From Bordetella parapertussis (GTDB lineage: Bacteria > Pseudomonadota > Gammaproteobacteria > Burkholderiales > SG8-41): 64,000 bases of DNA. A model generated the notes under the pieces. The model worked only from the letters and a program-made list of their open reading frames with translations. It made no database searches and was not told the origin of the DNA. Numbering within the stretch: position 1 is the stretch's first letter; each line of letters begins with the position of its first letter. The translations under genes and the position numbers were made by a program. Location of the stretch: the NCBI GenBank assembly GCA_945901405.1, contig CAMDLH010000003.1, positions 1-64,000 on the forward strand, written 5' to 3'. This document shows positions 1 to 64,000 of this stretch, in pieces.

Positions 1-103
1 GGTATTGTTGCGCGTAAGCCGGCGCGGCCATGAATAACGCTACCGGAGCCGCCACCACCGGAATCAAACAGAACAGGCGTTTGCGAATACCAATGGTCGT
101 CAT
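1..103 (-). CDS. TTT Bug-family periplasmic receptor, N-terminal fragment (cut by window)
   Basis: Only the first 34 codons are in the window, read on the minus strand from ATG at 103-101. They encode a charged n-region (MTTIGIRKR), a hydrophobic core and an AYAQQY cleavage site, which is the usual start of a Bug receptor (mature part beginning near Q-x-Y-P). The ATG lies two bases past the stop codon of the MmgE/PrpD gene, so the two genes are co-transcribed and probably translationally coupled. Assignment rests on the signal peptide and on the abundance of Bug genes nearby; the ligand-binding body is outside the window, so another exported protein cannot be excluded. Confidence 0.6.
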   Translation of the reverse strand, partial: MTTIGIRKRLFCLIPVVAAPVALFMAAPAYAQQY

Positions 104-105
104 CG

Positions 106-1536
106 CTATTGTCCCGCCAGCAGTTGGCCCAACTCACGCGCGGAAAACTTCTCCAGGTCGAGCACGGCATCGCGCACGCGCTCGGCGCGCGGACGCGAGA
201 TCACCAGCTCGGCGTTCTCCATGAACTTCGCCGCGATTTCATCGCCGGTCAGCGCGCGCTCACCCGCGCCGCGGTTGACTTTTTCCATGTGCACCAGCTC
301 GCGCCCGTCGCGCGTGGTGACGACCACGCCGCCGGAGAAATATTTCGGGAACTGCGATTCGGGGTCGGTATCGTGCGAAACGCGTTGCGCCAATTCGAGG
401 ATTGCCGCGTCGCTTAATGCGTCGGTCTCAAGCTCGGCAAAGCCGAACTTGCCGCGCACGAAACACGCCGCCACCACGAATTGCACGCTGAATTTCGCCA
501 TGTAATCGGACACGGGCTTGCGGCGCATGTCGGCCGGCTCGGCGACGTAATGAAACGTATCGGGATGCAGCAGCGCGCGCACCTTGGCGATGTCGGCGGG
601 CTTCAGATTGTGCTTGCGCCGCAGCGCCAGCGCGGAGTCGGCGCAGGCATGCAGCAGATGGCAGATCGGATACGGCTTGATCGCCACCTCGTCGATCAGC
701 CATTGCTCGCCGAGGTTATTGGTCATTGCATCGAGATCGACTTCCGCGAGCTTGCCGCCGGTATGCGAGCGGAACAATCCGTCCGGTCCTTCGTAGATGC
801 GCCGCGTGCCGACAAAGCCGCCGCGCGCAAGCGAGGCCGCGGTGATGCCGCCGACCGCGGCCCAGCCCGGATGCATGCGTTTGTTCCACGCGCCGTCGGC
901 GCGGTGCTCCGACATCGCGGACGTGGTGCTGCCGGCAAGCCCTTGTGCGAGTGCGAGTTTCGCCGGACTCAGGTTAAACAATTTACCAGCCGCCACCGCG
1001 CAACCAAAATGCCCGGCGATGCCGGTGGTGTGATAACCCATCGCGTGCATGAGCCCGTGCGCCGCCAGACCCACGCGCGTGCTGATCTCGACGCCGAGCG
1101 TGTACGCGGTGAGCAAATCCTTGCCCGAGGCGTCGACATGTTCACCCAGGCCGAGCGAACACGGAAAAGCGCTGCCGGTAGGATGCACGATGGCGCCCGG
1201 ATGCGTGTCGTCGTAATCCAGCCCATGCGCAAGGATGCCGTTGAGCAGCACCGCGTCACGCAGCGGCAATTTCACACCCATGCCGATGACGGAATTCTTG
1301 CCGCCCTCGGCGATGCCGAGCAGGCCCGACAGCGCATGTTGCGCAAAATCAAACCGCGTCGCTGCAAGCCCGGTGCCGACGACATCGAGAATGTGATACT
1401 TCGCGTTTTCGCGCACCGCTTTCGGAATCGCTTTGTAATTCAGATTCGCCGCGAACTCGGCGATCTGTTGCGAAATACTGGCGCTGATTTTGACTTCGGT
1501 TTCGGGGTTACTGACAGGCAGGGCTTGCACATTCAT
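106..1536 (-). CDS. MmgE/PrpD family protein (2-methylcitrate dehydratase-like)
   Basis: A 476-residue cytosolic protein of the MmgE/PrpD fold, normal in length. It carries the family motif HGLDYDDTHPGAIVHPTG at about residues 104-121 and a helical N-terminus. Characterised relatives dehydrate hydroxy-tricarboxylates (PrpD) or decarboxylate cis-aconitate; the substrate here is unknown. The start at 1536 is supported by a GGAG eight bases upstream. A Bug receptor gene follows two bases after its stop. It is divergent from another Bug gene (1634), and a PrpB-like lyase lies at 5828, so a methylcitrate-like dehydration then C-C cleavage sequence is possible, but this is inference. Confidence 0.9.
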   Translation of the reverse strand: MNVQALPVSNPETEVKISASISQQIAEFAANLNYKAIPKAVRENAKYHILDVVGTGLAATRFDFAQHALSGLLGIAEGGKNSVIGMGVKLPLRDAVLLNGILAHGLDYDDTHPGAIVHPTGSAFPCSLGLGEHVDASGKDLLTAYTLGVEISTRVGLAAHGLMHAMGYHTTGIAGHFGCAVAAGKLFNLSPAKLALAQGLAGSTTSAMSEHRADGAWNKRMHPGWAAVGGITAASLARGGFVGTRRIYEGPDGLFRSHTGGKLAEVDLDAMTNNLGEQWLIDEVAIKPYPICHLLHACADSALALRRKHNLKPADIAKVRALLHPDTFHYVAEPADMRRKPVSDYMAKFSVQFVVAACFVRGKFGFAELETDALSDAAILELAQRVSHDTDPESQFPKYFSGGVVVTTRDGRELVHMEKVNRGAGERALTGDEIAAKFMENAELVISRPRAERVRDAVLDLEKFSARELGQLLAGQ

Positions 1537-1633
1537 GGGCGTTGCTCCGGGTACGTTTAGAATTCACACAGAAGCCGACAACTTTACCTTGGTACCGCGC
1601 GCGGTGGCAACCATCAACGTCTGGAAATCCCCA

Positions 1634-2620
1634 ATGCTCAGAGTTCACATAAGGTATTGTTTATTAATGATTTTTTGTATGGCTGTTCAATGGGCGGCGC
1701 CGGCGCATGCGCAGTGGAAGCCGGACAAAAATGTAGAGTTCGTGATTGGCACGGGTGCTGGCGGCGCGCTCGATCACACGGCGCGCGTGGTGCAACGCAT
1801 CTGGCGCGATGGCAGTCTCGTCAGTGCAAACGTGCAAGTGCTCAACAAGCCCGGCGCGGGGCAGGCGCTCGCACTCACGTATCTCAATCAGTTCGCGGGC
1901 AACGGGCATTATTTATCGGTGGTATCGGGAATTATTTTTTCCAATCACCTTACCGGCAAGACCACGCACGCCTACACCGACTTCACGCCTGTTGCGATGT
2001 TGTTCAACGAAGCCACAGTGTTCGCGATTAATTCGGAAGCATCGATGCGCTCCGCCCGCGATCTGCTCGAGCGTCTGCGCAAGGAGCCGTACGCGCCGAG
2101 CTTCGCCGTCGGCAGCACGTTGGGCAGCGTGACGCATATCGGCGCGGCGCTGGTGGTGAAGGCTGCCGGAGGTGACGTGCGCAAGATGAAATCGGTGGTG
2201 CTCGCTTCCTCCGGTGACTCGGTGACGCAGGTGCTGGGCGGGCACATCGACGTGGTTACGTCGGCGGCGACGCTGGTGTTGCCGCACGCGCAGGCGGGCA
2301 AGCTGCGCGTGATCGCCGTCGCCTCGCCGCAGCGCATGCGCGGCGCGCTCGCCGACGTGCCCACATGGAAGGAGCAAGGGGTGGATGCCGTGGTGTCCAA
2401 CTGGCGCGGCATCATCGGCCCGCGCGGCATTAGCGCGGCGCAGGTGGCGTACTGGGAGCAGGTTTTCGCGCGCACCGTGAAGACCAGCGAGTGGCAAACC
2501 GAAGCCGCGCGCAGTCTGTGGGACGAGAGCTACCTTGCCAGCCGCGACATGCGAAATTTCATGGACGGCGACAATGCCGCGACGAAAGCGATACTGACTG
2601 AATTGGGTTTGGCGAAATAA
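1634..2620 (+). CDS. TTT Bug-family substrate-binding protein
   Basis: A 328-residue exported protein with a signal peptide ending at AHAQ (about residue 27) and a mature domain of two lobes. It shows the Bug features of this window: an N-lobe GTGAGGALDHTARV stretch in place of the usual PFxxGGxxDxxAR, a VLNKPGAGQ loop and a C-terminal ILTELGLAK. Bug receptors bind small organic anions in the periplasm for TctAB permeases. ATG 1634 is preferred because the alternative ATG at 1667 would remove the positively charged n-region; Shine-Dalgarno support is weak for both. With ATG 1634, an AT-rich repeat copy (1650-1676) lies within the signal-peptide coding part. It is somewhat divergent from the other Bugs here. 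Confidence 0.82.
   Translation: MLRVHIRYCLLMIFCMAVQWAAPAHAQWKPDKNVEFVIGTGAGGALDHTARVVQRIWRDGSLVSANVQVLNKPGAGQALALTYLNQFAGNGHYLSVVSGIIFSNHLTGKTTHAYTDFTPVAMLFNEATVFAINSEASMRSARDLLERLRKEPYAPSFAVGSTLGSVTHIGAALVVKAAGGDVRKMKSVVLASSGDSVTQVLGGHIDVVTSAATLVLPHAQAGKLRVIAVASPQRMRGALADVPTWKEQGVDAVVSNWRGIIGPRGISAAQVAYWEQVFARTVKTSEWQTEAARSLWDESYLASRDMRNFMDGDNAATKAILTELGLAK
1650..1676 (+). repeat. AT-rich dispersed motif, copy a
   Basis: This copy reads TAAGGTATTGTTTATTA and then a T run. It overlaps the 5' end of the Bug gene, either in its signal-peptide codons or directly before the alternative ATG at 1667. It is one of eight similar copies in the window. Confidence 0.5.
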
Positions 2621-2802
2621 CGTGATGCACGGAGGTTGTGCGTTCTTCCGTCGCCATGTCGCGCCACGTTGCGTCATTGACAAAGCAAGGTGCTTACTGT
2701 GTAATTTGCATGGACCGCGTGCATATTCGATCAAATAACAATTGCACCGTCCGCCCACGGGTTCGTGGTTCCGCCATACGTCTGTCGAGGAGCATCCTGC
2801 AT

Positions 2803-3783
2803 ATGCCACATCCAATTCGCCTGACCCTACGCTCGATTATCATCCCGGTTTTGGCATTGTCGGCGGTGTGCGCACCGGCCCTTGCGCAAGAGAAATTTCC
2901 ATCGCGGCCGATCGAGGTCATCGTGCCCACGCCGCCGGGTGGCGGCACCGATATCGCGGTGCGTATGCTGGCGGAGCTGGTCGAGCCGGCCTTGGGCCAG
3001 AAGGTGGTGGTGGTCAACAAACCGGGCGGCGGCGGTTTGATCGGCATGGCGCAGGTGGTGCGCGCCAAACCGGACGGTCACACGCTGGGCGGTTTGTGGA
3101 ATGCGCCGCTCACCATGACGCCGCATATGCAGCCCGCGCCATACAAGCCTTCCGACTACGTGGCGATCAGTCTCGCCGACTCCGCGCCCACGGTGTTTTG
3201 CGTGAAGAAGGAATTCCCCGCCAACGACGGCAAGGCGTTCATCGATTACCTGAAAAAGAATCCCAATAAATACACCTACGGCAACGATGGCGTCGGCGGC
3301 ACGATTCACCTGTCGGCCGAACGCATATTCTCCAAGCTAGGTGTCAACACGCGCCCGGTGCCGTTTGGCGGCGCGGGCGAGACGCTGAAGAATTACCTTG
3401 GCGGGCACGTCGACATTTACGGCGGATCGATCACGCCGATCCTGCCGTACGTCAAGGACGGCTCGAGCAAATGCCTGATGGTGACCTCAAGCGAAAAACT
3501 TGGCTCGATGCCGCAGGCGGCGAGCTTGACCGAGCTTGGTGTGCCGACGACGGGCACATTGCTGTGGCACGGCATCGTCGGCCCCAGAGGCATAGCGGGC
3601 GATCGACTGGCCATCCTCGAAAAAGCATTCGGCGAGGCGGCACGCTCGGATAAATTTCGCCAGTACATGGAGCCGCGCGGCATCAAGGTCGAGGCGGCAA
3701 GCGGCGCCGAGTTTCGTAAACTGATCGACAGCGAATATGCCGCGATGGGCGAATTGATGAAAGCCCTCGGACTCTCCAAGTAA
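2803..3783 (+). CDS. TTT Bug-family substrate-binding protein
   Basis: A 326-residue periplasmic receptor with signal peptide MPHPIRLTLRS...APALAQ and the typical mature start EKFPSRPIEVIVPTPPGG. The family features GGGTDIAVRMLAE and VVVVNKPGGGG follow, and the C-terminus is MKALGLSK. ATG 2803 is chosen because a GAGGAG lies about ten bases upstream and the signal peptide begins there; the frame is open further upstream but without a good ribosome site. It precedes tctB and tctA by about 50 bases and is the best candidate for their dedicated receptor. The ligand is unknown. Confidence 0.9.
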   Translation: MPHPIRLTLRSIIIPVLALSAVCAPALAQEKFPSRPIEVIVPTPPGGGTDIAVRMLAELVEPALGQKVVVVNKPGGGGLIGMAQVVRAKPDGHTLGGLWNAPLTMTPHMQPAPYKPSDYVAISLADSAPTVFCVKKEFPANDGKAFIDYLKKNPNKYTYGNDGVGGTIHLSAERIFSKLGVNTRPVPFGGAGETLKNYLGGHVDIYGGSITPILPYVKDGSSKCLMVTSSEKLGSMPQAASLTELGVPTTGTLLWHGIVGPRGIAGDRLAILEKAFGEAARSDKFRQYMEPRGIKVEAASGAEFRKLIDSEYAAMGELMKALGLSK

Positions 3784-3834
3784 CCGCGCCTGAAACGTAT
3801 TCAGGTAGCCGGGTAGCCGGGACGCAATGACACA

Positions 3835-4299
3835 ATGGCATTGACGCTGCCGCGCGGAGAGGCCGCTGCCGGCGCGGTGTTCGTTGCACTCGCTTCCTTC
3901 GTGTTATGGGAAGCGAACCGCATGCCGGCAGGCGCGCCCGGCCAGCCCGGGCCGGGGTTCTTTCCAGCGATACTTGCAGTCGCCTTGCTCCTCTGTGGCG
4001 TGGGTTTGTTGTTGCGTAGTTGGCGGGCCACACGTGCCGCAGCGCCCGCCGAGGCGATTTCGTTTCGTTACCCGAAAGTCTGGATCACGCTTGTGGCATT
4101 GGCGGTGATGACCTTTGCGCTGGAGCCGCTGGGTTTTGTAGTATCCGCGACGTTATTTCTATTTGTATTGCTGCGTTGGTGCGGCGAGGTGCGCTGGGTA
4201 ACGGCCGGCGTGGGCGCGATCCTGATCGCGGGCGCCTCGTGGTATTTCTTTGTTGCGGCGCTCGGCGTGTCACTGCCGCACGGCGTGCTGCGGCTGTAA
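3835..4299 (+). CDS. TTT small permease subunit (TctB family)
   Basis: A 154-residue membrane protein, the usual TctB length. It has four predicted hydrophobic segments (about residues 9-25, 40-62, 82-105 and 118-150) and the family feature PGQPGPGFFP at about residues 37-46. TctB is the small membrane subunit of the tripartite tricarboxylate transporter and pairs with TctA and a Bug receptor for proton- or sodium-driven uptake. Its stop codon is directly followed by the GTG start of tctA, which indicates translational coupling. No clear Shine-Dalgarno precedes ATG 3835. Confidence 0.9.
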   Translation: MALTLPRGEAAAGAVFVALASFVLWEANRMPAGAPGQPGPGFFPAILAVALLLCGVGLLLRSWRATRAAAPAEAISFRYPKVWITLVALAVMTFALEPLGFVVSATLFLFVLLRWCGEVRWVTAGVGAILIAGASWYFFVAALGVSLPHGVLRL

Positions 4300-5805
4300 G
4301 TGGATACCTTCGACTACCTGATGAAGGGCTTCGCGGTCGCGATTCGCCCGGACAATCTGCTGTATTGTTTTGTCGGCTGCCTGTGGGGCACCATCGTCGG
4401 CATCCTGCCGGGACTCGGCCCGATGGCGGGCCTCACGCTGCTGCTCCCGCTGACCTTCAAGCTTGAGCCCGCTTCCGCGGTGATCATGTTGTCGGGGATT
4501 TTTTACGGCGCGATGTATGGCGGCTCTACGACGTCGATACTGCTGCGCATCCCCGGCGAAGCGGCGTCGATCATGACCTGCATTGACGGCAATGCGATGG
4601 CAAGGCAGGGGCGCGCAGGGCCGGCGCTGGTGGTGGCGGGCGTGGGCAGTTTTGTCGGCGGCACGGTGAGCGTTATCGGCCTTACGCTGTTTGCGCCGCC
4701 GCTGGCGCAACTAATGCTCAAGGTCGGCCCTGCCTCGGAGTTCGCGCTGATGGCGCTGGCGCTGGTGGTTATGGGTTTTATTTCCAGCGGGCCGCCGGTG
4801 AAAACGCTGACAATGATCGTGCTCGGCCTCATCATCGCCACCATCGGTCTTGATCCGTTGTCGGGCTTTCCGCGCTTCACGTTCGGCCGCATCGAATTGA
4901 GCGACGGCTTGAGTTTCGTCGCCATGGCGCTGGGGTTGTTCGGCGTGAGTGAAATACTGCTTAATCTCGAAAACTTGCTCAATGTAAAGCCGATACATCC
5001 CACCTTCGCCAGCCTGATTCCACGCGTCGCCGATTTGCGCGCCAGCGCGCCGGCAATCGCGCGCGGCACCGTGATCGGATTCGTATTCGGCTTCGTGCCG
5101 GGCATTTCGCACGTGGTTTCGACGTTCGCCTCGTATGCGCTCGAACGCAAGCTATCGAGTCACCCGGAAACATTCGGCCATGGCGCCATCGCCGGTGTCG
5201 CCGGTCCCGAGACCGCCAATAACGCGACCACCGGCAGCGCCATGATTCCGCTGTTGGTACTGGGCATACCGGCGATTCCCGCCACGGCAATATTGTTGTC
5301 CGCGCTGATGATCCATGGCGTGAATCCGGGGCCGCAGTTGGTGAACGAGCATCCGCAAGTGTTCTGGGGGCTGATCGCCAGCATGTATATCGGCAACGTG
5401 ATGTTGCTCGCGTTGAATCTGCCGCTGGTGGGGCTGTTCGTGAACCTGCTGCGTATTCCGTACGCGTGGCTGGCGCCCAGCGTGTTGCTGATTTGCGTGG
5501 TCGGCATCTACAGCGTCAACGCCAACTCGACTGAAATCGGCGTCATGGCGGTGTTCGGTCTGATCGGTTACGTGTTGCGCAAACTGGAATTCGACTGCGC
5601 GCCGCTGCTGCTAGCCGTGGTCGTCGGAGATCGCATGGAAGTTTCGCTGCGACGCGCGCTCATCATCAGCGATGGCAGTTGGACGGCCTTGCTGCAAGGC
5701 GCGTTCTCGAAGGTATTCCTCGGTGCGATCCTATTGCTGATCGTGCTGCAGGGCATCGCCTGGTGGCTGGGGCTGCGGCGCAAGGATTTGAATCAAAAAG
5801 AGTAA
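4300..5805 (+). CDS. TTT large permease subunit (TctA family)
   Basis: A 501-residue multi-pass membrane protein of standard TctA length. It contains the conserved GILPGLGPMAGL segment at about residues 34-45 and the second half-repeat VPGISHVVSTFASYALERK. TctA is the translocating subunit of the TTT system. Translation starts with GTG at 4300, immediately after the tctB stop. The only TctAB pair in the window is here, although seven Bug receptor genes are present. A PrpB-like lyase gene follows by 22 bases, which suggests that the imported anion is metabolised by the next genes. Confidence 0.95.
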   Translation: MDTFDYLMKGFAVAIRPDNLLYCFVGCLWGTIVGILPGLGPMAGLTLLLPLTFKLEPASAVIMLSGIFYGAMYGGSTTSILLRIPGEAASIMTCIDGNAMARQGRAGPALVVAGVGSFVGGTVSVIGLTLFAPPLAQLMLKVGPASEFALMALALVVMGFISSGPPVKTLTMIVLGLIIATIGLDPLSGFPRFTFGRIELSDGLSFVAMALGLFGVSEILLNLENLLNVKPIHPTFASLIPRVADLRASAPAIARGTVIGFVFGFVPGISHVVSTFASYALERKLSSHPETFGHGAIAGVAGPETANNATTGSAMIPLLVLGIPAIPATAILLSALMIHGVNPGPQLVNEHPQVFWGLIASMYIGNVMLLALNLPLVGLFVNLLRIPYAWLAPSVLLICVVGIYSVNANSTEIGVMAVFGLIGYVLRKLEFDCAPLLLAVVVGDRMEVSLRRALIISDGSWTALLQGAFSKVFLGAILLLIVLQGIAWWLGLRRKDLNQKE

Positions 5806-5827
5806 ACATCATAGGAGAGAATCGACC

Positions 5828-6718
5828 ATGAAATTCACCCGTGAACGTGGCAAATCCGGCCCCCGCCGCATGCGCGAACTGCTCGCGCAACCGGGCATCA
5901 TTCTTGGCGGCGGCGCGCACGATGCGCTGTCCGCGCGTATCGTCGAGCAATGCGACTACCCGCTGTGCGTGGTCACTGGCGCCGGCACCAGCATGTGCCA
6001 CGGCTACCCGGACATCGGCTTTGTCGCCGGCGAGGAGATGGTGTCGAACGCGCGGTATATCGCCGAGGCGGTGGAGATACCGGTGATCGTGGATGCCGAC
6101 ACCGGCTACGGCAACGCGATCAACGTCATGCGCACCGTGCGCGCATTCGAGCAGGCGGGCGTGGCGGGCATACACATCGAGGATCAGGACTGGCCGAAAA
6201 AGTGCGGCCACCTGTCGGGCAAGAAACTCATCCCCACGCAGGAGATGGTGGGCAAGATCAAGGCCGCGCTCGATGCGCGCCGCGATCCGGATTTCCTCAT
6301 CATTGCGCGCTGCGACGCGGTGCTGGTCGAAGGCATCGAAGCGGCGCTGGCGCGCGGCGAATCGTATAAAGAGGCCGGCGCCGACATGCTGTTCATCGAG
6401 ATGCGCGAGTCTATGGACGAGATGCGCGCCATCGCCGAGCGGTTTCGCGGACGTATTCCGCTGCATTACAACCATTCGCCCAGCGGCATGGTGCCGCGCC
6501 TGCATGTTTCGGAAATAGAGGCGCTGGGATTCAGCACCTGCTGCTTTTATGCGCAACCGGTGATGGCCGCGGTGAAAGCCATGCGCGACGTGTTAATGGA
6601 GATCAAGCGCAGCGGCAATTCGCTCACGGTGTGGGACCGCATGATTCCGTTCGACGAATTCTGGGAAGTCGGCGGGCTGTCGAAAGTCAAGGCGCTGGAG
6701 AAGAAGTATGGCGTTTGA
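5828..6718 (+). CDS. Isocitrate lyase/PEP mutase family protein (PrpB-like)
   Basis: A 296-residue cytosolic TIM-barrel enzyme close in length to 2-methylisocitrate lyase. It shows the metal-binding strand VDADTGYGN at about residues 88-96 and the active-site loop KKCGH at 124-128, whose Cys is the catalytic residue in C-C lyases of this superfamily. The usual reaction splits a hydroxy- or methyl-isocitrate into pyruvate or glyoxylate and succinate; oxaloacetate-type substrates also occur. A GGAGAG lies upstream of ATG 5828. Its end overlaps the start of hyuB by 11 bases, so it is in one operon with tctBA and hyuBA. Confidence 0.92.
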   Translation: MKFTRERGKSGPRRMRELLAQPGIILGGGAHDALSARIVEQCDYPLCVVTGAGTSMCHGYPDIGFVAGEEMVSNARYIAEAVEIPVIVDADTGYGNAINVMRTVRAFEQAGVAGIHIEDQDWPKKCGHLSGKKLIPTQEMVGKIKAALDARRDPDFLIIARCDAVLVEGIEAALARGESYKEAGADMLFIEMRESMDEMRAIAERFRGRIPLHYNHSPSGMVPRLHVSEIEALGFSTCCFYAQPVMAAVKAMRDVLMEIKRSGNSLTVWDRMIPFDEFWEVGGLSKVKALEKKYGV

Positions 6719-8459
6719 TCCGGTACGGCTGGAACTGGTCAAGAACGCGATCGGTTCCGTGGTCGATGAGATGGTGCTCACCGTCGTGCGCATCGCCTAC
6801 TCGTCGATCATGAAGGACACCATGGATTTGTCGAGCGCGTTCTGCGATGCGCGCGGGCGCATGATCGCGCAGGGCTTGTCGCTGCCGCTGCATCTGGGCT
6901 CGATACCCGATGCGATGGACGCGGTGCGTGCTGAGTACGGCGACACACTGGCGGAAGGCGATATCGTGGTATTCAACGATCCGTATCAGGGCGGCATGCA
7001 CCTGCCTGACATCTTCATGGTGAAGCCGGTGTTTGTTGGTGAGCGGCGCATCGGCTACGCGGTGGTGGTGGCGCATCACAACGACATGGGCGGTCGCGTG
7101 CCCGGTTCGAGCGCGGCCGACTCGACCGAAATATTCCAGGAGGGGTTGCAAATCCCCGTGCTCAAACTCTATGACCGCGGTGTGCCCAACGAAACGCTGA
7201 TCAGCATGATCCGCCGCAATGTGCGCATCCCCGATGTCATCATGGGCGATATCGACGCGCAAATCGCCGCCTGCCGCATCGCCGATCGCGGCATGAACGA
7301 GCTGGCGGCCCGTTTTGGCGTTGATCAACTTGAACAATACTTTGATGAGTTGCTGGATTATTCGGAGCGCGAGGCACGCCGCACCATCCGCGCCATCCCC
7401 GACGGGGAATACCGCTTTTGCGACTATCTTGACGACGATGGTGTTGATTTCGGCCGGCCAGTGAAGGTGTGCGCCCATGTGCTGGTGCGTGGCGAGGACC
7501 TGACGATGGATTTGAGTGAAACGAGTCCGCAGGTGCGGGGTGCGATCAATTCGACGCTGTCGTTCGCCAAGTCGGCGGTGTATTTCGCTATACGCGCCAT
7601 CATGGATTCCGATGCGCCGAACAATGCAGGCTTCATGCGCCCGATCCGCGTCATCGCGCCCGAGGGATCGCTGCTCAATCCGCGCCGGCCGGGTGCTGTC
7701 GCCGCGCGCGGAGTTTCGGGCTTTCGTCTGATCGACGCGATCTTCGGCGCGCTGGCGCAAGCGGTGATCGAGCGTCCACGCGCCGCCGGCGAAGGAGGGA
7801 CCACCAGTTACTCGATAGGCGGTTACGACGACGATGGACGTTTTATTTTGTTTCGCGAGGCGATCATGGGCGCGTGGGGCGGCGGCCTCGAGCGCGAAGG
7901 TATCGATGGCGTCGCGAACCCTGCGGCCAATATCAGCAACGCGCCGGTGGAAATGGTCGAGAACCAGGCGCCGATACGCGTCGAGCGTTACGAACTGGAT
8001 GCCGACAGCGGCGGCGCGGGGCGTTGGCGTGGCGGGATGGCGGTCACGCGCCAACTGCGTTTTCTGGGCGCGCGCGCCACGCTGCAGTTGCGATCCGACC
8101 GGCGCAATTTCCCGCCGTACGGTCTTGCCGGCGGCAAGCCAGGGCGCGGCTCGATGAATTTGCTCGACGAAGGCGATGGCCAATGGAGCGAGTTGCCGAC
8201 CAAGTTCACGCGCGCCATCAGCAAGGGCCATGCGTTTTGCCACACCTCGGCGGGTGGCGGCGGATACGGCGAACCCTACTTGCGTGATGCCGAAAAGGTG
8301 CTCGCCGACGTGCGCAACGGCAAGGTTAGCATCGCCGCAGCCGAACGCGACTACGGGGTGGTAGTTCAGCCGCGGCCATGGCGTATCGATGCCGAGGCCA
8401 CCGCGCGCCTACGCAGTGGCAGTGCGCCGCGCGCGAACGCGGGAGCAGTAGCAAAATGA
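6708..8459 (+). CDS. Hydantoinase B/oxoprolinase family protein (HyuB-like), locus 1
   Basis: A 583-residue cytosolic subunit of the HyuB/acetone carboxylase alpha-like family. Conserved blocks include NDPYQGGMHLPD at 90-101, AHHNDMGGRVPGS at 122-134 and, near the C-terminus, SAGGGGYGEP. HyuB acts with the ATP-binding HyuA subunit to hydrolyse or carboxylate cyclic imides, 5-oxoproline or ketones; the substrate cannot be told from sequence. The start codon lies within the end of the upstream lyase gene and its stop overlaps the hyuA start as ATGA, so expression is tightly coupled. Confidence 0.93.
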   Translation: MAFDPVRLELVKNAIGSVVDEMVLTVVRIAYSSIMKDTMDLSSAFCDARGRMIAQGLSLPLHLGSIPDAMDAVRAEYGDTLAEGDIVVFNDPYQGGMHLPDIFMVKPVFVGERRIGYAVVVAHHNDMGGRVPGSSAADSTEIFQEGLQIPVLKLYDRGVPNETLISMIRRNVRIPDVIMGDIDAQIAACRIADRGMNELAARFGVDQLEQYFDELLDYSEREARRTIRAIPDGEYRFCDYLDDDGVDFGRPVKVCAHVLVRGEDLTMDLSETSPQVRGAINSTLSFAKSAVYFAIRAIMDSDAPNNAGFMRPIRVIAPEGSLLNPRRPGAVAARGVSGFRLIDAIFGALAQAVIERPRAAGEGGTTSYSIGGYDDDGRFILFREAIMGAWGGGLEREGIDGVANPAANISNAPVEMVENQAPIRVERYELDADSGGAGRWRGGMAVTRQLRFLGARATLQLRSDRRNFPPYGLAGGKPGRGSMNLLDEGDGQWSELPTKFTRAISKGHAFCHTSAGGGGYGEPYLRDAEKVLADVRNGKVSIAAAERDYGVVVQPRPWRIDAEATARLRSGSAPRANAGAVAK

Positions 8460-10549
8460 GTGATTCAGCACAATCGCTTCGTGTGGGTGTCGATATCGGC
8501 GGCACCTTTACCGACCTCGTGTTTCTGCACACGGATGGGCGTCTCGATAAACTCAAGGTTCCATCCACGCCCGACGACTATTCGCGCGCGATCACCGAGG
8601 GCATCGCGAGTTATTGCGCCCGGCACCAGCTCGACGCCGCGCATATTTTTGAAGTCGTGCATGCCACCACGGTGGCGACCAACGCCATACTCGAACGCAA
8701 GGGCGCGAAGACTGCGCTGATCACCACCAAGGGCTTTCGCGATGTGCTGGAGTTGCGCCGCATTCGTATTCCCATGTCGTACGATCTGGGTTGGGAAAAA
8801 CCAGCGCCACTGGTGGAACGCGAGTGGCGTATCGAAGCCGCCGAGCGGCTGGACGCGCGCGGCAACGTACTGGCGCCGCTCGAGCCAGCGGCGATGGAGC
8901 AGGCTGCCGCGCAACTGTTAAACACCGGCATAGACGCAGTGGCGGTGTGCTTCCTGCACAGCTACCGCGATGCGCGTCACGAGAAGCTCGCTGGCACCGT
9001 GCTGCGCCGCCTGTTGCCCAACGCCTACATCACGTTGTCGCACGAAGTGCTGCCCGAGATGCTCGAATACGAGCGCACCAGCACGACCGTGGTCAACGCC
9101 TACGTTGGGCCGTTGATCGGGCAGTACCTGGCGCGTTTGCGCGAACGATTCACTCAACAGGGCATCACCGCGCCAATTCTTGTCATGCAGTCGAATGGGG
9201 GTCTGGTCAGCGCCGGCACCGCAGCAGCGCGCCCGGTGACCATCATCGAGTCGGGGCCGGCCGCCGGCGTGGTGGCGGCCGCGCGTCTGGCGCGCGACTG
9301 CGGCCACGCAAACGTCATCACGCTGGATATGGGGGGTACGACCACCAAGGCTTCGATCATCGAGGCTGGCGAAATGCTGCGCGCCGCCGAGTATGAAGTT
9401 GGCTCGCGTGTATCCGCGTCCAGCCGCCTGATGCGCGGCAACGGTTATCTGCTGCGCATACCGGTGATCGACGTATCGGAAGTCGGCGCGGGTGGCGGCA
9501 GCATCGCCGCGCTCGACGCCGGGGGCAGCTTGCGTGTCGGCCCCTTGAGCGCGGGCGCGGTGCCGGGGCCGGCGTGTTACGGGCAGGGCAATACCCGGCC
9601 GACGGTTACCGATGCCAACCTGGTGCTGGGTTTTCTCGGCGTCGATTCGCTCGCCGGCGGCGCGCTGCACTTGCGGCGCGAGTTGTCCGAGCGCGCGTTG
9701 CAAACCCATATCGCCGACCCCAGCGGGCTGTCGTTGCTTGACGCCGCGTGGGGCGTGCACGTGATCGCCAACTCCAACATGGTGCGCGCGATCAAATCGG
9801 TATCGGTCGAACGCGGGCGCGATCCGGCCGAGTTTGCGCTGATGGCTTTCGGCGGCGCGGGGCCGGTGCATGCTGTGAGCGTGGCGGCGCAGCTTGGCAT
9901 ACGCACCGTCATCATTCCGCCCGCGCCGGGTGTGTTCAGCGCGTTCGGCCTGCTGCGCGCGGATATAGAGCACCACGCGGCACGCACGGTGCTCACCTCC
10001 ACCGCACAATTCGATGCGAACGCCATCAACGGCACGATCAGCGAAATGCGCGAGGAGTTGTCCGCGCGCATGCGCGACGAAGGACTGGATCCCAATCACG
10101 TCAAGATTACAATTTTTGTTGATCTGCGTTATCGCGGGCAATCTTCCGAGATCACCGTGCCGTTTCCGGAGCAGACGCTCACCGAGGCGGCGTTGCGTGC
10201 GGCCGAGCAGCGCTTCGAACTCGAATTCCAGCGCACTTACGGCCATCGCGGCAAGACGCAGGATTTTGAACTGGTGACCTGCCGCTTGATCGCGACCCTG
10301 CCGCGGGCCACGCAATACCAGGCGAGCTGGGAGCACGACAGCGTCGATATCGCGCCGACGCGCGCGGTCTACTTCGGCGCTGAATCCGGTTTACTGCAAA
10401 CACGCGTCATTACACGCGGCGCGCTGGCAGCGGCGCCGGTGGCGGGGCCTGCCATCGTGCAGGAATACGATACCAGCGTGGTGATTCCTCCCGGTTGGGT
10501 TGCGCGGCTTGATATGGCCGGCAACATCGTGGCGGTGCGTTTAATATGA
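8456..10549 (+). CDS. Hydantoinase A/oxoprolinase family protein (HyuA-like), locus 1
   Basis: A 697-residue ATP-dependent subunit with the actin/HSP70-like phosphate-binding start GVDIGGTFTDL (residues 11-21), HATTVATNAILERKG (69-83) and a second phosphate motif LDMGGTTTKAS. It should form a heteromer with the HyuB encoded just upstream, sharing a 4-base ATGA overlap that also fixes the start at 8456. Partner chemistry is ATP-dependent ring opening or carboxylation. Its final codons (RLDMAGNIVAVRLI, stop) recur in altered form at 12910-12955, downstream of a block of mobile elements. Sixteen bases after its stop an IS91 transposase fragment begins. Confidence 0.93.
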   Translation: MSDSAQSLRVGVDIGGTFTDLVFLHTDGRLDKLKVPSTPDDYSRAITEGIASYCARHQLDAAHIFEVVHATTVATNAILERKGAKTALITTKGFRDVLELRRIRIPMSYDLGWEKPAPLVEREWRIEAAERLDARGNVLAPLEPAAMEQAAAQLLNTGIDAVAVCFLHSYRDARHEKLAGTVLRRLLPNAYITLSHEVLPEMLEYERTSTTVVNAYVGPLIGQYLARLRERFTQQGITAPILVMQSNGGLVSAGTAAARPVTIIESGPAAGVVAAARLARDCGHANVITLDMGGTTTKASIIEAGEMLRAAEYEVGSRVSASSRLMRGNGYLLRIPVIDVSEVGAGGGSIAALDAGGSLRVGPLSAGAVPGPACYGQGNTRPTVTDANLVLGFLGVDSLAGGALHLRRELSERALQTHIADPSGLSLLDAAWGVHVIANSNMVRAIKSVSVERGRDPAEFALMAFGGAGPVHAVSVAAQLGIRTVIIPPAPGVFSAFGLLRADIEHHAARTVLTSTAQFDANAINGTISEMREELSARMRDEGLDPNHVKITIFVDLRYRGQSSEITVPFPEQTLTEAALRAAEQRFELEFQRTYGHRGKTQDFELVTCRLIATLPRATQYQASWEHDSVDIAPTRAVYFGAESGLLQTRVITRGALAAAPVAGPAIVQEYDTSVVIPPGWVARLDMAGNIVAVRLI

Positions 10550-10565
10550 GCCGCCACGATCTGAC

Positions 10566-11433
10566 TTGGTGGACAACATCCTGCCGCACGTAGCGGTGCG
10601 CCAGTGGGTGCTGTCGTTCCCGATACCGCTACGCGGCCTGTTCGCCGTGCATCCCGATCTCATTCCCCTGGTGTTGCAGATCATCCACCGCGCCATCACC
10701 ACGTTTCTCATCCAGCAAACAGACATCAAACGCAGCGAAGCCGCCACCGGCGCTATCACTCTTCAGCGTTTCGGATCCGCGGCGAATTTGAACACGCACC
10801 TGCACGCACTGGCGCTTGATGGCGTTTACAGCACAGCGGGCGAGGGCGCGCCGGTGTTCCAGCAGGCGCCGGCGCCCTCGCCCGAACAGTTGCAAGTGCT
10901 GCTCGACAAAATCATCAACAGAATCGTGAGATTACTGACACGCCTCGGTTATCTGGTCGAGGAAGAGGGCATCACCTACATGGCGCGCACCGACAGCATC
11001 GACCCCGACAACGTACTCGCCCCGCTGCAAGCCGCCTCCAGCACCTGGCGCATTGCGATGGGGCCAAGGGCAGGGCGCAAAGTGCTGAGCTTGCAAAACA
11101 CATCGCCCGTAGGATGGGTGAAACCCATCACAACCCATCGTGCCAACCCCGCAAAGCTGTGCGCCAACGGCCACGGATTCAGCCTGCACGCAGGCGTGCG
11201 CCGTGACGCCGATGACCGTAAAGGTATCGAACAATTGTGCCGCTACATCACGCGCCCGGCCATCTCCAACGAACGCCTGAGCATCAACCGCGAAGGTAAC
11301 GCAGTCCTCAAGCTCAAAACGCCGTGGCGCAATGGCGCCACCCACATCGTGTTGACGCCGATGGAATTCATGCAACGGCTGGCAGCACTGGTGGCGAGAC
11401 CGCGATTACACCTGATACGGTTTCACGGCGTGC
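10566..11433 (+). pseudogene. IS91-family transposase, truncated at both ends
   Basis: The reading frame matches the central Y2 HUH transposase domain of IS91-like elements: HVAVRQWVLSFPIPLR at the start, the HUH motif THLHALALDG, and CRYITRPAISNERL carrying a candidate catalytic Tyr. It ends at HLIRFHGVL. The zinc-finger N-terminus is absent, and after about 11433 the sequence switches to an unrelated protein fragment, so this is a dead remnant. A short palindrome (GATGGGTGAAACCCATC, 11113-11129) sits in an apparent small insertion within the frame. Homology begins within 16 bases of the hyuA stop. The assignment is from recalled family motifs. Confidence 0.75.
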
Positions 11434-11948
11434 TGCCGCACCTTCTCCTTCAAGTTCACCGCGCACAGCACGTTTGTCCAGTCTGCCCGGCGCAAGTGCC
11501 TGCACCTGTATTTCTACTTTATGGACCGCGACTTCGGTTTGATCCATGTGCGTGTGCAGACCTGGTTTCCGCTACAGATGCAGGTCTATCTGAATGACCA
11601 TGAATGGCTCGCTCGCAAACTGACGGCCCAAGGCGTGCGTTATACCAAGCACGACAACGCCTTTGTCTGGATCGAAGACATGGCTCGCGCACAGCGCTTT
11701 GCGGATCGATTTGTCAATTTGAAGTGGCCAGCGATACTCAATGGCTACGCGAAGCAAGTGGTACCGCAGTTACACGACATCCTGAGTGGTTGCGAGCACT
11801 ACTGGGTGAGTGCGCAAAGCGAATACTCCACCGACATCCTGTTCAAAACACGCCGGGACTTGAGTGAACTGTATCCGAAGTTACTGAGCCACAGCACCTT
11901 ATGCTTTGGTGCCAAGGAAGTGATGAACTTCCTGGGTCGTGCGGAGCG
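11434..11948 (+). pseudogene. Fragment of a conserved multi-copy hypothetical protein
   Basis: The frame reads TFSFKFTAHSTFVQSARRKC, then LHLYFYFMDRDFGLIHVRVQ and TWFPLQMQVYLN, and runs to CFGAKEVMNFLGR near 11945. It resembles the middle of a roughly 400-residue uncharacterised protein family that I recall as multi-copy in several proteobacteria. Start and end are both missing: the 5' side joins the IS91 remnant at about 11433 and the 3' side is cut by the left end of the tyrosine-transposase element at 11952. The longest open frame from ATG 11521 runs on into the element and is not a genuine gene. Function is unknown. Confidence 0.6.
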
Positions 11949-11952
11949 AGTG

Positions 11953-11974
11953 GGGTCAAGTCTTGTCTATTGCC
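11953..11974. repeat. Left inverted repeat of RAYT element
   Basis: This 22-bp end begins GGGTCAAGTCTTG and ends TATTGCC. It matches the reverse complement of 12881-12902 at 21 of 22 positions. Confidence 0.85.
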
Positions 11975-11984
11975 TTTCTGCCGG

Positions 11985-12857
11985 TCAATCACCATCTAAT
12001 TCCTTCTGTTTAACAATTCGGCTCACTCGCGAGAGCGACAGTCCTACCGCGTCCGCAATCGCTGTCAGACTGTAATGCCCCTCTCGCAGTGCCAACATAA
12101 TACCTGCATCACGATCTGCCTTTTGATCGAGGTAGTGCTGTAGCGGTTTGGCCTTCGCCCGGCGCTGCTGACGGGGAATCTCTTTTGCGCTGACCTTTGC
12201 GGGGTCAAGCTTGGCTTGCATTTTGTCGATAAAGTTTTGGTCACCCAAATAGATTTGCTGTGACAATGCTTGCTCCCACAGCGCAACACCCTTGCCAGCA
12301 GCAACCAGCGCGACGTAAAGATTTGCTGCCTTGATCGTGTCGCTACGCGTCACGGGAGGGCTGCCGAGGACGTAGCCATGTACCGAGGGTGTATCCAGCC
12401 ATTCTGGAGCCGATGCGGTACCGATGTGGGCGGCGTAGCTGCTCCAGGGCCAATTGCCCGGCGCACGCACCGTACGCGCGCGCACCGGGTTGAGATCAAC
12501 ATAACGGCAAACTTCGAGCAGATACGTATCGCGATCCACAAGTATGCCCTTGAACCGCCCTTGAAACAGGTGCCCCACCTTGTGGTGCCGCCGGTTATAG
12601 GCTTGGGTATAAACGCCGTTGATCTGACGCATCAGACGCGAGAGGTTGGCGCGTCGCGTGTGGATCACGAAGTGATAGTGATTGTCCATCAGGCAATAAG
12701 CCAGCGCAACAGCATCAAAGCGTTGCAATGCCTGAGAAACCACGTCCAAAAAACTTCGCCGGTCTACGTCATCCTCAAAAATGACTTCGCGCCGGTCGCC
12801 ACGAGAAGTCACGTGATAGATTGCGCCTGGGAATTCGATGCGGAGAGGGCGTGCCAT
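11985..12857 (-). CDS. REP-associated tyrosine transposase (Y1_Tnp/TnpA_REP)
   Basis: A 290-residue Y1 HUH transposase. It begins MARPLRIEFPGAIYHVTSRG, which is the usual RAYT start, has the metal-binding HUH motif DNHYHF (His60 and His62) and a candidate nucleophile Tyr in AYNRR (Tyr87). A helix-turn-helix-like tail, LTAIADAVGLSLSRVSRIV, follows near the C-terminus. Such enzymes nick and join single-stranded DNA at REP-type hairpins. The start at 12857 is chosen because the homology begins there; the frame stays open far upstream only because it is antisense to the AtuA-like gene. The gene appears intact. Confidence 0.9.
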   Translation of the reverse strand: MARPLRIEFPGAIYHVTSRGDRREVIFEDDVDRRSFLDVVSQALQRFDAVALAYCLMDNHYHFVIHTRRANLSRLMRQINGVYTQAYNRRHHKVGHLFQGRFKGILVDRDTYLLEVCRYVDLNPVRARTVRAPGNWPWSSYAAHIGTASAPEWLDTPSVHGYVLGSPPVTRSDTIKAANLYVALVAAGKGVALWEQALSQQIYLGDQNFIDKMQAKLDPAKVSAKEIPRQQRRAKAKPLQHYLDQKADRDAGIMLALREGHYSLTAIADAVGLSLSRVSRIVKQKELDGD

Positions 12858-12880
12858 CAGTGTAGGATAGATGGGGTCGA

Positions 12881-12902
12881 GGCAATAGTCAAGACTTGAC
12901 CC
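12881..12902. repeat. Right inverted repeat of RAYT element
   Basis: This 22-bp end starts GGCAATAGTC and ends CTTGACCC. It is the partner of the repeat at 11953-11974 with a single mismatch, and marks the right boundary of the element next to the hyuA remnant. Confidence 0.85.
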
Positions 12903-12909
12903 TTTCCAT

Positions 12910-12955
12910 GCGGCTCGACGCTGCAGGCAACATCGTGGCGGTGCGTGTAATATGA
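12910..12955 (+). pseudogene. Remnant of a hyuA 3' end
   Basis: Forty of 47 bases match the last codons of the intact hyuA at 10504-10550 (compare RLDAAGNIVAVRVI-stop here with RLDMAGNIVAVRLI-stop there). The rest of this second copy is gone, replaced by the mobile-element block to its left. It directly precedes the AtuA-like gene. Because the match is not perfect it is more likely an old paralogue or diverged duplication than a fresh target-site duplication. Confidence 0.75.
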
Positions 12956-12995
12956 GTGGCACAAGTAAAACAGGCCTGATCAGCGGAGGCGCAAA

Positions 12996-14360
12996 TTGAA
13001 GCTTGATGAAGTGCGGATGATTTCGGCGAGCGGAATTCTCGGTTATGGATTTCCGGAGAGTTCGCTCAAGGCGGGGCTCGCGCGCAAACCCCATATGATA
13101 GGCGTCGACGGCGGCAGTTCGGATCCGGGGCCGCATTACCTCGGTTCGGGAAAAGCGTTTACCAACCGCCTTTCCATCAAGCGCGACCTGTCGCTTCTCG
13201 TGCGCGGTGCAATCGCCAACAAGATACCCATGGTGATCGGCACCTGCGGCGGCGCGGGCGGCGAACCGCATCTGCAAATGTGTGTTGAACTTCTGCGCGA
13301 AATCGTGCGTGAACATGATCTGCATTTCAAGCTCGCGTTGATCCATTCCGAACAAGACAAATCCTGGCTCAAGGCGCGCGTAAAAGCCAACCGCATGCAT
13401 GCGCTCGGCGGCGCGGCGCCGTTGACCGATGCAGTGATCGACCGCGCGGAGCGCATCGTCGGCATGATGGGGCCGGAGCCGTACCGGGTTGCATTGGAAG
13501 CGGGCGCGCAAGTGATACTGGCCGGGCGCAGCACTGACCCTGCACCGTGGGCGGCGCTCGCCATGCATCATGGCATGCCGCCGGCGCCGTCGTGGTTCGC
13601 CGGCAAGATGCTTGAATGCGCGTGCAACGCGGCGTTGCCGAAAAAACACGATTGCCTGATGGGGACAGTGGCGCCCGGTTACGTCGAGGTCGAGCCGCTC
13701 AATCCGGAATTGCGTTGCACGCCGCTGTCGGTCGCGGTGCAGGCCTTGCACGAAAACGCCAGTCCCATCATCCACAAGGAGCCGGGTGGCATTCTCGATA
13801 CCAGTGCATGCGAGATCAAGGCGCACAGCGAGCGCGCGGTGCGGGTGTCGGGCATGAAATGGCTGCCGCAGCCCTACACCATCAAGCTCGAGGGCGCGGA
13901 AAAGGTCGGCTATAGCGCGATCACCATCGCGGGCACGCGCGACCCTGGCTTGATCGGGCAGATCGATGATTTCGTGCGCTCGGTGCGCGAGTCGGTGGCG
14001 ACCAAGGTGGCGGCGTTTAATGTGTCGCCCGAGGACTACCAGCTGGTGGTGCGGCTCTACGGCAAGGACGGCGTGATGGGCGGCTGGGAGCCGCACAAGG
14101 GCGCCGCAGCGCACGAGATCGGCATTCTCGCCGAGGCCGTGGCGAAAACGCAGGACATCGCGAACGCCGTGATTTCGGTGATACGCGTGACCTTCCTGCA
14201 CACGGATTTTCCCGGACGCCTGTGCAAGGAAGGAAACATGGCGTTTCCGTTCTCGCCATCGGACATCGAGCGCGGCCCGGTGTACGAATTTTCGCTGCGC
14301 CACGTGGTCGAGCCGGACGATCCCTATCAGATGTTTCCCATCGAATACGAAACCCTGTGA
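12996..14360 (+). CDS. AtuA-like protein (acyclic terpene utilisation AtuA family, DUF1446)
   Basis: A 454-residue cytosolic protein whose start (MISASGILGYGFPESSL, then DGGSSDPGPHYLGSG) matches the AtuA/DUF1446 family. AtuA is needed for geranyl/citronellyl-CoA breakdown in Pseudomonas but its exact reaction is unclear. Translation probably begins at TTG 12996 (displayed as Met), with a GGAGG six bases upstream; no ATG is better placed. The DUF4387 gene follows by six bases, a common pairing. Its neighbourhood of HyuA/HyuB genes suggests a role in the same acyl or amide degradation route, but no terpene genes are in view. Confidence 0.88.
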   Translation: MKLDEVRMISASGILGYGFPESSLKAGLARKPHMIGVDGGSSDPGPHYLGSGKAFTNRLSIKRDLSLLVRGAIANKIPMVIGTCGGAGGEPHLQMCVELLREIVREHDLHFKLALIHSEQDKSWLKARVKANRMHALGGAAPLTDAVIDRAERIVGMMGPEPYRVALEAGAQVILAGRSTDPAPWAALAMHHGMPPAPSWFAGKMLECACNAALPKKHDCLMGTVAPGYVEVEPLNPELRCTPLSVAVQALHENASPIIHKEPGGILDTSACEIKAHSERAVRVSGMKWLPQPYTIKLEGAEKVGYSAITIAGTRDPGLIGQIDDFVRSVRESVATKVAAFNVSPEDYQLVVRLYGKDGVMGGWEPHKGAAAHEIGILAEAVAKTQDIANAVISVIRVTFLHTDFPGRLCKEGNMAFPFSPSDIERGPVYEFSLRHVVEPDDPYQMFPIEYETL

Positions 14361-14366
14361 GGCATC

Positions 14367-14678
14367 ATGCCCAAGCTCAAGGACATCGCAAAAGCCTGTA
14401 AAAGCAAGAACGCCGGCCCGTACGAACTCACGCTCGACATCATGTTCGAGGACGAGGCCACGTTCGAGAAGGTGCGCAAGACCGGCGTCATCTGCCCGGC
14501 GTTGATCGCGCGTTTGTACCGTGTGCCGGTGGAGTCGGTGGTGTTCACCGAATTTCCGCCCGCGAACGCCTACAAGGCGACGATAGAACGCCGCATCGCC
14601 TCAGGCGCGGTGGGCGACACCGACGTCTACGGCGCGCAGCAGCACGCGCCCTTGCTTGATGTCGAAATTCCGTTGTAG
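14367..14678 (+). CDS. DUF4387 domain-containing protein
   Basis: A 103-residue cytosolic protein, full length for DUF4387, with conserved NAGPYELTLDIMFED and an FPPANAYKATIERR segment. Its function is not known. The family is typically encoded next to AtuA-like genes, as here (six bases apart), which suggests that the two form a complex or act in sequence. An ABC importer permease gene starts 21 bases downstream. Confidence 0.88.
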   Translation: MPKLKDIAKACKSKNAGPYELTLDIMFEDEATFEKVRKTGVICPALIARLYRVPVESVVFTEFPPANAYKATIERRIASGAVGDTDVYGAQQHAPLLDVEIPL

Positions 14679-14699
14679 ACGCTAGGCGGTTGCAGACGG

Positions 14700-15464
14700 A
14701 TGCGCGCTACGTTCAGCCGGCCGCTGGTGCTTTATCCGCTCTCGATCGTACTCGGGCTTGGCCTCTGGGGAGCGGTCGCACGGTTGATACCCAAGGGCGT
14801 ATTCGCGGCGCCCAGCGCGGTATTGACTCGCCTCGCGGCGCTGACCGCGGATGGTTCTCTGCCGCTGGCGTTGCTCGGATCCATCCAGCACATGCTCGCG
14901 GGTTACCTGCTGGCGGTGCTGCTGGCCATTCCCATAGGCATCGTGGTCGGGCGCAACGTTCAGGTGGCCACCGCCGTCGAGCCCGTGCTCAACGCGGTAT
15001 ACGCCATTCCGCCGGTGGCGCTGGTGCCGTTCTTCATCATCTGGTTTGGCCTGTACTACGAGGCGCGCGTCGCGCTGGTGTTCGCGATGTGTTTTTTCGA
15101 GATACTCATCAATGTGTTGCAGGGCGCGCGCAACGTCGAACGCGGTTTGCTCGATGCCGCGCGCTCGCTTGAAGTGAGCGGCATCGCGCTGTACCGCAAG
15201 GTGGTGATTCCGGCGTCGTTGCCGTTTATTTTTACCGGACTGCGGGTGGGCATCGGACGCGCGGTCAACGCCATGATCACGGCAGAACTGTTTTTCTCCG
15301 CGGTTTACCTTGGCCAAATACTCAAGAACAGCAGTAACGCGTTCGATACCGCCACGGCATTCGCGGTGATCCTGGTTGTCAGCCTGTTCGGGTTGTGCTG
15401 CCAGGAGGGCATGCGCTACATCGAACGGCTGGTGATTCCCTGGCATCGCACGAGCGAAACATGA
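14700..15464 (+). CDS. ABC transporter permease (NitT/TauT type), first
   Basis: A 254-residue inner-membrane permease with about six membrane segments. It carries the EAA-type cytoplasmic loop ARSLEVSGIALYRKVVIPAS near residues 160-178, which contacts the ATPase. It belongs to the SsuC/TauC-like group that imports nitrate, sulfonates, taurine or other small anions with the receptor and ATPase encoded downstream. Its stop overlaps the start of the second permease gene as ATGA, so the two are coupled and may form a heterodimer. Confidence 0.93.
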   Translation: MRATFSRPLVLYPLSIVLGLGLWGAVARLIPKGVFAAPSAVLTRLAALTADGSLPLALLGSIQHMLAGYLLAVLLAIPIGIVVGRNVQVATAVEPVLNAVYAIPPVALVPFFIIWFGLYYEARVALVFAMCFFEILINVLQGARNVERGLLDAARSLEVSGIALYRKVVIPASLPFIFTGLRVGIGRAVNAMITAELFFSAVYLGQILKNSSNAFDTATAFAVILVVSLFGLCCQEGMRYIERLVIPWHRTSET

Positions 15465-16219
15465 GCCGTATGAGAACATGGGCGTTGCGTCTGTCGGGCA
15501 TCGCGGTATTCATATTACTGTGGGAGATACTCGGCCGCATCTTGGGCGTGGCCTTGTTCGCGCCTTTTTCAGCGGTCATCGCCGGTTTCCCCGCGACGGT
15601 GCGCGACTACAAACTGTTTGCCGAACTTGCGGGCAGTCTGCAACAGCTCATGCTCGGCTATCTGCTGGGCTGCGCCGTGGGCATCGTGCTCGGTATCATG
15701 ATGGGCCGGTCGCGGCTGCTCGATGGGCTGCTGCAGCCGTGGGTGAGCATGATGTTCGTCACATCGATTGCTTCGCTGGTGCCGCTGTTCATCATCACCT
15801 TCGGCTTCGGTCTGATGTTTCGTGTCGCCATCGTTTTCATGGCCGCTGTGTGGTATGTGCTGCTGGTGACGTATCACGGCGCGCGCGACGTGAATCCTGA
15901 ACTGCTGCAGACGGCGCGCGCGTTCGAGTTTTCGCGTACGCAAATGTTTTTCAAGGTGCTGCTGCCCGCGCTCTATCCCTACATCCTCGCGGGCATGCGC
16001 ATCGGGCTGGCGCACGCGATTCGCGCCATGGTTATCGCCGAAATGTACGTGATCGTGGGTTTCGGCGGGGTCGTCTACAATGCCGGCGTGGAAGTTTCCA
16101 CCGTCTCGTTGATGGGCGCGCTGTTGACCATCATGGTCGTGGGCGTCGCTCTCACCGAAACGCTCAAGTGGATCGGACGCCGCACCGCGCCGTGGTACGA
16201 AGAGCGTCAGCGGTTGTAG
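15461..16219 (+). CDS. ABC transporter permease (NitT/TauT type), second
   Basis: A 252-residue permease related to the preceding one, with a hydrophobic N-terminal segment (LSGIAVFILLWEILG), about six membrane spans and the coupling loop ARAFEFSRTQMFFKVLLPAL. The start at 15461 is set by the ATGA overlap with the first permease; the frame is open further upstream within that gene. Two different permeases instead of one homodimer is less usual in this family, where many systems have a single permease gene. The substrate-binding gene follows after about 50 bases. Confidence 0.92.
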   Translation: MSRMRTWALRLSGIAVFILLWEILGRILGVALFAPFSAVIAGFPATVRDYKLFAELAGSLQQLMLGYLLGCAVGIVLGIMMGRSRLLDGLLQPWVSMMFVTSIASLVPLFIITFGFGLMFRVAIVFMAAVWYVLLVTYHGARDVNPELLQTARAFEFSRTQMFFKVLLPALYPYILAGMRIGLAHAIRAMVIAEMYVIVGFGGVVYNAGVEVSTVSLMGALLTIMVVGVALTETLKWIGRRTAPWYEERQRL

Positions 16220-16270
16220 AATTTATTTCGCATTGAACAATTTAACGTATTGCAAAACGGAGGAACGTAA

Positions 16271-17314
16271 ATGTCCAAGCAAACAATGACAAGACGCGAG
16301 GCGATGCGCCTGATCGCAGGCGCACCACTTGTGGCTGGCGCCGCCGCCGCGGGGTTTTCCGGTATGGCGAATGCCGCCGACTCGGTGAAATGCATCAACC
16401 TCGGTTTCGCGCTCGGCATCCATTGTCCGCCGACTTATGGCATCGTCGATGAATGCCCGAAGTTCGGCCTGCAAGTGGAGATGCAGCGCTTTCAGCGCAT
16501 GCGCGACGTGATGCAAACCATCTCCGGTGGCACCGGCGACATCGGCGTATCCGAGCCGATCATGCTGTTGCGCAGCCGCCAGGCCGGCAATGATCTGGTG
16601 ATTTTCGGCAACTACTACCTGCACACCACGCTGGCGGTGGTTGTGAACGCCGATCAGATTCAAACATGGAAGGACTTCGAGAAGCCGGATGTAACCGTCG
16701 GCATCAATTCGCAGGGGGATATCACGCAGGTGATGATCATCGGCGGTCTGCTCAAGAACGGCGGCGATCTTGCGAAGGTGAAGTGGGCGGATGTCGGCGG
16801 CAGCGGCACGCGCCTGCGCGCGCTGCTCGGCAAACGCGTGCAGGCGACCGTGGTGCATTTCGACCAGGTTCCGGAAATTCAGAAAAGCGGCAATTACAAA
16901 GTCATCCTGGTGCCGCACCGTGAATACAATCCGTGGATCAACGAAATCGTGTTCGCGCGCGGCGACTGGCTGAAGAACGCCGCCAATCGGCGCAAGGCCG
17001 TGGCCTTCATGAAAGGCATCATAGTCGCCAGCCGCCGCGCCAGCAACGACTTCGCTTATTACAAGACCGCGTTTCTGAAGCATGCCACCTTGAAAGAAAA
17101 AGACACGATGCCGGAGGGCGAGATTCGCGCGCACTGGAACACCCTCGCCAAGGAAATAGGTGTGTGGCCCGCGGACAATGCGTTAAGCGCGGCGAGCCTG
17201 GAGCGGCTGCTGCCGTACTACCGCGCGGCGAAGGCGATTGAAGACAAGCCGGTCGATCTGGCGGCGGCGGTCGACGTGAGCATCGTCGCGCAGGCGTTGA
17301 AGGAACTCGGTTGA
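16271..17314 (+). CDS. ABC transporter substrate-binding protein (NitT/TauT type)
   Basis: A 347-residue periplasmic binding protein. Its leader begins MSKQTMTRREAMRLIAG, with a twin-arginine-like TRREAM and an alanine-rich core cleaved near ANAADS, so export through the Tat system is possible; Sec export cannot be excluded. The mature part has the type II periplasmic-binding fold of NMT1/SsuA-like receptors. A GGAGG lies about nine bases upstream of ATG 16271. It sits between its permeases and ATPase and presumably supplies the substrate for the HyuBA enzyme encoded downstream. The ligand is unknown. Confidence 0.88.
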   Translation: MSKQTMTRREAMRLIAGAPLVAGAAAAGFSGMANAADSVKCINLGFALGIHCPPTYGIVDECPKFGLQVEMQRFQRMRDVMQTISGGTGDIGVSEPIMLLRSRQAGNDLVIFGNYYLHTTLAVVVNADQIQTWKDFEKPDVTVGINSQGDITQVMIIGGLLKNGGDLAKVKWADVGGSGTRLRALLGKRVQATVVHFDQVPEIQKSGNYKVILVPHREYNPWINEIVFARGDWLKNAANRRKAVAFMKGIIVASRRASNDFAYYKTAFLKHATLKEKDTMPEGEIRAHWNTLAKEIGVWPADNALSAASLERLLPYYRAAKAIEDKPVDLAAAVDVSIVAQALKELG

Positions 17315-17318
17315 AGCG

Positions 17319-18077
17319 ATGGCGAGCATCGAAGCACGCAATCTGTGCAAGACCTACGACAGCCGCGACGGCAATGTAACCGCGCTGCAGGATATCTCGC
17401 TCAAGGTAACCGATTCCGAGTTCGTCAGCATCCTCGGCCCGAGCGGCTGCGGCAAAAGCACGTTGTTGCGCATACTCGACGGACTGGCGCATGCCGACAG
17501 CGGTGAGGTGCTGATGGACGGGAAGCCCATCGAGCGTCCGACGCAGGAGCGCGGCTTTGTATTCCAGTCGTTCAACCTGTTTCCGTGGCGCACGGTGCGC
17601 GGCAATATCGAGTTCGGCATGGAAGTGAAGGGCGCATCCAGGCAGGATCGGCACAACGTATCGCAGCGCCTGATTGAATTGGTGGGCCTCGGCGGATTCG
17701 AGCGCAAATATCCGCATGAGCTGTCCGGCGGCATGCAGCAGCGCGTGGGCATCGCGCGTGCGCTCGCCATTAACCCGGCGGTGTTGCTGATGGACGAGCC
17801 GTTCGGCGCGCTGGACGCGCAGACGCGGGAGGACATGCAGGACGAGTTGTTGCGCATCTGGGCCGCCGAGCGCAAGACCGTGTTGTTCGTGACCCACAGC
17901 ATCGAGGAGGCAATTTACCTTTCCGACCGCGTGGTGATCATGACGCCGCGGCCGGGACGTGTGCTCGCGGTGCTGGATATTCCGTTCGACCGTCCGCGCG
18001 GCGAATCGCATCGCACGCTGCCCGAGTTTGCCGCGCTGCGCCACGACATACACTCGCGCCTGAAGGCAGTGCGCTAG
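17319..18077 (+). CDS. ABC transporter ATP-binding protein (SsuB/TauB type)
   Basis: A 252-residue ATPase with Walker A GPSGCGKST (residues 40-48), signature LSGGMQQRVGIARA, Walker B VLLMDEPFGALD and the switch His in VTHSIEEA. It powers the importer formed by the two permeases and receptor encoded just upstream. It starts four bases after the receptor stop. The hyuB gene follows by 32 bases, so transport and catabolism are likely on one transcript. Confidence 0.95.
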   Translation: MASIEARNLCKTYDSRDGNVTALQDISLKVTDSEFVSILGPSGCGKSTLLRILDGLAHADSGEVLMDGKPIERPTQERGFVFQSFNLFPWRTVRGNIEFGMEVKGASRQDRHNVSQRLIELVGLGGFERKYPHELSGGMQQRVGIARALAINPAVLLMDEPFGALDAQTREDMQDELLRIWAAERKTVLFVTHSIEEAIYLSDRVVIMTPRPGRVLAVLDIPFDRPRGESHRTLPEFAALRHDIHSRLKAVR

Positions 18078-18109
18078 CCGCGGGCGCGGGCGGACACGGA
18101 CACGCGCCG

Positions 18110-20143
18110 ATGCAACCACCTGCGCAAGGTAGCGTCGGTCCCATCACCGCCGGGCTGATCCAGGCGCGGCTGAGTTCCATCGTGCGCGAGATGCGCACGA
18201 TCATTATCCGCACCGCGTATTCGCGCATGATCATCGAGGGGCACGATTTCTCCTCGGCGGTGTTGAGTCCGGCGGGCGATCTGGTGGCCGCCTCCGAGCT
18301 CGAACAGCCCACGCATATTTCCGCGCTGTCGTGGTCGGCGCGCGCGATCGTCGAAAAGTACCATGGCGACATCGGCGAGGGCGATCTCTTCCTGCACAAC
18401 GACCCGTACAGCGGCGGCTCGCACCTGAATGATGTGGGATTGTTCTGTCCGGTGTTTCACGATGGCGAGCCTCTGGCGATGGTGGGGGTGATGGCCCATT
18501 GGCAGGACATCGGCGGCATGGTGCCGGGGAGCCTTTCGGGCAGCGCCACGGATATTTTTCAGGAAGGTATCCGCATTTGCGCGCTACGCATCGCGCGGCG
18601 CGGCGTGTGGCTGACCGAGGTGCTGGACTTGCTGTTCGCGAACGTGCGCCAGCCCGAGGACCGGCGCGGCGACCTCGCCGCGATGGAAGGCGCGTGCCGC
18701 ATCGCCGAGCGCAGGCTGCATGCGATGGCGGGGCGCTTTGGCGTGGCCACGATACGCGCGGCGCTGATCACGTTGCTTGACCGCGCCGAGCAGCGCATGC
18801 GCGAGGCGATACGCGGCGTGCCGGATGGCGACTATGCCTACGAAAGCTATCTCGACAACAGCGGCGATTCCGCCGAGCCGTTGCGGTTGAAACTGAAGCT
18901 GACTGTCGCGGGCGATGAGATCCATGCGGATTTCACCGGCTGCGCGCCGCAGGTGCTGGGGCCCGCCAACCTGGGGCCGGCGCCGGCGACGACCGCCACC
19001 TTCACCATGACAAAAGCATTGCTCGACCCTGCCGGCCCCATCAATGCCGGGGCCTTGCGCCCGCTCAAGGTGACCGCGCCACTGGGCAGCGTCGTCAACG
19101 CTCGGCATCCGGCGGCGTGCGGCGCAATCGGCGAAGTGCGCCGCGCGCTGGAAGCGCTGGTGGCGGGCACGCTGGGCAAGGCGATACCACAACGCCTGGT
19201 GGGCGATCTGAAGGGGGCATCAAACATTACCTCGCTGGGCGGACGCTTTTCTGATCGCGCGAGTGATTTTCTGTTCGCCGAGTTTCCCGCCGGCGGCACC
19301 GGCGCCACCGCGCTGGGCGACGGCAACAACACCATGCGTAATTTCGCCGAGGGCGATATCTCCTCGATCCAGCCCATCGAGGCGGCTGAGCTGGGATGCC
19401 CTCTGCGCGTGGAGCGCATGCTGCTGCGGCAGGATTCCGGAGGCGCCGGCGGCACGCGCGGCGGCTTGGGCTTGCAGCGCGAGATTCGGGTGCTCACGCC
19501 CGAGGCGCGGCTGTCGGTGCTCTCCGACAAGAACATTATTCCGCCGTACGGCGTGCGCGGCGGCGGCCCCGGAGGGCGCAATCGTTTTACCGTGCGCCGC
19601 GACGGCAGAGAGATCGAGCCTTCAACGCTGCCTGGCAAGGTCACCGGTTTTTTGTTGTGCGCCGATGATGTGGTGATCGTGCGCACGGCGGGCGGCGGCG
19701 GCTACGGTGATCCGCTTGAACGCGAGCCGCGGGCGGTCGCGCGAGACGTGAAATTCGGCTACGTCACGCCCGCGAACGCGCACGCGGTGTATGGCGCGGC
19801 AATCGATGGCGATACAGTGGATGAGGTCGCGACAGCGGCACTGCGCGAGCGGCTGCGTTCGGCAAGGCCGCGGCTTCGCTTGGCGGCACTCGACGGTGAC
19901 GAGTACCAGGGTTCAAGGCGCGTGGCGCAGATCGCGCCGGCCACCGCGCAGCGCCTCGGGTTGTGCGACGGCGATATGGTGGAGTTTCCGTGTGTGGGCG
20001 GCCCCTCGCTGCTTGCCTGGGTGCGTATTGAGGCGCGGCTCGCCGACGACGTGTGTTGCATCGGCGCCTCGGGCCTGGCGATGCTCGGCCTCGTTGCGGG
20101 TGAGTGCGTCGAGTTGCGCACGATAGGCGCGCGCGATGCATAG
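18110..20143 (+). CDS. Hydantoinase B/oxoprolinase family protein with C-terminal extension, locus 2
   Basis: A 677-residue HyuB-family protein, about 90-110 residues longer than the other three in the window (564-583). The core has NDPYSGGSHLNDVG and AHWQDIGGMVPGS and ends in the usual TAGGGGYGDP. An extra C-terminal segment beginning about residue 600 reads RRVAQIAPATAQRLGLCDGD and then MVEFPC, resembling a double-psi beta-barrel like that of molybdopterin-dinucleotide domains. The extension may stabilise the complex or bind a ligand; this is inference. It overlaps the following hyuA gene by eight bases. Confidence 0.92.
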   Translation: MQPPAQGSVGPITAGLIQARLSSIVREMRTIIIRTAYSRMIIEGHDFSSAVLSPAGDLVAASELEQPTHISALSWSARAIVEKYHGDIGEGDLFLHNDPYSGGSHLNDVGLFCPVFHDGEPLAMVGVMAHWQDIGGMVPGSLSGSATDIFQEGIRICALRIARRGVWLTEVLDLLFANVRQPEDRRGDLAAMEGACRIAERRLHAMAGRFGVATIRAALITLLDRAEQRMREAIRGVPDGDYAYESYLDNSGDSAEPLRLKLKLTVAGDEIHADFTGCAPQVLGPANLGPAPATTATFTMTKALLDPAGPINAGALRPLKVTAPLGSVVNARHPAACGAIGEVRRALEALVAGTLGKAIPQRLVGDLKGASNITSLGGRFSDRASDFLFAEFPAGGTGATALGDGNNTMRNFAEGDISSIQPIEAAELGCPLRVERMLLRQDSGGAGGTRGGLGLQREIRVLTPEARLSVLSDKNIIPPYGVRGGGPGGRNRFTVRRDGREIEPSTLPGKVTGFLLCADDVVIVRTAGGGGYGDPLEREPRAVARDVKFGYVTPANAHAVYGAAIDGDTVDEVATAALRERLRSARPRLRLAALDGDEYQGSRRVAQIAPATAQRLGLCDGDMVEFPCVGGPSLLAWVRIEARLADDVCCIGASGLAMLGLVAGECVELRTIGARDA

Positions 20144-22208
20144 AGCTGCAATGAGCGCCACGCTGATCGCGGGTGTCGATGTCGGCGGCACATTTACCGA
20201 TATCGTGCTGTTCGACGCGCGGCATGGCACGCTGAGCGTGGGCAAGGTGCCGTCGACGCCCGCCAACCAATCGCAAGGGGTATTGAATGGCCTGCAAAGC
20301 GTGTTGCCCGCGCAGGACCAGCTCACCTCGCTCGATAAACTGGTGCATGGCACCACGGTGTCGACCAATACCATGTTGCAACGTAATGGCGCATTGGTTG
20401 CGATGGTTACCACGGCAGGATTTCGCGATGTGCTTGAAATCGGCCGCACGCGGCGCATGCTGCCGAGTCTGTATGACCCCACGTTCAAGCGCCCGCCGCC
20501 GCTGGTGGCTCGCCCTTTGCGCTTTGAGGTCGCGGAGCGCCTGGGTACCGATGGTGCCGACGGCACCGTGCTGACACCTTTGGACGAGGCGGGCCTTGCG
20601 GCGGTGGCGGACGCGATACGCGAGGCGCGCGCGGAGTCGGTCGCGGTGTGTTTTTTGCATTCGTATCTCGACGCCGCGCACGAATTGCGCGCGAAGGAAT
20701 TGTTGAGCTGCGCGCTGCCCGGTGTGTGGATTACCACGTCGGCTGAAGTCGTGCCCGAGTTTCGCGAATACGAACGGTTTTCGACCACGGTCATCAATGC
20801 GTATCTGCTGCCGGTGATGGATCGCTATATGGCGGCCCTGGGCGCGCAACTTGGCGCGCACGGCTATCGCGGCGCGGTCTACACCATGTCCTCCGGCGGC
20901 GGCATCATGGATATTGACACCGCGCGCGGTTTTCCGGTGCGCACCATCTTGAGCGGGCCGGCGGGCGGCGTGGCGGGCGCGACCTGGATCGCAAGGGCGG
21001 CGGGTATTGCGAATGTCATCACCTGCGACATGGGCGGCACCAGCACCGATGTGTGCCTGATCGAGAACCTGATGCCGTCGCTCACTAATGAATCCGCATT
21101 CGCAGGTTATCCGATCAAGGGCCGCGAGGTGGCCATCAACACCGTCGGCGCGGGCGGCGGCAGCGTGGGGTATGCCGAGGCTGGCAACACATTGCAGGTT
21201 GGTCCGCGCAGCGCTGGTGCTGAACCGGGGCCGGCCTGTTATGGCCGTGGCGGCATTGAACCGACCGTCACCGACGCCAACATGGTGCTAGGCCGGCTGG
21301 GCACGCGGCAGCTCGGCGGCTGGATACGGCCCGACATCGATCTGGCGCGGCGCGCGGTGGGCGCGCTTGCCGGTGAACTCGGTGTCGCGAGCGTGGAGGC
21401 CATGGCCGAGGGCATCGTGCGCATTGCCGTGGCGCAGATGGCCAGCGCGATACGCGAGATTTCCATCGAACGTGGTTTCGATCCATCCGATTTCGTGTTG
21501 CTTGCGTTCGGCGGCGCGGGCCCCATGCACGCCGCGCAGATCGCCGACGAAATCGGCATGCGCGAGATTCTGATTCCCATCCTGCCGGGCAATCTGTCGG
21601 CGCTGGGGCTGCTTGCGTCCGATCAGACTTACGAACGCGTGCTGACTTTTCTCGCGCGATTGTCCACACTCGACGCGGCGGCACTTTCCGCCGCGATCAA
21701 CGAACAGGAACGCCTGGGGCGCGATGAACTTGGCAATCGCGGATTCCAGCCCGAGGCAATGCAGTTTCGTCACGCACTCGACATGCGCTACGCGCGCCAG
21801 GCGTTCGAGCTTACGGTCGATCTGCCCGGCGGCGTACGCACCGCCGATGAGTTACGCCAACATTTCATCGAAGCCTACGCGCGCCACTATGGCCGCGCGG
21901 ACCCGCACGGCGAGATCGAGATCGTAAATTTGCGCACCACGTCGGTGGGCGTGACCGGCAAGCCTGCCTTGCCGCCGGCGCGCGGCGCGGCGCAAAACCT
22001 TGCCGATGCCGTGACCGCGCGGCGCACGCTGCTGCATGATGGTGCCGCCGTCACCGCCGCCGTGTATGAGCGCGAGCGGTTGCCCGTCGATGTGGCGTTC
22101 GACGGGCCGGCCATCGTCGAGGAAGAGGGCTCCACCACGGTCATCCTTCCGGGCTGGCAGGCGCGCCGCGACGCCTTGGGTAATCTGCGTTTGCGGGCAA
22201 ATCGCTAA
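20136..22208 (+). CDS. Hydantoinase A/oxoprolinase family protein (HyuA-like), locus 2
   Basis: A 690-residue ATP-binding partner of the preceding HyuB. Motifs are GVDVGGTFTDIVLFD near the N-terminus, HGTTVSTNTMLQRNG, and the second phosphate loop DMGGTSTDVCL. Start at ATG 20136 overlaps the hyuB stop by eight bases; ATG 20151 is an alternative with a weak AGAG before it. The position behind a complete ABC importer suggests that the imported compound is its substrate. A broken HpcH/HpaI aldolase gene follows after 16 bases. Confidence 0.92.
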   Translation: MHRAAMSATLIAGVDVGGTFTDIVLFDARHGTLSVGKVPSTPANQSQGVLNGLQSVLPAQDQLTSLDKLVHGTTVSTNTMLQRNGALVAMVTTAGFRDVLEIGRTRRMLPSLYDPTFKRPPPLVARPLRFEVAERLGTDGADGTVLTPLDEAGLAAVADAIREARAESVAVCFLHSYLDAAHELRAKELLSCALPGVWITTSAEVVPEFREYERFSTTVINAYLLPVMDRYMAALGAQLGAHGYRGAVYTMSSGGGIMDIDTARGFPVRTILSGPAGGVAGATWIARAAGIANVITCDMGGTSTDVCLIENLMPSLTNESAFAGYPIKGREVAINTVGAGGGSVGYAEAGNTLQVGPRSAGAEPGPACYGRGGIEPTVTDANMVLGRLGTRQLGGWIRPDIDLARRAVGALAGELGVASVEAMAEGIVRIAVAQMASAIREISIERGFDPSDFVLLAFGGAGPMHAAQIADEIGMREILIPILPGNLSALGLLASDQTYERVLTFLARLSTLDAAALSAAINEQERLGRDELGNRGFQPEAMQFRHALDMRYARQAFELTVDLPGGVRTADELRQHFIEAYARHYGRADPHGEIEIVNLRTTSVGVTGKPALPPARGAAQNLADAVTARRTLLHDGAAVTAAVYERERLPVDVAFDGPAIVEEEGSTTVILPGWQARRDALGNLRLRANR

Positions 22209-22224
22209 CACTAAAGAGAACCAC

Positions 22225-22924
22225 ATGCAGCCGAATCCCGTACGACAAAAACTCGCCGCCGGCGAAATCGTCATGGGTATGATGCATTTCAGCGCGAGTC
22301 CGATGATGGTCGAGGTGATGGCCAGCGCGGGTCTCGATTTCTTTATTATCGATTTCGAGCACAGCCCGATCGATCTCGCCATGGCGGCGCACCTGGTGCG
22401 GGCGGGCGACGCCGCCGGCATCGCGCCGCTGCTGCGCATCCCCGAGGTCAACGCCGGGCTGGTGAAGAAAGTGCTGAACATGGGCGTGCAGGGCATCGTG
22501 CCCGGCGGTGCGTCAGGCGAATTACGGCCAGCCCGATTGGCCGGCGTTCCAGGCGCACACGAATCGCGAGCTGCTGATTATTCCGCTGATTGAGGACCCG
22601 GCGGCCGTGCATGATTTCGAGGCGCTGGCGGCGCTGGATGGAATCGACGTGTTTTTTCTCGTGCCGTTTGATTTTTTGGTGGCGGCGGGTGTTCCCGGCG
22701 CGGGCTTCGATCACCCGGTGGTGGCGCAAGCGCTGGAGCGCATGGTGAGCATCGCGCGCCGCCATGGCAAATACATCATGACCTCGGTTGGAGACCGCAT
22801 CGATACCGCGGTCGGCCGCACTGTCATCAACCTCGGTGTGCGCATGATCAGTTACAGCGCCGATGCGCTGGTGTTCCGGCGCGCATGTCAGGAGATCGCG
22901 CGGCTGAAAACGCCCGCCGCATGA
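22225..22924 (+). pseudogene. HpcH/HpaI aldolase family, inactivated by internal deletion and frameshift
   Basis: The first frame (from ATG 22225) reads a normal aldolase start, with the His of DFEHSP, the Arg of LLRIPE and KKVLNMGVQGIVP. The second, in another frame from about 22508, continues with RQANYGQPDWPAFQA, the metal ligand region IPLIEDP and VPFDF, and ends at 22924. Between GIVP and RQANYGQ an intact homologue would have roughly 35 more residues; these are missing and the reading frame changes. Neither half can form a complete barrel. Class II aldolases of this family cleave 4-hydroxy-2-ketoacids. A sequencing artefact is unlikely, since about 100 bases are absent. Confidence 0.8.
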
Positions 22925-22942
22925 TCTTTTGATGCGAATACG

Positions 22943-22970
22943 TAAGCTATTGTTTTTAAAGATATTTTTG
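22943..22970 (+). repeat. AT-rich dispersed motif, copy b
   Basis: This copy reads TAAGCTATTGTTTTTAAAG and then ATATTTTTG. It lies between the convergent ends of the broken aldolase gene and the minus-strand hyuA gene, so it cannot be a promoter for either. Confidence 0.65.
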
Positions 22971-22975
22971 TAATA

Positions 22976-25120
22976 CTAACCAGCGCGCCGTTTGACTGGC
23001 TTGCGCGCCGCCAGCCGCACCCACAGATTGCAGTGCTTGTCGACTTCGATGCTGGCATCCGGGCCAACCACCACGGTTGATTCATGCTCTTCGATCACGG
23101 CGGGGCCGCCCAGCCGCGCGCCTTCGTTAAGCGCGTAGCGATCGTAGATCGGGCAATTCACGAATGCGCCTGCTTCGGGCATGAACACCTTGCGATGTCC
23201 CTTCAGCGGTTTGGTTTTGCGCCCATCGCCGGAGTTGCGCACGGCATCGATGTTCACCTTGGGCGCGGGGCCTTCGATGATGACGCGCCAGCTTACGATC
23301 TCGACCGGCACATCGCGATTCAAACGATGGTAGCGCGCTTCGTATAATTCAAAAAATCGTTGCCTCGCCTTGGCGAGTTCTTTTTTGTTTAACGTTGCCT
23401 TGACCGGCACCGAGAGTTCAAAACTTTGTCCGGCAAAGCGCATGTTCGCTTCGATCACCGTGCGCAGTTTTGATTTCGCGATACCGCAGGTTGCCACCAG
23501 CGCCTGGCCTTCGGTTTCCATTTCGCGCAGGAATGCGTTGATGCGTACCGGGTCGGCGGATTCAACCGGTGCGAGATCGGCGCGTATCATTTCGAACGAA
23601 GGCGCGGTCACCAGGAAGCCGAATGCCGACATCACGCCGGCGCGCAGCGGATAAAAAATCGTGCGGATGCCCAGCGCTTTTGCCACGCGAAAGGCATGCA
23701 CCGGACCGGCGCCGCCATAGGCGATCAGCGTGTATTCGCGCGGATCCTTGCCGCGTTCGAGGCAGTGCACCTTTGCCGCGCGCGCCATGTTTTCGTTGAC
23801 GATCTCATGCACGCCCCACGCGGCGCGCAACGCGGACAGACCCAGCGGCGCGGCCAGATGTTTTTCGATCGCATGCGCGGCGGCGTCGCGATCCAGCGGC
23901 ATTTGTCCGCCGAGAAAATATTTTGGATCGAGGTAACCCAGAAACAGATCCGCATCGGTCACCGTCGGCGCAGCGCCGCCCAGCCCATAGCAGGCGGGGC
24001 CGGGATCGGAACCGGCGCTGCCGGGCCCGACGTTGAGCAGCCCGAGCTTGTTAACACCCGCGATGCTGCCGCCACCCGCGCCGATCTCGATCATCTCGAT
24101 CACGGGAATCTTCAGCGGCAAGCCGCTGCCCTTTGCAAAACGGAATACGCGGTCGATCTCGAACTCGGTTGAATGCTCGGGCTTGCCTTCGTCGATCACG
24201 CACACCTTGGCGGTGGTGCCGCCCATGTCGAGCGCGATCGCTTTCGCGATGCCGGTTTCCTGCGCAAAAAACGCCGAGGCCATCGCGCCGCCGGCGGGGC
24301 CGGATTCGATCAGGCGCACCGGATAACGATTGGCCGTCTCGCAACTGACGATGCCGCCATCGGAAGTCATGATCGATAGCGGGGCGGCGATGCCTGCACG
24401 CTTGAGCTCCTGCGCCAGGCGGTCGAGATAGCCGCGTATCGCCGGCTGCACGTAGGCGTTGGCGGCGGTGGTGCTGGCGCGCTCGTACTCGCGGATATCG
24501 GGCATCACGTCCGATGACAGCGACAGCGGCACGTGAGGCAATTCCCGTTCGAAGAGCGCCGCCAGCGCGCGTTCGTGTTGCGGGTTCTTGAATGCGTGCA
24601 GCAGGCAAACCGCGACCGCCTCAATGTTTTGCGTTTTTAGCTGCGCGATCACCTTGCCGGCCTGCTCCGCTGCGAGCGGTACGGTAACCTTGCCGGTGTG
24701 GTCGATGCGTTCTTCGATCTCGTAGACGTGTTTTCTGGGCACCAGCGCGGCGGGCAATTCGATGTTGATATCGTAGATGTCGAAGCGGCTTTCGCGTCCC
24801 AGTGCGAGGACATCGCGAAACCCGCGCGTCACCAGTAGCGCGGTCTTGCCGCCTTTTCGCTGGATCAGCGCATTGGTGGCCAGTGTCGTGCCGTGAATCA
24901 CGCGCTCGATTGCCGCGGTTGAATCGGGCACCCTTGAAGCGAGCTGGCGCACGCCATCGAGCACGCCTCGCGCGAGATCCTGATAATTGGTCAGTACCTT
25001 GGCCGCATGCACTTCGCCCGATTGCAGGTTCATCAGCGCAAAATCGGTGAACGTGCCGCCGATATCCACGCCGAGCGCGTAGCGGGTGCGCCGTGTCGAG
25101 GTATTTTTGCTTGTTTTCAT
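22976..25120 (-). CDS. Hydantoinase A/oxoprolinase family protein (HyuA-like), locus 3
   Basis: A 714-residue HyuA-family protein with GVDIGGTFTDFALMN, HGTTLATNALIQRKG and LDMGGTTAKVCVID, the actin-like ATP site. ATG 25120 is selected because a GGAAG lies seven bases upstream and it falls one base after the stop of its hyuB partner; the frame is open further upstream inside that gene. It should form an ATP-dependent amidohydrolase or carboxylase with that HyuB. No transporter gene is directly attached to this pair, though a Bug gene lies at 28496. Confidence 0.92.
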   Translation of the reverse strand: MKTSKNTSTRRTRYALGVDIGGTFTDFALMNLQSGEVHAAKVLTNYQDLARGVLDGVRQLASRVPDSTAAIERVIHGTTLATNALIQRKGGKTALLVTRGFRDVLALGRESRFDIYDINIELPAALVPRKHVYEIEERIDHTGKVTVPLAAEQAGKVIAQLKTQNIEAVAVCLLHAFKNPQHERALAALFERELPHVPLSLSSDVMPDIREYERASTTAANAYVQPAIRGYLDRLAQELKRAGIAAPLSIMTSDGGIVSCETANRYPVRLIESGPAGGAMASAFFAQETGIAKAIALDMGGTTAKVCVIDEGKPEHSTEFEIDRVFRFAKGSGLPLKIPVIEMIEIGAGGGSIAGVNKLGLLNVGPGSAGSDPGPACYGLGGAAPTVTDADLFLGYLDPKYFLGGQMPLDRDAAAHAIEKHLAAPLGLSALRAAWGVHEIVNENMARAAKVHCLERGKDPREYTLIAYGGAGPVHAFRVAKALGIRTIFYPLRAGVMSAFGFLVTAPSFEMIRADLAPVESADPVRINAFLREMETEGQALVATCGIAKSKLRTVIEANMRFAGQSFELSVPVKATLNKKELAKARQRFFELYEARYHRLNRDVPVEIVSWRVIIEGPAPKVNIDAVRNSGDGRKTKPLKGHRKVFMPEAGAFVNCPIYDRYALNEGARLGGPAVIEEHESTVVVGPDASIEVDKHCNLWVRLAARKPVKRRAG

Positions 25121-25121
25121 G

Positions 25122-26816
25122 TCATTCTTCCGGCGGCGCCGATGCCGACGCTTCATCGGGCTGCAAGCCGTAGTCCTTGACCGCGGACGCAACGCTCACG
25201 ATGCCGTTTTCGATATCGCGCGTGAGCGCAATTCTGTCGCGCTCGGCGGCGGGATACATGCCGCCCGAGCCGGGAATCACCAGGCGCATCACGTCGCCGT
25301 TATGCAACACGCGCGGCGTTTTGTCGGGGATGGGTTTATCGTTCATCGTCAGCGCCCCGGCGGCGCCGGGCAGCGCCCCTCGCAGCCCGTTTGGCGGCGT
25401 AGCGAGTTTGCCATGCACCGCGCGCACGGTCAGCGGCGTGGGCGACACCGACTCGAACGCAAACTCCTGGCCGCATCCGCCGCGATAACGACCCGCGCCG
25501 CCCGAGTCTGGCCGAATTCTCTTGTAGAGCACGCGCACCGGAATTGTCGATTCGAGTATTTCCACCGGCAGATTCGAAGAGTTGGCGGGAAAGCTCATGC
25601 AATGCAACCCGTCCTTGCTGCCGCGCGCGCCCATGCCGCCCATGATGAACATGACATCGGAAAACGGCTGGCCGGCTTCATCGCGGCCGGCGAAATCGAC
25701 GAGAAACTTGTTGCCCGACTCGGCCAGTATCTGATCCTTGACCACGCCTTTCAAGGCATCGATGATGGCATCGGGGATGTAATGACCGCTGCTCGGCTTC
25801 ATGCGCACCGGCGCGGGGAATCGCGGGTTCAGAAACGACCCTTGCGGCGCGCTCACTTGAATCGGCGAGAACGTGCCTTCGTTATTCGGCACGTGCGGGC
25901 CCGCCAGGCACTTGATGGTGTAGGTACTCCACACGGCGGTATACACCAGCGTGCAGTTAATGCCCTGATCGCTTTGCACCGAACTGCCGGCGAAACCAAC
26001 CTTCACGTTGCCGTCGCGCACCTCGACCTGCGTGTGAATGTGCATCGGCTGCGCAAATCCATCCACGCTCGCGCTGCCGTGGTAAATGCCGTCGGGGATG
26101 GTGTCGCGCACGCCCTGGCGCATGGCCTGGCGCGATTTATGCAGGATCGCATCCGCGAGCGTGTTGAGATCGTCCATGCGCTGCTCCGACAGAAACTCTG
26201 AGAGCTTCGCTTCCATCACGCGGCAGCCAACCACCAGCGCACGCACGTCGCCGAGCACTTGGTTCGGCACGCGCACGTTGGCGCCGAGCATGGCGAAAAA
26301 TACCGGGTTCTCCTTGCCGCGATCCATCGCCTTTACCGGCGGAATGATGAGACCCTCTTCGTACACCTCGCGCGGCGGCCCCGAAAGACAGCCGCCGATG
26401 TCGGCCATGTGCGCCATGCACTCCGCGAAGCCCACCAGCCGCCCTCTGTGGAACAACGGTGCAACGATAGCGATGTCGTTGAGATGGCCCATGATCCACC
26501 ACGGATTATTGGTGACGAGCGCATCGCCCGGCTTCAGGGAACTCGCCGGGAAATGCTTGAGCATCTCCTTGACCGCGATGGAGATGGTGCCGGTCTTGGA
26601 GGCGATGCTCACATCGGCGGCCACCAGCCGGCCTTGCGTATCGAGCAGCAGGGCGCCGAAATCACGCCCTTCCACCACCACCTTGGACATCGAAGTGCGA
26701 ATGACCGCGTACGCGGCCTCGTCTACCACGGTAATCAGCCGGTTCCAGAGGACTTCGAGGTCTATGGGGTCGAAATGTCTTTTACCGCGGCTCGCCGCGC
26801 TGCGTTTTTTATTCAT
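25122..26816 (-). CDS. Hydantoinase B/oxoprolinase family protein (HyuB-like), locus 3
   Basis: A 564-residue HyuB-family subunit. The characteristic block is TNNPWWIMGHLNDIAIV followed by AHMADIGGCLSGP. Compared with the other copies the usual NDPYxGGxH reads NNPWWIMGH, so substrate contacts may differ. ATG 26816 (MNKKRSAAS) is chosen because an AAGGGAAG lies just upstream; earlier in-frame Met codons fall in the divergent promoter region. It is transcribed away from an amidohydrolase gene at 26970, and its stop is one base from the hyuA start. Confidence 0.9.
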   Translation of the reverse strand: MNKKRSAASRGKRHFDPIDLEVLWNRLITVVDEAAYAVIRTSMSKVVVEGRDFGALLLDTQGRLVAADVSIASKTGTISIAVKEMLKHFPASSLKPGDALVTNNPWWIMGHLNDIAIVAPLFHRGRLVGFAECMAHMADIGGCLSGPPREVYEEGLIIPPVKAMDRGKENPVFFAMLGANVRVPNQVLGDVRALVVGCRVMEAKLSEFLSEQRMDDLNTLADAILHKSRQAMRQGVRDTIPDGIYHGSASVDGFAQPMHIHTQVEVRDGNVKVGFAGSSVQSDQGINCTLVYTAVWSTYTIKCLAGPHVPNNEGTFSPIQVSAPQGSFLNPRFPAPVRMKPSSGHYIPDAIIDALKGVVKDQILAESGNKFLVDFAGRDEAGQPFSDVMFIMGGMGARGSKDGLHCMSFPANSSNLPVEILESTIPVRVLYKRIRPDSGGAGRYRGGCGQEFAFESVSPTPLTVRAVHGKLATPPNGLRGALPGAAGALTMNDKPIPDKTPRVLHNGDVMRLVIPGSGGMYPAAERDRIALTRDIENGIVSVASAVKDYGLQPDEASASAPPEE

Positions 26817-26923
26817 TGCCTGCTTCCCTTGCGTGCCCGCACGCATCCACGCGAAGACCATATCATACGAAAAGAGCATCGTCACAGGGCGGAAGGCGCG
26901 CACAGCGAACGTTTGCGCTGCGC

Positions 26924-26929
26924 TATAAT
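26924..26929 (+). promoter_or_regulatory. Putative -10 box for the amidohydrolase gene
   Basis: A perfect TATAAT lies 40 bases before the ATG at 26970, in the 153-base gap between divergent genes. No convincing -35 was found at 16-18 bases upstream, so activator-dependent transcription is possible. Confidence 0.4.
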
Positions 26930-26969
26930 GATGCGCTGATTGTTAAAACCGTTTCGCAGGAGCATACCC

Positions 26970-28091
26970 ATGGACATGCCGGAGAAAGCCGCGGTTCCGC
27001 CATCACCTCAAGCCAACAAGCTGAAGGTCATCGATTGCGATGTGCATCCGTACGTGAAGGATGGCATCAAGAGCGTGTTTCCCTACATGCCCGAGGCGTG
27101 GAAGAGCCGCTTCATCCGCAAGCGCGCCACCGTCGGCGCCGAGGCGCGCTCGCTCAAATATCTGCATCCGAACGGCGCGGTGAATCGTGAAGATGCGCGG
27201 CCGCCGTGTGGTGGCGTATCTGGCTCCGATCCGCATTACCTGGTGCAGGATTTGCTCGTCAAGAACAAGATCGAGCACGCGGTGTTGAACTGCTTGCAAA
27301 CCGGCGCGCTGTGCAGCACGCTGGCGGGCACCGATGAATCGATCGTGCTGTGCGCGGCGTTCAACGACTACCTGATCGACCAGTGGCTGAAGGTGGACAA
27401 CCGATTGAAATTCGCGATGTCGGTGCCCTCGCAAGACCCGCAGGCATCCGCCGCCGAGATACGCCGCATCGGCAAACATCCGCAGATCGTCGCGGTGTCG
27501 TTGCCGCTGCTCAACATCCTGATGGGCAATCGTTACTGGTGGCCGATTTACGAAGCGGCGCAAGAGATGCAGTTGCCGATACTGGTGCACGTCACCGGGC
27601 CGGACAGTATTTTTTATGGTCCGCCGATTGCCGCCGGCGGCATACCCGACTCATACGTCGAGCGTTATGTGACGCTCAATCAGGCGGGCGAATCGAGCGT
27701 GAATAGCCTGGTGTTCAGCGGCGTGTTCGAGAAATTTCCGAATCTCAAGGTGATTTTCGTCGAGTATGGGTTTTTGTGGCTGTTGCCGCTGCTCTGGCGC
27801 ATGGATCGCACCTGGCGCCAGTTGCGTCACGAAGTGCCGTGGGTGAAAAAGTCCCCGGTCGAATACGTGCACAAGCACATACGCTTCAGCACGCAGCCGA
27901 TTGACGAGCCGCAAAACCCGAAAGACCTCGACAAGTTGATCGAGATCATGGGCTACGATCAATTGTGTTTCTCCACGGATTATCCGCATTGGGATAACGA
28001 CATGCCCGGCCAGTCGCTGCGTGGCTTGCCGTCGGCCGAGCGCGAGAAGATTTTTTGGGACAATGCGCTTACTACATTTCGCATGCGGTAG
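26970..28091 (+). CDS. Amidohydrolase family protein (ACMSD-like, amidohydrolase 2)
   Basis: A 373-residue TIM-barrel protein of the amidohydrolase-2 group, which includes decarboxylases and hydrolases of aromatic or cyclic acids. The N-terminal IDCDVHP is in the position of the HxH-type metal motif (here D-x-H), a central VHVTGPD provides another His, and the C-terminal STDYPHWDND carries the conserved metal Asp. ATG 26970 is chosen for its AGGAG seven bases upstream. A Rieske ferredoxin gene follows 11 bases later, and a HyuB gene is divergent. The exact reaction cannot be assigned. Confidence 0.87.
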   Translation: MDMPEKAAVPPSPQANKLKVIDCDVHPYVKDGIKSVFPYMPEAWKSRFIRKRATVGAEARSLKYLHPNGAVNREDARPPCGGVSGSDPHYLVQDLLVKNKIEHAVLNCLQTGALCSTLAGTDESIVLCAAFNDYLIDQWLKVDNRLKFAMSVPSQDPQASAAEIRRIGKHPQIVAVSLPLLNILMGNRYWWPIYEAAQEMQLPILVHVTGPDSIFYGPPIAAGGIPDSYVERYVTLNQAGESSVNSLVFSGVFEKFPNLKVIFVEYGFLWLLPLLWRMDRTWRQLRHEVPWVKKSPVEYVHKHIRFSTQPIDEPQNPKDLDKLIEIMGYDQLCFSTDYPHWDNDMPGQSLRGLPSAEREKIFWDNALTTFRMR

Positions 28092-28102
28092 AGGAATAGA
28101 AA

Positions 28103-28468
28103 ATGGCGGAAAAGAAACAAATCACCGTAGGCCTCATCGCTGACTTTCCCGTCGGCGCGTTCAAGATCATCGACATCGAGGGCCGCGAGATCGGCATCAC
28201 GCAATTAAAAAACGGCGAGTTCCGGGCGGTGCGCAATGTGTGTCCGCACAAGGGCGCGCCGGTGTGCAAGGGCACGATCGGTGGCACCGCGTTGCCGAGC
28301 AAGGTCGGCGAGTTGATTTACGGGCGTGATGGCGAAGTTCTCGCCTGCCCGTGGCATGGCTTCGAGTTCGATCTGAACACTGGCGTGGAAATGTTTCAGG
28401 CTAATCCGGCAAAGTTGCTGATGTTTCCGGCGCGTGTTGAAAACGGCAACGTTGTCGTCACGCTGTAA
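28103..28468 (+). CDS. Rieske [2Fe-2S] ferredoxin
   Basis: A 121-residue soluble protein with a complete Rieske motif: CPHKGAP (Cys47, His49) and CPWHGFEF (Cys82, His85), spaced as needed for a [2Fe-2S] cluster. Such small ferredoxins pass electrons to ring-hydroxylating or other oxygenases. No oxygenase large subunit or reductase is present nearby, so its partner must be encoded elsewhere. The gene follows the amidohydrolase by 11 bases, and a Bug receptor gene follows by 27 bases, so the three may form one operon. Confidence 0.92.
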   Translation: MAEKKQITVGLIADFPVGAFKIIDIEGREIGITQLKNGEFRAVRNVCPHKGAPVCKGTIGGTALPSKVGELIYGRDGEVLACPWHGFEFDLNTGVEMFQANPAKLLMFPARVENGNVVVTL

Positions 28469-28495
28469 AGCACTCCGCGTATTGGAGCAGCGAGC

Positions 28496-29455
28496 ATGAA
28501 CAAACTTTTGTCGTGTGTTTGCCTTGTTGCACTGGCGGCGCCGGCCGCGGCGCAGGATTATCCCAATCGCCCGGTGCGTCTCATCGTGCCGTTCGCCGCG
28601 GGCGGCGGCTCTGATTTTGTCGGCAGGCTCATCGGTCAGCGGCTTGGTGAACAGATGGGACAAACGGTGGTGGTGGATAACCGTCCCGGCGCGGCGTCGC
28701 TGGTCGGCACGCAAATCGTCGCGCGCGCCATGCCCGACGGTTACACGCTGATCCTTGCCGACTCCGGTTTCACCATCAATATGGCGTTTTTCAAGGATCC
28801 GAAATACGACGCGCTGAAGGATTTTGATCCGGTGTCGGTGATCGCCGAGACGCCCTACATCCTCGTCGTCAATCCTTCGTTGCCGTACGTGGGCAGCCTC
28901 AAGGATTTTGTCGCGGCGGCGAAGGCGCAACCCGCCAAGCTCGCCATAGGTTCGGCGGGCAGCGGCAGCGGCACGCACATGACGGGTGAGCTATTCCGGC
29001 TGCGCGCGGGCATCAACATGACGCATGTGCCATACAAAAGCGTAGGCCCGGCGATAGCCGATGTTGTTGGCGGGCAGATTCAGTCAACCATTGCCACCGC
29101 GCCGGTGACGTTGCCGCTGGTGAAAGCAGGGCGCCTGAAGATGCTGGCTGCGGCGTCGGCCACGCGCAGCAAGTTGCTGCCCGATGTGCCCACGCTCGCC
29201 GAAGGCGGCGTAACCGACGTGATCGTCAGCAACTGGTACAGCATCATGTCCGTGGGCGGCACGCCGAAAAATGTCATCAAGCGCCTGAACGACGAGATAC
29301 ATCGCGCCATCGCCGCGCCGGACTTTCGCGAGCGTCTCGCGGCAAGCGCGCTCGACCCCGCGCCCAATACGCCGGAACAATTTCGCAAGATGGTCGAGGG
29401 CGAACTGGTGCGCTGGAAGGGCGTAGTCAAATCCGCCGGCATCCGGCAGGAGTAG
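28496..29455 (+). CDS. TTT Bug-family substrate-binding protein
   Basis: A 319-residue periplasmic receptor with signal peptide MNKLLSCVCLVALAAPAAAQ and mature start DYPNRPVRLIVPFAAGGGSD. The Bug loop VVVDNRPGAASLVG follows and the C-terminus is typical. ATG 28496 has a GGAG about eight bases upstream (ttggagcagcgagc before ATG). It is downstream of the amidohydrolase and Rieske genes, whose substrate it may deliver. No permease gene is adjacent, so it would have to use TctAB encoded elsewhere. The amidohydrolase gene at 29497 is convergent. Confidence 0.92.
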   Translation: MNKLLSCVCLVALAAPAAAQDYPNRPVRLIVPFAAGGGSDFVGRLIGQRLGEQMGQTVVVDNRPGAASLVGTQIVARAMPDGYTLILADSGFTINMAFFKDPKYDALKDFDPVSVIAETPYILVVNPSLPYVGSLKDFVAAAKAQPAKLAIGSAGSGSGTHMTGELFRLRAGINMTHVPYKSVGPAIADVVGGQIQSTIATAPVTLPLVKAGRLKMLAAASATRSKLLPDVPTLAEGGVTDVIVSNWYSIMSVGGTPKNVIKRLNDEIHRAIAAPDFRERLAASALDPAPNTPEQFRKMVEGELVRWKGVVKSAGIRQE

Positions 29456-29496
29456 TTACTTCTTTTTCGCGTAGTGGATGTCTGTCCCGCGCTCTA

Positions 29497-30750
29497 CTAC
29501 TGAAACTTCCTGCCGCCGAGGTAGATTGCCTCGATGGTGCGCATGTTGGCAATGTTGTCCAAGGGGTTTTTCTCCAGCACCAACAGGTCGGCGGCCTTGT
29601 CTTTCGCCAACGTCCCAAAGTCCTTGTCAATCGCCAGCGCTTCCGAGGACCCTTTGGAAAATGCCTGGATAACCTGCATCGGCGTGAGGCCCGACTGCAC
29701 CATCAACTCCATTTCCCGATGCTCGTAATAGCCCTGAATGAAGAAGCGATTGGGGGCGCCACCGCTGTCGGTGCCGAAGGCGATGCGCACTCCGCCATCC
29801 GACATTTTCTTCAGATTGATCATGTTCATCTTGAGTCCCGCGCTAATGAGCGGGGCTTGAGGGTTCTTCAACTGCTCCTGCCGCACCTGATTACGCAGCA
29901 CCTCCATACGTTCCGGAGGCACGCTCTTGCGGAAGTAACTCTCCTCGATCCACGCCGGAGCATGGGCGTACGCGACCAATCCTTCGTCGCGGGCCAGCGT
30001 CGAGATGAGCGAGACATTGTTTTTCCTGGCAAGCGCAATGAAATCGGCATCCACTTCCCTGTCACGCACGTTGTGGGCAAGTATGTTTAATCCGGCCTCG
30101 ATCATCATGCGGGCGTCGGACAATTCGTAGACGTGCGCCGTGGTGATTTTCTTGTGTTTGCGGGCCTGGTCCACCACGGCTGTGCTGATCTCCGGGCTGA
30201 TCTTCGCGCGCAGCCCGTACAGGCTATCTATCCACACCTTGATAAAGTCAGCCCCCTGGCTCACGACCTCGTCGACCTTGGCGCGCGCCTGCTCGGGCGT
30301 CGCGACCGCCGGGTTGGGATCGAAGCGGTAGCGCGTCGTGAAAACCCGCGAGCCGCGCAGATTACCGCGCTGTTGATCCAGCCGGGTTTTTACCAGCACG
30401 TCGTTTGCATCCGTGCCCTGGCTGACGGTGGTGGTCACACCGTAGAGCGCATACTGACGTAGTTCCGGCTCGGCATTCGCGCCGACGTGGCCGTGGGCGT
30501 TGATGATGCCTGGAACGACAAACTTGCCGGCGAGGCCGACTACGTTGGCGCCCGCCGGGATTGTTACTTGGGACGCTGGTCCCATATCGCGGATGCGCCC
30601 GTTTTCCATGACAATCGTGATGTCTTTTTGCGGCGGCGCGCCAGTACCGTCGATGACTGTTGCGCTCGTCAACACCGTGATCTGCGCAATCGCGCTCGAC
30701 GCCGTAAAAATCGCAACCGCCAGGAGAAGAAGGGGGCTTACGTTGTTCAT
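29497..30750 (-). CDS. Exported metal-dependent amidohydrolase
   Basis: A 417-residue protein of the imidazolonepropionase/dihydroorotase-like amidohydrolase group. It has a signal peptide (MNNVSPLLLLAVAIFTASS then AIAQ) and so probably works in the periplasm. The metal motif NAHGHVG comes after VVPGIIN, and later His and Asp ligands are plausible in AHVYEL, AHNVRD and FGTDSGG. ATG 30750 is chosen because a GAGGAG lies about seven bases upstream and the signal peptide begins there. It is convergent with a Bug gene and upstream of another on the same strand. The substrate is unknown. Confidence 0.87.
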   Translation of the reverse strand: MNNVSPLLLLAVAIFTASSAIAQITVLTSATVIDGTGAPPQKDITIVMENGRIRDMGPASQVTIPAGANVVGLAGKFVVPGIINAHGHVGANAEPELRQYALYGVTTTVSQGTDANDVLVKTRLDQQRGNLRGSRVFTTRYRFDPNPAVATPEQARAKVDEVVSQGADFIKVWIDSLYGLRAKISPEISTAVVDQARKHKKITTAHVYELSDARMMIEAGLNILAHNVRDREVDADFIALARKNNVSLISTLARDEGLVAYAHAPAWIEESYFRKSVPPERMEVLRNQVRQEQLKNPQAPLISAGLKMNMINLKKMSDGGVRIAFGTDSGGAPNRFFIQGYYEHREMELMVQSGLTPMQVIQAFSKGSSEALAIDKDFGTLAKDKAADLLVLEKNPLDNIANMRTIEAIYLGGRKFQ

Positions 30751-30868
30751 TTCAGGCTCCTCGCCAAAGACTGCACAGTATGTGCCGTTACAGTGCCAAG
30801 CATGGTTGTGGTTCGCGTAAAAGTTTACACCGATTTTCGGACAAGGCGATACCGCGAATGACGAGTAG

Positions 30869-31837
30869 CTAATCCACCTTGATTGCGCCGTCACGTACCA
30901 CGCGGCCCCAGCGCGCGATGTCTGTTTTTACCTGTGCGGTAAATTCTTCCGGCGTATTGGCGACGGGATTCATGGCGATGGCGGTGAGCCGGTCGCGAAA
31001 ATCCTGCGTCGCCAGCGCCTTGATGATGTCGCCGTGCAGGCGCGCGAGTATGGTCTTGGGCATGCCCGCGGGCGCGAATACGCCCTGAAACGTGTCGGCC
31101 TCAAGACCTTTGTAACCGAGTTCGCCTGTAGCGGGCACGTCTGGTAACAATGCCATGCGTTTTTCGGCGGTGACGGCAAGGCCGCGCAGCGTGCCGGCTT
31201 TCACCTGCGGCGCGAAACTCGGCACCGAAGCAAAACCCACGGGCACTTGCGCGCCGAGCAGCGATTGTATTTGCGGCCCCGCGCCGTTGTAGGGGATGTG
31301 CCGCAGATCGATCTTGAACGCCAGACGGAACATTTCACCCGACAGATGCGGCGTGGTGCCCGCGCCGGGTGACGAGTAATTGTGCTTGCCCGGCTGCGCG
31401 CGCACGAGGTCAACCAGTTCTTTCACGCTCTTCGCCGGATGCGATGGATGCACCGCCAAAATATTGGGCGAGCTGCCCACGCACGTGACCATCTGAAAAT
31501 CCTTCAACGCATCGTACGGCGGGTTGGCGTAGAGCGAGGGATTTACCGTGAACGCCGAGCTTGCGACGAGCAGCGTGTGACCGTCGGCGGGCGATTTGGC
31601 GGCGATGCCGATGCCGATGTTGCCGCCCGCGCCAGGGCGGTTATCCACCACCACGGTCTGGCCGAGACTTTCGCCCAGTTTTTGCGCCAGCAGCCGCGCG
31701 ATCACGTCCGATGCGCCGCCTGGCGCGAATGGCACGATGATGCGCAACGGGCGTGATGGAAATTGCTGCGCGGCTGACGGCATCGCCAAGCCGCCGGCAA
31801 AAGCGGCGCAGACGGACAAATAAATTCGGATTTGCAT
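30869..31837 (-). CDS. TTT Bug-family substrate-binding protein
   Basis: A 322-residue periplasmic receptor with leader MQIRIYLSVCAAFAGGLAMP cleaved after SAAQ, mature start QFPSRPLRIIVPFAPGGASD, and the VVVDNRPGAGGNIG loop. ATG 31837 is chosen because an AAGGAG stands about eight bases upstream; the frame continues open into the divergent Bug gene, where it is a shadow. It lies back to back with the Bug gene at 31928, with a 90-base shared promoter region, so the two may be regulated together. Ligand unknown. Confidence 0.9.
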   Translation of the reverse strand: MQIRIYLSVCAAFAGGLAMPSAAQQFPSRPLRIIVPFAPGGASDVIARLLAQKLGESLGQTVVVDNRPGAGGNIGIGIAAKSPADGHTLLVASSAFTVNPSLYANPPYDALKDFQMVTCVGSSPNILAVHPSHPAKSVKELVDLVRAQPGKHNYSSPGAGTTPHLSGEMFRLAFKIDLRHIPYNGAGPQIQSLLGAQVPVGFASVPSFAPQVKAGTLRGLAVTAEKRMALLPDVPATGELGYKGLEADTFQGVFAPAGMPKTILARLHGDIIKALATQDFRDRLTAIAMNPVANTPEEFTAQVKTDIARWGRVVRDGAIKVD

Positions 31838-31927
31838 GCAACAGCTCCTTGAGTATTTCGGATTGGATCGAAGGCGGTATGATATACAAATCGCGTTCGT
31901 TTTTGACCCCCATTTCTGGAGAGAATC

Positions 31928-32905
31928 ATGGAGCACCGGGTTATCACTTTGTCCGCATGCGCATTGAGCCTTTTGATACTGCAAGCCACGAATGCACCGG
32001 CGCAGCAATGGCCGGCCAAACCCATACGCGTCATCGTGCCGTTTCCGCCGGGGCAGGCGGCCGACATCATCGCGCGCGCCATCGGCGAGCGGCTGTCGCC
32101 GGCGCTGGGCCAGCAGGTTATCGTCGATAACCGTCCCGGCGCGGGCGGCTCGCTGGGCACCGAGCTTGCCGCGAAAGCCGCACCCGACGGTTACAACTAC
32201 CTGGCGGGCGGCAGCGCTGCGCTGTCGATCAATCCGCATTTGTATCCGAAAATCGGTTACGACACGCTGCGCGATTTCGCGCCTGTGACGCAACTGGTGG
32301 CGATAGCGATGGTGTTCGCGGTGACGCCTTCGCTGCCCGCAAAAAACCTGCAGGAGCTGATACGTCTGGCGAAACAAAAGCCCGGTGAATTCAACTACGG
32401 CTCGTCGGGCGCGGGCAGCACTTCGCACCTGATGACAGCGGTGCTCGCCTCACAGGCCGGCATCACGCTCACGCATATTCCGTACAAGGGTTCGGTGCCC
32501 GCGCTAACCGATCTGATGGCGGGGCAGGTAATGCTCGTCGCCGACACCGTGCCCGCCGCCGGGCCGCATGTGAATTCCGGCAAGTTGCGTGCGATCGCGG
32601 TCTCGACCATCAAGCGCATTCCGCAGATGCCGAATCTGCCCACCGCCGATGAGCAAGGTGTTAAAGGTTATGACTTGATGACCTGGACCAGCTTCGTGGC
32701 GCCATCGGCAACACCCGCGCCGATACTTGACCGGCTCAACGCCGAAGTCGTAAAAATCATCGCCACGCCCGAAGTGCAAAAACGTTTGATCGACATGGGC
32801 TTCGTGCCGGTGGGCAACACGCGCGAGCAGTTCGGCGCGTTCATCAAGCGTGAACACGTGGCGTGGCAGAAAGCGGTGCAGGTGTCGGGGGCGAAGGTGG
32901 AGTGA
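31928..32905 (+). CDS. TTT Bug-family substrate-binding protein
   Basis: A 325-residue periplasmic receptor with signal peptide ending at APAQQ, mature start QWPAKPIRVIVPFPPGQAAD and the VIVDNRPGAGGSLG loop. A GGAGAG lies before ATG 31928. It is divergent from the Bug gene at 30869. The N-lobe has PPGQAAD in place of the common GG(A/G)xD, a small difference in the ligand pocket region. After its stop comes a 240-base gap with heptad repeats and an inverted copy of the AT-rich motif. Confidence 0.92.
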   Translation: MEHRVITLSACALSLLILQATNAPAQQWPAKPIRVIVPFPPGQAADIIARAIGERLSPALGQQVIVDNRPGAGGSLGTELAAKAAPDGYNYLAGGSAALSINPHLYPKIGYDTLRDFAPVTQLVAIAMVFAVTPSLPAKNLQELIRLAKQKPGEFNYGSSGAGSTSHLMTAVLASQAGITLTHIPYKGSVPALTDLMAGQVMLVADTVPAAGPHVNSGKLRAIAVSTIKRIPQMPNLPTADEQGVKGYDLMTWTSFVAPSATPAPILDRLNAEVVKIIATPEVQKRLIDMGFVPVGNTREQFGAFIKREHVAWQKAVQVSGAKVE

Positions 32906-32916
32906 TTTAACAGCAG

Positions 32917-32944
32917 TGTTGAGTTTTTTGTGTTGGGTGTTGAA
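32917..32944 (+). repeat. Heptanucleotide repeat array, locus 1
   Basis: Four consecutive 7-base units start 12 bases after the Bug stop: TGTTGAG, TTTTTTG, TGTTGGG, TGTTGAA. TGTTGAG is the reverse complement of the CTCAACA unit found at 50312-50332. The 240-base gap (32906-33145) otherwise holds only the AT-rich motif and the ChaN ribosome site. Confidence 0.55.
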
Positions 32945-32953
32945 TCGTAGCGA

Positions 32954-32985
32954 TCATTAAAAAACATAATAAAAACAAATACTTA
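32954..32985 (-). repeat. AT-rich dispersed motif, copy g
   Basis: Read on the minus strand this copy is TAAGTATTTGTTTTTATTA followed by TGTTTTTTAATG. It lies between two plus-strand genes, in inverse orientation to both. Confidence 0.65.
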
Positions 32986-33145
32986 AGATACTTCACATAT
33001 AGTTGCCAGCCTCCGCGCTAGGCGCTGTTGCTAGTCATATTTGAAAAATGTCTAGCAACTCCCGGCAACGGGACGGTGCGTATCGCGCACGCGGTCAACT
33101 GAGAACGCGGCACGTTTGGTTGATGCATCCGCATCGAGGTATAGA

Positions 33146-34033
33146 GTGCATTTTGCTTGCACCGGTATTGTTCGGCGAATCGCAATACCTTGCGTTGCCA
33201 TCGGCATCGCGGGCTGTGCCACTACGCCCGCGCACCACACTTGGGAAGCTCGACTACGTGGCGAAGCCATCGTTCTGCTCGGTGAACTGCACGACAACCC
33301 CATTCATCATCAGCAACGTATCGAGGTGCTGCGCCGCGCGTTTGCCGCGGGCTGGCGGCCCGCGATTGCGATGGAGCAATTTGACCGCGAGCGGCAGGCG
33401 GATATCGAACGTGCGCGCCGCGAGCAGCCGCGTGATGCACGGCATGTCATCAACCTTGCCGCACCGGCAAAAGGCGCGCGCGGCGGCAATTGGAACTGGG
33501 ATTATTACAAACCGTTTGTCGAGCTGGCGCTGGAATACGATGTGCCGCTGATCGCCGCGAACTTGTCGAATGCCGACACAGCCAGGGTGGTGCGCGAGGG
33601 TTACGCGGCTGTATTTGATGCGGGTACGATACAGTCGCTGAAACTTGCAGATGCCATTCCTGCCGCGCTGCAAACCTTGCAGGAGCGCGAAATCGACGTC
33701 GGCCATTGCAACGCCTTGCCCGCCAAAACGTTGCCGGCGATGGCGCGCGGACAGTTCGCGCGCGATGCGGTGATGGCGTCGATAGTGAGCGGGCACGCGG
33801 CGCGCGGCGTGGTGTTGATCGCGGGCAATGGCCATGTGCGCCGCGACATAGGCGTGCCGTACTGGTTGCAACGGTTAAGTCCCGCGCTCGGCTCGCGCAC
33901 GTGGGCGGTGGGCTACGTTGAAGACGGTGGCGCCGCGGCGCGGGAGCAGGCATTCGACATAGTGGTGCGTACCGTCGCCGCCGCGCGCACCGATCCATGC
34001 ATTGAATTCAGGCAGCGCATTCAACGTCACTGA
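33146..34033 (+). CDS. ChaN family lipoprotein (haem/iron-regulated protein-like)
   Basis: A 295-residue protein with a short signal peptide and a lipobox (IAGC, about residues 21-24), so it is probably an outer-membrane-anchored lipoprotein. The body has LLGELHDN near the N-terminus, a conserved GxxHDN motif of the ChaN family, and IAGNGHVRRDIG near the end. ChaN of Campylobacter binds haem and is linked to iron uptake. GTG 33146 is chosen because a GAGG sits six bases upstream and the lipoprotein leader starts there; a TTG at 33116 would lengthen the leader. It stands alone between two Bug genes. Confidence 0.8.
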   Translation: MHFACTGIVRRIAIPCVAIGIAGCATTPAHHTWEARLRGEAIVLLGELHDNPIHHQQRIEVLRRAFAAGWRPAIAMEQFDRERQADIERARREQPRDARHVINLAAPAKGARGGNWNWDYYKPFVELALEYDVPLIAANLSNADTARVVREGYAAVFDAGTIQSLKLADAIPAALQTLQEREIDVGHCNALPAKTLPAMARGQFARDAVMASIVSGHAARGVVLIAGNGHVRRDIGVPYWLQRLSPALGSRTWAVGYVEDGGAAAREQAFDIVVRTVAAARTDPCIEFRQRIQRH

Positions 34034-34080
34034 TGGCGTCCATGTCGTAAAATGCACGACCTTTTCTTGCCGGGTATTTC

Positions 34081-35058
34081 ATGAAGCGATCTTGTGTATT
34101 GTTTTGCGCCCTTGCGGCGGCGCATTCCTTGGTATTTGCCGCGGATAAAGTCGCGGCGGGCGATTACCCCAATCGTTCGGTACGATTCATCGTGCCGTAC
34201 ACGCCCGGCGCGATCAATGATTTTGTCGCGCGGCTTACCGCGCAGAAGCTCACCGATGCGTGGGGCAAACAAGTGGTTGTCGACAACCGCCCCGGCGGCG
34301 GCACGCTGATCGGCACTGAACTCGTCGCCAAGGCCAATGCCGACGGCTACACCATGCTGCTGGCGCCCACCGCGTTCGCGATCAACGTCTCGCTTTATCC
34401 GAAGTTGCCGTATGACACCTTGCGCGATTTCGCGCCGGTGACGCAGATCGGCGCCGGCCCGTACCTGATGGTGTGCAACATGCAGTTGCCGGTGAAGGGC
34501 GTGAAGGATCTCGTCGCGTTGGCGAAAGCGAAACCCGGAACGCTGTCATACGCCTCCACCGGCAGCGGCGGCTCGGCGCATCTGATGGGCGAGTTGCTCA
34601 AGTCCGCGGCGGGCATCGACATGCAGCATATCCCTTACAAGGGGCTCGCGCCGGGATTGACCGATGTCATGTCGGGGCAGGTGAGTTGCACCTTCGGCAC
34701 GCAGGTGGCGGTGGGCGCGCAGGTCAAGGCGGGGCGCCTGCGCGCGCTTGCGCTCACCGGCAACGTGCGCTCGAAAGCCGCGCCGGATATTCCGACCATC
34801 GCCGAGGCCGGATATCCTGATTACCACGCGACGGGCTGGTGGGGTATCGTGGTGCCGGCGGCGACGGCAAAAAATGTCGTCACCAAAATACACGCCGACA
34901 CCGTGCGCCTGTTGAAGCTGCCCGACGTGCGCGACAAGCTCGAATTGCAGGGCGTTGAGATCATCGGCAACATGCCCGAGCAGTTCGCGAAATACATCCG
35001 CGAGGAAATCGTGCGCTGGGGCAAGGCGGTCAAGGTGTCGGGCGCGAAGCCGGATTGA
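34081..35058 (+). CDS. TTT Bug-family substrate-binding protein
   Basis: A 325-residue periplasmic receptor with leader MKRSCVLFCALAAAHSLVFA, mature start near DYPNRSVRFIVPYTPG, a VVVDNRPGGGTLIG loop and C-terminus AVKVSGAKPD. The C-terminal part closely resembles that of the Bug at 31928 (QVSGAKVE), which suggests a recent common origin. ATG 34081 begins the signal peptide directly; the ribosome site is weak. A glutathione S-transferase gene follows by about 50 bases. Confidence 0.92.
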   Translation: MKRSCVLFCALAAAHSLVFAADKVAAGDYPNRSVRFIVPYTPGAINDFVARLTAQKLTDAWGKQVVVDNRPGGGTLIGTELVAKANADGYTMLLAPTAFAINVSLYPKLPYDTLRDFAPVTQIGAGPYLMVCNMQLPVKGVKDLVALAKAKPGTLSYASTGSGGSAHLMGELLKSAAGIDMQHIPYKGLAPGLTDVMSGQVSCTFGTQVAVGAQVKAGRLRALALTGNVRSKAAPDIPTIAEAGYPDYHATGWWGIVVPAATAKNVVTKIHADTVRLLKLPDVRDKLELQGVEIIGNMPEQFAKYIREEIVRWGKAVKVSGAKPD

Positions 35059-35110
35059 CGCGTACCGTGTAAACTTTCAAAACGATCAACAATCAACAGG
35101 AGAGAAAATC

Positions 35111-35716
35111 ATGCTGACAATTTATGGCGCCGCGCGTTCGCGCGCGGTGCGCGTGTTGTGGATGGCGGCCGAACTGGGCATCGCGTATGAACACAAGAAC
35201 TGGTTGCCGCGCTCGCCGGAAACCAAGACGCCCGATTACAAGGCGCTCAACGCCAACTCGCGCGTGCCCACCATCGACGACGACGGTTTTATTCTGTCCG
35301 AATCGATGGCGATCAATTTCTATCTCGCGAAAAAGCACAAGAGCGCGCTGTTTCCCTCGGATCCGAAAAACGAAGCGCTGGCAATGCAATGGTGCCTGTG
35401 GGAGACCGACCGGCTCGACCGGCAACTGGTGAACTACGTGCGCCACTCCAGCGAATTGCCCGAAGCCGAGCGCAAGCCCGATGTGGCGAAAGCCATGTGG
35501 GAGGAATGCACGCAATCGTTCGACGTGCTGGATGCGGCGTTGAGCAAAAACCAATGGCTCGCCGGGCCGTCGTTCTCGGTGGGTGACCTCAACGTCGCGG
35601 GTGCGCTGCTGCGCGCGCTGTCGTTGGATATTTCGAAGTGGCCGCACGTCAAGGCGTGGCTGGATAAATGCTGGGCGCGGCCTGCGGCGCAGAAAGCCAA
35701 GGCGATGCGGGGATAA
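35111..35716 (+). CDS. Glutathione S-transferase family protein
   Basis: A 201-residue cytosolic protein. Residues 1-77 form a thioredoxin-like domain (MLTIYGAARSRAVRVLWMA, with the cis-Pro in NSRVPTIDDD and the glutathione-contacting SES), followed by an all-helical domain. The catalytic Ser is probably in the ARSRAVR loop. ATG 35111 has an AGGAGAG upstream. It may detoxify electrophilic products or isomerise catabolic intermediates, but no particular substrate is indicated. A palindromic repeat element begins three bases after its stop. Confidence 0.92.
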   Translation: MLTIYGAARSRAVRVLWMAAELGIAYEHKNWLPRSPETKTPDYKALNANSRVPTIDDDGFILSESMAINFYLAKKHKSALFPSDPKNEALAMQWCLWETDRLDRQLVNYVRHSSELPEAERKPDVAKAMWEECTQSFDVLDAALSKNQWLAGPSFSVGDLNVAGALLRALSLDISKWPHVKAWLDKCWARPAAQKAKAMRG

Positions 35717-35718
35717 TA

Positions 35719-35800
35719 TGGAGTGCGGCGGCTTGCCGCCGTTTTCAGCGTCAGTGGCCCATCCGGCACGGTAAGAGCGGGAGCAAGCTCCCGCACTCCA
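35719..35800. repeat. REP/BIME-like composite palindromic element
   Basis: An 82-base element is bounded by perfect 10-base inverted repeats (TGGAGTGCGG at 35719-35728 and its complement at 35791-35800). Inside are two hairpins, one with stem CGGCGGC and loop TT, followed by TTTT, the other with 8-base stem GCGGGAGC and loop AA. It fills the gap between the convergent GST and amidase genes and can act as a terminator in both directions. Confidence 0.75.
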
Positions 35801-35802
35801 AA

Positions 35803-38121
35803 TTACGATTTCAACGGCCCGAACGCCGGCGGCATCACGCGCCGCTTTGATGCAGCCTCGTACGCCGCTGCGACTTTCAGCGAAATGTCTTCCTTGCCCG
35901 GCTCGACACGGAACACCAGAGAGAACGGCAACCCCGGCGCAGCAAGCGGTGTTGGCGTGTCGGAGTGGGCCATCTCGTAGCGCTTGCCATCTGCGCTGAG
36001 TTTGTAGACCGGGTCGTACGCCACCTGCACGTAGCCCGCCGGAATGAGAATCTCGGTTAATCCCGCATTCGGCCCGTAATAAGTTTCGGGCCGCGTGTTG
36101 CCGCCATGGCCCGGCTGGTGCGCGCCGCCGATGATGCCCGGCGGAAACACGGTGTGCACCCTTACCAGGCAATCGAGTTTGTTCTCGTGGATCACCATCA
36201 TGTCCACGCGGCGCAACAGTTCGCGCAGCATGATGCGCTCGTCCACACCTTGCCGCCCGCCGAGCGCGTTGCGCGGGTCGATGACTTCTTCCCAGTTCTT
36301 GAATGCCGCGCGCCCATCGTCGCCCCAGAACTTCGAGCGCGCGTTGAGCTTGGCGAAGTCGTCGAGCGTTTCGGTAAAGCCGCGTGCCTTCCAGTCCGCC
36401 GCGCGGCGCTTGAGGTACTGCGGAATGTGAAACCTGAACGAGTTGGCGAGGATTTGATCCTGCACCGTGCCGATGTCGAAATTGACCGGCGGCTCGATGC
36501 GGCCATCGGCTAGTTCGACCATGTAGTCGATGGGCAGCATCTTGCCGCTGCCGAATATTTTGCCCGGCGCGAATTCAGCGGGCACGATGGCGGCGGCGAA
36601 TTCCTTGAACACCGGCTGCCCGTCCTTGCCCAGCCTGAAAAGAATGTCGGGCATGAACACTGGCACGAGGCGCGCGAGTGCCTGGCGGAAATCGACCTTC
36701 ATCAATTCGCAATCAGGGTCGCGCGTCCAGTGGCGATGTGATGATTCCACCAGCGTTGCACCTAATTTTTCGCCAAGCATGGTTTTGATTTCACGCGCGG
36801 CGGCGGTGGCTATCGGCTCCTCCGATTTGTTGCCCGATGGATAAGCCATCGATTCGCGAATGACGCCGATGCGCATGCCCTTGAGGTCCCCCGGCGCTTG
36901 CGTGTGCGGCGCATAGCTCGCCAGCACCGACGAACGCGGCACGGTGGTGTAGACATCGCGCGAATCGTAATAACCATTCTCCGGGTCTTTCAGCGCATCA
37001 AGCACCTTGGCGCAGTCGGCGATCTTGCGGGCGTGGATGCCGCTGCGGTCGCAATAAATATCAGCACCAATGGCGCCACCGTCAAAACCCAGCATCGCCT
37101 TGTGCGGCAATATCAGCGCCACCGAATTGTGATTCGACGGCCCGCGGCACGAAGCGCGTGTTTCTTCGCCCAAGCTCGCCATCACCATGTTGGCGCTGAC
37201 GGATAGCGCCGAGCCGGAGCTGGAGCCGAGGGAGGCCGCGCGCGTGGTGTCATACGGGTTCGACGGATTGCCGCCCCAGGTGGCGCGCTGATAACCCAGA
37301 GTCGAAGGCAGCACCTTGCCGGGCTTGTTGCGCCCGCCGGGGTCTCCGGCACGGCCGTTGTACTCAGTGTTCACCGCCTTGGCGAAAATGATCGCGCCTT
37401 TCTTGCGCAACTGATCGACGAGGATATGATCGCGCGCGGGGAAATCGATGTCGTATGCCGCATCGCCGCCGCAGGTCGAGCGCATGTCTTTCGTATCGAA
37501 CGCATCCTTGAACGAAAACACCACGCCGTAGAGCGGCAACTTTTCCAGATCGGGATTCTTGCCGTATTGCGCATCAAGTGCTGCGGCATGCTCCAGCGCA
37601 TCGGGCTGCTGGCGAAATTGATCGCACACCGGCGGCGCGCCTTTTGGCAGCGGCCCTTTCGATGGATGCAGATCGAAGTCGCCCTTGCAGGTGACCGAAC
37701 GTTCGCCACGTATGTTCAAAGTGGCAAGCGCATTGACCTGTCCCGCGTTGGGTATGCCCGCGATCATGCCGAACTGCTGTTGCGCCGACGGGTCAGAAGC
37801 GGTGGCTTCCATGCGGCCGAATTCCAGCGGCTTGCCTTGGTATTTGTCGAGATCGGGCAGAAAGGTTGCAGCCTTCAGCGTCTGCATGGGGAATTTCAAT
37901 GGTGCGCCGGCGCGTACCGTGCCTGTGGCGGGCGGCACATCCTTGCCGTCTTCAGTCACCAGCATGCTCGATACGCCGTTGTAGGCGCGCACGCGCGCGA
38001 GGTAACGCTGCACGACTTCGACCAGAGTGATCTTGCCCGCGCTGATCGCGGCGTGCAGATCGGCGATAGTGGCTTCTTCGAGTTGAAACGCTTGGGATTG
38101 CTGGGTGGGTTGGTCGGGCAT
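35803..38121 (-). CDS. Amidase-signature family protein
   Basis: A 772-residue protein, much longer than usual amidases (about 450-500). The Ser-cisSer-Lys triad is visible: Lys205 in FSFKDAF, the GSSSGS segment near 297-302 and Ser324 in ETRASCRGPS. The C-terminal third, with the conserved GLTEILIPAGYVQVAYDPVY stretch, and an insert near residues 90-190 account for the extra length. Such enzymes hydrolyse amide bonds of small molecules. No signal peptide is seen. The hyuA and cupin genes lie upstream on the same strand, 189 bases away across a REP-like pair, so co-transcription is uncertain. Confidence 0.85.
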   Translation of the reverse strand: MPDQPTQQSQAFQLEEATIADLHAAISAGKITLVEVVQRYLARVRAYNGVSSMLVTEDGKDVPPATGTVRAGAPLKFPMQTLKAATFLPDLDKYQGKPLEFGRMEATASDPSAQQQFGMIAGIPNAGQVNALATLNIRGERSVTCKGDFDLHPSKGPLPKGAPPVCDQFRQQPDALEHAAALDAQYGKNPDLEKLPLYGVVFSFKDAFDTKDMRSTCGGDAAYDIDFPARDHILVDQLRKKGAIIFAKAVNTEYNGRAGDPGGRNKPGKVLPSTLGYQRATWGGNPSNPYDTTRAASLGSSSGSALSVSANMVMASLGEETRASCRGPSNHNSVALILPHKAMLGFDGGAIGADIYCDRSGIHARKIADCAKVLDALKDPENGYYDSRDVYTTVPRSSVLASYAPHTQAPGDLKGMRIGVIRESMAYPSGNKSEEPIATAAAREIKTMLGEKLGATLVESSHRHWTRDPDCELMKVDFRQALARLVPVFMPDILFRLGKDGQPVFKEFAAAIVPAEFAPGKIFGSGKMLPIDYMVELADGRIEPPVNFDIGTVQDQILANSFRFHIPQYLKRRAADWKARGFTETLDDFAKLNARSKFWGDDGRAAFKNWEEVIDPRNALGGRQGVDERIMLRELLRRVDMMVIHENKLDCLVRVHTVFPPGIIGGAHQPGHGGNTRPETYYGPNAGLTEILIPAGYVQVAYDPVYKLSADGKRYEMAHSDTPTPLAAPGLPFSLVFRVEPGKEDISLKVAAAYEAASKRRVMPPAFGPLKS

Positions 38122-38169
38122 GGCTTGTTCTCTTGCAAAGATGACTGGGAAAGTGGCGTACCCAACACC

Positions 38170-38279
38170 GTCGTTCCAGCGAAGGCTGGAACCGAGGTTG
38201 TAACCCGTGCCGCAGGCGCTGAACTTAGCTGCGTCGCATCGGATTACGACCTGGATTCTTGCTTTCGCCAGAATGACGA
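38170..38279. repeat. REP-like pair in inverse orientation
   Basis: A hairpin with 8-base stem GTTCCAGC (38173-38180 with 38185-38192) and an opposed degenerate unit at 38251-38279 (CTGGATTCTTGC, GAATGACGA) form a pair of REP-type units. They lie in the 189-base gap before the amidase gene. A perfect relative occurs at 46261-46286. Confidence 0.6.
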
Positions 38280-38310
38280 TAGTGGTTTGGTGTTTTTATG
38301 CGGTATGTTC

Positions 38311-38868
38311 CTACGTCAGTGCCGCGCTCGGGGCCTTCGATGCCGCTTGCGCGAATTTTTCATACAGCGTCCAGTCGAGCGCGTGTTCTTCGAGTGTTTC
38401 CGGGTTCCACATCTGGCGCGGCAGATCGAGTATGTCGCCGCCGTACACGTGCAGTCCAATGGCGGGCACATTGCCGATGCATTCGGCCACATGAGCCGTC
38501 TCGGCGAGCATGGGTAATATCGAGCCGCGCGTGAGCGTGACTTCGCTCGCCTTGCGCAAATTTCCATTCTCGCGCCGATAGAGCGTGTTTTTTTCTTCAC
38601 CCGACAGCAGCAGTATCTGCGCCCACGCGCCATGCGTGTGCGGCGGCGTGCGGCGCCCGTTGGGGAAGCACACTTTGAGCAGCGTGATCTGCGGCGAGCG
38701 ATAAAACACCTGGCGCGCATTGCCGCCGGTGCCTGAGACATAACTTAGCGCGCGGTCAATGGCATCAACGTCGTTGCGCAGAGTTTCGAGCACTTCGCGC
38801 GCGGCGGTCATTGAATCGGCGGCCTCGCCGGCTTTGGCGAATTTTGCTACAAGGTCTTGAACTTTCAT
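38311..38868 (-). CDS. Cupin-domain protein, cysteine dioxygenase-like
   Basis: A 185-residue cupin with PHTHGAWAQILLLSGEEKN: His77 and His79 are likely iron ligands, and a third His140 stands in GLHVYGGDI. This layout matches thiol dioxygenases such as cysteine dioxygenase and 3-mercaptopropionate dioxygenase, which oxidise thiols with O2. Other cupin functions remain possible. Its start lies 15 bases after the stop of the upstream hyuA, so the two are probably on one transcript. Linkage of a thiol dioxygenase-like gene with HyuA is unusual. Confidence 0.75.
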   Translation of the reverse strand: MKVQDLVAKFAKAGEAADSMTAAREVLETLRNDVDAIDRALSYVSGTGGNARQVFYRSPQITLLKVCFPNGRRTPPHTHGAWAQILLLSGEEKNTLYRRENGNLRKASEVTLTRGSILPMLAETAHVAECIGNVPAIGLHVYGGDILDLPRQMWNPETLEEHALDWTLYEKFAQAASKAPSAALT

Positions 38869-38883
38869 CGGATCAATCTCCTG

Positions 38884-40983
38884 TTAAGTCGTTGTGCCGC
38901 ACATCACCACATTGCCCGCGTTGTCGCGCAGCACCTTGAAATCCGGCGGCACCAATATCGTCGCATCAAACTCGGCAATGATGCACGGGCCATTTTGATA
39001 CGCATCGGCGAGACTGTCCGCTGAAATCACGCGTGTTTGCAGCCAGCCGTGTTCGGCGCCGAACCATGCGCGGCGTGTCGTGGCGGTGGCGCTCACGTGG
39101 CGAGTAAATCGTAAGTTATTGTTTTTATTGACGTTTTTATCTTCGCTTACAATGGCGATCAGATGCAGGTTGACGAGTTCAACCATGCCGTCGCCCTTGT
39201 GGCCGTAGGCTTGTTCGTGCGCGGCGTCGAAGGCCGCGGCCACCTGTTGCAGCGATTCGTGCGTGGTCGAGCCGTCTGGCCAGGGTACGGCGAGTTCGTG
39301 CGTCTGGCTCATGTAACGCAATTCGGCGAGGCGTTGCATGCGGCTTTGAGCAGGCGCGTGGCCCTCGCGGGCGAGCGCATCGTGCGCTTGCAGTTCCAAT
39401 GATTTCCACTTTGCTTCAACCAGTGCAGGGTCAAGATCGCGCGTGAGGCCGAGCAGCGTTTGCCGATAATGATGTTCGAGATTGGAATGTAGCAGGCCCA
39501 GGGCGGAGAACAGGCCCGAGGCCGGCGGCACAATGATGCGCGGCAGTTCAAGTTCGCGCGCGATCGCCGCGGCGAACAAGCCGCCGTTGCCGCCGAACGC
39601 GATGAGTTCGAAATCACGCGGATCCTTGCCGCGCTCGATCGACACCGAGCGGATGGCGCGCGTCATGTTCGACACCGCGATGCGCACCACGCCGAAACAC
39701 AATTCGGTGAGGTCCATGCCTAGCGGCGCGGCGATTTTGTCGCGCATCGCTGCCTCGGCGCGTGCAACGTCGAGCTTGACGTTGCCGCCGGCAAGCCCCG
39801 CCGGGTCGAGCCAGCCCAGCAGCAGGCACGCATCGGTCAACGTAGGTTCCGTGCCGCCTTGCCCGTAACACACCGGCCCCGGCTTGGCGCCCGCGCTCCT
39901 GGGGCCGACCTGCAATGCGCCCCCGCGATCCAGCCACACGATGCTGCCGCCGCCCGCGCCGATCTCGGAAATGTCGAGCGTGGGCGCGCGCAGCGCGTAG
40001 CCGCCGCCCTTGGCGATTTGCCCGCTGCGCGAAAAGCCGCCGCCGACTTCGTATTCGGACGAATACGCCACCGCGCCGTGTTCGATGAGGCTCGCTTTCG
40101 CCGTGGTGCCGCCGATGTCGAGTGCCACCGCGTGCGTGAGGCCGCGTTCGCGCGCCAGCTTCAGCGCCGCGACCACGCCGGCGGCAGGGCCGGATTCGAT
40201 GATGTGCACAGGCGTCTCGCACGCGGCTTCGGCCGTCATCACGCCGCCGCTCGATTGCATCATCAATAGCGGCGCGGTGAAGCCCAGTTGTTTTAACCCT
40301 GCCGAGAGTGACAAAACATAATTGCGCACCACGGGTTTCACGTAGGCATTGACCACCGTGGTGCTGGTGCGCTCGTACTCGCGCATCTCGCGCAGGATGT
40401 CGGACGAGATTGACACGTCGATGTCAGGCGCCTCGGCACGCAGGATGTCGCGGATGACGACTTCGTGCGCCGGATTGGCATAGGAGTTGATGAGGCACAC
40501 CGCGATGGATTTCACGTTCCATTTCTTCAAATCTCGCAACGCGGCCTCGACCGAAGCGGCATCCAGCGCTTGCAGCACACGCCCATCATGCGCGATGCGT
40601 TCAACGGCCTCCGCGCGCAGATAACGCTCAACCAGCGGCACGGGTTTTTCCCAGGTGAGATCGTAAAGATGCGGCACGCGGATGCGCCGCAACTCAAGCA
40701 CATCGCGAAAGCCATGCGTGGTGATGAGCCCCGTCAGCGCGCCCTTGCGCTCGATGATGGCATTGGTGGCAACGGTAGTGCCGTGAACCACGCGCGTGCA
40801 CTGGCTCGCGTCGAGCTTGAGATCGGCGAGCGCTTTTTCCAGCAGCGCGACCACGCCGCGCTCGAACGCGCCGGGCGTGGAAAGCCCCTTCTCGGTATGC
40901 ACCGTGCCGTCGTCCTGGACGATGACCAGATCGGTAAAGGTGCCGCCGATATCGACGCCGGCGGTGAAGGTGGGGGTGTTCAC
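38884..40983 (-). CDS. Hydantoinase A/oxoprolinase family protein (HyuA-like), locus 4
   Basis: A 699-residue HyuA-family ATPase with GVDIGGTFTDLVIVQ, HGTTVATNAIIERKG and LDIGGTTAKASLI. GTG 40983 is chosen because the family N-terminus starts there; no good ribosome site precedes it. Near the C-terminus the codons for SEDKNVNKNNNLRF coincide with a copy of the AT-rich repeat (39112-39140), apparently an insertion tolerated in a surface loop; paralogues are about five residues shorter here. Its HyuB partner is on the opposite strand, 67 bases away, rather than co-directional. Confidence 0.9.
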   Translation of the reverse strand: MNTPTFTAGVDIGGTFTDLVIVQDDGTVHTEKGLSTPGAFERGVVALLEKALADLKLDASQCTRVVHGTTVATNAIIERKGALTGLITTHGFRDVLELRRIRVPHLYDLTWEKPVPLVERYLRAEAVERIAHDGRVLQALDAASVEAALRDLKKWNVKSIAVCLINSYANPAHEVVIRDILRAEAPDIDVSISSDILREMREYERTSTTVVNAYVKPVVRNYVLSLSAGLKQLGFTAPLLMMQSSGGVMTAEAACETPVHIIESGPAAGVVAALKLARERGLTHAVALDIGGTTAKASLIEHGAVAYSSEYEVGGGFSRSGQIAKGGGYALRAPTLDISEIGAGGGSIVWLDRGGALQVGPRSAGAKPGPVCYGQGGTEPTLTDACLLLGWLDPAGLAGGNVKLDVARAEAAMRDKIAAPLGMDLTELCFGVVRIAVSNMTRAIRSVSIERGKDPRDFELIAFGGNGGLFAAAIARELELPRIIVPPASGLFSALGLLHSNLEHHYRQTLLGLTRDLDPALVEAKWKSLELQAHDALAREGHAPAQSRMQRLAELRYMSQTHELAVPWPDGSTTHESLQQVAAAFDAAHEQAYGHKGDGMVELVNLHLIAIVSEDKNVNKNNNLRFTRHVSATATTRRAWFGAEHGWLQTRVISADSLADAYQNGPCIIAEFDATILVPPDFKVLRDNAGNVVMCGTTT
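39112..39140 (+). repeat. AT-rich dispersed motif, copy c (inside hyuA)
   Basis: This copy reads TAAGTTATTGTTTTTATTG and then ACGTTTTTAT, the closest match to the consensus. It lies entirely inside the hyuA reading frame, on the opposite strand, and encodes the Asn/Lys-rich stretch DKNVNKNNNL. Confidence 0.7.
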
Positions 40984-41050
40984 GTTGTGTTTTCGAAGCG
41001 TGGAGCGTCGTAGAATAGTCGAACTCCAGCGCCAGTCCAACACTTTACAC
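40984..41050. promoter_or_regulatory. Divergent promoter region between hyuA and hyuB (locus 4)
   Basis: The 67-base gap holds a TAGAAT (41011-41016) that could be the -10 box for hyuB; no clear -35 partner is seen. There is no Shine-Dalgarno before either start. Both subunits could be balanced from this shared region. Confidence 0.35.
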
Positions 41051-42790
41051 ATGAATACACAGCCACGTCCGCATCTTGACCCAATCACAGCTTCGGTGAT
41101 CGAACACGGTTTGCACAGCGTCACCGACGAAATGGCGACCGTGGTGGTGAAGACCGCCTATTCGCCGCTGGTGCGCGACGTGCTCGATTTCACTGTCGCG
41201 CTGTGCCATCCGCGCGGCGAGATGGTGGTGCAGGGTGTGGGCATGGCGATACACCTGGGTGCGCTGCCGACCGCGGTGGAGGCGATCCTCAAACGTTTCG
41301 GCGGCCAGTTGAAGCCCGGCGACGCGGTGATCATGAACGACGCCTACGAGGGCGGCATGCATTTGCCGAATGTGATTTTGCTCACGCCGGCGTTTCACGA
41401 AGGCCGGCTGCTGGGTTACGCGATGGTGATGGCGCATCACACCGATATCGGCGGCCATGTGCCGGGCAGTGTGCCGGTGAACAGCCGAGAGATATTCGCC
41501 GAGGGGCTGCGCATACCGCCGATGTTTCTGGAGCGCGAGGCGAATGGAAAGCCGCAACGCAACGAAGTGCTGCTCGAAATCATTGAGCGCAACGTGCGCC
41601 TGCCACGCGATTTTTTTGGCGATCTGGATTCGCAGTTGTCCGCCTGCCGCACGGCCGAGCGGCGCTTGATCGCACTGGCTTCGCGTTATGGCACCGACAC
41701 GGTACTTGCGGCGCAGGACAATCTGCTCGACCGCGCGGAGCGTATCGCGCGCGCCGAGATTGCCGCGCTGCCCGACGGAGATTATTCGTTCGAGGATTTT
41801 CTCGACAACGACGGCATGGACGGCCCGCCGCAGAAATTGCAAGTTACGATCCGCATACGCGGTGACACGCTCACCGGTGATTTCACCGGCTGCGCGCCGC
41901 AGGTGCCCACCGCGATCAATTCGCCGCTGGCGTATTCGCGCTCGGCATTTTTTTTGAGTGTGCGTTCGATCTTCACGCCGGACATGCCGAACAACGCGGG
42001 GTTCTTCCGGCCGCTGGCGATGATTGCGCCGGAGGGCACCATCATTCATCCGAAGTTTCCCGGCGCGGTGGGCGCGATGGGTGTGACCGGATATCGCTTG
42101 ACCGACGTGGTGTTCGGCGCGCTGGCCAAGGCGGCGCCCGACCGTGTGCGCGCGGCGAGCGAGGGCGGCACCACGCGCTACACCTTCGCGGCCAACGTTG
42201 AAGGCAAGCCGTGCATATTGTCCGAGGCGCTGGTGGGCGCGTGGGGCGGGCACGCGCGTTACGACGGCATCGATGGTGTCGCCAACATCGCGGCGAACAT
42301 GTCGAACTCGCCGGTGGAAATGGTCGAGAGCACTTATCCGGTGCTGGTCGAGGAATACGGCTATGAGCGCGATTCCGAAGGCGCGGGCGAACATCGCGGC
42401 GGTCTTGGCGTACGGCGGCGCATGAAGATTTTGTCCGAAGGCGGCGGCATGCTGCAAATTCGGTCGGGCCGCGGCTCGCGTCCGCCGTGGGGCGCGGCGG
42501 GCGGCGAGGACGGCACCGCGTGTCAGAATGTACTCAACCCCGGCACACCGAACGAAAAGAAACTGCGCGGTCAGGAAACCATGCAAGTGCCCGGCGGCAC
42601 CGTCTATCTGCATGTCACACCTGGCGCGGGCGGGCACGGCGATCCATCGCGGCGCGACGCAGCGCTGGTTGCACGCGATGTGCGCGACGGAAAAATATCC
42701 GTGCGTCGCGCGCGAGAGATTTATCGCGTGTCGGTGTCGGACGCGGGCGTGGTTGACGATGCCGCGACACGCCAACTGCGCTATGCCTGA
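41051..42790 (+). CDS. Hydantoinase B/oxoprolinase family protein (HyuB-like), locus 4
   Basis: A 579-residue HyuB-family subunit with NDAYEGGMHLPNVI (compare NDPY in other copies), AHHTDIGGHVPGS and a TPGAGGHGDPS tail in place of the more usual AGGGGYG. Start at ATG 41051 matches the family N-terminus; the frame is open upstream only as antisense to hyuA. The partner HyuA is divergent. A D-threonine-aldolase-like gene follows after 30 bases, most of which is a copy of the AT-rich repeat. Confidence 0.92.
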   Translation: MNTQPRPHLDPITASVIEHGLHSVTDEMATVVVKTAYSPLVRDVLDFTVALCHPRGEMVVQGVGMAIHLGALPTAVEAILKRFGGQLKPGDAVIMNDAYEGGMHLPNVILLTPAFHEGRLLGYAMVMAHHTDIGGHVPGSVPVNSREIFAEGLRIPPMFLEREANGKPQRNEVLLEIIERNVRLPRDFFGDLDSQLSACRTAERRLIALASRYGTDTVLAAQDNLLDRAERIARAEIAALPDGDYSFEDFLDNDGMDGPPQKLQVTIRIRGDTLTGDFTGCAPQVPTAINSPLAYSRSAFFLSVRSIFTPDMPNNAGFFRPLAMIAPEGTIIHPKFPGAVGAMGVTGYRLTDVVFGALAKAAPDRVRAASEGGTTRYTFAANVEGKPCILSEALVGAWGGHARYDGIDGVANIAANMSNSPVEMVESTYPVLVEEYGYERDSEGAGEHRGGLGVRRRMKILSEGGGMLQIRSGRGSRPPWGAAGGEDGTACQNVLNPGTPNEKKLRGQETMQVPGGTVYLHVTPGAGGHGDPSRRDAALVARDVRDGKISVRRAREIYRVSVSDAGVVDDAATRQLRYA

Positions 42791-42802
42791 TCAAGGGTAT
42801 CG

Positions 42803-42820
42803 TAAGCCATTGTTTTTATT
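42803..42820 (+). repeat. AT-rich dispersed motif, copy d
   Basis: TAAGCCATTGTTTTTATT ends at the base before the ATG of the PLP-enzyme gene, so this copy occupies the place where the ribosome site should be. No Shine-Dalgarno is visible for that gene. Confidence 0.65.
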
Positions 42821-43930
42821 ATGAAATTTACAGAACTCGAAACGCCGGCCCTGGTGCTCGATAGCGGCAGGCTCGACCGCAATCTGGTGCGCATGCGTGA
42901 CAAGCTCACGCGTCACGGCGTGGCACTGCGCCCGCATGTGAAGACCGCGAAGTCTGTTGACGTGGTGCGCCGCGCGGTCACGCCGGGGGTGGGCGGCATC
43001 ACGGTTTCGACGTTGAAAGAGGCCGAACAATTTTTTGCCGCGGGATATCGCGACATTCTGTACGCCGTAGGTATCGCACCTAACAAGCTCGATCATGTCG
43101 CAGCGCTGCGCGCAAAAGGTTGTGATCTTACGATTTTGCTCGACAGCGTTGAAGCCGCACACGCGGTTACAGCGAAGGGTGTGCTGTTACCGACATTGAT
43201 TGAAATCGACAGCGACGGCCACCGCGCTGGCGTGAAGCCGGGGGATGCGCGCTTGATTGAAATTGGGCTTGAATTAGGAAAAAACCTGCGAGGTGTGATG
43301 ACGCACGCAGGGGGTTCATACGACTGTAAGTCGATAGACGAAATACGCGCCATGGCCGAGCGCGAACGCGCGGCGGTGGTGCGCTGCGCCGATGAACTAC
43401 GCGGCGCCGGGCTGAATTGCAACGTGGTAAGCGTGGGTTCGTCGCCCACCGCGACGTACGGCGAATTCTTCGCGGGCGTCACCGAAGTGCGCGCGGGCGT
43501 CTACATGTTTTTCGATCTGTTCATGGCGGGGCTGGGCGTGTGCGCGCAGGACGACATCGCGCTGTCGGTGCTGACCTCGGTGATTGGGCACCAACCCGAG
43601 AAGGGCTGGATACTCACCGACGCGGGTTGGATGGCGCTGTCGCGTGATCGCGGCACCGCGGGCCAGAAAATCGATCAGGGTTATGGCGTGGTGTGCGATG
43701 TCAACGGCGCGCCGCTCGATGATTTAATCGTCAGCGCCGCCAATCAGGAGCACGGCATTGTTTCGCGCCGTGACGGTACGGCGTTAGACCCGGCGCGTTA
43801 TCCGATTGGGACGCTGTTGCGCATATTGCCCAATCACGCGTGCGCCACCGCCGCGCAGCACGACGCCTATCACGTTATTGAGAACAACTCAGAGATCGCC
43901 GAACGCTGGCCGCGCTTTAGCGGCTGGTGA
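42821..43930 (+). CDS. DSD1-family PLP-dependent enzyme (D-threonine aldolase-like)
   Basis: A 369-residue fold-type III PLP enzyme. The N-terminal barrel has RPHVKTAKS with the Schiff-base Lys41, and the C-terminal domain has PNHACAT, where His339 and Cys341 match the metal ligands of D-serine dehydratase. Family members act on D-threonine, D-serine or 3-hydroxyaspartate; the substrate here is not set by sequence. Start ATG 42821 is fixed by TPALVLD near the N-terminus and preceded by an AT-rich repeat rather than a ribosome site. It probably shares a transcript with hyuB. Its stop is adjacent to the convergent dioxygenase stop. Confidence 0.88.
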   Translation: MKFTELETPALVLDSGRLDRNLVRMRDKLTRHGVALRPHVKTAKSVDVVRRAVTPGVGGITVSTLKEAEQFFAAGYRDILYAVGIAPNKLDHVAALRAKGCDLTILLDSVEAAHAVTAKGVLLPTLIEIDSDGHRAGVKPGDARLIEIGLELGKNLRGVMTHAGGSYDCKSIDEIRAMAERERAAVVRCADELRGAGLNCNVVSVGSSPTATYGEFFAGVTEVRAGVYMFFDLFMAGLGVCAQDDIALSVLTSVIGHQPEKGWILTDAGWMALSRDRGTAGQKIDQGYGVVCDVNGAPLDDLIVSAANQEHGIVSRRDGTALDPARYPIGTLLRILPNHACATAAQHDAYHVIENNSEIAERWPRFSGW

Positions 43931-44809
43931 TCAGTACGGTGCAGTGCCCACCAGCGTGGTGCGCTCCATGTGGCGGCGCAGCGGCAACTGGTAATCGGGC
44001 ACGGCCTGATGTTGCACCGAGCAGTTATCCCATAGCAGAAAATCACCAACCTGCCACTTGTGCTGGTAGATGAACCCGGGCTTGGTGGAGTGCGCGATCA
44101 GTTGATTGAGTATCGCGTCGCCTTCGGCGTTTTCCATGCCCTCGATGCGCGCGGTGTAGCCGTCGTTGACGAAGAGACATTTCTTGCCGGTGTAGGGATG
44201 CGTGCGCACGATGGGGTGCGCGACATCGGGCGTGCGTGCTTCCTGCTCCGCCGTCAGCGATTTGCGCGGGCCGCTGTTGCGCTCGCGGTAGTAGCCTTTC
44301 TTGTACGACTGCACGGCTTTGAGACCGGCGATTTTTTGTTGGGTTGATTCGGGCAGCGCCGCGTATGCGGCGACCGCGCTGGCGAATTTGGTGTCGCCCA
44401 GCGCCTTGCCGTTTTCGTCGTGCGGCACTTCCAGCGCATAGAACAATGATCCGCGGCTCGGCTCCTTGATGTAGCAAAGGTCTGAGTGCCAGAACAGGCC
44501 AGCGTCCTGCGAACCGATGGGCTTGCCGTCAATCACGATGTTGGACACGACAAATAGTTCGTGAAACCCCGGCCGGCAGCAATCCTTGCGCACGTGTAAT
44601 TCAAGTTCGCCGAAACGGCGGCTGAATTTGACGTGCTGATAGGGTGTTAATTTTTGATTGCGAAAGAACACCACTTCGTGTTCGTGCCACGCATCGACAA
44701 TTTGTTTGAACATGTTTTCGTCCAGGTCTTGCGACAGATCGACGCCAAGAATTTCCGCGCCGAGCGCGGCGCCGGTGCGGCGGATTGAAAGCATGTGCGT
44801 GATTCCCAT
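43931..44809 (-). CDS. TauD/TfdA family 2-oxoglutarate-dependent dioxygenase
   Basis: A 292-residue cytosolic Fe(II)/2-oxoglutarate oxygenase. The metal triad is visible as FWHSDL (His108, Asp110) and distal His267 in SVQHQAV, with the 2-oxoglutarate-binding Arg in RRHMERT (278-279). Relatives hydroxylate taurine, 2,4-D or other small acids. The frame starts at ATG 44809 (MGITHMLSIRR); Met6 is an alternative. Its stop directly abuts that of the PLP enzyme on the other strand. The 117-base gap upstream separates it from the divergent exporter operon. Confidence 0.9.
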   Translation of the reverse strand: MGITHMLSIRRTGAALGAEILGVDLSQDLDENMFKQIVDAWHEHEVVFFRNQKLTPYQHVKFSRRFGELELHVRKDCCRPGFHELFVVSNIVIDGKPIGSQDAGLFWHSDLCYIKEPSRGSLFYALEVPHDENGKALGDTKFASAVAAYAALPESTQQKIAGLKAVQSYKKGYYRERNSGPRKSLTAEQEARTPDVAHPIVRTHPYTGKKCLFVNDGYTARIEGMENAEGDAILNQLIAHSTKPGFIYQHKWQVGDFLLWDNCSVQHQAVPDYQLPLRRHMERTTLVGTAPY

Positions 44810-44897
44810 GTGATGAATCGGTGACGCTGATTATACGGCATGCGACAAGTGCCGCAGCGCAGCAAGCCTGCTACAATGTGAACACACAGGATATGCA

Positions 44898-44925
44898 TAA
44901 CTTATTGTTTATAAAAAAGTTTCTT
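44898..44925 (+). repeat. AT-rich dispersed motif, copy e
   Basis: TAACTTATTGTTTATA followed by an A run lies just before the adaptor-protein start at 44927. A TACAAT (44872-44877), possibly a -10 box, lies 20 bases upstream of it. This copy has TAAC in place of TAAG. Confidence 0.5.
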
Positions 44926-44926
44926 G

Positions 44927-46138
44927 ATGGCGAATGAGGATTTGAGCAAGCTGCGCATCGAGCGTGGCGCAGCGGCCGCGAACTTCAAACGCAAGCGCCA
45001 CGGATGGTTTTGGCTGCTCGCGTTGCTGGTTGGCGCGGGCGGGGCTTACTACGTGTTCGGCCATCGCCCGGCCATCGCGGTTGACGTCGTCACCGTGTCG
45101 CAGGCGTATCCGTCGCAGGCGCACACGCAACTTAATGCCACCGGCTACGTGGTCGCACAGCGCAAGGCGGCGGTGGCGTCGAAGGCGACGGGGCGGCTTG
45201 AGTGGCTCAACGTGCGCGAAGGCAGCGAAGTCAAGGCGAACGAAATCATCGCGCGGCTTGAAAACAAGGATGTCACCGCATCGCTGCAACAGACGCGCGC
45301 CAGCGTTGCGGTGGCGCGCGCGAATCTCGAACAGGGCCTGGCGGAAATGCGCGACGCCGAACGCGCGCTCACGCGCTCGCGTGATCTGCTGGCGAAGAAT
45401 TTCGTCTCCGCGTCGGCGCACGACGTGGTGATCGCGCGCCACGAAAAAGCGGCGGCCTCGATCAGCGGGCTGAAGGCTTCAATCGCGGTGGCGGAGGCCA
45501 ATGTGCGCTCGGCCGAGGTGGCGGTGGAGCAAACATTGATCCGCGCGCCCTTCGACGGCGTGGTGCTAACCAAGAACGCCAATGTCGGCGACGTGATCAC
45601 GCCGTTTTCATCCGCGTCCGGCTCGCAGGCGGCGGTGGTGACCATGGCGGACATGTCCACGCTGGAAGTCGAGGCCGACGTGTCGGAATCGAACCTGGCG
45701 AAAATCCGCCCCGATCAGCCGTGCGAAATTCAACTCGACGCACTGCCGGGCAAACGTCTGCGCGGCGTCGTGCATCGCTTGGCGCCCACGGTGGATCGAT
45801 CCAAGGCGACGGTGATGGCGAAGATACGTTTCGTCGATAACGATGCGCGCGTGCTGCCCGACATGAGCGCTAAGGTCGCTTTTCTCACGCAAGAGACTCC
45901 CGAAGCGCAACGCGCCGCGCGCACCGTGCTGCAGCCCGCGGCAATCGTGGAGCGCAACGGCAAAAAAGTCGTGTTCATCGTGCAGGACGGCAAGGCGGTG
46001 GAAAGCGCTGTCGTCACCGGCGAGCGCATCGGTGAAATGCTCACCGTCACGCAAGGTGTTAAACCCGGCGACAAAGTCGTCATCAAGCCGCCCGAAAAGC
46101 TGCAAGGCGGCGCGGCGGTTAGCGTGGCGGGGAAGTGA
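44927..46138 (+). CDS. Efflux periplasmic adaptor (HlyD/MacA-like membrane fusion protein)
   Basis: A 403-residue inner-membrane-anchored adaptor. One membrane segment is near residues 22-43 (WFWLLALLVGAGGAYYVF), followed by a lipoyl-like hairpin domain with a coiled coil at about residues 110-200, a beta-barrel domain and a C-terminal proximal domain. Such proteins link a MacB-type ABC exporter to an outer-membrane channel. ATG 44927 is chosen over the TTG one codon earlier; no strong ribosome site is seen. The ATPase gene follows after a 226-base gap that carries a MITE-like element. Confidence 0.9.
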   Translation: MANEDLSKLRIERGAAAANFKRKRHGWFWLLALLVGAGGAYYVFGHRPAIAVDVVTVSQAYPSQAHTQLNATGYVVAQRKAAVASKATGRLEWLNVREGSEVKANEIIARLENKDVTASLQQTRASVAVARANLEQGLAEMRDAERALTRSRDLLAKNFVSASAHDVVIARHEKAAASISGLKASIAVAEANVRSAEVAVEQTLIRAPFDGVVLTKNANVGDVITPFSSASGSQAAVVTMADMSTLEVEADVSESNLAKIRPDQPCEIQLDALPGKRLRGVVHRLAPTVDRSKATVMAKIRFVDNDARVLPDMSAKVAFLTQETPEAQRAARTVLQPAAIVERNGKKVVFIVQDGKAVESAVVTGERIGEMLTVTQGVKPGDKVVIKPPEKLQGGAAVSVAGK

Positions 46139-46165
46139 TGTTGTTCAACTTCAACGTCAACCGCA

Positions 46166-46354
46166 ACCGCAAAGACGCAAAGACGCAAAGGACACGCAAA
46201 GTAAAGCAAGAAACGCGTTCAATGCTTTACCGATTCTTGTGCAGGTCATCAACCAAAACTGTCGTTCCCGCCTGCGCGGGAACGACAGCGCTTTTGTTAC
46301 GCGAATTTCCTTCTCGTGTTGTTCGTGTCCTTTGTGTTGTTGCGTCTTTGCGGT
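46166..46354. repeat. 189-bp MITE-like element with 31-bp terminal inverted repeats
   Basis: The ends, 46166-46196 (starting ACCGCAAAGACGCAA) and 46324-46354, are inverted copies matching at 28 of 31 positions. Near the middle is a perfect hairpin with 11-base arms GTCGTTCCCGC (46261-46271 and 46276-46286) and loop CTGC. No gene lies inside. It separates the adaptor gene from the ATPase gene and may attenuate or insulate transcription between them. Confidence 0.65.
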
Positions 46355-46364
46355 GGATGTTTTC

Positions 46365-47054
46365 ATGTCCGCACCCGTAGTAGAAATCCGCAATCTCGTG
46401 AAGTCCTACCGGCGCGGCGGGCAGATCGTGCCAGTGCTGAACGATCTTACCTTCGACATACAGGCCGGTGATTTCGTGGCGCTGATGGGGCCTTCCGGTT
46501 CGGGCAAGAGCACGCTGCTTAACTTGATCGCCGGCATCGACAAGCCCGACAGCGGCACGCTGCGGGTGCAGGGCGAGGACATCACCACGCTGGGCGAATC
46601 ACAACTTGCCGACTGGCGCGCGCGCAATGTCGGGTTCATCTTTCAGTTCTACAACCTGATGCCGGTGTTGACCGCGTTCGAGAATGTCGAACTGCCGCTG
46701 CTGCTCACTAACTTGAGCGCGCGCGAACGGCGCGAGCATGCGGGCGCCGCGCTGGCGATGGTGGGCTTGGCGGATCGCGTCGATCACTATCCTTCGGAGT
46801 TGTCCGGCGGGCAGCAGCAGCGCGTGGCCATCGCGCGCGCCATCGTCGCCGATCCGGCGATACTGGTTGCCGATGAACCGACTGGCGATCTTGACCGCGC
46901 GTCAGCGGAGGACATACTTGCGCTGATCGAGCGGCTCAATCGTGAGCTTGCGAAAACCATTGTGATGGTGACGCACGATCCATTTGCAGCAAAACGTGCG
47001 CGTACGATACGTCATCTTGAAAAGGGTGTGCTTGCCATGGAAGCGCCGAATTAA
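46365..47054 (+). CDS. ABC transporter ATP-binding protein (LolD/MacB type)
   Basis: A 229-residue ATPase with Walker [10 protein letters not shown] (residues 42-50), signature [15 protein letters not shown], Walker [13 protein letters not shown] and switch His in VTHDP. The short length and DEPTGDLD motif are typical of LolD/MacB-like exporters that work with FtsX-type permeases, and two such permease genes follow after the kinase gene. ATG 46365 is chosen because the homology starts at [15 protein letters not shown]; the frame is open upstream across the repeat element. Confidence 0.93.
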
Positions 47055-47129
47055 TGGCAGGAATGCCGCGGCGGACCGGCGCATTTGGAAATTTGCTTCA
47101 CAACGCCGTGGCGAGCGTTTATACTTTTT

Positions 47130-47158
47130 ATAAAATATCGTTCTAAAACAACGACTTA
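47130..47158 (-). repeat. AT-rich dispersed motif, copy h
   Basis: Read on the minus strand this copy is TAAGTCGTTGTTTTAG and then AACGATATTTTAT. It ends three bases before the ATG of the hybrid kinase, in inverse orientation to it. A Shine-Dalgarno is absent there. Confidence 0.55.
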
Positions 47159-47161
47159 AAA

Positions 47162-49009
47162 ATGGAAGCCCAAGCGCCAGACAAGTCCGCCGTTGACCGC
47201 CATACGGTTTTTGCCGAGCAGGTGCGGCTGGTCTATCAATTGGGCGGGTCGGGCGGGCTGGCGGCCGCGGCGGCGGGCGGGATGTATGCCTTTCTGGTGT
47301 GGCCCACCGCGCCACGCGCGGAGTTGATCGCGTGGGTGGCCGCGCTCACCGTGCTCGGCGTGCTGCGCATGGCGCTGGTCTACATAAGCAAACGCCACGT
47401 TATCAAAGACAATGTGCGGGCGTGGGCGTGGGGGCTGATCGCGCTTGCCGCTGCGACGGGGTTGCTATGGGGCTATGGCGCCACGCGGCTTTTCCCCTAC
47501 CAGTTGCCGGAACTGTATTTCATCGTCGCGTTTATTCTGGTCGGCCTGCCGGCCGGCGCCATCGCCACGTTCGGGCCGTGGGTGCTGTCGTATGCGGTTT
47601 ACCTGTTATGCACGATTCTGCCGTTCAGCGTGCATGCGCTTGTGCGTGGCGGCGATGCGGCGGGCTGGCTGGTGCTGGCGACCATTATCTTCATCGCGTT
47701 CATGTTACGCGTCGCGCGCTGGTCGGAAACAACCATCCGCGACAACATCGCGCAGCGCTTGCGCATCGAAGGCATGGCCGGTGTGCTCACCGAGGCGCGC
47801 GACGCGGCCGATTCGGCGAACCGCGCGAAATCGAGCTTTCTCGCCAACATGAGCCACGAGGTGCGCACGCCGCTTAACGCCGTGATCGGCATGAACGAGC
47901 TGTTGCTCGACACGCGGCTGGAACCCAGGCAGCGCGGCTACTCGCACGCGGTGCGCGAGGCGGCACTGTCGTTGCTCGACATCCTGAATTCCGTGATCGA
48001 TATGAGCCGCATCGAGGCGGGGCGGCTTGATCTGAAGGAGGAGCGCTTCGCGCTGCGCGCGCTGATCGGCCAGATCGAGCGCATGTACCGGCCCGTGGCG
48101 CAGCGCAAGGGGCTCGACTTCAAGATTGCGGTGATGCCCAGCGTGCCGTATGCGTTGTACGGCGATCCGGCGCGCTGGCGCCAGGTGCTGGGCGTGTTTG
48201 TCGACAATGCGCTCAAGTTCACCGAATACGGCGGCGTTTCCGTGTCGATAGACGCGCTGGAGACCGAAGGCGAGATCTGCGTGGTGCGCGGCGTGGTGGT
48301 CGATACCGGCATCGGCATCGCGCCCGAAGACCGGCCGCTGCTGTTCCAGCCGTTTACACAGGTGGATGCCTCATCCACGCGCCAGCACGGCGGCACCGGC
48401 GTGGGCCTGCGCATCGCCGCGGAACTGGCGAAGATGATGGGCGGCGAGGCCGGCGTCGAGAGCGAGCGCGGCAAGGGCTCGAGTTTCTGGTTCACCACGC
48501 GCATGAAACTCGCCGCGCCGGAGGCGACCATGCAACCGGTGCCCGCCGAGGCGGCTGCTGTCGCGCGCAGTTTTCCTGGCGCCAAAATTCTGCTGGTCGA
48601 GGACAACAATATCAACCAGGTCATCGCGCGCACCATACTTGAGCGGCTGGGCTGCAAGGTTGAGGCCGCCAGCAACGGTCTTGAGGCATTAAAGCGCGTG
48701 GAAAAAACGCCCTTTGACCTGATATTCATGGATTGCCAGATGCCGGAGATGGATGGTTATGCGGCCACCGGCGAAATTCGCCGCCGCGAAACCACCAGTG
48801 GTACGCGCATACCCATCATCGCGCTCACCGCAAATGCGCTCGAAGGCGACCGCGAGCGCTGTCTCGCGGCGGGGATGGACGACTATCTCGCCAAGCCCTA
48901 CGTGCGAGATCAGATCATCACCATGATGCAGCGCTGGCTGCCGCAGTTCGTGAGCCGCGAATCACGCGCCACGGTGGACGGACAGGACACACAGGACGCC
49001 GCGGAGTGA
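47162..49009 (+). CDS. Membrane hybrid sensor histidine kinase/response regulator
   Basis: A 615-residue protein with about six membrane segments (residues 30-185), a short coiled linker, a HisKA domain with the phospho-acceptor His232 in [14 protein letters not shown], an ATPase domain ([17 protein letters not shown]) and a C-terminal receiver ([11 protein letters not shown] near 476, Asp524 in [10 protein letters not shown]). No extracytoplasmic sensor domain of any size is seen, so signals are probably sensed within the membrane. There is no output domain or partner regulator gene nearby. It sits between the ATPase and the permeases of an exporter, one base before the first permease start. 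Confidence 0.93.
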
Positions 49010-49010
49010 T

Positions 49011-50168
49011 GTGTATCTGCTGAAGCTCATTTTTCGCAACGCGTTTCGTCACAAGCTGCGCACGCTGCTGACCATGCTCGGCCTGCTGGTGGCGGTGCTG
49101 GCGTTCGGCTTGCTACAAACCGTGGTCGATGCCTGGTACGCGGGCGCCAATGCGGCCTCGTCGACGCGGCTCATCACACGCAATTCAATTTCACTCGTAT
49201 TTCCGCTGCCCACGACATACCACGACCGTATCCGCCAGTTGCCGGGGGTGCGCGCGGTGTCGTACGCCAACTGGTTCGGCGGCGTGTACGTCGCGGAGAA
49301 GAATTTTTTCCCGCAGTTCGCGATCGAGCCGCGCAGCTATTTCGAACTGTACCCGGAATACATCGTGCCGCCGGATGAGTTTCGCGAATTCCTGCGCGAC
49401 CGCAAGGGCGCTGCAATCGGACGCAAACTGGCCGATACCCACGGCTTGAAGGTCGGTGACGTGATCCCCATACGCGGCACGATATTTCCGGGCACCTGGG
49501 AGTTCGTGGTGCGCGTGATCTACGAGGGCGCCGAGGCCGGCACCGATACCTCGCAACTCTTTTTTCATTGGGAGTATCTCAACGAGACGATGAAAAAAGT
49601 TTCCGCGCGCCGGGCGAATCAGGTCGGCATCTATTTGATCGGCCTCACCAGCGCCGACCGTGCCGCCGAGGTGGCGCAGGCGGTGGATGCCACATTTCGC
49701 AACTCGCTGGCCGAGACGCTGACCGAAACCGAGAAGGCGTTTCAGCTCGGTTTTGTCGCCATGACCGAGGCCATCGTGGTGGCGATACGCATCGTGTCGT
49801 TCCTGGTGATTTTTATCATCATGGCGGTGATGGCCAACACCATGGCGATGACCGCGCGCGAACGCGTCGCCGAATACGCGACGTTGAAAGCCGTGGGCTT
49901 CGGCCCCGCGTTTCTGGCGGCGCTTATCACCGGCGAATCACTCGCCATCGCCGTCATCGGCGGCGGGCTCGGCATCCTGTTCACGTTTCCGGTCGCACAC
50001 GAATTCGGCAGGGCGATGGGCACATTGTTTAAATCGTTCGCGGTGAGTCAGGAAACCGTGCTGCTGCAAATCGCCGCGGTCTTTGTCGTCGGCCTCGTCG
50101 CCGCCGCCGTGCCCAGCGTGCGCGCGGCGCGAGTGAAAATCGCGGAGGGGTTGAGGCATGTGGGGTGA
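49011..50168 (+). CDS. ABC transporter permease (FtsX/MacB-like), first
   Basis: A 385-residue inner-membrane permease with one N-terminal membrane segment (LLTMLGLLVAVLAFGLLQ), a large periplasmic domain at about residues 45-260 and three C-terminal membrane segments carrying the FtsX-type ARERVAEYATLKAVGFGP. It starts at GTG 49011, one base after the kinase stop, so translation is coupled. It should pair with the second permease and with the ATPase encoded upstream of the kinase. A 171-base gap with repeats follows. Confidence 0.9.
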   Translation: MYLLKLIFRNAFRHKLRTLLTMLGLLVAVLAFGLLQTVVDAWYAGANAASSTRLITRNSISLVFPLPTTYHDRIRQLPGVRAVSYANWFGGVYVAEKNFFPQFAIEPRSYFELYPEYIVPPDEFREFLRDRKGAAIGRKLADTHGLKVGDVIPIRGTIFPGTWEFVVRVIYEGAEAGTDTSQLFFHWEYLNETMKKVSARRANQVGIYLIGLTSADRAAEVAQAVDATFRNSLAETLTETEKAFQLGFVAMTEAIVVAIRIVSFLVIFIIMAVMANTMAMTARERVAEYATLKAVGFGPAFLAALITGESLAIAVIGGGLGILFTFPVAHEFGRAMGTLFKSFAVSQETVLLQIAAVFVVGLVAAAVPSVRAARVKIAEGLRHVG

Positions 50169-50179
50169 ATTGACGGCAG

Positions 50180-50332
50180 TGTTTAGTTTTGAGCTTCTCA
50201 ACCCCCGCTTCGCGGGGGCAGGCGTTCCTTTAAGAAACAAAGGGTTAGACGTTTTGTTTCTCAGGAGTGTTTAGTGTTTAGTTAACTGCAATCGTGGCAT
50301 GCCGCCTTTAACTCAACACTCAACACTCAACA
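50180..50332. repeat. Heptanucleotide repeat arrays and hairpins, locus 2
   Basis: The 171-base gap between the permease genes holds TGTTTAG and TTTTGAG at 50180-50193, two TGTTTAG units at 50268-50281 and three opposed CTCAACA units at 50312-50332, so the heptads occur as inverted arrays. A GC hairpin (CCCCCGC, loop TTC) lies at 50202-50218, and a second one (stem GAAACAAA) at 50234-50260. No gene was found here. Confidence 0.6.
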
Positions 50333-50339
50333 CTGAAGT

Positions 50340-51506
50340 ATGTCCCTCCCTCTCTCCTACACCTTCCGCAATCTGTGGTCGCGCAAAGTCACTACCGTGC
50401 TCACGGCGGGCGGCATGGCGCTGGTGGTGTTTGTCTTTGCCACGGTGTTGATGCTGGAAGAGGGCTTGCGAAAAACATTAGTAGAAACAGGTAGTTACGA
50501 CAATGCCGTGGTGATACGCCGCTCGGCGCAGACCGAGGTGCAGAGCGGTGTTGACCGTTCGCAGGCTGGCATCGTCGAGACGCAACCGGAGGTCGCCATC
50601 GGCGCCAATGGCGAGCGCCTCGCGTCAAAAGAAATCGTGGTGCTGGTGAATCTGTTGAAGCGCACCACCAACGCGCCCTCGAACGTGATGGTGCGCGGCG
50701 TGCCGCCGGTGGGCATTACCCTTCGGCCGCAAGTGCGCGTGATCGAAGGCCGCATGTTCCGCCCCGGCTCCACCGAGATCATCACCGGCAAGAGCGTCGC
50801 CCAGCGTTTTCAGGGCGGCAGGCCCGGTGAATCGATGCGTTTCGGCGGGCGCGACTGGACGGTGGTGGGCGTGTTCGACGCCGGCAAAAGCGGCTTCGAT
50901 TCAGAAGTATGGGGTGATTCCGATCAGTTGATGCAATCGTTTCGCCGCCCGGTGTACTCAGCGATCATCTTCAAGCTTGCCGACCCGGCGGCGTTCGGCG
51001 CCGTCAAGGCCCGGCTCGAATCCGATCAACGTCTGACCGTCGAGGCCACGCGCGAGGTCGATTTCTATGCCGAACAATCGCGTGTGCTGGCGGGGTTCAT
51101 CCGCACGCTGGGCCTCACACTATCGATCATATTCTCGATAGGCGCGGTAATCGGCGCGATGATCACCATGTATGCATCGGTGGCGAGCCGCACCGCCGAA
51201 ATCGGCACCCTGCGCGCGCTGGGTTTTCGCAAGGGCAGCATACTCGCCGCGTTCCTGATCGAGGCCATGCTGCTGGGTGTAACCGGCGGCGTCATCGGGT
51301 TATTCATGGCGTCCTTCATGCAATTCTTCACCATCTCCACCATGAACTGGCAAAGTTTCTCCGAACTTGCATTCAGTTTTACGCTGAACGGTGCAATCGT
51401 GATCAAGGCCACCGTGTTCGCGTTGCTGATGGGCGCCGTCGGCGGATTTCTGCCCGCCGTGCGCGCCGCACGCTTGAAAATCGTGGATGCCTTGAGATCC
51501 GCGTAG
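50340..51506 (+). CDS. ABC transporter permease (FtsX/MacB-like), second
   Basis: A 388-residue permease with the same plan as the preceding one: N-terminal segment (VLTAGGMALVVFVFATVLML), a periplasmic domain, and three C-terminal membrane segments around ASRTAEIGTLRALGFRKGS. With the first permease it would form a heterodimer, driven by the ATPase gene at 46365 and linked to the adaptor at 44927. No outer-membrane channel gene is in view. It may export a lipid, peptide or lipoprotein-like substrate; the sequence gives no further clue. Confidence 0.9.
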   Translation: MSLPLSYTFRNLWSRKVTTVLTAGGMALVVFVFATVLMLEEGLRKTLVETGSYDNAVVIRRSAQTEVQSGVDRSQAGIVETQPEVAIGANGERLASKEIVVLVNLLKRTTNAPSNVMVRGVPPVGITLRPQVRVIEGRMFRPGSTEIITGKSVAQRFQGGRPGESMRFGGRDWTVVGVFDAGKSGFDSEVWGDSDQLMQSFRRPVYSAIIFKLADPAAFGAVKARLESDQRLTVEATREVDFYAEQSRVLAGFIRTLGLTLSIIFSIGAVIGAMITMYASVASRTAEIGTLRALGFRKGSILAAFLIEAMLLGVTGGVIGLFMASFMQFFTISTMNWQSFSELAFSFTLNGAIVIKATVFALLMGAVGGFLPAVRAARLKIVDALRSA

Positions 51507-51515
51507 CCGCGAAGG

Positions 51516-51896
51516 TCAGCGTGGGTTGATCACATGAGCGCCAAAGGCGCTCAATGTGCGATCAATGCTCAGTAAGCGGTAGCCCAGGTGCTTTGCCTGC
51601 GCATACAGCAGGCGGTCAAACGGATCGCCATGCTTCTGGCGCAGCTCGCACGACATTAATATCGGTTCAAGCGTCAGCGCACACATGCGAAAACCGTCGC
51701 GCAGCGCCTGTTCGGCCACGCGGCGCGGTTGCACGCTGATCTTGCCCTTGCGCCATTTAAGGCCGATTTCCCAAACCGATGCCTCGGAGAACGCCACCTC
51801 GTCCGCACGCGCCATGGCGGCGCGCGCGCCGGCGCTAAGCTGCGGCGCGTCCGTCAACGCCCAGATCAGGCAGTGCGTGTCGAGCAGCAGTTTCAT
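51516..51896 (-). CDS. VapC-type PIN-domain toxin (ribonuclease)
   Basis: A 126-residue PIN-domain protein. Acidic active-site candidates are Asp6 in LLLDTHCLIW, the Glu in SEASVWEIGLK, and Asp residues in HGDPFDRLL and LLSIDRTL. Such toxins cleave tRNA or other RNA and are held inactive by the antitoxin. It lies downstream of the small Phd-type antitoxin gene on the same strand, nine bases after its stop. The pair is embedded between the exporter operon and a NUDIX gene, a typical position for an addiction module. Confidence 0.92.
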   Translation of the reverse strand: MKLLLDTHCLIWALTDAPQLSAGARAAMARADEVAFSEASVWEIGLKWRKGKISVQPRRVAEQALRDGFRMCALTLEPILMSCELRQKHGDPFDRLLYAQAKHLGYRLLSIDRTLSAFGAHVINPR

Positions 51897-51905
51897 CCGC
51901 GGCGG

Positions 51906-52139
51906 CTACCTGTCAATAAGGTCTTCGTCGGTCATCGGCGCATGAAAATCCGCCGCAAGCTTGAGTTTGGCGCGCTTTAGCCCGCCAAGACGAACCCCGC
52001 TTTTCGATGCGGCGGAGGTCACTGGTATAAGGCGCGCAAGCGGCTTGCCAGCGCGCGCTATGACTACTTCTTCTCCCGCCACCGCCTTGTCAAGCAGCGC
52101 TGAAAGATTAGTCTTGGCTTGGTAAATATTGATCAGCAT
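51906..52139 (-). CDS. Phd/YefM-family antitoxin
   Basis: A 77-residue protein whose N-terminus (MLINIYQAKTNLSALLDKAV, then AGEEVVIARAGKPLARL) matches the DNA-binding part of Phd/YefM antitoxins. The acidic C-terminal tail (HAPMTDEDLIDR) would bind the PIN toxin. It comes first in the two-gene operon, and the complex probably represses its own promoter in the 99-base gap upstream (52140-52238), where a palindrome was not clearly seen. Confidence 0.92.
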   Translation of the reverse strand: MLINIYQAKTNLSALLDKAVAGEEVVIARAGKPLARLIPVTSAASKSGVRLGGLKRAKLKLAADFHAPMTDEDLIDR

Positions 52140-52238
52140 GTTGATTTCGCTTCGGCGAAACTTGTTGGTCAGATTTTAGCATTTCTGACTAATCATTTCC
52201 AGGCCGGCGCAATTAACCCCGCCGCCAAACCCGCAAAA

Positions 52239-52784
52239 TCAAATCGGTCGCGGCGGCCGCTCGATAGTCCCCATGTGCACTCCATAATGCCCGCTGCGCC
52301 GGTCGTGATAGTAGTGGCTCAGGGTGTTGCGCACGGTGGCGAAGGCGATCTCATCCCATGGGATTTCTGATTCGGTGCACAGTTTTGTTTCCAGCGTTTC
52401 CGCGCCGGGGTGAAAATTTAGATCGGTGAGCCGCGCGCGAAACAGGATGTAGACCTGATTCACGTGCGGGATGTTGTAGATCGCGAACAGCGGGTCGAGT
52501 TCGACGCGGGCGTTGGCTTCCTCCAGTGTTTCGCGCGCCGCGCCGGCTTGCATGGTTTCGCCGTTTTCCATGAAGCCCGCCGGCACGGTCCAAAGACCGT
52601 AACGCGGATCTATCGCGCGTTTGCACAACAGCACCTTGTCTTCCCAGTACGGCACGCAGCCGACGATCATGCGCGGGTTTTGATAGTGAATGGTGTTGCA
52701 GGCGTCGCACACGTAGCGCGGCAGCGCATCGCCGGGAGGAATTTTGTGCGCGACCCGCGCGCCGCAATTGCTGCAGAATTTCAT
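52239..52784 (-). CDS. NUDIX hydrolase with N-terminal zinc ribbon
   Basis: A 181-residue protein with a zinc ribbon (CSNCG at Cys4/Cys7, CDAC at Cys26/Cys29) followed by a NUDIX domain. The NUDIX box is near residues 70-94 (GFMENGETMQAGAARETLEE), intact in its Gly, Glu and REUXEE positions. NudC-like enzymes hydrolyse NADH or decap NAD-RNA, but this protein is shorter than NudC, so the substrate is uncertain. ATG 52784 starts the ribbon. The SulP gene upstream on the same strand ends 46 bases away. Confidence 0.9.
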   Translation of the reverse strand: MKFCSNCGARVAHKIPPGDALPRYVCDACNTIHYQNPRMIVGCVPYWEDKVLLCKRAIDPRYGLWTVPAGFMENGETMQAGAARETLEEANARVELDPLFAIYNIPHVNQVYILFRARLTDLNFHPGAETLETKLCTESEIPWDEIAFATVRNTLSHYYHDRRSGHYGVHMGTIERPPRPI

Positions 52785-52830
52785 GAGATTGTTCTGTGGT
52801 GTAGCCGTAACTATAGCGCACTCTCGATTT

Positions 52831-55062
52831 TCAACTGTCGAGTTGATAAATCGTGCGGTTCGCGCGGCGCAGCCGGCTGCCGAGCTCGCGCCCCAAGTTG
52901 GCAAGCAGCTTGATGGCCATCGCGGGCTGCTCGGCGGACAGCCTGGTGAATGCCTCGTGCGACAGCACGTAGCAGATGAGTTCGCCATCGGCCTCGACGG
53001 TGGCCGAACGCGCGCCGTCATCAAGCAGCGCGATTTCGCCGAATATCGTGCCGGGCGCGAAAGTGACGAGCCGCATGCTGCGTGGCGCGCCGTCATCCAT
53101 CCCCGGCACGTTGATGCGCACGCTGGCGCTGCCTTGGGTGATCATGTAAAGATCGCGCCCGGTGTCGCCTTCGTTGAACACGACTGCACCCGAGGCCCAT
53201 GTCTTGCGCGCGAGCCGGTCTTGCAATTGCGCGATTTCCTGTCCGTTCATGCCCGCCAGTACGTCAAAACGCGCGAGCGCAAACTCGCCACCGCCCACGG
53301 TGTCGTCGCCGGCCGTGAGGATGAGGCGCTCCTCGGCCCATTCAATCGCCGTGTCGGCGTCGTCGAACATGCGGCCCGCGCCCAATGCGGCGGTGACGCC
53401 CATGTCGCGCAATATCGTGGCCACCTCGGCGTGCGTGGCGGCGCCCGACAGCAGCATGTGGCGCGCGCTACCGGTGATTTTATCGAACGCCGCGAGTATC
53501 ACGCGAGCACCCGAGCTATCCATTTCGTTGACGCGTTTCAAATCGAGTATCACGCATTGCGAGCCGCTCGCCGCCAGTTGATCGAGCCGCACGCTCAGCG
53601 TGTCGGAGGTGCCGAAGAACACCGGGCCTTCGAGTTCGAGCACCACGACCTTGCCGCCGCGCTCGGCGAGCAATGCCATCTGCCTGGGCTCGCGCGTCTT
53701 GCGCGAGTGCACCATGTCGCAACTGTATTCGCGGCGGATCACCGATTTGCTGATACGTACCAGGAACACCGCGAGCGTGACGACAAATCCCATCAGCACG
53801 GCAAGCCCGATGTTGGCGGCGATGGCGAGCGTGGCCACTATGGCGACGATCGACAGGTCGGTGATGATGCCGTCGCGATCCTTGCCGCCGTCCTTGAACA
53901 GCTTGCCCGCCATTTGCAGTGTCCAGCGGTCGAACAATTGAATCGCCGCTGCGATCATCATCGCCGCGATCACCACGCGCGGAATCAGCGCGATCAGCGG
54001 CAGCAGCAGGCCGCTGGCGATGACGCCGGCGAATATCAGCACCGAAGCGGGTGTGGTGCCGCCGCTGCGTTGATTGGCGTCGCTTGCCGCCATGTTGATG
54101 CCGGTGGAGATGCCGCCGAAGCTCGCCGAAATCATGTTGGCGATGCCTTGCGTGACGAGTTCGCGATTGCCTTCGCGCCGTTCGCCGAGGCGGCGCTCCG
54201 CGATGCGCGCGCCCAGCAAGGTGTCGAGCGTGCCCACCACCGACAAACTCGCCGCGCCCGACAATACCAGCGGCAGCAATGCGTGATCGTCGGGATTTGT
54301 TAGTAAGTCATGGAAAATAAACAGAAATTTTGGTGATGGCATGGACCACGGTATGGCACCGATGAGCGGCCCCAGGTGTTCGCGCAGACCGAGCAAGGCG
54401 AGTGCGTAAAACACCACGACGCCGGCCAGCAAGCCGCCGAAATTCGACGGAAATGATTTGATGAAGCGCGGCATCAAGAGCATCGCGACGCATACCGCGA
54501 GGCCGACCAGGATCGTGAGCGGTTGTATCAGGGAGAACTCGCCCGGCAATTGAGCGAGCCCGATGCCCTCCGGCAAGCCGAGCATGATCGGAATTTGCGC
54601 GACGAAGATGAGTATGGAACCCGCGGTTTGAAAGCCCGCGAGCACTGGCGCGGGCAGATACTTTGCCAGTATGCCGAGCTTGAGCGCGCCATAGATCAGT
54701 TGCAGCGCGCCGCTCGCCAGCACCATCAGGAACACCAGGCCCATCAGCGTGTCCGCGTCGCGGATGCCGGCGGCGTGCGCGGCGGTGACGATGTTTTGCG
54801 CCACCAGCGTGCTGATCAGGAAGGTGACGATGCCGCGGGGCGAATAGATGATCGTTCCGCGTCCGCCGCCGAGCAGCGCCGCGGTGAATCCGCCGCACAC
54901 CGCGCCGTACAAGCCGGCGAGCACGCCGTGTTGCACGTACTGAGGCCCCAGCGGCGCCAGCGCCAGTATGCCAAAGCCCACGCACACCGGCACGGCGAGC
55001 ACGGCGGCGGTGAGTCCGCCGATGGCATTGCCGCGCAGACGGGCCAGGGCTGAGTCAGTCAT
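52831..55062 (-). CDS. SulP-family anion transporter with STAS and cyclic-nucleotide-binding domains
   Basis: A 743-residue three-part protein. Residues about 10-420 form a SulP membrane domain with 10 or more segments. Residues about 445-555 form a STAS domain with a regulatory Ser near residue 515 (EMDSSGARV). Residues about 610-730 form a cNMP-binding domain (FAPGTIFGEIALLDDGARS). It likely carries sulfate, bicarbonate or another anion under second-messenger or phosphorylation control. Its ATG overlaps the stop of the upstream FemAB-like gene by four bases. Confidence 0.93.
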   Translation of the reverse strand: MTDSALARLRGNAIGGLTAAVLAVPVCVGFGILALAPLGPQYVQHGVLAGLYGAVCGGFTAALLGGGRGTIIYSPRGIVTFLISTLVAQNIVTAAHAAGIRDADTLMGLVFLMVLASGALQLIYGALKLGILAKYLPAPVLAGFQTAGSILIFVAQIPIMLGLPEGIGLAQLPGEFSLIQPLTILVGLAVCVAMLLMPRFIKSFPSNFGGLLAGVVVFYALALLGLREHLGPLIGAIPWSMPSPKFLFIFHDLLTNPDDHALLPLVLSGAASLSVVGTLDTLLGARIAERRLGERREGNRELVTQGIANMISASFGGISTGINMAASDANQRSGGTTPASVLIFAGVIASGLLLPLIALIPRVVIAAMMIAAAIQLFDRWTLQMAGKLFKDGGKDRDGIITDLSIVAIVATLAIAANIGLAVLMGFVVTLAVFLVRISKSVIRREYSCDMVHSRKTREPRQMALLAERGGKVVVLELEGPVFFGTSDTLSVRLDQLAASGSQCVILDLKRVNEMDSSGARVILAAFDKITGSARHMLLSGAATHAEVATILRDMGVTAALGAGRMFDDADTAIEWAEERLILTAGDDTVGGGEFALARFDVLAGMNGQEIAQLQDRLARKTWASGAVVFNEGDTGRDLYMITQGSASVRINVPGMDDGAPRSMRLVTFAPGTIFGEIALLDDGARSATVEADGELICYVLSHEAFTRLSAEQPAMAIKLLANLGRELGSRLRRANRTIYQLDS

Positions 55063-56195
55063 GCAACAGGGCGCTCCACATCGGCGCGAAACGGGCTGTG
55101 CTCATGCAATTCATCGATGTAGCTCGCCACGCCGCGTGCCTCGCGCTCGAGGAATTGTTCGATGGCCGCGGCGAATTGAGGATGTGCCAGCCAGTGCGCC
55201 GAACAGGTTTCGACCGGCAGCAGGCCGCGCGCCATTTTGTGTTCGCCCTGCGCGCCGCCTTCAAACACCTGGATGCCACGCGCGATGCAGTACTCGATCA
55301 CCTGGTAGTAACACGCCTCGAAATGCATCGCCGGGTGATGCTCGATCGCACCCCAGTAGCGCCCGTACAGGCGCTTGCCGTTGTGCACGTTAAACGAGGC
55401 GCCGATGCGTTTGCCCGCGCGCTCGGCGACGATCATCAGCAGATTCCGCGGCATGCCGCGGCCGATGTTGCGGAAGAAATCGATATTCAGATAAGGGCGC
55501 GAGTGATGCTCGCGATACGTCTGGTTGTAACAGCGCACGAAAAACGTCCAGTCGGCATCGGTGATATCCGCGCCGTCGATCCAACTGAAGCTGATGCCGG
55601 CGTCGCGCACGCGGCGCCGCTCCTGTTTGATTTTCTTGCGCTTGGTGTGATTCATGTGCGACAGGTATTCGTCGAACGTCGCATCTCCCGCGTTGGTCCA
55701 GTGAAACTGCACGCCGTGGCGCAGCATCATGCCGCGCGCGGCCATGCGGTCGGCCTGCTCGCGCGGCGGAAACAGGCAGTGCAACGAGGACACATTGCTG
55801 TCGCGCGCGGCGGCGAGCGCGGTGTCGGCGAGTTCATCGAACACGGCGTCGGACTCGGCGAGGATGCGTTGCCCGCTGACGGGCGTGAAGGGCACCGCCG
55901 CCAGCAGCTTGGGGTAATACTCCAGGTTGTTGCGCTCGTAGGCATCGGCCCACGCCCAGTCGAACACGAATTCACCGCGCGAATGCATCTTCAGATACAG
56001 CGGCATCGCGCCGGTCAGCCGCGCGCCGTCAAACGCCACCAGGTAGCGCGGCGCCCAGCCGGTGTCCTCGCAGGCACAGCCGGTCTCGTGCAGCGCGTGC
56101 AGGAACTCATGCCGCAGGAAGGGATGATCGCCTGCGAGACGATTCCAAACGCCCGCGTCGATGGCGCCCAGCGAGTTGACGACCTTGACCGCCAT
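55059..56195 (-). CDS. FemAB-like acyltransferase family protein (DUF482/GNAT)
   Basis: A 378-residue cytosolic protein matching the DUF482 (FemAB_like) family of GNAT-fold proteins, with HPFLRHEFLHALHETGCA near the N-terminus and MHFEACYYQVIEYCI and FEGGAQGEHKMARGL near the C-terminus. The family is annotated as peptidogalycan-biosynthesis-like, but no reaction has been shown to my knowledge. ATG 56195 is chosen because of a GAGG 11 bases upstream; a GTG at 56207 is too close to it. It is coupled to the SulP gene by a 4-base overlap, which hints at a shared job. Confidence 0.88.
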   Translation of the reverse strand: MAVKVVNSLGAIDAGVWNRLAGDHPFLRHEFLHALHETGCACEDTGWAPRYLVAFDGARLTGAMPLYLKMHSRGEFVFDWAWADAYERNNLEYYPKLLAAVPFTPVSGQRILAESDAVFDELADTALAAARDSNVSSLHCLFPPREQADRMAARGMMLRHGVQFHWTNAGDATFDEYLSHMNHTKRKKIKQERRRVRDAGISFSWIDGADITDADWTFFVRCYNQTYREHHSRPYLNIDFFRNIGRGMPRNLLMIVAERAGKRIGASFNVHNGKRLYGRYWGAIEHHPAMHFEACYYQVIEYCIARGIQVFEGGAQGEHKMARGLLPVETCSAHWLAHPQFAAAIEQFLEREARGVASYIDELHEHSPFRADVERPVA

Positions 56196-56309
56196 TACCG
56201 CGCGCACCTCATGTACCTATGGCATGAAATGAATTGAGTGTAATCGGCTGTCAAGTTACTGGCGCTCAATGGAGGGATGGAACCACGCGGGCGATGATAT
56301 ATTAGCGCC

Positions 56310-57917
56310 ATGAAAATTGCGATTGCACAGTTGAATTACACCGTCGGCGATCTTGACGGCAATGTCGCCAAGATTACCGATGCCGCCGCTCGCGCAAAGG
56401 CGGGCGGCGCATCGCTGATGCTCACCACCGAGCTTGCCATCTGCGGCTATTCGCCGGAAGACCTGCTGCTGCGCGGCGATTTTCATGGCGCGTGCGCCGA
56501 GGCGCTGGGTAAACTTGCGCGGCAAAAACACGGCATCACGCTGGTGGTCGGACATCCGCACCGTATCGGCGATAAATACTACAACGCCGCCTCGGTGTTG
56601 CGCGATGGCGGCATACTCACCACGTATCTCAAGCGCGAGCTGCCGAATTACACCGTGTTCGACGAAAAACGTTACTTCGATTCGGGCAGCGAGCCGTGTG
56701 TGTTCGAGCACGAGGGGCTGCGCCTGGGTGTCACCGTATGCGAGGACGTGTGGGAGGAGCCGTCGGCGCTCGCCGCGCGCGACGCCGGCGCGCAATTGCT
56801 GCTGGTGCTTAACGGCTCGCCGTACGACATGACGCAGCAGCAGTCGCGCCATGAAGTGGTGCGCGAGCGCGCGGCCGAGACTGGCTTGCCGGTGGTGTAC
56901 GCCAATCAGGTCGGCGGACAGGATGAACTCGTGTTCGACGGTGCATCGTTTGCGATGGATGCCGGCGGCGCGCTCACGCATCAATTCGCGGCGTTCGAGG
57001 AGGTGCTGGGGTTTGTCGAAATCGTCAATGGCGTGCCGCTCAAGGGTGAAATCGCGCCGCAACAGTCGCTCGAAGCCTATGTCTACAAGGCGCTGGTGCT
57101 CGGTGTGCGCGATTACATTGGCAAGAACCGCTTTCCCGGCGCCTTGCTGGGCCTGTCGGGTGGCATCGATTCGGCGCTGACGCTGGCCGTGGCGGCGGAT
57201 GCCATCGGCGCGGACAAAGTGCGCGCGGTGATGATGCCCTCGCAGTACACCGCGGGCATGAGCCGCGAGGATGCCTGCGCGCAGGCCAATGCGCTCGGGG
57301 TGCGTTACACCGAGATCGCGATCAAGCCCGTGTTCGATGCGTTTCGCGCGGCGCTGGCGGGCGAATTCGCCGGTTTGCCAGAAGACACCACGGAAGAAAA
57401 TTTGCAAGCGCGCATCCGCGGCACGCTGTTGATGGCGCTATCGAACAAGAGCGGCTCCATTGTGCTCACCACCGGCAACAAAAGTGAAATGGGCACTGGC
57501 TACGCCACGTTGTATGGCGACATGGCGGGCGGTTTCGCGGTGTTAAAAGACATCAACAAGATGCTGGTGTACCGGCTGTCGAATTACCGCAATACGCTGG
57601 CACCGGTGATACCGCAACGGGTGATCGACCGCGCGCCCTCGGCCGAACTGCGGCCTGACCAGACCGATCAGGACAATCTGCCGCCGTACGATGTGCTCGA
57701 CGCCATCATGCAGGCCTATGTCGAGAAAGACCAAAGCCCGCGCGACATCATCGCCAGCGGCCAGCGCCGCGCCGACGTGGAGCGCGTGGTGAAGCTGGTG
57801 CATATCGCCGAATACAAGCGGCGCCAGTCGCCGGTGGGCATCCGCATCACCCCGCGCGGTTTTGGCAAGGACTGGCGCTATCCGATTACCAACAAGTTTC
57901 GCCCGCCATTTGATTGA
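56310..57917 (+). CDS. nadE: Glutamine-dependent NAD+ synthetase
   Basis: A 535-residue two-domain enzyme that makes NAD+ from deamido-NAD+ with glutamine as nitrogen donor. The N-terminal nitrilase-type glutaminase has Glu41 (TTELAICGYSP), Lys108 (LKRELPNY) and Cys144 (TVCEDVWEE). The synthetase domain has the PPi loop SGGIDS at 283-288. There is no Shine-Dalgarno before ATG 56310, and a TATATT about eight bases upstream could be a -10 box, so the message might be leaderless. The glnB gene follows after 41 bases on the same strand. Confidence 0.97.
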   Translation: MKIAIAQLNYTVGDLDGNVAKITDAAARAKAGGASLMLTTELAICGYSPEDLLLRGDFHGACAEALGKLARQKHGITLVVGHPHRIGDKYYNAASVLRDGGILTTYLKRELPNYTVFDEKRYFDSGSEPCVFEHEGLRLGVTVCEDVWEEPSALAARDAGAQLLLVLNGSPYDMTQQQSRHEVVRERAAETGLPVVYANQVGGQDELVFDGASFAMDAGGALTHQFAAFEEVLGFVEIVNGVPLKGEIAPQQSLEAYVYKALVLGVRDYIGKNRFPGALLGLSGGIDSALTLAVAADAIGADKVRAVMMPSQYTAGMSREDACAQANALGVRYTEIAIKPVFDAFRAALAGEFAGLPEDTTEENLQARIRGTLLMALSNKSGSIVLTTGNKSEMGTGYATLYGDMAGGFAVLKDINKMLVYRLSNYRNTLAPVIPQRVIDRAPSAELRPDQTDQDNLPPYDVLDAIMQAYVEKDQSPRDIIASGQRRADVERVVKLVHIAEYKRRQSPVGIRITPRGFGKDWRYPITNKFRPPFD

Positions 57918-57928
57918 TGCTATCCTAG

Positions 57929-58297
<369 letters not shown>

Positions 58298-58303
58298 ACG
58301 GCA

Positions 58304-58371
58304 GGATTGAGGAATCAGGATTGAGTAACCGCGGATTGGGTTGCTCAATCCTCAATCCTCAATCCTCAATC
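58304..58371. repeat. Heptanucleotide repeat array, locus 3
   Basis: The gap after glnB has GGATTGA, GGAATCA and GGATTGA (58304-58324), then a hairpin (12-base arms at 58319-58330 and 58339-58350) and four perfect CTCAATC units (58344-58371). Degenerate units (CTAATTC, CTCACTC) run on into the end of the smr gene. It may terminate both convergent transcripts. Confidence 0.7.
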
Positions 58372-58926
58372 CTAATTCCTCACTCCTGATTTCAAAAGCA
58401 CCACCACCGCGCCACCCCCGCCCTCGGTTCTACGCGCCTGACAGTAGGCGAGTATCTCGTCGCGCTGCATCAGCCAGTACGCGACTTTGCGTTTCAACAC
58501 CGGTTCGCGATTTTTCGAGCGCAGCCCTTTGCCGTGGATGATGCGCACGCAGCGCAGTCCTTCGCGCAAGCAGTGATTGAGGAACTCCACCAGCAGCGGA
58601 CGCGCTTCGGCCACGGTCGAGCCATGCAAATCGATTTCGGCCTGCAAGGCCCAGTGGCCGCGGCGCAATTTGCGTAGCGTGTTGGTTGCCAGCCCGGGCC
58701 GCAGAAACGAAAGTTCATCGCCGGTTTCCATGCCGGCTTCCCACGCCTCCTCGTCGCTCAGGCTATCCGCGAGCACGGCGCGGTCGTCGCGCCGGCGCTG
58801 TTCCGCGATGGGTTGCGGCAGCGGCTTATCCACGGCAGCGCGATTGAGCGGCGGCAGTGGCGTGACATCACGCAATAGTTCGTGCAGCTGATCTGCGCGA
58901 TCCTGCGATTGCCGCTTCTGTGCCAT
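58372..58926 (-). CDS. Smr domain protein (MutS2-like nuclease domain)
   Basis: A 184-residue cytosolic protein. The C-terminal half is an Smr domain with DLHGSTVAEARPLL and the RIIHGKGLRSKN motif; these domains nick or bind DNA or RNA. A charged N-terminal stretch precedes it. The last codons (LLKSGVRN, stop) lie in the heptad repeat array, so the C-terminus is probably shaped by repeat change. It is downstream of trxB on the same strand, 26 bases away, a usual arrangement in Betaproteobacteria. Confidence 0.92.
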   Translation of the reverse strand: MAQKRQSQDRADQLHELLRDVTPLPPLNRAAVDKPLPQPIAEQRRRDDRAVLADSLSDEEAWEAGMETGDELSFLRPGLATNTLRKLRRGHWALQAEIDLHGSTVAEARPLLVEFLNHCLREGLRCVRIIHGKGLRSKNREPVLKRKVAYWLMQRDEILAYCQARRTEGGGGAVVVLLKSGVRN

Positions 58927-58952
58927 TGTGCATCACCCCCGCGCCCCTACGG

Positions 58953-59933
<981 letters not shown>

Positions 59934-60091
59934 CTAGAGTAAAAGGCGGGAATGTAGCAGGTTGCGCGCGGCGGTGTCGAGTTAACAAGGCGCGCGCTGC
60001 GTGACGCGTGCCGCTCATTCTGGCACACTATGAACTTACCATAAGAATGCGTGGCTCCAGCCACTACGCTGCCGAGCCGGGAGGTATAGAC

Positions 60092-60772
60092 ATGGCCATA
60101 CAATTTCGTCTCAATCCGAGCATACTCAAGTCGGTGCCGCTGTTTTCGGCGTTTTCCGAAACGCAACTGACGACGTTGCTCAATTACGTGCAGCACAAGA
60201 GTTATCCGCGCAACGTGCTCGTGATGCAGGCGGGGGAGGAGACCGACTCGCTGTATGTGATCTTGTCGGGCAAGGTAAAGGTGCTGATTCCCGATGAGAA
60301 CGGCCGCGAAGTGATCCTTTCCATGATGGGGCCGCATGATTTCTTCGGCGAAATGGGCATCCTCGATGACCAGCCGCGTTCGGCGAGTGTGGCGACATTG
60401 GAGCCGTGCGAGTTGCTGCGCTTGTCCAAGGCGGGTTTCATCAATTGCCTGAAGGAAAACTCCGAGGTTGCGATGCTGGTGATTCGCAATCTGGTGCGGC
60501 GCTTGAGAGAGGCCGACCGCAAGATCGAGAGCCTGGCGCTGGTGGATGTATCGGGGCGTGTGGCGCGTTTGTTCATGGATCTGGCCGAGGAAGTCGATGG
60601 CCGGCTGGTGGTGCTACGCGCGCCGCCGAAGCAGGAAATTGCGCGCATGGTGGGCGCCTCGCGCGAGATGGTGAGCCGCGTGGTAAAAGAATTGCACGAC
60701 CGCGGGCTGATTCGTGCCGAGCGCCGCCGTATTGTTATCCTCGACGCGAAATTGGGCGAGCGCGGCAAGTAG
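60092..60772 (+). CDS. Crp/Fnr family transcriptional regulator
   Basis: A 226-residue regulator. Residues about 15-125 form a cNMP-binding domain with the FFGEMGILDDQPRSASV phosphate-binding cassette, so cAMP or another cyclic nucleotide may bind. A long helix leads to a winged HTH near 178-215 (KQEIARMVGASREMVSRVV). FNR-type cysteines are absent, so it is not an oxygen sensor of that class. ATG 60092 is chosen for its GGGAGG seven bases upstream. It lies divergent to trxB. Confidence 0.93.
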   Translation: MAIQFRLNPSILKSVPLFSAFSETQLTTLLNYVQHKSYPRNVLVMQAGEETDSLYVILSGKVKVLIPDENGREVILSMMGPHDFFGEMGILDDQPRSASVATLEPCELLRLSKAGFINCLKENSEVAMLVIRNLVRRLREADRKIESLALVDVSGRVARLFMDLAEEVDGRLVVLRAPPKQEIARMVGASREMVSRVVKELHDRGLIRAERRRIVILDAKLGERGK

Positions 60773-60797
60773 ACACGGCGCACTAAAAGTGTATAAT
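60770..60797 (+). promoter_or_regulatory. Sigma70-like promoter for the FecR-domain gene
   Basis: TAGACA (60770-60775) and a perfect TATAAT (60792-60797) are 16 bases apart. The -35 box overlaps the stop codon of the Crp-type gene. Transcription would start near 60804, within copy f of the AT-rich motif, leaving a leader of about 95 bases. Confidence 0.55.
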
Positions 60798-60799
60798 CG

Positions 60800-60830
60800 T
60801 AAGTAATTGTTTTTATTGACTATTTTAATG
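60800..60830 (+). repeat. AT-rich dispersed motif, copy f
   Basis: TAAGTAATTGTTTTTATTG followed by ACTATTTTAATG lies directly after the -10 box of the FecR gene promoter. This copy would be at the start of the transcript. Confidence 0.7.
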
Positions 60831-60898
60831 GCGCTGATGCGGGATTTAATGGCGGGCGACAGGCTCACCGAGGCATGCGCGATGCAAGGAGAATCGAT

Positions 60899-61594
60899 AT
60901 GATGCGTTGGATAATAGGTGCGTGCTTGATGATCGCCAGCGCGGGTGTGATGGCCGCGGCTGCCGGCTCGGTAACCCATTTGAGCGGCACGTTGTCGGCG
61001 CAGCGGGTGGATGGTTCCGTGCGCATTTTGTCGCAGAAGTCAGAAGTGTTTAACGGCGACACGCTGACCACGCAGGCCAACAGCTTTGCGCAGATCAATT
61101 TCACCGACGGCAGCTCGGTCACGATACGCCCGAACTCGGTGATGAGAATCGAGAACTATGCTTTCGACGCGAAGAATCCCAAGGCGGACGGCGTGGTCAT
61201 GCGTCTGGTGCGCGGCGGCCTGCGCTCGGTCACCGGCTTGATCGGCAAGCGTGGCAATCAGGACGCCTACAAGATACAAACCACGACCGCCACCATCGGC
61301 ATACGCGGCTCCACCGGCGACACCATGGATTGCATGCAGGGCTGCCAAGGCGTGACCGGCAGCGGCGGCAACCTGAAACCCGGCGTGTATCACCAGACGC
61401 ACAATGGCATTTACATCATGGAAACCAAGGGCGGCTCCATCCTGATCGGAGAAAAAGAATTCGGCTTCGCGGACGATTCGGGTAAGCCGCCAACAAAGCT
61501 GCCGGGTAATCCGGGCATGGGCACCGAAGAACTGCCGTTTGCCCTCGGTGTGGGCGGTGGCGCAGGCGGCGCTGAGGAATGCGTCGTTAAATAG
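60899..61594 (+). CDS. Exported FecR-domain protein
   Basis: A 231-residue protein with a signal peptide (MMRWIIGACLMIASAGVMAA) and a FecR-type domain at about residues 25-145 (NGDTLTTQANSFAQINFTDG, then SSVTIRPNSVMRIE). The fold is a beta-rich periplasmic ligand- or sugar-binding domain; no anti-sigma membrane helix is present, so it is not a FecR regulator as such. Two close Cys residues (CMQGC) may form a disulfide. The C-terminus is Gly/Pro-rich. ATG 60899 has an AAGGAG upstream. A strong terminator follows. Confidence 0.85.
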   Translation: MMRWIIGACLMIASAGVMAAAAGSVTHLSGTLSAQRVDGSVRILSQKSEVFNGDTLTTQANSFAQINFTDGSSVTIRPNSVMRIENYAFDAKNPKADGVVMRLVRGGLRSVTGLIGKRGNQDAYKIQTTTATIGIRGSTGDTMDCMQGCQGVTGSGGNLKPGVYHQTHNGIYIMETKGGSILIGEKEFGFADDSGKPPTKLPGNPGMGTEELPFALGVGGGAGGAEECVVK

Positions 61595-61616
61595 CGGGAT
61601 TAAGCATTATTGGCAC

Positions 61617-61646
61617 GCAAAACCCCGCTTTTTGGCGGGGTTTTGC
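61617..61646 (+). terminator. Rho-independent terminator after the FecR-domain gene
   Basis: A perfect 12-base stem (GCAAAACCCCGC at 61617-61628 with 61635-61646) encloses a loop of six bases (TTTTTG), and the stem itself carries the T-rich right arm. It lies 22 bases after the stop and before the ftsK promoter. Confidence 0.9.
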
Positions 61647-61647
61647 T

Positions 61648-61677
61648 TTGTGCCGGCACAGTGAAAATTCGTATAAT
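61648..61677 (+). promoter_or_regulatory. Sigma70-like promoter for ftsK
   Basis: TTGTGC (61648-61653) is 18 bases before a perfect TATAAT (61672-61677). A second TATAAT lies at 61683-61688. The ftsK start is at 61730, giving a leader of about 40 bases. It begins directly after the terminator. Confidence 0.55.
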
Positions 61678-61729
61678 TGGAGTATAATCAAAACGTTACC
61701 GCAGGAACCTAATCCAAGAACTTAATTCA

Positions 61730-64000
61730 ATGCCCAGCGATCACGCGATTAACACTTCCTCGACCGGTGCCGCCAGCGCAGCGCGCAATCCGCTGCCGCC
61801 GAAGATCGCTGCGCTGCTGCGTGAATCCTGGTGGCTGGCGTTGCTGGGGCTGGCGCTCTACCTGCTGCTGATACTCTATACGTATAACAAGGCCGACCCT
61901 GGCTGGTCGCACAGCGTGCGCGCGTCGTCGATTGCCAATGCAGGCGGCATTGCCGGTGCCTACCTCTCCGATCTGCTGCTGTATCTGTTTGGCGTCTCCG
62001 CGTATTGGTGGGTGGTGTTCTGCGCCGCGCTGGTGGGCTGGGGATTTCGCCGCATCGAAAACATTCCCGAAGTAGACCGGCGCTCCTACGTGGTGATGGG
62101 TATCGGCTTCCTGGTCATCATCATCGCCAGCAGCGGGCTCGAGGCTTTGCGTTTGCATAGCCTGAAAGCGATGCTGCCGCTGGCCCCTGGCGGAGTAATC
62201 GGCTACATGGCGGGCGGCGGTTTCTCGAAGATGTTCGGCTTCACCGGCGGCACCTTGATACTGCTGCTGATGTTCGCGGCGGGACTGAGTTTGTTCACCG
62301 GCTTGTCGTGGCTCGCCATCCTCGAAAAAATGGGCGCCTGGGCCGAGGCCGCGGTGCTTTTCGTCGCGAACAAATGGCAGGAGCGCCAGGATCGCCGCGT
62401 CGGCGAGCAGGCCGTGATCGAGCGCGAGGAAGTCGTCGAAGTCACTCGTAAGAAACTTGAAATCCATGAGCCGATATACATCGAGCCGCCGCCGGTCGAG
62501 ATACCCAAGTCGCCGCGTGTCGAGCGCGAGAAACAAGCGCCGCTGTTTGAAAATCTGCCCGACACACTGCTGCCGCCGCTGCATCTGCTTGACGAGGCCA
62601 GCCGCAATCTTGAGACGCTCGCGCCCGAAACGCTCGAATTTACTTCGCGCCTGATCGAGAAAAAACTCGCCGACTTCGGTGTCGAGGTGCGGGTGGTGGC
62701 GGCGTATCCGGGGCCAGTGGTGACGCGTTACGAAATCGAACCGGCGGTGGGTGTGAAAGGCAGCCAGATCATCAACCTGGTGCGCGATCTTGCGCGCGCG
62801 TTGTCGGTGATCAGCATACGCGTGGTGGAGACGATTCCCGGCAAGAGCTGCATGGGGCTGGAGATTCCGAATCCCAAGCGCCAGATCGTGAAGCTCACCG
62901 AGATTCTGAGTTCGCAGGTGTACGCGGATATGGGTTCGCCGCTGACGCTGGTGCTGGGCAAGGACATCGCGGGCAACCCGGTGGTCGCCGATCTCGCGCG
63001 CATGCCGCATCTGCTGGTGGCGGGCACCACGGGTTCAGGCAAATCGGTTGCCATCAACGCGATGATTTTGTCGTTGCTCTACAAGGCGCCGCCGTCGCAA
63101 GTGCGTTTGCTGTTGATCGATCCGAAGATGCTTGAGCTTTCGGTGTACGAAGGCATTCCGCATCTGCTCGCGCCCGTGGTCACCGACATGCGCCAGGCCG
63201 CGCACGCGCTTAACTGGTGCGTGGGCGAGATGGAGCGGCGCTACAAGCTGATGTCGGCGATGGGCGTGCGAAATCTCGCGGGCTACAACCAGAAAGTGCG
63301 TGACGCGGAGAAATCCAAATCGCCGCTGATGAATCCGTTTACCTCCACCGCCGAGGTTCCCGACCCGTTGCACGAGATGCCGCTGCTGGTGGTGGTGATC
63401 GACGAGTTGGCCGACTTGATGATGGTGGTGGGCAAGAAGGTCGAGGAGCTCATCGCGCGTATCGCGCAGAAGGCGCGCGCCGCCGGCATCCATCTGGTGC
63501 TCGCCACGCAACGTCCGTCAGTGGATGTGATCACCGGCTTGATTAAAGCCAATATTCCGTCGCGGGTGGCGTTTCAGGTGGCGGCCAAGGTAGATTCGCG
63601 CACGATTCTCGATCAAATGGGCGCGGAGGCGCTGCTGGGGCAGGGCGACATGCTCTATTTGCCGCCCGGCACCGGCATGCCGCAGCGCGTGCACGGCGCC
63701 TTTGTGTCCGATCATGAAGTGCATAAAGTCGTTGATTATCTTAAGAATCTTGCCGAGCCGCAGTATCTGGAAGGCGTGCTCGATGGGCCTGAAGCCGAAG
63801 GCGGCGGCGAGGCAGGCGAGGGCGGCGGCGAACCCAGCGGCGAGGCAGATCCGCTCTACGATCAGGCGGTGGCGATGGTCATCAAGACGCGCCGGCCGTC
63901 GATTTCACTGGTCCAGCGCCACCTGCGCATCGGCTACAATCGGGCCGCGAGGTTGATTGAGCAGATGGAGCGTTCCGGGCTGGTGTCGCCGATGCAATCC
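61730..64000 (+). CDS. ftsK: DNA translocase FtsK, C-terminus cut by window
   Basis: An open frame of 757 codons without a stop. It has an N-terminal membrane domain with about four segments (residues 30-205), a short charged linker, and an ATPase motor with Walker [10 protein letters not shown] (about residues 431-439), Walker [12 protein letters not shown] and [13 protein letters not shown]. The KOPS-reading winged helix follows ([20 protein letters not shown], then [13 protein letters not shown]), and only a few final residues should be missing. FtsK pumps chromosomes at the septum and activates XerCD recombination. Its linker is much shorter than in E. coli FtsK, which is usual outside Enterobacteria. 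Confidence 0.97.

Follow-up and report, generated by a model that had tools for sequence, protein, structure and literature searches.

REP-associated tyrosine transposases (RAYTs) are Y1_Tnp, IS200-like transposases (PMC2817692). Like them, the element found in the 64,000-nucleotide stretch of Bordetella parapertussis DNA analysed here (the window) has an open Y1_Tnp frame and terminal inverted repeats. It differs in that solo ends are rare, the end motif recurring just once elsewhere in the genome, and no large REP family of the end sequence was seen there. The intact gene upstream of this element was compared with the HyuA family (PF05378, PF01968, PF19278; hydantoinase/oxoprolinase, caprolactamase CapA-like) and matches all three Pfam domains. 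Its score against the NCBIfam caprolactamase is 549, below the cut-off of 1000 bits and too low to assign its substrate. A short stretch on the far side of the element matches the last 15 codons and is by itself too short for family assignment. The features of the locus are as follows.

6708..8459, + strand: hyuB (Hydantoinase_B), which with hyuA ends module 1; Pfam PF02538, E 7e-172; collinear with contig C434 of relative G028
8456..10549, + strand: intact hyuA; Pfam PF05378/PF01968/PF19278; 85% ortholog in G028
10504..10550, + strand: intact copy of the repeat, the last codons of hyuA; repeat search
10550..10565, + strand: residual sequence separating hyuA from the IS91 fragment; IS91 homology within the genome begins at 10563-10567
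10566..11439, + strand: IS91-type Y2 transposase fragment; PF04986, E 4e-24, and copies in the same genome
11440..11951, + strand: piece of a gene from an unnamed family of ~516-aa proteins; 42-43% identical to open frames of 516 aa in relatives G011 and G023
11952..12902, - strand: RAYT (Y1_Tnp, IS200-like) element; PF01797, E 1.5e-12; open transposase 11985-12860
12903..12955, + strand: remnant, probably what is left of the 3' end of a second hyuA; the match covers 12910-12955, and 12903-12909 is presumed; translation (L)-S-M-R-L-D-A-A-G-N-I-V-A-V-R-V-I-stop
12952..12995, + strand: 15-codon frame overlapping the remnant stop, M-S-G-T-S-K-T-G-L-I-S-G-G-A-N-stop; read from the sequence
12996..14360, + strand: atuA (AtuA/PF07287), first gene of module 2; TTG start; order conserved in G028, G060 and G002

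A repeat search of the window aligned 10504-10550 with 12910-12956 on the same strand at a spacing of 2406, with 40 of 47 nucleotides identical. The sequence-only reading had reported this 40/47 repeat, and it is real, with the small correction that the match extends to 12956. When the genome itself (6.43 Mb, 327 contigs) was searched with a 101-nt query (12900-13000), the only matches were the query and 10504-10550, the latter at 85% (E 2.5e-8). In ungapped scans the repeat scored 40/47 against a runner-up of 27/47 in the window and of 30/47 over ~2.5 million positions of the retrieved loci. Neither the genome nor 149 relatives contained a better match to the remnant than 10504-10550, the best other retrieved position being the one at 30/47; the 101-nt query gave no match in these relatives and hence no placement in another gene. 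Chance or convergent similarity between the two copies is thus practically negligible, given the genome-wide E value, the uniqueness in the genome and a score of 40/47 set against a background maximum of 30/47.

The intact copy reads R-L-D-M-A-G-N-I-V-A-V-R-L-I-stop and the remnant R-L-D-A-A-G-N-I-V-A-V-R-V-I-stop in the same frame, with no indel between them, in agreement with the in-frame RLD-AGNIVAVR and stop noticed earlier. In both copies the TGA stop overlaps an ATG (ATGA); in intact hyuA the stop lies at 10547-10549 and the ATG at 10546. Of the seven differences, three are silent changes at third codon positions, three make up a single fully replaced codon (ATG/GCT) and one is a Leu/Val exchange. 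In all, four lie at third positions, and seven are too few to prove an origin while both copies coded. The RAYT terminal repeat stops at 12902, directly abutting the remnant, which may start at 12903. The L-S-M codons that precede the 47-nt match could also be hyuA, on a stretch of only 7 nt that is too short to test. At the other end, the 15-codon frame runs into the ribosome-binding site and TTG start of atuA. Beyond lying in the atuA leader, the remnant is not expected to have a present role, and no function is likely. The atuA start at 12996 is apparently TTG, and this codon with the preceding GGAG box is common to G028 and G060.

Several truncated elements together make up the material between the two copies. 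It had been described as an IS91 remnant, another gene fragment and a RAYT element, and the Y2_Tnp and Y1_Tnp profile matches agree. Compared with the other copies in the genome, the IS91 fragment is truncated on either side, lacking everything before 10563-10567 and after 11439, so that a complete Y2 transposase with both ends is not present. A palindromic repeat of ~28 nt (cgtaggatgggtgaaacccatc...) lies within it at ~11107-11134; it has ~30 other matches in the genome and is missing at the corresponding point of the closest IS91 copy. The short stretch upstream, 10550..10565, could encode the beginning (M-S-R-H-D-L) of a downstream gene since lost, whose identity is putative. Next to the IS91 fragment, the piece at 11440-11951 is the other gene fragment, also delimited as 11446-11955; its family has no Pfam or NCBIfam match, and few relatives carry it. 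The RAYT element has both the Y1_Tnp transposase and the terminal inverted repeats of 23 nt (from the repeat search, at 11953-11975 on the left and at 12880-12902 on the right), and its left boundary near 11952 was fixed by a solo left end in contig C68. The two hyuA stretches are not the identical short flanks of a target-site duplication round one insertion. As the earlier reading held, 85% identity is too low for a fresh one; 7/47 differences, with one codon altered throughout, do not fit it either.

Upstream, module 1 consists of tctB-tctA-ICL-like-hyuB-hyuA, and downstream, module 2 consists of atuA, DUF4387, two ABC permeases, a binding protein and an ATPase. Four hyuA/hyuB pairs lie in the window (6708-10549, 18110-22208, 22976-26903 and 38884-42790), and the genome has 14 hyuA-like genes. 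Orthologs of hyuA were sought in 74 genomes of the family and 399 genomes of the order; in the family search only seven genomes, this one included, gave hyuA at E 1e-200 or better, and apart from this genome and G028 their identity was 62-67%. The closest relative found was G028 (hyuB 88%, hyuA 85%, atuA 89%).

hyuBA and atuA-DUF4387-ABC mostly form distinct modules in the relatives examined; G060 and G002 have both on one contig, ~20-35 kb apart. Contig C434 of G028 carries module 1 and then, in this order, an MmgE-like gene, a gene resembling methylisocitrate lyase (ICL-like) and the start of atuA. That atuA comprises the first 32 codons only (positions 4401-4496 of locus L146) and is cut by a transposase, and a second contig, C20, has a complete module 2 with an intact second atuA. 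The C434 start was compared as a candidate closer match to the atuA of the window, and all copies gave 76-79 identities out of 96, a spread that does not single out any of them as closer. Used as a query against the genome studied here, the MmgE of G028 found nothing above 51%, a result in keeping with loss of the MmgE/ICL-like interval at this locus. An ICL-like match elsewhere in the genome (C19, 72%) was rejected as the lost interval, being an intact paralog in another context. MmgE N-termini were also compared with M-S-R-H-D-L and M-S-G-T-S-K and gave no confirmation of a lost MmgE start.

The sequence ahead of atuA was inspected at 93 loci, all of them having 600 nt or more on that side and 64 having 3 kb or more, some genomes being counted twice. 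In none of the 93 did a hyuA on the same strand end within the 3 kb before atuA, as far as the retrieved flanks reach, and flanks of up to 5 kb contained none either. Accordingly, no full-length second hyuA was found at this position in a relative within that sequence, and none of the relatives checked has hyuA twice in tandem or immediately before atuA. The expectations of the sequence-only reading for relatives were thus not supported on two counts: an insert-free order hyuB-hyuA-atuA-DUF4387 was not among them, G028 having the MmgE and ICL-like genes in between, and no second hyuA with a better-matching 3' end was found before atuA. The arrangement that would have spoken against it, a single hyuA and these 47 bases preceding atuA, likewise did not turn up in the 149 relatives.

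The ends of the orthologs bear on which hyuA the remnant derives from. The G028 protein ends GNIVATAA*, the intact one GNIVAVRLI* and the remnant GNIVAVRVI*, and the 62-67% orthologs have quite different C-terminal ends. The hyuA C-terminus changes fast, as both the 85% ortholog and the more distant ones with their different ends show. GNIVAVR-I-stop-(ATGA) is common to the remnant and the neighbouring intact copy only. Judged by sequence, the remnant is hyuA-derived and closer to intact hyuA than is that gene's best known ortholog (G028, 85% protein identity). Since its tail matches only the intact neighbour, the two copies probably parted later than this lineage and G028 did. In 16-codon windows, the hyuA studied here and that of G028 show a mean of 10 differences, with seven or fewer in 34%. 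The 15% divergence between the copies is well within the range of such windows between the two genera and alone gives no date.

We favour, with some confidence, the view that 12903/12910-12955 is what remains of the 3' end of a hyuA copy that this lineage once had besides the intact one. A possible but considerably less probable course is a duplication confined to the 3' end of hyuA, for example through element insertion or double-strand-break repair, in which case a second full hyuA never existed and the copies then drifted. This would agree with a duplicated stretch of only the last 47-53 nt and with the lack of a second hyuA at this place in any relative checked. Nevertheless, the seven differences, the GCT/ATG codon and the unbroken frame without indels suggest long divergence. 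Moreover, the remnant, and not the intact copy, has the Ala also found in G028 (LDAAGN), and IS91 and IS200-like elements are not known to produce duplications of ~50 bp.

Two further explanations were weighed. The remnant might be the tail of an original single hyuA that ran into atuA, the present hyuA and the debris having been recombined from a related strain. The tails do differ by about as much as some between-genus hyuA stretches do, as the 34% of windows against G028 indicates. Such a replacement is nevertheless unlikely: hyuA-atuA adjacency is absent among the 93 atuA loci, and the roughly equal distances of the two modules from G028 give module 1 no appearance of a recent arrival. That the contig, which is metagenome-derived, wrongly joins two strains or paralogous loci is very improbable, even with a genome in 327 contigs and 6.8% contamination. 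Misassembly is made less likely by the lack of long near-identical repeats in the block, in which the longest IS91 match is 77% identical, RAYT matches reach at most 73% and exact repeats at most 31 nt.

With the leftover of a second copy as the preferred reading, the hyuA region (perhaps hyuBA and the start of the downstream gene), or only the hyuA tail, would have been duplicated in tandem in this lineage. One hyuA copy would have ended up immediately ahead of the atuA module, after which insertion and deletion events associated with IS91 and RAYT may have removed that copy except for its last ~50 bases. Any genes between the copies would have been lost in the same IS91/RAYT-linked rearrangement. 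The hyuA origin of the remnant, its frame, its uniqueness and its neighbours are observed, and the tandem duplication, the full second gene and the element-mediated deletion are steps that we infer. A lineage-specific duplication is likely, although no relative checked offers a parallel. With only 47-53 nt remaining, two full hyuA genes are not demonstrated; duplication of the whole gene is a candidate reading that a stretch of this length cannot show. Of the lost second hyuA proposed earlier, the tail of a second copy behind mobile debris therefore stands, and the two full genes and a supporting order in relatives do not. It is doubtful that the cluster once had two functional, diverged HyuA proteins, one with hyuB and one with atuA. 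If so, the atuA-DUF4387 module would have worked with its own HyuA until mobile elements removed that gene.

The locus is a rearranged catabolic cluster in which atuA-DUF4387-ABC, separate in most relatives, adjoins hyuBA, with a hyuA scar at the join. The scar helps to account for the odd gene order and adds no new mechanism; the remnant is a case of ordinary gene decay at a site rich in mobile elements. Compared with the remnants left after insertion-sequence-associated deletion of a duplicated gene, the case differs in that none of the relatives checked offers an intact second copy or an empty site to prove the deletion. Like them, it consists of a short in-frame 3' fragment with the end of a mobile element abutting it and an intact paralog nearby.
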